Virus record (IMG/VR): IMGVR_UViG_3300047368_000187
Location: 1 to 25,434 of that record
Length of the DNA stretch: 25,434 bases
Reading direction: 5' to 3' (one strand)
DNA from: a virus
How positions within the stretch are numbered: position 1 is the stretch's first letter; each line of letters starts with the position of its first letter. Below, piece by piece: positions 1-25,434 of this stretch. Made by a program: the position numbers and the translations under genes. Below the pieces are notes generated by a model. The model was given only the letters and a program-made list of their open reading frames with translations, had not been told where the DNA came from and did no database searches.

Positions 1-2254
1 CAAAAGCCATTTCGGTAATGCCTTGCTCGGCAAGACGATTAGCCACCATGCGACACATTGTTGCATCTAACGAATGAACGATATTAGGCGCCGCAGCGCC
101 CGCCATTTTAGACGGCTGTATTTTATCGGTAGGTCTTCGTAGTCGACGCATCCAGTTATCAAAGGTGCGCACTGGGGTATCTTTTAACACCACGTACTTT
201 TGTTCAACGAGACAACCATCAGGCGTTTTCCACGTTAGGCTACGCTGTTGCTTGGCGAGTACTGTGGCGACCTCGCGGAAGTAGTCCATGATCTTGACCG
301 CTTCTACCACCACCGACACGCGCGCTTCGACTATCCAATCGCGCATGTAGCCGGCAAGCTTGTGCCTAGACTGTATGGGCGTCAGTCCCTCAAACTCTGC
401 GGTCTTGGGAATCGGTAGTCCATCGCAATGACGATCAGCCACTAGCTGTTCTCGTATGCCTTCGCGAGTAACGCCATACGCTGTTGTCATGACAGCACGC
501 TTCACAACCTTGCGAGCTTTTGCTTCGTGCTGCATTAGTGTGTCCCATGACATAGCGACCGCCTTCATCTCCGTAGAGAACGTGCTGTCCGACAAGTGCG
601 ATTTGATTATTGACTGCACGGATCGAGCGACCTCCACGTAGAGGTCTTGCCTGGTCGGCGCAGACGTGCAGTTCGTCTTTTCCGCACCGACTTGGTCCTT
701 TCCCAAAAGCGAAAGGATCTGTAGTCCGTTACACGTACCGTCTACTGCGATCGGTATATGGCTTACGAAAGCTGTTGGGTCCGATGACCGTAAAGCGCGC
801 ATAAGCTCCATACACACCGCATAGAATGAAGCTGGCTCGTCCGCTCGGGCGCACAGTGCTAGGGCGACCTTATCGTCGTCAAACTTTAAAATTTGCGGTA
901 CGAGTTCGTCGATAAAGTCCACCCGCTCAGACAACGACAATTTGTCTTTGCCGTAGCAGTTCGCCGCATGGATCATCAAGGCGTTTAGTCCGTTTTCACC
1001 AAGCTGTGTACCGTTATAGAAACGAATCAGCGCTTTGCTAATATCGTCGCCCTGGTTAGTAAGCATTTGGTTTGACGGATAAAGACGGCCCCTAAAATCA
1101 AAGCTGTGAGGTTGCCAGAAGGGCTGACCACACAGCTCTTGTGCGTGAAGCATCTGACGACGGAACGTAATCGCCTTCGAGTTTTGAGACACAAATCGTG
1201 CGCTTTCGTCTTGAAATTCCTGACGTGCGGCCGCTTGGTCTGACTCGCTTAATGTTTCCCACAAATGCTTTGGTAGACGTTGTGGTTTCTGTAGCGGAAC
1301 CTGTGGCGCTAGTTGAGGGTTGCGTAGCAGGAATCCGCGAACTTCGTCGTTGATGTCCCAGGCAGTCCGTTGGATGGTGTTAAGCGCTTTTATTGCTTCG
1401 GGCGATGGCGTCAACTTATGAGGATGCCACTCAGTTCTATATACAGAGTGTTGCACCATGTAGTAGCCGCCCTCAAGCCGTCCGCTCTCTTGATTTATTG
1501 ACCAGTCTCTTGGGGGAACGCGCATTGGTTTTTTAACGGGCGATGATGTTGCGGCGAGGGCGTGTAGCGAATCGACGTCAGACAAAAAATCATCTGTCCA
1601 ATAGACTGTTTGCGCTTCGGCTTTACCTCGGCTACCTGTTTGCCGTAGCTCAATGATGTTGGGGTGCGTTAGGGTCAGGCAGTCAAGAAGCACGGCACCA
1701 ACACTCAACAACACTTTCTTTTTTTCCCAGGCTTCGTCTAAATTTAACGACTCTTTGATCCGCTTTTCTAAATTGGTGATAAAACGCTTGTGTTGGACTT
1801 TGCTACTTAATACGTGCGCGTTTTTCTTCAGGAAACGAGTTGCGTATTTTCGGTCTTCTGAGACCCATCTCGTAAATCTAATTTGATGGATGTAGGCCAT
1901 GCCGACGGCAATAGCGACTTGTTGATAGGTAGGCGCTTTGCTACCTGATAGTTGCTGCATTGTAGTTGTAACGACAGTGATCGCGCCTTCGAGCGGGTCA
2001 GTCATAGGTAGTAGACGTTGCCAATCTTGCTTTTGCCCAGGCTGAAACAGTTTTGCTTCAGCTTCCTCTTGCCGTTGTCTGATGGCTTCTGCCAGTGGTT
2101 CTGCTAAATCGAAAAGTAAACGCTGACCTACCTTTGTATCTTGTAGGTCTAACTTCTCAATACTTTCTAGATACGCTTGCTCGGCTTCAGAATACATCTT
2201 TGCCTCCCACAAACACTCTACTAACTCGTAATCACTTGGAGTCGTACCGCTCAT
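1..2254 (-). CDS. T7-type single-subunit RNA polymerase, 3' end cut by window edge
   Basis: Phage DNA-directed RNA polymerase, which would transcribe phage genes from its own promoters. Translating the minus strand from the ATG at 2254 gives 751 uninterrupted codons to the left edge. The Shine-Dalgarno is AGGA in GGCAGGAAACT-ATG. Palm and fingers motifs of the T7 family appear in order: FDFRGRLYP (T7 DWRGRVYA), VDGTCNGLQ with Asp505 (T7 D537), RKVVKRAVMTTAYG with Lys585 and Tyr593 (T7 K631 and Y639), WKTPDG near 679, and APNIVHSLD with His727 and Asp730 (T7 D812). The Lys-Tyr spacing of 8 equals T7. The window stops just before the expected HDSFG motif, so perhaps 50 residues are missing. The stretch matching the T7 specificity loop (about 680-705) is shorter and unlike T7, so a different promoter is expected. 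Divergent from the repressor-integrase operon. Confidence 0.96.
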   Translation of the reverse strand, partial: MSGTTPSDYELVECLWEAKMYSEAEQAYLESIEKLDLQDTKVGQRLLFDLAEPLAEAIRQRQEEAEAKLFQPGQKQDWQRLLPMTDPLEGAITVVTTTMQQLSGSKAPTYQQVAIAVGMAYIHQIRFTRWVSEDRKYATRFLKKNAHVLSSKVQHKRFITNLEKRIKESLNLDEAWEKKKVLLSVGAVLLDCLTLTHPNIIELRQTGSRGKAEAQTVYWTDDFLSDVDSLHALAATSSPVKKPMRVPPRDWSINQESGRLEGGYYMVQHSVYRTEWHPHKLTPSPEAIKALNTIQRTAWDINDEVRGFLLRNPQLAPQVPLQKPQRLPKHLWETLSESDQAAARQEFQDESARFVSQNSKAITFRRQMLHAQELCGQPFWQPHSFDFRGRLYPSNQMLTNQGDDISKALIRFYNGTQLGENGLNALMIHAANCYGKDKLSLSERVDFIDELVPQILKFDDDKVALALCARADEPASFYAVCMELMRALRSSDPTAFVSHIPIAVDGTCNGLQILSLLGKDQVGAEKTNCTSAPTRQDLYVEVARSVQSIIKSHLSDSTFSTEMKAVAMSWDTLMQHEAKARKVVKRAVMTTAYGVTREGIREQLVADRHCDGLPIPKTAEFEGLTPIQSRHKLAGYMRDWIVEARVSVVVEAVKIMDYFREVATVLAKQQRSLTWKTPDGCLVEQKYVVLKDTPVRTFDNWMRRLRRPTDKIQPSKMAGAAAPNIVHSLDATMCRMVANRLAEQGITEMAF

Positions 2255-2300
2255 AGTTTCCTGCCCTCTGCTCTCGCGCCCCTAGTCGCTTGTTATTAAG

Positions 2301-2328
2301 AATTGTTGTTGATTGTTGTTTGTTGCAA
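2301..2328 (-). promoter_or_regulatory. CAA-rich unstructured leader of the RNA polymerase gene
   Basis: On the minus strand this reads as a run of CAACAA/AACAA units lying about 50-75 nt upstream of the polymerase start codon. Such sequence has little folding potential. It may keep the ribosome entry region open next to the strongly structured element immediately upstream. The function is inferred from composition alone. Confidence 0.3.
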
Positions 2329-2405
2329 GAAGTCCTACAGGACTGCCAGTACGGTTAGTACCGTATAGTTACCTCCCCTATAAGTAACCTTTTGGCAGAC
2401 TTCTT
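2327..2405 (-). promoter_or_regulatory. Cloverleaf-like nested inverted repeats upstream of RNA polymerase
   Basis: Nested complementary arms are visible. The outer stem is AAGAAGTC (2327-2334) with GACTTCTT (2398-2405). A second stem is TGCCA (2344-2348) with TGGCA (2393-2397). Inside it are a hairpin TACGGT-TAGT-ACCGTA (2350-2365) and a hairpin GTTAC (2368-2372) with GTAAC (2384-2388). A further hairpin AGTCCT-AC-AGGACT (2331-2344) competes with the outer stem. Drawn out, this is a multi-branched fold in the 5' leader of the polymerase mRNA. The loop of one arm reads TTATAGGGGAGG on the minus strand, which resembles both a Shine-Dalgarno and the initiation region of T7-class promoters. It could be a regulatory RNA, an origin or a promoter element. 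Confidence 0.45.
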
Positions 2406-2502
2406 CTTACGGTCAACGATTCAGTCAACGCGGCCACTATGAGCTCATCGAGAAAACCTAGGCAAGTTTATTTTAGCTTTTCCTTAACAATGCGACGAAA
2501 GG

Positions 2503-2548
2503 TGTCGTGTTTAGCGACAGGGCGGACTTTAGTGACACAAGCACGACA
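2503..2548. promoter_or_regulatory. Candidate repressor operators
   Basis: Two direct copies of TTTAGYGACA lie at 2510-2519 and 2528-2537, 18 bp apart. They are flanked by an inverted pair TGTCGTG (2503-2509) and CACGACA (2542-2548). The first copy also sits in a small palindrome, TGTCG-N7-CGACA (2503-2519). Their position between the divergent polymerase and repressor genes, just upstream of the repressor promoter, is where operators for the CI-like protein would be expected. No binding evidence is available. Confidence 0.3.
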
Positions 2549-2577
2549 AAACAGACAAATGAGTCATACAGCAGTAT

Positions 2578-2606
2578 TTGATATGTATATATACCTTTGT
2601 TATATA
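2578..2606 (+). promoter_or_regulatory. Sigma70-type promoter for repressor-integrase operon
   Basis: A -35 box TTGATA (2578-2583), a 17-bp spacer and a -10 box TATATA (2601-2606, continuing into TATAAT at 2605-2610) lie about 50 bp upstream of the repressor start. The surrounding sequence is A+T rich. This suggests the lysogeny genes are read by the host polymerase rather than the phage enzyme. Confidence 0.45.
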
Positions 2607-2654
2607 TAATGGAGGCTTACAAACACAACGCGATATCAGTCTAGGAAGGCACAA

Positions 2655-2996
2655 ATGAACGCGAGTAAGAAAGTCGGTAACGGCAATAGACCGCATAAAA
2701 CGACTACAGAAAGGCGCAAGCGCTTAGGGGCGATAATCAAAGAACAGCGCCAAGCACAAGGTTACACTCAAGCACAGTTTGCCCGGTTAGTTGGGCAAGA
2801 ATACTTCACAATGATCAGCCAGGTGGAACAGGGCGTAGTGCGCATACCACCGCATGACACTGATAAGTGGGCTTTAATGTTAGGCGTAGACACACAGGCG
2901 TTTGCGCAAGAGTGCGTAAAGGCGTACGAAAGTCTTGAGTATTACCACGCGATCTTTGGATCGAACGCAGAGGCGCCTTTTACAGGTAAAAAATGA
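2655..2996 (+). CDS. XRE-family (CI-like) transcriptional regulator
   Basis: A 113-residue DNA-binding protein with a central helix-turn-helix of the XRE/Cro-CI type, roughly residues 22-78. The second helix is TQAQFARLVG (38-47) and the recognition helix is FTMISQVEQG (51-60). The N-terminus is basic and the short C-terminal tail has no LexA-like peptidase, so RecA-driven self-cleavage is not expected. The Shine-Dalgarno is AGGAAGG ahead of the ATG. The stop codon overlaps the integrase start as ATGA, so the two are translationally coupled. Being first in the integrase operon and divergent from the phage RNA polymerase, it is most likely the lysogeny regulator. A direct excision or integration-control role is an alternative. 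Confidence 0.85.
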   Translation: MNASKKVGNGNRPHKTTTERRKRLGAIIKEQRQAQGYTQAQFARLVGQEYFTMISQVEQGVVRIPPHDTDKWALMLGVDTQAFAQECVKAYESLEYYHAIFGSNAEAPFTGKK

Positions 2997-4054
2997 AGGT
3001 ATACAAAGACAATAAGGGGCGTCACGGTAAGTGGCGCGCTCAAATAAACGGGCGCTGGAAGACTATAACAGCTACCACAGAGGAATTTGCTGTAGTTGAG
3101 GCAGAGCGTTTACTGAAAGAGGCTGCCATTGTTACTCAAGGTGCGTGGCTGTCGTTGGTAAAACAGTACTTACGCTACAAAGAAACTAAAGACCCCAATC
3201 AAGCAACAAGACCGAAGTGGCGCCAAACGAAGTTAGAGCTTGGCGTCTTTGCGCGGAAGTTCGACACGCTTTGTGATCCTCGTAACGTGCAGATGGATCA
3301 CTTCCCGTTATGGTGGGATGAGCTGACACGCTATCAACAAGACGCGGTCAAACCTGAGTTTAATCGCTTTATGAAATGGGGGTTGCTACGGCGCCACTTT
3401 GTTTTAGATACAAACCCAGCCCCGTTGCTCGATAAGAAAGAGCAGCCGGAAAAGCAGCGAATGAGACTTACAGTAGAAAACTATAGGCTCGTGCTCGACG
3501 AAGCTATAGCTAGGGGCTACAGGGCTTTGGCTTTAGCCATACAATTTAGCTATGCAACTACAATGCGCCGCGCTGACATACTTAACCTTACTTTTGACAA
3601 CATACAGGATGGCGGTCTCAATGTTGTGGTCGGTAAATCTAGCGCGCAGAGAGGTGACGTAAATGCTGTACGGTTGCGCTGGGATTTTACTGAGCACCCG
3701 CATATTTTAGAGCTAGTAAAACAGTGCAACTTACTGTCACTAGAGCATGACAACTGTCCTTACCTAATTAGTCAGCCGGGTCGCCCATCAAAGCATAAAG
3801 AACACCTGTATCAGATGATTCATAGAGAGTGCTCAGAGCAATTTACAGAGTGTAGTAAAGCTGTGCATCCAGGCGCTGACAACTATCCGACATTTCATGA
3901 AGTACGATCATTGGCGGGTGCTATGCTAGAAATGCAGGGTGTCGAGGTTGAGGAAATACGTTCTGTAATGGCGCATACCGATAGTAAAACAACAGCGTTG
4001 TACCTTGCCGGCCACGCACGTCGCTTTTTGTCCGTTAAGGTCAGCAATCAGTAG
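2993..4054 (+). CDS. int: Tyrosine-family site-specific integrase
   Basis: A 353-residue tyrosine recombinase that would integrate and excise the phage. The C-terminal catalytic domain (about 155-345) shows the expected residues: Arg192 in TTMRRADILNL, a possible Lys215, His302 and Arg305 in FHEVRSLAG, His328 in VMAHTDSKTT, and the nucleophile Tyr337 in ALYLAG. The His328-Tyr337 spacing of 9 is normal for the family. The N-terminal part (residues 1-50) resembles an arm-binding domain and is followed by a helical core-binding domain (50-150). It is the second gene of a two-gene operon with the regulator. It is followed by 205 bp holding repeated TTGTAC motifs and an anticodon-arm palindrome (its likely attP), then by a tRNA-Gly gene. 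Confidence 0.95.
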   Translation: MKVYKDNKGRHGKWRAQINGRWKTITATTEEFAVVEAERLLKEAAIVTQGAWLSLVKQYLRYKETKDPNQATRPKWRQTKLELGVFARKFDTLCDPRNVQMDHFPLWWDELTRYQQDAVKPEFNRFMKWGLLRRHFVLDTNPAPLLDKKEQPEKQRMRLTVENYRLVLDEAIARGYRALALAIQFSYATTMRRADILNLTFDNIQDGGLNVVVGKSSAQRGDVNAVRLRWDFTEHPHILELVKQCNLLSLEHDNCPYLISQPGRPSKHKEHLYQMIHRECSEQFTECSKAVHPGADNYPTFHEVRSLAGAMLEMQGVEVEEIRSVMAHTDSKTTALYLAGHARRFLSVKVSNQ

Positions 4055-4075
4055 TAATTATAGGAGTTATATATA

Positions 4076-4233
4076 TTTTGTACGGCAGCAAAGGACAACT
4101 TGTACCCCCTTTGTACCGTACAAAAACCCAATAGCGCGGGAAAAAACTTACAGTAAAACAGTATGTTAAAAGGCGTTTTTGTACCCACAACCTTGCCAAG
4201 GTTGTAGTTACAACCGTTTTTATACCGTTGTAC
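4076..4233. other. Putative attP region with repeated integrase arm-type sites
   Basis: The 205 bp between the integrase stop and the tRNA contain no gene. TTGTAC occurs five times on the plus strand (4078-4083, 4100-4105, 4111-4116, 4179-4184 and 4228-4233) and once inverted as GTACAA (4118-4123). Four of the plus-strand copies and the inverted copy lie to the left of the palindromic core at 4186-4204, and one plus-strand copy lies to the right. The first copies are spaced 22 and 11 bp apart, close to whole helical turns. A 10-bp inverted repeat, TTTTGTACGG (4076-4085) with CCGTACAAAA (4116-4125), encloses part of the set. This is the layout of an attP with arm sites on both sides of a core. 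The assignment is by pattern only. Confidence 0.55.
4186..4204. repeat. Putative attP core: tRNA-Gly anticodon-arm palindrome
   Basis: CACAACCTTGCCAAGGTTG contains the loop and stem of a tRNA-Gly(GCC) anticodon arm (CAACC-TTGCCAA-GGTTG). It is part of a perfect 9-bp inverted repeat around one central base (4187-4205). Thirteen bases, ACCTTGCCAAGGT, recur exactly in the tRNA at 4288-4300. Tyrosine integrases that use tRNA genes often cross over in the anticodon loop, with the symmetric stem as core-binding sites. Outside the arm the flanks do not match a tRNA. The arm GGTTGTA (4200-4206) can also pair with TACAACC (4209-4215), giving competing hairpins. Confidence 0.55.
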
Positions 4234-4259
4234 TGTAGTTGTTTTAGGCCAAAAGATAA

Positions 4260-4335
4260 GCGGGAATAGCTCAGTTGGTAGAGCGCCACCTTGCCAAGGT
4301 GGAGGTCGCGAGTTCGAACCTCGTTTCCCGCTCCA
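4260..4335 (+). tRNA. tRNA-Gly (anticodon GCC), complete with encoded CCA
   Basis: A 76-nt cloverleaf. The acceptor stem is GCGGGAA with TTCCCGC. The D arm is GCTCAGTTGGTAGAGC. The anticodon stem CCACC/GGTGG encloses the loop TTGCCAA, with anticodon GCC at 4293-4295. The T arm is GCGAG-TTCGAAC-CTCGT with one G-U pair, followed by discriminator U and CCA. It closely resembles the enterobacterial tRNA-Gly(GCC) as I recall it, differing mainly in the anticodon stem. It lies downstream of the integrase and putative attP, and only 2 bp from the stop of a convergent phage gene. It may replace a host tRNA-Gly broken by integration, or may itself be the attachment site. Confidence 0.96.
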
Positions 4336-4337
4336 CA

Positions 4338-4529
4338 TCACAAAAGGCCATTTGAAACTAACTTTAAATGAGCGACTACCGACTGGTAAATGTAGGTCGG
4401 TATCGCGCGTCGCCCAGACTTCCACGCGCAATACGAACCAGTGTAGTTGACACCTAGTAAACGAGCAGTCGCGACAGCGCCGCCCGTTGCCTCCTCCAAA
4501 GCTTCTAGGTTTTGTACCGCATCACCCAA
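4338..4529 (-). CDS. Small Cro-like / HTH domain protein (non-ATG start)
   Basis: About 63 residues with the pattern [38 protein letters not shown], split here as [14 protein letters not shown] and [18 protein letters not shown]. It resembles small phage helix-turn-helix proteins in which an LGV...Y..W.sGRR.lP core is common. The start I prefer is TTG at 4529, about 9 nt after the strong GGAGG inside the end of the preceding gene, giving an 8-nt overlap. An in-frame ATT at 4532 fits the same site. An ATG further upstream at about 4559 would overlap the neighbour by 38 nt with poor spacing. It is the last gene of the leftward operon and converges on the tRNA. A DNA-binding role, perhaps at the attachment region, is inferred. 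Confidence 0.6.
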
Positions 4530-4734
4530 AATTAACTCCCTCCGGTTTCCAGTTTTCATAAACCTGCTTTGCCTCTTTCCCCATGCCTTGCTCTTGCAAG
4601 CCCAACATGCACTCTCTAATTTGAGAAATCTGAGCTGCTCCTTTTTTCCACACTCTATGGTCGTCACTAAAACTGTAAAACCAATCGTGTGCTGAACAAA
4701 GTTCGCGCAACTGATCTAGCGTAAATCTTGACAT
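4522..4734 (-). CDS. Hypothetical protein (70 aa)
   Basis: A 70-residue soluble protein (MSRFTLDQLRELCSAHDWFYSF...) with no signal or membrane segment and no family I recognise. It has a strong Shine-Dalgarno, ATAGGAGG, ahead of the ATG, so it is very likely expressed. It follows a 55-bp gap that carries a nested inverted repeat and overlaps the small HTH gene downstream by 8 nt. The two form a pair at the end of the late leftward gene cluster. Confidence 0.7.
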   Translation of the reverse strand: MSRFTLDQLRELCSAHDWFYSFSDDHRVWKKGAAQISQIRECMLGLQEQGMGKEAKQVYENWKPEGVNFG

Positions 4735-4751
4735 TTTTTCCTCCTATCGTT

Positions 4752-4793
4752 TTGACTATCACGAATAGTGATATAGGAGTTTACTATAGTCAA
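4752..4793. promoter_or_regulatory. Nested inverted repeats in the gap after the lysis genes
   Basis: An outer stem TTGACTAT (4752-4759) with ATAGTCAA (4786-4793) encloses an inner hairpin TATCAC-GAATA-GTGATA (4757-4773) that shares its first three bases. The element overlaps the stop codon of the membrane-protein gene and sits between two leftward genes. It lacks a U-tract, so it is not a standard terminator. Its plus strand contains TATAGGAGTT (4772-4781), which also occurs at 4059-4068. It may be a phage promoter, a processing site or an operator. Confidence 0.35.
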
Positions 4794-5257
4794 CTTTCCA
4801 GAGACGCAATCAGGAAAATTAGGCCCGCAAGAACACTGCATAAAAAGACGAGCAAAGCTAAGTCAGCAACGTTTCTTCGTAACTCTAGTTGCTTGTAAAC
4901 CTGCTCCTCACGTTCGCGTTTTATCTTAGCTTTCAAGGCTCTAAATTCTGATAAACCATCGGCGCCGTAGTGTAGGTTAATTATTTCAAGAATGGCTTTT
5001 TGCTGCGCCTTTACAGACTGCGAAGCAGCAAACGCTTTGATGGCTTCACTCTCTACGGATTTTGAAAAGACGACTTTTTTTAGAAACGGTACTTTGTGTT
5101 GCTTTTGGTCTGCTTGATAAAGGACATCGCTTGCTGAGGAGTACCAGGTTGCAATCTGAGACATGACCTGGTGGGCATCTTTACCTTGCTCACATAGGTA
5201 TTTCACGCCGGCAAACGCCTGTGAGCAGGCAGCAGCGGCGGCAGCTATTTCTAACAT
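4790..5257 (-). CDS. Tail-anchored membrane protein of the lysis region, function unknown
   Basis: 155 residues. The N-terminal half is alanine-rich and helical. A charged segment (about 104-128, KAKIKREREEQVYKQLELRR) precedes one C-terminal membrane span (about 130-152, ADLALLVFLCSVLAGLIFLIA), with five residues after it. It lies 31 bp downstream of the lysozyme, with AAGGA as Shine-Dalgarno, so a lysis role (holin-like or spanin-like) is plausible. However, a single C-terminal anchor is not the usual i-spanin layout, which has an N-terminal anchor, and no lipobox partner is seen. From memory, proteins of similar architecture occur in other marine phages without assigned function. It is the only obvious membrane protein next to the endolysin. 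Confidence 0.75.
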   Translation of the reverse strand: MLEIAAAAAACSQAFAGVKYLCEQGKDAHQVMSQIATWYSSASDVLYQADQKQHKVPFLKKVVFSKSVESEAIKAFAASQSVKAQQKAILEIINLHYGADGLSEFRALKAKIKREREEQVYKQLELRRNVADLALLVFLCSVLAGLIFLIASLES

Positions 5258-5288
5258 TTGGGCTTCCTTTAGTGATCATAACGCCTGC

Positions 5289-5711
5289 TCAATCCGCAAA
5301 CATCATGTCGGCTAAACGTATGGCTCGCCCCTTAACTTGCCCCGCCCATTTACTTGATAACATTTGTACCTTTGCTTCTGCGTAGTCACCATCAAGCAGT
5401 GCCTGTTTAAAAAGCTTAAAAGTACGTAATCTATTGATGCCTAAATTAAAGGCCATGTTGATCAACACAGCCTGCCGTTTGATAGTTAAGCTTGCAAATG
5501 CCGTGTCACCTAAAAACTTACGTGCATCGCCTGCCGCTATCACTACATCGTTACGGAGTAGGTGTTCGGCTTCACTTTTGGTAATGCCGTTCGTGCCTAT
5601 AGCTCTGCCGTAGCCAATGGTTAGCACTTCTTCTGTGCAGTGGTATGGCATAAGCGACAAGCCTTCGTCGGTTTTTATCTGTTCAGTTGCTATGTCTATT
5701 GCTTCTACCAT
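5289..5711 (-). CDS. T4-type lysozyme endolysin (GH24)
   Basis: A 140-residue muramidase that would cut the beta-1,4 link of peptidoglycan at lysis. The N-terminus carries the GH24 signature DEGLSLMPYHCTEEVLTIGYG: Glu16, Cys25 and Thr31 sit at the positions of T4 Glu11, Asp20 and Thr26. Cys in place of Asp is known in the family, for example in P1 Lyz. Cys25 is the only cysteine, so a disulfide-caged SAR mechanism is not possible. No signal or SAR segment precedes the domain, so export would need a holin. The C-terminal half has the family pattern RQAVLINMAFNLGINRLRTF and KWAGQVKGRA. The start overlaps the upstream tail gene by 7 nt. Confidence 0.93.
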   Translation of the reverse strand: MVEAIDIATEQIKTDEGLSLMPYHCTEEVLTIGYGRAIGTNGITKSEAEHLLRNDVVIAAGDARKFLGDTAFASLTIKRQAVLINMAFNLGINRLRTFKLFKQALLDGDYAEAKVQMLSSKWAGQVKGRAIRLADMMFAD

Positions 5712-6256
5712 CGCTCTATCAAATCCATTTTGTAACGAATGAAGTTGTCACCGCTGTACTCAACCGAAGGGCCGTCAGTGTTTAACGATGCCTTAAGCGT
5801 CGGCAGGTACGTAGCCGGGGCAGACAGACTTACGGTTCCCGTGTCACGGGCCGGTGGGTCTACAATCGGCGTTGATCCGCTCAAACCTAAATACTGCATT
5901 AGCTGGTTGTTGTGCGTCGCGTGATTACGGTTGTAGTACTCACCAATGCGAAGCGACGAGTCTGTGTAGGCAGAGTCATCGCGTAGTAGCGGCATGCGGA
6001 AAGCAAAAATCGTGTGACGACCGTCAATCAATCTGAAGAACTCAATAAATGTCTCGTAGTCTGCCCGTGACAGCACCGGGTAAGTAACGCTCATTTCTAT
6101 GCGTACACCGCCGACACTACGCGTCTGTCGACGCATCGATCTGGCGTCGGCTACTAGAGTGGTACGAGCATGCTTTATTTTAAAAGATTCTGGTTTGATG
6201 GTTGTTGGAAAAAGCTGGTACGGACCATCACCGTTTTGAAATGTGTAGGTAGCCAT
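5705..6256 (-). CDS. Putative minor tail protein
   Basis: 183 residues, beginning MATYTFQNGDGPYQLFPTT. It contains a segment SVGGVRIEMSVTYPVLSRADYETFIEFF followed by GRHTIFAFRMP, read here in two parts (SVGGVRIEMSVTYPV and LSRADYETFIEFF). This pattern resembles phage tail-tip or minor tail proteins that describe a small beta-domain fitted to the fibre base. I cannot assign the exact family. It has no membrane segment. AGGGAG lies 5 nt before the ATG. An intrinsic terminator ends only about 15 bp upstream of the start, so expression depends on read-through or a local promoter. It is coupled by overlap to the lysozyme. Confidence 0.7.
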   Translation of the reverse strand: MATYTFQNGDGPYQLFPTTIKPESFKIKHARTTLVADARSMRRQTRSVGGVRIEMSVTYPVLSRADYETFIEFFRLIDGRHTIFAFRMPLLRDDSAYTDSSLRIGEYYNRNHATHNNQLMQYLGLSGSTPIVDPPARDTGTVSLSAPATYLPTLKASLNTDGPSVEYSGDNFIRYKMDLIERW

Positions 6257-6271
6257 CTCGTCTCCCTAGAT

Positions 6272-6294
6272 AAAAAAAACGCCCCAGAGGGGCG
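6272..6294 (-). terminator. Intrinsic terminator inside the late operon
   Basis: On the minus strand CGCCCC-TCT-GGGGCG forms a 6-bp all-GC hairpin with a 3-nt loop, followed at once by eight U residues. It is directional: the opposite strand has no U-tract. It separates the fibre-associated genes from the downstream tail, lysozyme and membrane genes, in a way similar to the partial T7 terminator that follows the capsid gene. Confidence 0.9.
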
Positions 6295-6302
6295 CTTGTC
6301 GT

Positions 6303-6539
6303 TTAGTGAGCAGTAGGATCGTCAGGCTGTAATGGTTCTTCGCCTGGTATCAGTTCGCCCTCTACGACAGGTGCTGGCTCTAACTCACCTTGCGCCTGTT
6401 GCATCTCTGCTTTAAGTGTCAGCAGTTCCGCTTCAAGCTGACTAATACGCATCGCTTGATTAGCATTCTGACGAGCCAAAGACTCTAGTTGCTGAGAGAT
6501 AAAGTAGTCCTGCCTACTCACTTGTTGTTGCTCACTCAT
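6303..6539 (-). CDS. Small coiled-coil protein (78 aa)
   Basis: Residues about 15-50 form heptad-like, charged helix (LESLARQNANQAMRISQLEA and LLTLKAEMQQAQ), followed by an acidic, proline-rich tail ending DDPTAH. This suggests an oligomerising accessory protein, but no family is recognised. The Shine-Dalgarno AAGGAGG is strong. The 69-bp gap upstream (6540-6608) is very A+T rich and could hold a promoter, though no convincing pair of boxes is visible. The gene ends just before the intrinsic terminator, which makes it the last gene of the segment led by the tail fibre. Confidence 0.7.
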   Translation of the reverse strand: MSEQQQVSRQDYFISQQLESLARQNANQAMRISQLEAELLTLKAEMQQAQGELEPAPVVEGELIPGEEPLQPDDPTAH

Positions 6540-6608
6540 TTTGCCTCCTTAGTTGTGCAATATATGAACAATATATATCTAAAACTACTGTAATTAAAGG
6601 TTAAAAAT

Positions 6609-6788
6609 TTATGCGTTTAAGGACAGCATTTGCATGAACTCTACATGCCTTTCTGTCTCACGCTGTAACCTAGCCTGTACATCTGCTGCGTCTACATTAT
6701 GTATCGGCACTTCCATGTAACAACCGTCGTCAAGCGTTAAACACGCGTACAAAAACTCGCCGTCTCGGCGCTCTGTGTATTCGATCAT
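6609..6788 (-). CDS. Hypothetical protein (59 aa)
   Basis: A 59-residue protein (MIEYTERRDGEFLYACLTLDD...) with a short beta-like N-terminus and a helical C-terminus (ADVQARLQRETERHVEFMQM). I chose the ATG at 6788 because it forms an ATGA overlap with the stop of the preceding gene and has GCAGGG upstream. The reading frame stays open further upstream, but a longer start would lie deep inside the neighbour. The function is not recognised. It is translationally coupled to the tail-associated gene before it. Confidence 0.65.
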   Translation of the reverse strand: MIEYTERRDGEFLYACLTLDDGCYMEVPIHNVDAADVQARLQRETERHVEFMQMLSLNA

Positions 6789-7363
6789 GACCCTGCAAAC
6801 CAAACTACTGTTGCTGTGGAGTTTGCGGAACCGAACGGTGTAGTCGACACATCCCATGACCAAACATGGTCACCGCCGCCTGCGTTAGTGTAAGTAGCGT
6901 CTGACCTGTGAAAGGTATGAAAACCGTTGCTTTGTATCGTTATTTTACTAACGACTAAATCGCTATTTGAACCTTGATTTAAACGTAAGAATAACGCTGG
7001 ATTCGACGTGGCCGTATGATAGAGACCTTCCCAGTTGATCGGTAAATAGAAGCCGTCTCTTGAGGTTACAGTTGCTGAACCTAAAGACGGCGATACCAGC
7101 GTCTGTTGACCACTCCAGGTAGCATAAAAATATGTGCCTACACCGACTGTGATTGACACGTCTTTTGCCGGCACACCTTTTAACCCATAAAACTCAGAGA
7201 ACGACATGGTTTGGCCTGACGCTTTACCAAGCAACCCTCGTATATTTGTATCGTTGATACGAATAGGTGACGAGGTATCAGCGTCATTATCAAGCACGCC
7301 GTCGTTTGAGTAATCTTCCATTTGCGAAAGACTTATGGGGTTCCCACTGCTGGGCAGAGGCAT
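6785..7363 (-). CDS. Putative tail-tip / fibre-associated structural protein
   Basis: 192 residues. The first 60 carry a short motif that recurs in many phage tail proteins: ISLSQMEDYSNDG, then IRINDTNIRGLLGKASG, then MSFSEFYGLKG. The rest (about 70-192) is rich in Ser, Thr, Gly and aromatic residues and looks like a beta-sandwich, possibly a receptor- or glycan-contacting domain. It starts one base into the stop of the upstream 86-residue gene (TGATG) and is coupled to the 59-residue gene after it. A virion role is inferred from the motif and from its place after the central fibre. Confidence 0.7.
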   Translation of the reverse strand: MPLPSSGNPISLSQMEDYSNDGVLDNDADTSSPIRINDTNIRGLLGKASGQTMSFSEFYGLKGVPAKDVSITVGVGTYFYATWSGQQTLVSPSLGSATVTSRDGFYLPINWEGLYHTATSNPALFLRLNQGSNSDLVVSKITIQSNGFHTFHRSDATYTNAGGGDHVWSWDVSTTPFGSANSTATVVWFAGS

Positions 7364-7623
7364 CAGTCAGTCCAAATAGCGGTGCAGATGTCCTGTACTA
7401 ACTGCATGTGTCCGCTAACGTCTGTCGCAACCTGCGTTTCGTCACCAGCGTCATCAACCGTAGTCGTGTAACGAGAAAGCCTGTGTGAAACTTCTTTGTT
7501 CACGGGCAAGTCGTCGTCTGACGGATCGTCGAAAGTGTAGGTATACAGAACCATTAGTTCTGGGTCAGGTTGTGTGTCTTGGATTTCTATTCGATAAATA
7601 GATTTGGTACTAGTTATTGCCAT
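7363..7623 (-). CDS. Small protein following the giant fibre (86 aa)
   Basis: 86 residues (MAITSTKSIYRIEIQD...), acidic, with a beta-rich first half (IYRIEIQDTQ, LMVLYTYTF) and a helical end (QLVQDICTAIWTD). The ATG at 7623 is preferred: it overlaps the end of the giant fibre gene by 14 nt and has GAGGA 8 nt upstream. A TTG two codons earlier would be too close to that site. Small genes of this kind commonly follow fibre genes in marine phages, as I recall. A fibre-assembly or tail-accessory role is possible but unproven. Confidence 0.65.
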   Translation of the reverse strand: MAITSTKSIYRIEIQDTQPDPELMVLYTYTFDDPSDDDLPVNKEVSHRLSRYTTTVDDAGDETQVATDVSGHMQLVQDICTAIWTD

Positions 7624-10600
7624 CTTCAAGTTCCTCTATGCGCTTGTTTAAATCTTTAACAGTTTCTACTAGGAGTCCAATGATTGCCTGGTAGTCGACT
7701 GACTTCATGGTTTCGCTATCTCTGATGCTGGTTTCTTTCACAATGTTAGGCATGATCTGCTCAACCTCTTGAGCTATGACCCCGCCTGAGTGTTCCCCAG
7801 ACTGCTTCCAATCAAACTCATAGCCCGAAATTGCTTTAATTTTCTCAATAGGACTTTGAATAGCTTGGATATTAGTTTTCTGGTTGATGTCAGAGATGCT
7901 GGTTGTGCTGTACGCGGTGATGTTGCCTGCACACTCTAAGTCGCCTCCTGACTTAACACGCACAGAGTCAATGATGTCGACGTAGTCTGATGTACCCTCT
8001 ACGCAGTCAATCATCTCGACATTGCCTGCTGTAATGCGGACACGATCCACCTCAAATCTTAAATTCGTACCGGCATTGCTGGTATGGCGGAGGTACTGAT
8101 TCATGTATATGTCGGAGGTAAAGGTGACTTCACCAGTCGCAGTGTCATTAGCGTCGCTACGAATAAATGACGAGGCATGCAACCCATCTACAGTGTCAGC
8201 ATTGGTGCTGGTAGTTTGGACGCTGACGGATGAAACAATGAACTCACACTCAGCGGCCTCAATAGTGCAAATGCCGTCTTCGTTATACGCGTAGTTGCCA
8301 ATAGAGACAGTATCGTTAGCTGTCAAATACAGCATCGTCTCTATTTTGTTGTTTGAGTATTTGCCATAACTCGATCCACGATCGTAGTCGTAGGTACGCG
8401 TACTAACAATTTCACTCCCGTTTTTCTCTACATAAGCTCGCACAGTGTTCCGCGCAGACGAAGATGCGTTCGCGTAGACCATGTTGGCGTAGACCTTGTA
8501 CCAGCCAGTAGTTGCGACAGTAACAACACCGCTTGAGTGCGAAAACGTTGTGCTGTCGCTATGCTCTTCAAGGTTAAAATCGACAGTAAACTCATTTGCC
8601 GCACCTTGCGCTATTGCTGCATTGACATTCGATTTCAAATGGCAAACTTGCGTGTCGTAGCTTGCACTTGTCAGTACAGTGCTGCCGTTTGAGGTTATAG
8701 TGCCTTCAAAATCAGCGTTACCAGACTCGTCAATCAAAAAGGTCTGAGTCGTAGTGTTTGCGCTGTTGTCGTGCCACTGGAATTGAAGCTTGCCCGTACT
8801 CGCACCTCTGACGATGTACTTATCATTTGCGTCAGAAAATGAATTACTGTCCGTGAAAGCGAGCGTCGGTGACGTGTTGTTGATGTATATGTCATCAACA
8901 TCAGTGCCACCCGTTATGGTCAATTCGGTACTAGTGATTTTACCGCCAGCTACTATAGTGCCGATATTTTTTAGGTTTCTAGTATCGCCTTCGACGATTT
9001 GATTAGAACCAACCCAGTAACCATTTGCGCTACTCGTACCAGCTAAAACGTAACCGAAATTAGCTGACAAGTTTCCGTTAACGCCGATGCTTCCGGTCGT
9101 CATATTAAGGTTGCCAGCGACAGTTAAGTTGTTAGCAATAACATCGCCGTCAGACTCAATTCTTTCTATGCCGTTAACTACCACACTGTTGGCGGTAAGA
9201 ACGCCTGGAGTCGTTATGTTAAATCCGCTTTGCTGCGTAAGGTGCGACCTGAGTTCTACTTGTGCATCAGCAGTTCCGAGGTACAACTTTGAAGCACTAA
9301 AGTCCCGCCAGATAAAATTAGTAATGGAGTCAGTCGTGTCTTGTATAACAAAGTCGACATCGTTGGCTTGTAAGGTCAATTCACCACTTGCTGAACGCAG
9401 TGTTTTACCACTAGCAATTGCTATCCCGGACCCGTCTGCTTGGAAAACTGCATCTGTTTGTACAGCCAAACCGTCAGTTACGTCTGACTTCACCTCAAAA
9501 TACATAGTGGCAGCAGAGCTAGAGTCTGTGTTGACCTCAATACGTGCTGCATTTCCGTCTTGTTCGGGCACACCGTCTTCGTGGTTAAACGTTACATTGG
9601 CGTTGCCGTAGCCGTCGTTAATGGTCAAAGCAACGCCGCCAGAACCTTCGCCAGACCTTATATTGTCAGAGGAACGGAACTTGCCGGTTGTTTTGTAATC
9701 ACCTGTACCCGATGTTTTGCCTGTTAGGTTGTTAAAAGCGGTCGCTTGATTGACGGTTGAGCCGTTGAAGTACAAAGCGCCACCCACATTGTAAAGTTTG
9801 TTGGTGGTTGTTGATGGCGCGCCGTTGCTAAGTGTTATCTCATCGCTGTAAAGCACATCGGCACTTACAGGCTCGTTAAGCGTGATTGAGCCGGTCATAA
9901 ACTCTGCAAGATCGGTCGTGTCGTCAGCTTTCCTGAACCTGTGTATATCGTTGATGTAACGATTCATTAGGTCAGTATTGCCGCCGCCACCTATTGAGAT
10001 AGCTAAATCACCATCCGGGTTGTTGATTTTGGTGTAGGTGTTGTTATCCAGATCAATGACTACATCTAGGGTGTTGTCATGCTTAATGGCAGTGAAGATG
10101 CCGTTGCGATCTGAATTGACGACTGTTGTGCCAGAGACGTTAAATTCGCTGTTGGTTCTGACCGTGCCAGCAAAGCGGTTTTCACAGTCTGAGACAATGA
10201 AAACGCCGTACTTGCCGCCGCTTACGTTATTAGTGCCTTCATAGCCTCCGTAAAACAGATACGCATTAGCTGCTGTGACGTTACCGCCACTGTCATCGTC
10301 CCAAGTGGCGCGTACTCCAAAGATGTTATTAACTGTTTGTGCTTGCCCTGGGTCGTCAGTTTCGACATCAAAGAAACCACCATGGAGCGAGCCGCAATTT
10401 TTATCCTGTGAAGTAGTCAGATGCACCTTAGAATGAGTGCCGAAGAATGCAGTTATGTCACCTGTGCCCTGACCGTAGCCATAAGCGACACCGCGCAGAG
10501 CGTAAGCGTTTGAGACACGCCCAGCGGTGTGTTCATCTGCAACAGCTTGACCATAGACACCGACAACCTCACTGACTGTGGAAGCACCGTTTTGACCCTC

Positions 10601-13600
10601 TGCGTAACCAAAGACGCCATAGACCGCATCCGAGTCGCCGGTAACTCGCACGTTAGCCTCAATACCTCTAACTCTGTGTTCGTTACTTGTGTCACCGCCC
10701 GTCGCGGAGCTATCAAGGTCAACTAAAATAGAGCGATGCGTGTTGTCTCCTGTGTGCGCTTCTGAACCACTGCAATTGTGGTCGATAAACAAAGCGTTGA
10801 AGTCTGTATTGGAAATAGTATCGTCAGCGCGGATGCGTAGCATCTCAGTTTGATTGGTGTTGACTATGTCAATTTTGTCAAATTCAGAGTTGCCAGTGGC
10901 ATCGATAGCGCCACTTGTTATCGTCCCAAATGACGAAGCGCCCGTGCTAGTGATAGCCCCGCTACTAATGGTTCCTATATTTTTAAGATTGCGGGTGTCG
11001 CCTTCAACTATTTGATTAGAACCAACCCAGTAACCATTAGCGCTACTCGTACCAGCTAAGACGTAACCAAAATTAGCTGACAAGTTTCCGTTAACGCCGA
11101 TGCTTCCGGTCGTCATGGTGAAGTTGCCAGCAACAGTCAAGTTGTTAGCAATAACATCGCCATCAGACTCAATTCTTTCTATGCCGTTAACTACGACGCT
11201 GTTTGCCGTCACGGTGCCAGAGCTTGTGATGTTGCCCGAGCTTATGGTGCCTACGTTTGAAAGATTGGCGTCTTCGTCAAATATACGAGAGTCGCCTATG
11301 CCTATACCTTTGTGAAAATAACCGACGCTTTCATAAGGCTCATTTGGAAGCATAATGCCCGTTGCTGGGTATACATAAATTGCAAGAACGTATGTTTTTG
11401 CGGTGTTTTCCATCCAAACTTTAAGGGTGTTACTTCCTGTAACGACATCCTCCGTGATGTCTATGACGTGCCATGCGTCTGTGTCATTTTCGCCGTCAGC
11501 CGGTGCGGCATCTAAATATTCAAGACGATACTCAGTACCACCGTTGACGCCTAACTTCGGACTATTTCCAGATTCCGCGTCATTAGTTTTAACCTTTGCA
11601 AACCACCTAGTGCCATGCCTGTTATTAACCGTGAATGTAAAGGTTTGATCAGCGGCAGCAGTGGCGTATGTTTGGTTTTCATCTAAATTAATAGAGCCGT
11701 TCCACGCCAAAGGTAAATCAGCGTCTCCATCAATTGAGCCGTCTGCTGGTTCAAACGCAGAAACTCGCATGCCGGGCTTAAAATCGTAAGAGCCATTAGT
11801 TGTTGGCGTTGGGTCTGCGCTGCGGCTACCTAAAGTAAACGTGGTATGCCCACTGGTCGAAAGGAGCGTCAGATTGTTACCAGTAATGTCTTTAGCGGTA
11901 ACGTTGCCAGTCTGATCGATAGTCACTGCCTCGTTCAAAACGAGATCAGCACTACCGCCATTGCCACTGTTAATGTAAGACTTAGTTTCATCTACCCAAA
12001 GGCGTATCGATCGATTGGCAGAAGTGCTTAACACTGCAATGCCTGCTTCGTCATTGTTAGCAGCCTGATTTACTTGCAGCGATCCGTAGTTATTTAGGCC
12101 GTTAGTGGCTCCTATCTGAGCCTGGACGACGTTTTTAATGTGACGTGCGCTAGTGATAACTTCTTGAGTGCCGAACTCAAGACCGCCTGTGGCTATACGG
12201 ACAGATGTTTTGGGCTCTAAAATTATACGCGCAGGATCGGCAATACCGGCAGCATCTAAGCCAAGATAGCCGCCATAAGTTCCACCAGCGTTAGTGCTTA
12301 TAATAAGGTCAGAATTATCAATCTCATCGCCTGTGTAACCTATGCCGCTGGCATTACCCTCAGTATTTTTGAATAGTATCTTGCCGCTAGCGCCGCCACC
12401 GCCACCGTTGTTAGTGTCGCTAATGTACAAAATCGGATTGCTTGCATCGACCGTGACAGTAGACCCGCTAATTGTTCCAAGAGTTGCGTTACCTGCGCTG
12501 TTAATACGGACAACGTCGTTAAGCTTAAGGTTGCCCGTGATGTTGATATCGGGCGCAGTAAGGTTTTGCGTGCCGTCATATAGGCCGACCATGTGATCGG
12601 CGTGGACTTTCTTAAAGTTGGTTGTGTTCCATACTCCCACTAACCCAGAGCCTAATGTCTTGGTAGTTCCTCCGCCGTCGCCTAAGAAATAAATGCCAAA
12701 CGGATACCCACCGTCCATATCGCCTTCGTCGGACATAAGGCCAAGAGTGTCATTAGCATCCACAATCATTTGATAAGCGTATTGAAAGTCTGTGTCGCTT
12801 ACTTCGCCGTTTTCGAGCCGCAGTGATTTAGCATACAAAAAGCCATTGTTAGTGCTTGCTGTAATGTTGCCTGATGAAGTGATGTTCCCACTGCTTATCG
12901 AGCCAATGTTCTTGAGATTTCTGGTATCACCTTCAACGATCTGGTTACTGCCAACCCAAAAACCATTAGCGCTGCTTGTACCAGCTAAGACGTAACCAAA
13001 ATTAGCTGACAAGTTTCCGTTAACGCCGATGCTTCCGGTCGTCATGGTGAAGTTGCCAGCAACAGTTAAGTTGTTAGCAATAACATCACCGTCAGACTCA
13101 ATTCTTTCTATGCCGTCAACTACGACACTGTTTGCCGTAACGGTGCCAGAGCTTGTGATGTTGCCCGAGCTTATGGTGCCTATGTTGCTCATATTGGCAC
13201 TACCGTCGATAATTGTAGTGGCACCTAGTTTAAATCTACCGCCTGATATAGCATCTGCTACTTCGAGATCGCCATCGCCTGCATTCGTACCTGAGCCAGC
13301 TTCGATAGAGACATTGCCAAAAAACGTAGCCGACAGTGGATCGGTGTGGTTATTAGAGCCGCGCCCATGCAACTGGAACTTTATGTAATCACTGCCTTGA
13401 TCGCTTTCTATGAATTGTAAATCGTGGTCTGGATAGACTGACGCAGTTGGGACGTTGCGAACTTTCCACATAACATCCCTAGCGACGTTGTTATTCGTAT
13501 CCCATCCGCTTGCAAGAAACTCAAGATCGCGTGAGGCGTAAATCTGATTAGAAGCGTCAGCAGTTCCTTCTTTGTTTAGGCGAATATTGCCTGACGCAGT

Positions 13601-16600
13601 AACGGCGCCCGAGCTTATGGTGCCTAGCGTCGCATTACCTGCGGCAGTTATGCGACTAACCCCGTTTATTTGAAGGTTTCCAGACAGCAAATCCATGCCG
13701 CCGCCGCCGTCAAATTGTGCAACGCCCGATCCGTTGTAGTTAATTACAACGCCTGACGAACCATCGTAAATGGTAATGCCGTTATTCTGCTGGGCGTTGT
13801 TTATTGTCCAATCGCCAGCCGCTTCATTAATGGTAAGGTTGTCACTATCGCCTGTTAGTGTTAGCTCGTTAAATGTACCTCTACCTTCGACATCAAGATT
13901 ACCAGACGCATCTAAAACTAACTGTGAGTCACCGCTACTACGGTCTATTCTCACTCTAAAATCGGTGCTTGCTACTTCGTCATCTTCGTCAAGCGCAATG
14001 CTTAGGCCGCCATTATTAAGCGTCTTGATGCCCGTATTCATTGAAGTGATGTCAGTGTCTGTAAACAAAACACTGTTGTTGAAGGTGCCTGTGCCCGTGC
14101 TGGTAATGGCACCTGATAAAATTGTTCCTATATTTACTAGGTTCCTAGTCGATCCCTGTATAACCTGAGTCGCTCCGACGTAATAGCCAAGCGTTGTTGA
14201 GGCATTACCCGCTGTAATTGATCCTGCGGTAGTAACCTGACCACTGCTAGTGATTGCCCCAGATGTAATCGTGCCGACTGTAATATTGTTGATTGTTGTG
14301 TTTCCGCCTGACGTTACCTCGGCAAGCGTTGGCGGATGATACGTGCTAAAAAACTCTGTCCAAGAGTAAAATGCTCCGCTATCTGCGCGACGGACAAACA
14401 GCCTGCCGCCGCTTGATCCACCCCAAGCCAGTTGAATCTTCTGGTTGGGGTCGGTCATCTGAAACAGATTGAAATACGCATATCCTGGACTATTTGATGG
14501 CTGACTGTTTGACCACTTGTAAAATCCGTCCGTGAGGCTGTCAAGGTCATCGGTACTGGTAAGCCCGTCGCCGCCAATATCAATGTTTGCAAACGAGCTT
14601 GTACCTGTTGAGGTGATTGCTCCGCTGTCTACCGTACCTATATTTTTTAAATTTCGAGTATCACCTTCAACGATCTGATTTGATCCGACCCAAAAACCAT
14701 TAGCGCTGCTTGTACCAGCTAAGACGTAGCCGAAGTTAGCTGACAAGTTTCCGTTAACACCGATGCTGCCCGTTGTCATGGTGAAGTTGCCGGCAACAGT
14801 TAAGTTGTTAGCAATAAAGTCACCGTCTGACTCGATCCTTTCAATACCGTCAACGACAATTGAATCAGCAGTTACGCTCCCGTTAACGGTAATTCCGCCG
14901 GTTGCAACTGTCAGCAAATCGGCTGTCGTATTATTGCCAAAGACCATTTGACCTGACGCAGACCCCACTTTGAAGGTGTGCTTGGCATTGGCATTTGCGC
15001 CAACGTCGCTAGTAGTGATGGTGAGACGGCGCTGGCTTGCTGTGCCGCCTGTAAAATATGTATCGCCTGACGCTGCGCCGTTAATGTCCAGCGCAGACAT
15101 ATAAAAGCCTTCGCCTTGCACATCGTTGTCGTAAAAGTCAGCCATGCCCTGATAGAACTGTGCCAACTCATAGGTGCCGTCTGCTTTGTAGAAACGGTGA
15201 ATGTCGTTGCTATACGTATTTTTGGCGTCAGTGCTTCCGCCGCCGCCGATCTTTATGGCCTCTACGCCGTCGGGATTATTGATCTTGACGTAGGTATTGT
15301 CGTCGAGGTCGATGACTAAATCGGAGGTATTGTCGTGCTTAATACCTGTAAGTGTAGCTGCGCGGTTATTGTCAATTACTAGCGCGCCGTTTACGTCAAA
15401 CTCTTTAGCCCGGACGCGTCCGTTAAATTGGCTTGGAACATCATCCGCTATAAAGACGCCATAAGCGTTTGTGTTTGGGTAGAAAGTTGAGTCTTGCAAA
15501 TTACCCTGGTAATCGCCATAAAATAGATAGCTGTTGTTAACAGTGTGGTCAGTACCAGTATCGTTTTCGTCAATCAGCGCGTAGACCGCATACATGTTGC
15601 TGATGGTGTGCGCGTTGTTTGTGGCATCGAGTTGTACTTCGTTCCACGAGCCGTACATGTGCGTAATGTCGCTTGTATTACCGCTTTGAGTAGATGTTAT
15701 ATTCGCAGCACCTACTAGTTTTGCGATGGTCGTTCCACTGCTGCTGTTAGCTACAGCTTGATTAAGTGCACCATAAGCGTTAGTCACTTCTCCTGTACCG
15801 CTGCTTTGAGCAGTAGCCTGGCTGTGTGACCCGTACATGCTAGCAACAGTGCCGCCGGAATTTAAAGCGAGGCCGTAAGAGAACAGCCCACGCAAGGCAG
15901 CCATGTTGGCTGAACCATTTTGGCGTGCGTAAAGGTACGCTGCGTCTAGTCTGTCGGCTGTCCCGTCAGCGAGGTTACGCGCATCAACATACAGCGGAAA
16001 TAAACGCGTCTCGTTGCTCGTATCGCCTCCCGAATCCGAAGAATCGTAGTCGATATACAATCCGTACTTGTAGTTGTCAGTGGTGTGCGTTTCCGTACCG
16101 CTGAAATTAAAGTCGAGAAGCATCATTGTATGGTTTTGATTGCTGATGGTGTTGGCGGCTGTGTAATGAAAGCCATTGGTTCTGTTGTTGCCAGGAAGTA
16201 CTTGGAATTTAGTCTGCGCCTTCAACGTGTCGGTGCTTCCGTCTAGCGACAGGTATGTTTTAGTGCCACCACTGCCGTCATCGCTTTCAAACCTAATATC
16301 CATGTCGTCAGCAAGGTTGCGTATGTATAAATTGCCTGACGTATTATCGAGGTAGGTCGTACCTGCGTGATAGATCTTGAAGTCGTTGTCTGTGCCGAAA
16401 CTCAGTTTGTCGTTTTCTGTAAAGTTTGTGTCGCCAGTAATAGTGCCGCCAGTTAGCGGTAAGTGACCTACCTGGCTGTAGGTGTACGCTGTGTTGGCAT
16501 TGGTTGAGCTACCGCCTGACCAATCGACTGTAGATGTAAATGTGGCCGCTCCAGTGCTTGCAAGTGTTAAGCTCGTAGAAGTACTACCCTCACTATCGTC

Positions 16601-19600
16601 ATACCACTGAAACTGTAAATTATCGGTATGACCGCGAATGATGTACATATCATTTGCGTCGGTAAAGCTGTTGGTGTCAGTAAAGGCTAATGTCGGTCTA
16701 GAGCTATTGATGTAAATAGACGCGTCACCTAAGTTTTGAGTTACTTCAAGCGTGCCAGTAACAGTGCCGCCTGCAAGCGGAAGGTGTCCCACTTGGCTGT
16801 ATGTATATGCAGTGTCGTAGTTGCCTTTGTCTGTATCTGTAAGATCGCCTCTGTGCCAAACGTCGTTGCCGTTCCATTGAAGTTTGTACGCTGTATTGTT
16901 CGGTACGAAATCTAGGTCTTGGTTGGCGGTATGCCATATCTGCCAGCTTGCCGAAGCGTTTCTCTTGAAGGTAAACAGGGTGCGGTTGCCGTCACTATCG
17001 CCGTTAATATCAAACCCGTTAGGGTTAAAGGTTAAACCTTTCGACGTGTCAATCTCGCCAGCGACGTCTAAGTTGCCGCCTATATCGACATTCTTGTTTT
17101 GATAAAGCTCCATCGTAATATCGGCAGTGGTATCACCAGCGGAGAAAATTAAACTGTCGTCACCGTTAGAATCGACCCACATCTCATACTGACCACCAGC
17201 CGTTTTAATCGTTAGGCCAGCGTCACGGTCGTATGGCGTTTCTATAAGTAATGTGTCCCGGTAGCCTGCGTCGTAGTCGTGATACAAATGCAGCGCAGGC
17301 GCGTTTATAGTTGATTTCGTTATCTTTGCGGGGAAGTTAAGTTCAAAAAGGTCGTTTGTTTCGTTCCAAGTCAAAGAGGCAGCCGTTGCGGTGTTGCGGT
17401 CTACAATAAGGCCAGCGCCGTCAGATAGTGCCTGCGTATTACCCGCGTTCACGGTTATCGTTTTGTCGACCACGTCGAGATCGGTTACCGAGTACGAATT
17501 AATGTCACCTGTGATATTCAAGGCACCTTGCAGTGATAGGTCACCCGTGATCGTAAGGTCAGCGTCAAACGTGTCATCAACGTCAGAGCGTAGGAATTTT
17601 GTCGAATCGAGGTTGTCTAAATAGTCAGCGTTACCGCCCGTGGAGACGACCCCTGTGACGCCCTCGTTGGCTTCTACCGTGAACGGTACTGTCTGCCCAG
17701 TAAATGCCGTACCGACGCCTGTGACGCGCACACGGAACTGTAGATTTGTACTGTCGGGTAGGTCGTTGCCTGTCCCCGTCGTAAAGGTCTTACTCACATC
17801 TCCGTTAAAGTAATAAACGAGATACGTGTAGCCGTAGTAACTCGACAGGTCGTACTCAATATACTGTAGCGTATGCGTCTTAGTCGCTGAGGTAAGATCG
17901 GTAAACGTCCCGTCAGCGGACACTTCGAAGTTGAGCGTGGCTTGCGCCTGTGCGGTTGTGTAGTTGGTAGTGGCGTAAAAAAAGTGATTCGATAAAAACT
18001 CGACTTCTACGTCAGCCGTTCCGTGATCGAACTTATCCGACGACGTACCGACCGTGACCGTACCGCCTGATGCGGTAAAGCTACCCGACGCTTCTTTGTA
18101 GTCACCATTAGAGCCGCCAACAGACGTTGCCAATGCGCCATATATCTCGTCGAGTGCGTCCTGTGAGAACATCGCTCGCGTGATAGATCCTGCCGCCATA
18201 CTACTAGCCTCAAGATCACCAAGGACAACGAGGTTTTCTTTTGCGGTGATTACGTCCGCCGTGATGTTGCCGTCTACAGTCAGCAGGTTGTCTGACGGGT
18301 TATATAAAAACTTGTCTTTAAGGCTAAACTTGCCCGTGTTGTCGAGGTAAAAGCCTGTATCTGTAGCTGCCCAATTACCTTGTCCAGCGTATAGCTCTGC
18401 CGATGTGATCGTAATACCACCAACTGAACCACCGGTTATCGTGCCAGCGTTATCACTTATGTCAGCTAGGTTTGCGATCGTTAGTTTGTTAGCGACGAGG
18501 CTACCGTCAATAATGATGTCGCCATCTATTTCAGCAGGTGCTGTGCCGGACGGCACCTTATACAAACCGCGCACTTCCTGCGCCGTCAATGCTCTGTTGT
18601 AAGCGCGAATCTCTGTAAACTTACCGTTGAAGTTTTCACTGCCCGTACTGATGTTTGTTTCCGTGTTACAGCCAATTACAACAGGGCGCGAGGAAACCAC
18701 CGGTGTATATGACTCTGTGCTAACAAGCTCGCCGTTCACATATCCAGAAAGAGTGCCGCTACCATCTTCACTCAAGCAGAAGTGATGCCACTCGCCCTGC
18801 GCGACGACGCCCATTGATTCAGTGCCTGGCTCACCGAAAAGCGTTATAGCTTGATCACCAGACTGACTTTGATTGAGTATTACCGCCCACCCATCAGAAG
18901 CGTCCCTTGTAAGAATGCGAGTTTGACTGGTGCCTGATGAAGTTTCAGACTTAAACCAGAATGACCATGCAAAGCCGTCAGCCGTTTCCAGCGCATCCGC
19001 GTCTGTGTCGTTAAGTAGTATAAATCCACTGTTGGTGTTGCTTTGAACTGACTTAGCTGATGGCGAGTCTGTGCTTATTGTCGGCGCTGTCGAGCCTCTA
19101 TGAATTCCCGTCTTACCCGAAATGACTTCTTGTAGCTCTTCCTCTCCGTCGCCGTCTAAATCCTTAATAGAGTTACAGGGCCAATAGTGTGCTAAACCGT
19201 CAGACGGTAGTTCGTGTAGCACGTCGTCTCTGTCTAAGTCAGCAAGCTCGCCTTCGTTGTTTGTCGCGTTGTCCTCAATGCCGTCAAGACGTGTTCCGCT
19301 GACGGCAGGAAGCGTAAATGTTGTCGTTGTGTACGAGCTTGGTAGTGTCAGACCATCAGCGTTTGTTACTAAGTAACGTACGCGTATATCGATGTCTTGA
19401 TTGTCGATGCCTAGCTGAAACTTTGCTTTATCGGCCGTCTCGTCTTGAATAATCTGCGTGTTGTACTCGTCTGAGTTTGCAATAGCCCAGCCGACCTCAA
19501 TAGAGGTTGCTTCTTCAGGAACGTCACTAAATGGCACGACTAGTGACACTTGCGCGCTACCGTCGCTCAACGTAATGACGGCACTACTGACAGTGCCAAT

Positions 19601-21280
19601 GGTCATGCTTGTGGGTGCGGCGTTGTATTGCTGTTCCTCGTCGAAGAACAGACCAATAGGCTCGTTACCTCTGTTGGCGTTCCAGGTGTATATCGACGAG
19701 TCGTATTCACGCAGGCTAAGTTTGACGTTCATCGACGAAATGTCGACGCCTACCTGGTCGACAATGAAGTACTTACCGCTGTAACCCGCACTGTCGTAAT
19801 CGAGTGCTACGACGTCGCCCGGTACTAAGTTAAAACAGCGACTGCCAAAAGTACCAGTTGCCGTGAGCGTCACGCGGCTTTCGCGCACTAGGTACTCAGC
19901 AATATCTTCAGCTTGGTAGTAATCCGTGCACCCGGTAAGCGTCACAGTTTTGTGTAACTTCTCACCGGAGTCTGCCGTTAGGTAGGTTTGGTATTGAGAG
20001 CCAGATGTTTCATCGAGCGGAGGCCAAGACACTTGGTCTGTTTTGTAGTGCTTGTTTGCGTTGAGAAACTTAGCAGTCATGCGATTGATGCGCTGCTTTC
20101 TGTCTCCCTGAGATATTTTCAAGCCACCTATAATGTCGTCGTCATTAAGAGTAATAACAGGCGAAGCCACATCGTCCATGTGTACAGCGTACTCGCCGTT
20201 TATGTGATGCAGGTTGGCTCTAAAGGATTGGAGTATTTGTTGTATGTTGTCGAGTACTTCTTTGCTGTTGTCGACAGCCATGTTTAGACGGAAACGCTTT
20301 TGCTTGTTGGCAAAGGCGCCTGTCGTAATTTGGTCCATCCGGTAGTTAGGTATGATGCCGTTATCGGCTATCTCGTACGTAACTCCAAGATGAGGATCGT
20401 AGACAACCAGTTGGCTGCCCGTTTGGTTGGTAGCTCTAGCCGGGATGTCGACATACGTGTCGCACTTGTTTGCTGCTGTTATAAAACTAGGCAGATCACA
20501 CTCTGAATAGTCAACGCCTCGTCCGTACTCCGTGTTTGTCAGCATATCGAGCAAAGCAAGCGCTGGGTTGTCGCTAAACGCCCAAGTTGACGGTGTTGCG
20601 CTACGATGCGACCCGCTGCCACCGGCAACAGTGCTGTCTAGTCGCGGGTCGTAAAGCTTACGGCCGCGAACCAAGTATTGTGTTTGCGGTTCGCCCTGGT
20701 ATGCCGGGTTAGACTTGTCAAACCAAAAGCGCTCTACGACGTACGCGACACCTTGACCTTTTTTGCTTGCATCCCACTGACTAAAATCGGTTGAGTACGT
20801 AGTTTTTAGGTTGGAAAAGTAGTTACCCGCTGTCGGGCCTAACGATACTGCTGCTTCAAAGTGACGCGAGTGACCTGCTGTAAATCGTGACGCAAGGTGC
20901 GATTCGCCGTCGATCAGCACTTTTTCGATACCGTCAATTGGCCCGTTGCTTAATGACGAGATACGGTACAAAAAGCGATTTAGGCCCCAACGCTTATCGG
21001 ATGTATCTGGTGAGCCGCCGCCGCCACGGTAGTTAGTAAAGGATGCGTTAGCCATCGGCACTTGCTTTCTAGAGACACGCTTATAAAGCGTAGTCGTGCC
21101 GACCAGTGCTCGTCCGTAGACCGTGTACAAAGCACGGTTGCTGTCGTGGCCTGAAATTTGATGTGAGGCCATCTCGTTGGCTTGTTTTTCAGCCTGACGT
21201 TGCATTTTTCGCTGTTGGTAGAAACTAGCTGCGGTCAGCGCGCCTACTACAACAATTGCTGCGGTTATCGGATCAACCAT
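7610..21280 (-). CDS. Giant J-like central tail fibre / tail-tip protein with S74 chaperone
   Basis: A single open frame of 4556 residues that fills over half the window. Residues 1-550 resemble the lambda gpJ-type tail tip (AAIVVVGALTAASF helix, YLVRGRKLYDPRLDS, NPALALLDMLTNTEYG, then SLREYDSS). They are followed by a fibronectin-III-like domain (about 555-660), a LamG/jelly-roll domain (about 690-905, with WSFWFK, GEWHHFCLSEDG, AYNRALTAQEV), and a long Thr/Ser/Gly/Asn-rich beta shaft with TVTG/NITSSG repeats. Within the shaft are four near-identical 80-residue repeats and two related 300-residue modules. A C1q/TNF-like jelly roll lies at about 4205-4355. The end is an S74 intramolecular chaperone: Ser4463-Asp with Lys4468 (SDINQK), releasing 94 residues. 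It probably trimerises and binds the host receptor. It starts 4 nt after the hub gene. Confidence 0.95.
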   Translation of the reverse strand: MVDPITAAIVVVGALTAASFYQQRKMQRQAEKQANEMASHQISGHDSNRALYTVYGRALVGTTTLYKRVSRKQVPMANASFTNYRGGGGSPDTSDKRWGLNRFLYRISSLSNGPIDGIEKVLIDGESHLASRFTAGHSRHFEAAVSLGPTAGNYFSNLKTTYSTDFSQWDASKKGQGVAYVVERFWFDKSNPAYQGEPQTQYLVRGRKLYDPRLDSTVAGGSGSHRSATPSTWAFSDNPALALLDMLTNTEYGRGVDYSECDLPSFITAANKCDTYVDIPARATNQTGSQLVVYDPHLGVTYEIADNGIIPNYRMDQITTGAFANKQKRFRLNMAVDNSKEVLDNIQQILQSFRANLHHINGEYAVHMDDVASPVITLNDDDIIGGLKISQGDRKQRINRMTAKFLNANKHYKTDQVSWPPLDETSGSQYQTYLTADSGEKLHKTVTLTGCTDYYQAEDIAEYLVRESRVTLTATGTFGSRCFNLVPGDVVALDYDSAGYSGKYFIVDQVGVDISSMNVKLSLREYDSSIYTWNANRGNEPIGLFFDEEQQYNAAPTSMTIGTVSSAVITLSDGSAQVSLVVPFSDVPEEATSIEVGWAIANSDEYNTQIIQDETADKAKFQLGIDNQDIDIRVRYLVTNADGLTLPSSYTTTTFTLPAVSGTRLDGIEDNATNNEGELADLDRDDVLHELPSDGLAHYWPCNSIKDLDGDGEEELQEVISGKTGIHRGSTAPTISTDSPSAKSVQSNTNSGFILLNDTDADALETADGFAWSFWFKSETSSGTSQTRILTRDASDGWAVILNQSQSGDQAITLFGEPGTESMGVVAQGEWHHFCLSEDGSGTLSGYVNGELVSTESYTPVVSSRPVVIGCNTETNISTGSENFNGKFTEIRAYNRALTAQEVRGLYKVPSGTAPAEIDGDIIIDGSLVANKLTIANLADISDNAGTITGGSVGGITITSAELYAGQGNWAATDTGFYLDNTGKFSLKDKFLYNPSDNLLTVDGNITADVITAKENLVVLGDLEASSMAAGSITRAMFSQDALDEIYGALATSVGGSNGDYKEASGSFTASGGTVTVGTSSDKFDHGTADVEVEFLSNHFFYATTNYTTAQAQATLNFEVSADGTFTDLTSATKTHTLQYIEYDLSSYYGYTYLVYYFNGDVSKTFTTGTGNDLPDSTNLQFRVRVTGVGTAFTGQTVPFTVEANEGVTGVVSTGGNADYLDNLDSTKFLRSDVDDTFDADLTITGDLSLQGALNITGDINSYSVTDLDVVDKTITVNAGNTQALSDGAGLIVDRNTATAASLTWNETNDLFELNFPAKITKSTINAPALHLYHDYDAGYRDTLLIETPYDRDAGLTIKTAGGQYEMWVDSNGDDSLIFSAGDTTADITMELYQNKNVDIGGNLDVAGEIDTSKGLTFNPNGFDINGDSDGNRTLFTFKRNASASWQIWHTANQDLDFVPNNTAYKLQWNGNDVWHRGDLTDTDKGNYDTAYTYSQVGHLPLAGGTVTGTLEVTQNLGDASIYINSSRPTLAFTDTNSFTDANDMYIIRGHTDNLQFQWYDDSEGSTSTSLTLASTGAATFTSTVDWSGGSSTNANTAYTYSQVGHLPLTGGTITGDTNFTENDKLSFGTDNDFKIYHAGTTYLDNTSGNLYIRNLADDMDIRFESDDGSGGTKTYLSLDGSTDTLKAQTKFQVLPGNNRTNGFHYTAANTISNQNHTMMLLDFNFSGTETHTTDNYKYGLYIDYDSSDSGGDTSNETRLFPLYVDARNLADGTADRLDAAYLYARQNGSANMAALRGLFSYGLALNSGGTVASMYGSHSQATAQSSGTGEVTNAYGALNQAVANSSSGTTIAKLVGAANITSTQSGNTSDITHMYGSWNEVQLDATNNAHTISNMYAVYALIDENDTGTDHTVNNSYLFYGDYQGNLQDSTFYPNTNAYGVFIADDVPSQFNGRVRAKEFDVNGALVIDNNRAATLTGIKHDNTSDLVIDLDDNTYVKINNPDGVEAIKIGGGGSTDAKNTYSNDIHRFYKADGTYELAQFYQGMADFYDNDVQGEGFYMSALDINGAASGDTYFTGGTASQRRLTITTSDVGANANAKHTFKVGSASGQMVFGNNTTADLLTVATGGITVNGSVTADSIVVDGIERIESDGDFIANNLTVAGNFTMTTGSIGVNGNLSANFGYVLAGTSSANGFWVGSNQIVEGDTRNLKNIGTVDSGAITSTGTSSFANIDIGGDGLTSTDDLDSLTDGFYKWSNSQPSNSPGYAYFNLFQMTDPNQKIQLAWGGSSGGRLFVRRADSGAFYSWTEFFSTYHPPTLAEVTSGGNTTINNITVGTITSGAITSSGQVTTAGSITAGNASTTLGYYVGATQVIQGSTRNLVNIGTILSGAITSTGTGTFNNSVLFTDTDITSMNTGIKTLNNGGLSIALDEDDEVASTDFRVRIDRSSGDSQLVLDASGNLDVEGRGTFNELTLTGDSDNLTINEAAGDWTINNAQQNNGITIYDGSSGVVINYNGSGVAQFDGGGGMDLLSGNLQINGVSRITAAGNATLGTISSGAVTASGNIRLNKEGTADASNQIYASRDLEFLASGWDTNNNVARDVMWKVRNVPTASVYPDHDLQFIESDQGSDYIKFQLHGRGSNNHTDPLSATFFGNVSIEAGSGTNAGDGDLEVADAISGGRFKLGATTIIDGSANMSNIGTISSGNITSSGTVTANSVVVDGIERIESDGDVIANNLTVAGNFTMTTGSIGVNGNLSANFGYVLAGTSSANGFWVGSNQIVEGDTRNLKNIGSISSGNITSSGNITASTNNGFLYAKSLRLENGEVSDTDFQYAYQMIVDANDTLGLMSDEGDMDGGYPFGIYFLGDGGGTTKTLGSGLVGVWNTTNFKKVHADHMVGLYDGTQNLTAPDINITGNLKLNDVVRINSAGNATLGTISGSTVTVDASNPILYISDTNNGGGGGASGKILFKNTEGNASGIGYTGDEIDNSDLIISTNAGGTYGGYLGLDAAGIADPARIILEPKTSVRIATGGLEFGTQEVITSARHIKNVVQAQIGATNGLNNYGSLQVNQAANNDEAGIAVLSTSANRSIRLWVDETKSYINSGNGGSADLVLNEAVTIDQTGNVTAKDITGNNLTLLSTSGHTTFTLGSRSADPTPTTNGSYDFKPGMRVSAFEPADGSIDGDADLPLAWNGSINLDENQTYATAAADQTFTFTVNNRHGTRWFAKVKTNDAESGNSPKLGVNGGTEYRLEYLDAAPADGENDTDAWHVIDITEDVVTGSNTLKVWMENTAKTYVLAIYVYPATGIMLPNEPYESVGYFHKGIGIGDSRIFDEDANLSNVGTISSGNITSSGTVTANSVVVNGIERIESDGDVIANNLTVAGNFTMTTGSIGVNGNLSANFGYVLAGTSSANGYWVGSNQIVEGDTRNLKNIGTISSGAITSTGASSFGTITSGAIDATGNSEFDKIDIVNTNQTEMLRIRADDTISNTDFNALFIDHNCSGSEAHTGDNTHRSILVDLDSSATGGDTSNEHRVRGIEANVRVTGDSDAVYGVFGYAEGQNGASTVSEVVGVYGQAVADEHTAGRVSNAYALRGVAYGYGQGTGDITAFFGTHSKVHLTTSQDKNCGSLHGGFFDVETDDPGQAQTVNNIFGVRATWDDDSGGNVTAANAYLFYGGYEGTNNVSGGKYGVFIVSDCENRFAGTVRTNSEFNVSGTTVVNSDRNGIFTAIKHDNTLDVVIDLDNNTYTKINNPDGDLAISIGGGGNTDLMNRYINDIHRFRKADDTTDLAEFMTGSITLNEPVSADVLYSDEITLSNGAPSTTTNKLYNVGGALYFNGSTVNQATAFNNLTGKTSGTGDYKTTGKFRSSDNIRSGEGSGGVALTINDGYGNANVTFNHEDGVPEQDGNAARIEVNTDSSSAATMYFEVKSDVTDGLAVQTDAVFQADGSGIAIASGKTLRSASGELTLQANDVDFVIQDTTDSITNFIWRDFSASKLYLGTADAQVELRSHLTQQSGFNITTPGVLTANSVVVNGIERIESDGDVIANNLTVAGNLNMTTGSIGVNGNLSANFGYVLAGTSSANGYWVGSNQIVEGDTRNLKNIGTIVAGGKITSTELTITGGTDVDDIYINNTSPTLAFTDSNSFSDANDKYIVRGASTGKLQFQWHDNSANTTTQTFLIDESGNADFEGTITSNGSTVLTSASYDTQVCHLKSNVNAAIAQGAANEFTVDFNLEEHSDSTTFSHSSGVVTVATTGWYKVYANMVYANASSSARNTVRAYVEKNGSEIVSTRTYDYDRGSSYGKYSNNKIETMLYLTANDTVSIGNYAYNEDGICTIEAAECEFIVSSVSVQTTSTNADTVDGLHASSFIRSDANDTATGEVTFTSDIYMNQYLRHTSNAGTNLRFEVDRVRITAGNVEMIDCVEGTSDYVDIIDSVRVKSGGDLECAGNITAYSTTSISDINQKTNIQAIQSPIEKIKAISGYEFDWKQSGEHSGGVIAQEVEQIMPNIVKETSIRDSETMKSVDYQAIIGLLVETVKDLNKRIEELEDGNN
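8957..9195 (-). repeat. Fibre repeat R4 (about 80 aa, residues ~4030-4109)
   Basis: The last of four near-identical blocks in the fibre gene, encoding VNGIERIESDGDVIANNL, then NLSANFGYVLAGTSSANGYW, then VGSNQIVEGDTRNLKNIG. It shares long identical DNA runs with R2 and R3. It differs from them at LNMTTG instead of FTMTTG. Confidence 0.9.
9900..10790 (-). repeat. Fibre module M2 (about 300 aa), paralogue of M1
   Basis: Residues about 3497-3793, from LFIDHNCSGSEAHTGDN through repeated 'YG' blocks (SNAYALRGVAYGYG, GTHSKVHL, AYLFYGGYEG) to IKHDNTLDVVIDLDNNTY and NDIHRFRKADDTTDLAEF. It aligns element by element with M1. It may be a large beta-helical or intertwined shaft unit duplicated within the gene. 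Boundaries are approximate. Confidence 0.7.
10967..11207 (-). repeat. Fibre repeat R3 (about 80 aa, residues ~3359-3438)
   Basis: The third block in protein order. It is nearly identical to R4, including the Tyr in SSANGYW, but keeps FTMTTG like R1 and R2. It is preceded and followed by GTISSG/ITSTG shaft motifs. Confidence 0.9.
12899..13140 (-). repeat. Fibre repeat R2 (about 80 aa, residues ~2714-2794)
   Basis: The second block in protein order. It has VDGIERIESDGDVIANN and SSANGFW. At DNA level it matches R3 and R4 over most of its length, including third codon positions, which points to recent duplication or gene conversion. Confidence 0.9.
14633..14875 (-). repeat. Fibre repeat R1 (about 80 aa, residues ~2136-2216)
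   Basis: The first block in protein order. The protein is almost the same as R2 (DGDFIANN instead of DGDVIANN), but the DNA differs at many third positions. It therefore looks like the oldest or least homogenised copy. Confidence 0.9.
15150..16120 (-). repeat. Fibre module M1 (about 320 aa), paralogue of M2
   Basis: Residues about 1721-2044, from LLDFNFSGTETHTTDN through 'YG' blocks (SMYGSHSQATAQSS, AYGALNQAVANSS, MYGSWNEVQL, SYLFYGDYQG) to IKHDNTSDLVIDLDDNTY and NDIHRFYKADGTYELAQF. It is clearly related to M2 in order and motifs but more diverged than the 80-residue repeats. Boundaries are approximate. Confidence 0.7.
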
Positions 21281-21283
21281 CTT

Positions 21284-21838
21284 TTACTGTCCCCACTTTA
21301 TGGGCAGCTTTTCCTGCTGCGAATACTGAAAAATTGTGTCGTTCGGGTAGTACTCTTCCTGACTAGACGTGTTCGTAAACCGACCCGTAACAACCTCAAA
21401 AGCAGCCCAATGACTTGTTAGCTTTATCGTGAAATCGCTTTTCGTTTTGGTTTCATCGAACTGCCATGTATCAACGAGTCCTGCGTAAAGTTTGATAACG
21501 CTTGTGCTACTCAAGAGCTCGTACTCGTCGTCAAGGAACGCCAAAAAAACAGACGCTTCTTTGCCGAAGTGAGCATCGTCTACGTATTCTTGATAAGCCG
21601 TACGGTCAGCGCCGGCAAACTTCACTTGGTAGGTGCTAGATGACAGCGATGTTGTGCGCTGTACGCTGCTTGCGCCGAGCAGTGCCTGGTCGCCCGGCGA
21701 ATACGTAACACCGGCATAGGTGATGGGCTTGTGGTTGTCAGTGACCTTGAAACCTGTGCCAGGCAAGTTGATCAAGATGGCTGTTCTGTAACTAGCAGAC
21801 GCAAGCGCTGCTGCCACATTAGATGGCATCGAAATCAC
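21284..21838 (-). CDS. Tail hub / minor tail protein (gpL-like)
   Basis: 184 residues from a GTG start (21838) placed 6 nt after a perfect AGGAGG; an ATG nine bases later would be 15 nt away. The sequence has the layout of gpL-type or DUF2163-like tail-hub proteins, as I recall that family: an N-terminal YRTAILINLPG, then ITYAGVTYSPGDQAL, a central barrel (STYQVKFAGADRTAYQEYV, KLYAGLVDTWQFDE) and a C-terminal RFTNTSSQEEYYPNDTIFQYS. Such proteins sit between the tail tube and the tip fibre. It is encoded between tape measure and J-like fibre, the normal siphophage order. The family name is moderately certain. Confidence 0.8.
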   Translation of the reverse strand: MISMPSNVAAALASASYRTAILINLPGTGFKVTDNHKPITYAGVTYSPGDQALLGASSVQRTTSLSSSTYQVKFAGADRTAYQEYVDDAHFGKEASVFLAFLDDEYELLSSTSVIKLYAGLVDTWQFDETKTKSDFTIKLTSHWAAFEVVTGRFTNTSSQEEYYPNDTIFQYSQQEKLPIKWGQ

Positions 21839-21848
21839 GGGTTACCTC

Positions 21849-24203
21849 CTAGAATGATGGGGCGACTAGATTCTCGTCAGAGATTGAGCGGATCATGTCG
21901 GTGAGCTCGTTACGACGCTGTTCGAGCGCGCCAAAGACGAGGTCAGGGTCAGCGACGCCGTTGATTTGTAGCGTCAACGGAGCGCCTGTAGACGGACGGT
22001 TGTTGCGGTCAGCAAGGAACGTAGTCAGGTCACGGTTAGCCCGTGAGCTTACGACTCGCTCGCCTCGTTCCAGCATGTAGGTGCCTGTTGAGGGCAATGA
22101 GTCCATACCGTCGTGTGCTTGTCCCTTCATGATGTCGCGTAATACCAAGCCAGTTTGCGCTGCGGTTATCGCCACCATTGGTAGGTTTGCTGGGAACGGA
22201 GCGGATGACCAGGCGTTCATAAGGGCTTTGCCTTGCATTACGATTGCTTCTTTCAGAGCTAGGGCTGTATTTAGCGCTGCTATTTTCTTTGAGCTCCGTG
22301 CGCCTGCCTGTAAAACGCTATCAAAAGTTGCATAACTTTGTACCATGCTACTGACACGACCTTTCACAGCCATCGATAAAGTGCCAAATTCTTTCTTTAC
22401 TTCTTGAATAGCCAGCTTCCAGCGTTCAGCCCAAGACATCTGTACGTCTTCTTTTGCTTCGGCTGGGCCTGCGTCAGCCGCATCTGGATCTGTATCGCCT
22501 CGCAGTGCTGCCCAGAAAGAACGGAAGCCCGGTATGGCTTCTAAGGCGCTTGTGCCGACGCCGCTTACGAACTCCGTAAAGCCCGTCTGTATATCAGCAA
22601 AATTAGGTAGCGCGCCCATTGCATTGCCAGCGCCGCCCATAACAGCATCAGTACCGGCGCCTAGTACGCTCATAGTGTCATTTTTCACACCTGCTAAAAC
22701 ATCTTGGAGGGAGTTGTACTTGCCGTCCTCACCCCTAAAATCCATTGCCTGATCGATTAGCCCTTGACCGGCAGCAAAGTTTGCTCCAGGCGCATTTCGT
22801 AAGGTGCTGATCTGGTTGTTAAGCGCTGTGTCGTCGTTGCCGACTGTGCCGCGAAGCTTTGCAGCTAGGCTATTCATTTTAAGCTTGTCCATAATGTCTG
22901 CGACGTTACGGACGACCTTGCGGCCCATAAGTTTTAGCTGAAGCGGTATTTCTTTAAAGGCATTTATGATGGTCTCGCCAACGCCCTTACCAATAAGGCT
23001 CACGCCTTCCATTAACTGACCAAATTTTTCTAGTAAATTAAACTTGGTGCTGAGGTAGGCAATTCCCGCCGCAAGCATCGCAATGCCAGTGATCATTAGG
23101 CCTATGGGATTAAGTAGCATCAATGCGCCAACGCGCACTAATCCTTGAATAAGCATCGCTAAAGCTGTGCCGGCTAAGACCATAATTCGCTGAGTGAGCG
23201 TGATGATTGCAGGCACCATAAACGTTGTGATTTGTACGGTCGCAAACAGAGCGGTATAGGCAAACTTGCCAAGTCCCACGACTGCGCCTGCTACTGTCAT
23301 TACAGTGAACGCGGTCATTCCTACGAGAAGTCTACCTAACAGCAACGTAGCCATGCCTGCTAAAGCAAGTGTGACGATGTGCACGTTGTCGGCTAAGACG
23401 CCAATGGCTTGCGACACTTTAGGCACCAGATTAAAAGTTTGGTTGAGCCGGTCGACCATTTCTACGAACGCGTTACGGAATAGCGTTTTAGCCTGCCCAA
23501 GCGTTAGCGCCATCTTGCCGACAGCGGTATTTGTGCCTTCAAGCTTCTCCGTAAGAATTGGAATGATTGTTTCAGCAGTAAGGCCGCCTTCCTGTGCGAA
23601 CAGGCGTAGCTGTCCAACAGTCATGCCTAAGCCTTCAGCGAGCATCTGAGTCAACACTACGTTGTTCTCAGACACCGATCTAAATTCGTCACCACGTAGC
23701 GTTCCCGACGCTAAACCCTGGGCAAACTGTCGTGCTGAGTTAGCCGCTTCTGAGGCAGTCGTACCTGACATTAAGAATGAGTTAGCAACTACTTGCGTCA
23801 CCTTCGCTACGTCCTCCTGAGAGGTGCCTAGTGACTTTGTAGATACAGCGATGCGTTGGTATAGGGTGCCGACCGAATCGAGCTCAGAGCGGCTTTCCTT
23901 GGCTATACGCTTGATGTCTAACATGCCGTTCGCAACTTCACGCGTCGTATCGAACGTCGCGCCCATCTTGTTACGAAGGTTGACCATTTCGTCTGCTGCG
24001 CGCGCTACTTCCGCTACGCCAAAGCCGCTCGCTACGGTTGCGCCAAGCGCTGCCATCTGTCCTTGAAACATCATGGCTTCGCGTCGCATGCCGCTGCTAA
24101 AGCGTCTAAAACGTCTATCGACCTTGTCAATGTCTTTGCGGAACTGCGCTGTGTTGGCGCTAATGCGTACCGCTAACGTACGTAATACTGCTCCACTCAT
24201 CAT
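21849..24203 (-). CDS. Tail tape measure protein
   Basis: 784 residues from the ATG at 24203, chosen because it makes a 4-nt ATGA overlap with the previous gene and has AGGA upstream. Residues about 55-245 match the conserved tape-measure N-terminal region: DEMVNLRNKMGAT, LYQRIAVSTKSLG, VVANSFLMSGTTASEAANS, RQFAQGLASGTLRGDEFRSV, and EGLGMTVGQLRLFAQEGGL. Residues about 266-385 are strongly hydrophobic (several membrane-like helices), as expected of a protein that is ejected and may form a channel. The tape sets tail length. At roughly 0.15 nm per residue a tail near 118 nm is expected, which is an estimate only. A tape of this size between the chaperones and tail hub fits a siphovirus. Confidence 0.95.
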   Translation of the reverse strand: MMSGAVLRTLAVRISANTAQFRKDIDKVDRRFRRFSSGMRREAMMFQGQMAALGATVASGFGVAEVARAADEMVNLRNKMGATFDTTREVANGMLDIKRIAKESRSELDSVGTLYQRIAVSTKSLGTSQEDVAKVTQVVANSFLMSGTTASEAANSARQFAQGLASGTLRGDEFRSVSENNVVLTQMLAEGLGMTVGQLRLFAQEGGLTAETIIPILTEKLEGTNTAVGKMALTLGQAKTLFRNAFVEMVDRLNQTFNLVPKVSQAIGVLADNVHIVTLALAGMATLLLGRLLVGMTAFTVMTVAGAVVGLGKFAYTALFATVQITTFMVPAIITLTQRIMVLAGTALAMLIQGLVRVGALMLLNPIGLMITGIAMLAAGIAYLSTKFNLLEKFGQLMEGVSLIGKGVGETIINAFKEIPLQLKLMGRKVVRNVADIMDKLKMNSLAAKLRGTVGNDDTALNNQISTLRNAPGANFAAGQGLIDQAMDFRGEDGKYNSLQDVLAGVKNDTMSVLGAGTDAVMGGAGNAMGALPNFADIQTGFTEFVSGVGTSALEAIPGFRSFWAALRGDTDPDAADAGPAEAKEDVQMSWAERWKLAIQEVKKEFGTLSMAVKGRVSSMVQSYATFDSVLQAGARSSKKIAALNTALALKEAIVMQGKALMNAWSSAPFPANLPMVAITAAQTGLVLRDIMKGQAHDGMDSLPSTGTYMLERGERVVSSRANRDLTTFLADRNNRPSTGAPLTLQINGVADPDLVFGALEQRRNELTDMIRSISDENLVAPSF

Positions 24204-24772
24204 CGTCGTCCTGTGTTGATTTTGTACTTCCAAACGGCGACACGCCGCTTGAGCTCATCTCTGAATGCGTTACCAATTGACACTTCAAACCCGTCAAACG
24301 CCGGACGCATAAAGGGACGCTCTGGGTGAACGATGCCGAATATTGTTGGGTGTGTGGTGCCGTACTCATTTTGCAAAGCGTAGACTGGCTTACGGTCGCC
24401 TTTCTTAAACCCAGATTTGGTATCGCGCTTGTATGTAGACCTGTGTCTGCCTGAAACACCGGCCATCACAGAGGCGCCTCTCAGGCCTTTACGGCGCTTT
24501 GGCGCTCGCCCTAATCTGTTGGGGTTGTAGCCGACTAATCGCACGCTCTTAAGCAATGAGCCGGTGTCAGGGATGTCCTGCCGCACAATGTTGCCCTTTA
24601 CGCGCGCCTCGACAGGTTTCATTGCGTTGACCGCTGCTGTCTCACACTCGTCGCCAGCAAACTCGCCGGCCATGCGTTCCAAATCAACCCACATCGCATC
24701 AAGTCCCTCAAGCTTGAAGCGGTTGTAGACACCGTTACGGGTTTTAACGATGTCAAAGTCGTAGTTAGCCAC
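24200..24772 (-). CDS. HK97 gp10-like minor tail / tail-completion protein
   Basis: 190 residues. Residues 20-80 carry the family pattern FKLEGLDAMWVDLERM, AAVNAMKPVEARVKGNI and the PDTGSLLKSV box (69-77). The end has VYALQNEYGT (130-139) and RPFMRPAFD (152-160), typical of HK97-gp10 family proteins. The middle (85-125) is very basic. I chose GTG at 24772: GGAGG lies 6 nt upstream and it overlaps the T stop by 8 nt (GTGGCTAA). An in-frame ATG three codons earlier is too close to that site. Its place after the G/T chaperones, rather than before the tail-tube gene, is a little unusual. Confidence 0.88.
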   Translation of the reverse strand: MANYDFDIVKTRNGVYNRFKLEGLDAMWVDLERMAGEFAGDECETAAVNAMKPVEARVKGNIVRQDIPDTGSLLKSVRLVGYNPNRLGRAPKRRKGLRGASVMAGVSGRHRSTYKRDTKSGFKKGDRKPVYALQNEYGTTHPTIFGIVHPERPFMRPAFDGFEVSIGNAFRDELKRRVAVWKYKINTGRR

Positions 24773-25091
24773 GTCGTGCCTCCGCATATCGTTTAAAGAT
24801 GTTGATTTGTTGTTCGTTGCTTTGCTTACGGTTTGTGTGCCTGGTGTACAGATCAAAAAAGTCTGTCACCTCTGCCGGCTTACCGCCTTTCTTGCCGCCG
24901 TTGACGTTGACCAACGTTGCGGCGATCACTCCTGCCCGATAGTCCTCGCGGACAGCGCCCCAGGGTTCTAGATTGAAAAACGCCATCCACTCGTTGAGCT
25001 CGCTTGCTTCAAGTTGAGTTTCGAGTTGTCGAACTGTCATACCTAAAGCAAGCGCAAGTCGGAACTTAAACCGACGTACCGGGCATGCTAG
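24765..25091 (-). CDS. Tail assembly protein T, made as GT by -1 frameshift
   Basis: The T reading frame (108 codons from the frameshift) contains the DUF4035-type T domain: MTVRQLETQLEASELNEWMA, FFNLEPWGAVREDYRAGVIA, ATLVNV, then a basic linker and FFDLYTR. It is fused to G by a -1 shift at A-AAA-AAC just before the G stop, giving a 220-residue GT protein. An in-frame ATG exists at 25040, but only AGG-T precedes it, so it has no usable Shine-Dalgarno and separate initiation is unlikely. In lambda, GT recruits tail-tube subunits to the tape measure. The same role is expected here, directly upstream of the tape measure operon segment. Confidence 0.85.
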   Translation of the reverse strand, partial: LACPVRRFKFRLALALGMTVRQLETQLEASELNEWMAFFNLEPWGAVREDYRAGVIAATLVNVNGGKKGGKPAEVTDFFDLYTRHTNRKQSNEQQINIFKRYAEARRG

Positions 25092-25426
25092 TTTTTTTCA
25101 GCAATGCCTAACGCTTCGTCTGACATGCCAGACAGGTTGCGTACCTGGTCAAACAGTCGCGTAATGACTGCGGCGTTTTTCTTGCCAAGCTCATTTGCTT
25201 CGCTGTCCTTAAAAATACGGTTACCGTCATCGTCGACCATACAACTGACGACAAGACGTGCCCGCATATTGGTTAAATCGTTAGACACGCCTAGTCGCGC
25301 CTCAAATTGGTCGCGTTCTGCTGCCGATAGGCCGCGAATACGAACTGTGCCTCCCCATTCAGGGACTTCTACCTCTACAAAGCTAAAGTCCACTGCGCCT
25401 AGAATTTGATCTTTACTAAGAGCCAT
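25088..25426 (-). CDS. Tail assembly chaperone G
   Basis: 112 residues with AGGAG 3 nt before the ATG at the right edge of the window. The sequence (MALSKDQILGAVDF, EVEVPEWGGTVRIRGLSAAE, then RDQFEARLG and RARLVVSCMVDDDGNRIF, ending SGMSDEALGIAEKN) has the usual pattern of phage tail assembly chaperones that coat the tape measure protein during tail assembly and are absent from the virion. Its stop codon lies inside the frameshift site that makes GT. The major tail tube gene should lie just beyond the window. Confidence 0.85.
   Translation of the reverse strand: MALSKDQILGAVDFSFVEVEVPEWGGTVRIRGLSAAERDQFEARLGVSNDLTNMRARLVVSCMVDDDGNRIFKDSEANELGKKNAAVITRLFDQVRNLSGMSDEALGIAEKN
25091..25097 (-). 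promoter_or_regulatory. Programmed -1 ribosomal frameshift site A-AAA-AAC
   Basis: Read in the G frame the codons are GAA-AAA-AAC-TAG, so the heptamer A-AAA-AAC has the X-XXY-YYZ phase and is followed at once by the G stop. After a -1 slip the frame continues CTA-GCA-TGC without a stop into T. A small stem GTCGG-N8-CCGAC (about 17 nt downstream) could stimulate it, though it is further away than usual. Confidence 0.85.
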
Positions 25427-25434
25427 TTACTCCT

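Follow-up and report, generated by a model that had tools for sequence, protein, structure and literature searches.

A conserved phage attachment module with a bare tRNA-Gly(GCC) anticodon-arm core and a complete tRNA-Gly, very probably serving tRNA-dependent lysogeny

Known systems and layout of the locus

Lysogeny that depends on a phage-encoded tRNA was proven in mycobacteriophages in 2024 (Guerrero-Bustamante and Hatfull, PMC10865867). These phages use a short core, leave the host tRNA unrestored and require a phage tRNA of the same isotype for lysogeny; the authors propose that the strategy occurs beyond actinobacteriophages, citing the Lactobacillus prophage Lj965. Sinorhizobium prophages like Mesorhizobium phage Lo5R7ANS insert in the middle of a tRNA-Leu(UAG) gene, inactivate it and supply a foreign tRNA-Leu(UAG) (PMC11476347).

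The stretch of DNA analysed here (the window) is a 25,434-bp virus record. Its integrase region very probably represents tRNA-dependent lysogeny, the principle of which is already known, and we are quite confident in the fuller reading that it is the attachment module of a temperate phage using this strategy, with a replacement tRNA most likely driven by a host promoter. The relevant features are as follows.

1..2254, minus strand: T7-like single-subunit RNA polymerase, truncated by the contig start; tblastn retrieves thousands of T7-like phage RNA polymerases
2655..2996, plus strand: XRE-type regulator (Pfam HTH_3, E 6e-6), overlapping int by 4 bp and adjacent to int in relatives too
2993..4054, plus strand: tyrosine integrase, int (Pfam Phage_integrase PF00589, E 5e-11)
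4100..4118, plus strand: arm-type repeats TTGTACCC / TTGTACCG, 95 and 84 bp from the core centre; GGTACA stands at equal, mirrored distances in relatives
4179..4186, plus strand: third arm-type repeat TTGTACCC, 16 bp from the core centre
4187..4205, plus strand: putative attP core, the bare anticodon arm of a tRNA-Gly(GCC), ACAACC-TTGCCAA-GGTTGT (ACAACCTTGCCAAGGTTGT); the same 19-mer is found in many tRNA-Gly genes, and the core is conserved in the clade
4202..4215, plus strand: arm-like repeat on the tRNA side, with TACAAC ending 18 bp from the core centre and mirroring the GTTGTA of relatives
4260..4335, plus strand: complete tRNA-Gly(GCC) with encoded CCA and anticodon stem CCACC/GGTGG (ARAGORN and Rfam, end at 4335/4332; Rfam 71.8 bits)

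The genes 3' of the int and tRNA region run leftward (lysozyme, structural genes and tape measure). An unusual combination of podovirus-type and siphovirus-type features characterizes a group of phage contigs: a T7-like RNA polymerase (1-2254 of the window, minus strand), a long-tail tape measure (TMP_3, 21849-24233, minus strand) and an integrase. A single open reading frame of 4556 codons (7610-21280, minus strand) probably encodes a giant tail fibre or host-recognition protein; it contains repeated modules and, judged by eye, an S74-like C-terminal end.

Like the window, Fionnbharth, LeBron, Cain and others described in PMC10865867 combine a tyrosine integrase with a short core (8-17 bp there) and an attP without a tRNA half, and their phage tRNA has the isotype of the gene hit at attB, which for the window is deduced from the core. 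In Fionnbharth, however, int and the tRNA are kilobases apart and on opposite strands, and the tRNA has its own promoter. Hosts of this type are actinobacteria, whereas that of the window phage is probably gammaproteobacterial, and those systems were established by experiment, whereas ours is predicted from sequence. The Lo5R7ANS type (PMC11476347) shares with the window the combination of a T7-like RNA polymerase phage with an integrase, but has two genes between tRNA and int. Searches by identity to their own tRNAs did not find a bare core in Lo5R7ANS or Fionnbharth. Gaia and Nebkiss (cluster X), which carry tRNA-Leu(CAA), resemble the window in having int, an attP with flanking arms and a complete sense tRNA on the int strand; in Gaia, arms stand on both sides of a sense anticodon-loop core and the tRNA-Leu(CAA) follows about 110 bp after it. 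They differ in their integrase, which appears to be of another group, in the use of tRNA-Leu instead of tRNA-Gly and in their 8-bp core. Finally, cousin gammaproteobacterial integrases at tRNA-Pro(GGG), tRNA-Ala(GGC) and tRNA-Val(GAC) belong to the same integrase family (~25-38% identity), and their likely target is the G/C-rich anticodon arm of the tRNA beside int. Unlike the window, they have an intact antisense tRNA beside int, and their integration module is without a spare tRNA.

The bare core and its mirrored arm sites

With the RNA polymerase (1..2254) as query we found 27 related viral contigs, and a search by integrase alignment gave 18 integrase-clade contigs with at least 66% identity to the reference member, a set that overlaps in part with the first. 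The window integrase is 44-48% identical to clade members, and the C-terminal motif PTFHE[IV]RSL is kept across the clade. The module itself is conserved: int, a bare core and a complete sense tRNA-Gly(GCC) occur in all 17 other clade contigs reaching the region, the order XRE-int-bare core-tRNA-Gly holds in every clade contig that extends that far, and, counted from where the int match ends, the 17-mer core of the clade starts at about +28.

A first-pass annotation of this DNA had described a stand-alone anticodon-arm palindrome between the integrase and an intact tRNA-Gly(GCC). Both elements are present, the palindrome at 4187-4205 and the tRNA as recognized by ARAGORN and Rfam. The annotation was also right that the core flanks match no tRNA half, that 55 bp separate the core from the full tRNA and that the anticodon stems differ (CAACC/GGTTG in the core, CCACC/GGTGG in the tRNA). 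Its palindrome of 19 bp needs amendment, as the letters given total 17 bp and reach 19 only with the flanking A/T or as CACAACCTTGCCAAGGTTG, a sequence common in gammaproteobacterial tRNA-Gly genes.

The 17-mer core is exact in the window, and matches with up to three mismatches arise by chance at 0.05 per shuffled window. The 19-mer CACAACCTTGCCAAGGTTG was found in 84 viral-contig stretches, mostly within whole tRNA-Gly genes. One point against the core as a match to host genes is that most clade cores deviate by 1-3 bases from the commonest host arm. Could the palindrome be a terminator or hairpin of the int transcript that resembles a tRNA arm by accident? An adjacent hairpin with a T-run, at 4200-4215 of the window between core and tRNA, does score as terminator-like, though it is weak (about -7 kcal/mol). 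However, the match to tRNA-Gly genes is exact over 19 bp, against the chance rate given above, the stem pairing of the core is broken in 8 of the 18 loci (clade and window) while the core itself is retained, and neither L201 nor L204 has a terminator-like site at the corresponding place, which together make this explanation scarcely credible.

Identity between core and target is confined to 17-19 bp, with non-tRNA flanks on both sides in the window and in the clade, as viewed from the attP side. Classical tRNA-restoring integration of the Islander type was rejected, as the core flanks match neither tRNA half in the window or the clade.

The arm-type repeats show where the integrase is likely to act. 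In the relatives (L196-L213), TGTACC/GGTACA repeats likewise lie 16, 84 and 95 bp from the core centre, with some contigs having fewer than all three, and a GTTGTA/GTTGTG motif lies 18 bp from the core centre on the side opposite these arms. The arms of the window are on the int side and those of the relatives on the tRNA side: across 4040-4260 of the window the entire set is mirrored with respect to int and tRNA, and its spacing is the same. Spacing between core and tRNA is 55 bp in the window versus 123-141 bp in the relatives. The middle base of the core is asymmetric (TTGCCAA, not TTGGCAA), and its orientation with respect to the tRNA is unchanged although the arms are mirrored. To test for inversion, the entire spacer was aligned locally in forward versus reverse orientation, but the near-palindromic arm motifs made this indecisive; the exact arm distances decided the matter. 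Such a mirrored attP with exact arm spacing constitutes a natural test of integrase architecture. In the relatives, short inverted repeats flank the att region.

Because the arm repeats keep their 16, 84 and 95 bp to the core while the distance and side of the tRNA change, we take attP to be the bare core (4187-4205) and not the phage tRNA, to the extent that sequence can decide. The alternative is a crossover within the complete phage tRNA, which would leave whole tRNAs at both junctions and nothing broken, with the upstream palindrome as a relic or regulatory site. The phage tRNA does adjoin int and has ACCTTGCCAAGGT in common with host tRNA-Gly genes, but the arm repeats track the bare core exactly whereas the distance and side of the tRNA vary, and in 18 of 18 loci the anticodon stem of the phage tRNA differs both from its own core and from the common host arm; we therefore consider such a crossover improbable. 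With the bare core as attP, the integrase would exchange strands between 4187-4205 and the anticodon arm in a tRNA-Gly(GCC) gene of the host, with TTGCCAA, the 7-bp loop (4193-4199), as the probable recombination overlap. Since the phage has no tRNA half beside the core, the host tRNA would be restored at neither junction, and the complete phage tRNA-Gly(GCC) at 4260-4335 would take over for the broken host gene.

The complete tRNA-Gly(GCC), its linkage to the integrase and the host target

Six distinct clade tRNA-Gly sequences are found across the 18 loci, with zero broken pairs, and pairs 27-43, 28-42, 51-63 and 52-62 vary with both sides changing in a compensatory manner. The clade tRNA-Gly is evidently under selection as a folded tRNA. 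Its presence also follows the integrase type. Among relatives of the same phage, those with a clade integrase have the tRNA-Gly in 13 of 13 cases and those with a non-homologous integrase in the same slot in 0 of 6 (Fisher p = 4e-5, not phylogenetically corrected). As it is absent from relatives with unrelated integrases, the tRNA-Gly is, by this comparison, part of the integration module. In L090-L092, L103, L104 and L107, close relatives of the phage, the slot that follows XRE and precedes the leftward genes is occupied by unrelated integrases; the integration module is exchanged as a unit.

Many phages have tRNAs that aid translation or replace tRNAs cut by host defences, and the viral loci with the core 19-mer include many phage tRNA clusters, so the tRNA-Gly might be an ordinary phage tRNA whose proximity to int is incidental. 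But it is the sole tRNA in the window, it is linked to one integrase type at a constant place and in a constant direction, and its isotype is that of the attP core, and we regard this view as very unlikely. Comparison thus supports the proposal of the first-pass annotation, in which a host tRNA-Gly(GCC) is broken by the phage and replaced from its spare copy; the support comes from 17 further contigs, core-linked arms, tRNA folding and integrase linkage.

The anticodon stems of the clade tRNAs (CCACC, ATACC and GTACC) are rare in hosts, a covering pattern being matched in 3 of 369 sampled gammaproteobacterial genomes. If the replacement tRNA had the host stem, it would be an integrase target too, and the altered stem probably shields it. 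Tandem integration of this kind was suspected by the authors of PMC10865867 in their plasmids.

On the host side, the first-pass annotation was right that many gammaproteobacterial tRNA-Gly(GCC) genes have the CAACC stem, which was found in 61 of 68 matches in 75 sampled genomes. A matching tRNA-Gly(GCC) was single in 55 of the 61 sampled gammaproteobacteria having a match, a count that reflects one pattern and probably in part draft genomes. The host of the window phage may have several tRNA-Gly(GCC) copies, which counts against the proposed mechanism. No clade prophage or lysogen was found in GTDB genome contigs or in samples of 391 and 369 genomes, the latter gammaproteobacterial and searched with the RNA polymerase. 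Prophage ends at a site unrelated to tRNA-Gly, or within 4260-4335, were accordingly not observed in these collections. Viral contigs had no match to an attL-type pattern (host 5' half plus phage arms); a pattern of T-flanked core plus tRNA also had no match, the clade cores being followed by other bases. Close integrases are absent from the collections (best 27% in phages, best 33-34% full-length in genomes), so no lysogen could be read, and with no lysogen, attL or attR found we infer attB from the core.

Two candidates, L006 (1330-2533) and L031 (2080-3284), were rejected as the same arrangement, their integrases being at most a marginal match. Each is the end of a phage or prophage in which the 5' half of a tRNA-Gly(GCC) leads through the same 19-bp core into non-tRNA DNA, with an integrase that belongs to another group about 90 bp away; they share the target gene with the window phage and carry the opposite half. 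L174 (974-2300), from a gammaproteobacterial MAG, has a cousin integrase whose neighbours are an intact tRNA-Gly(GCC), antisense and with a CAACC arm, and probable pgsA and uvrC genes. It represents a relative that restores the tRNA, at a target gene of the same kind.

Orientation and transcription in the predicted lysogen

The nearest tRNA 3' of int is sense in 17 of 17 clade loci and antisense in 42 of 42 cousin loci, where it is a tRNA for Pro, Ala, Val, Thr, Leu or Gly. Because core and phage tRNA share direction, aligning the overlap to a host tRNA-Gly gene gives a predicted attL end that would read host promoter, host 5' half, core, 55-bp spacer and phage tRNA; the other prophage end would hold XRE, int, core and host 3' half. 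Lysogens would thus have the phage tRNA 55-141 bp behind the host promoter and the severed 5' half. The large genes to the right of the phage tRNA run leftward, which leaves the 55-bp spacer and host DNA as the places for its promoter in the lysogen. Neither this spacer nor those of three relatives yielded a sigma-70-like promoter. The host tRNA promoter most likely drives the replacement tRNA. Two points speak against this: the weak terminator-like hairpin of the window lies in the spacer, and in a read-through transcript the host 5' half could rival the phage 5' half for pairing.

A rival view of this one step is that the phage tRNA is expressed from its own promoter, or from an XRE-int transcript before integration, so that the host promoter is immaterial. 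The Fionnbharth replacement tRNA has a strong promoter of its own (PMC10865867), the XRE-int transcript might extend into the tRNA before integration, and a promoter of another type, e.g., for the phage RNA polymerase, is possible. Once integrated, however, int and the tRNA would be at opposite prophage ends, and upstream of the tRNA there are just 55 bp of phage DNA with no sigma-70-like promoter, as in the three relatives. We consider separate expression a real but lesser possibility.

Inverted attP sites are also mentioned in PMC10865867; the att region of Gaia and Nebkiss is inverted relative to that of their restoring relative, and in Courthouse, the restoring relative of Gaia, the tRNA half is antisense. 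The Gaia lineage and the window clade seem to have switched tRNA direction independently, which supports a functional reason for the change. In Gaia (L289, 18834-19203) the replacement tRNA-Leu is sense behind a sense core, and host promoter use may apply there as well, of which the available part of PMC10865867 makes no mention for Gaia or Nebkiss.

Host promoter use can be extended to a complete scheme of promoter capture. The attP core and replacement tRNA would be locked in direction, so that integration sets a promoter-less tRNA behind the promoter of the broken host gene, and the XRE-int operon would be transcribed into the severed 3' half and on into the host tRNA genes beyond it. The arrangement would have originated independently in Gaia and in this gammaproteobacterial-type clade, and survived the inversion of the attP arms in the window. 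For this scheme as a whole we see the balance as even.

So far, tRNA-dependent lysogeny has been proven only in actinobacterial phages, and our findings extend it to a conserved clade whose members are uncultured, aquatic and equipped with gammaproteobacterial-type tRNAs. The less explored part is the geometry, in which the phage tRNA would stand behind the host tRNA promoter and the severed 5' half, and which suggests why some phages hold a tRNA next to attP: the repair would be paid for by the host promoter. Lysogens would depend on the prophage for an essential tRNA, a dependence that bears on prophage loss, domestication and the presence of foreign tRNA genes in bacterial genomes.
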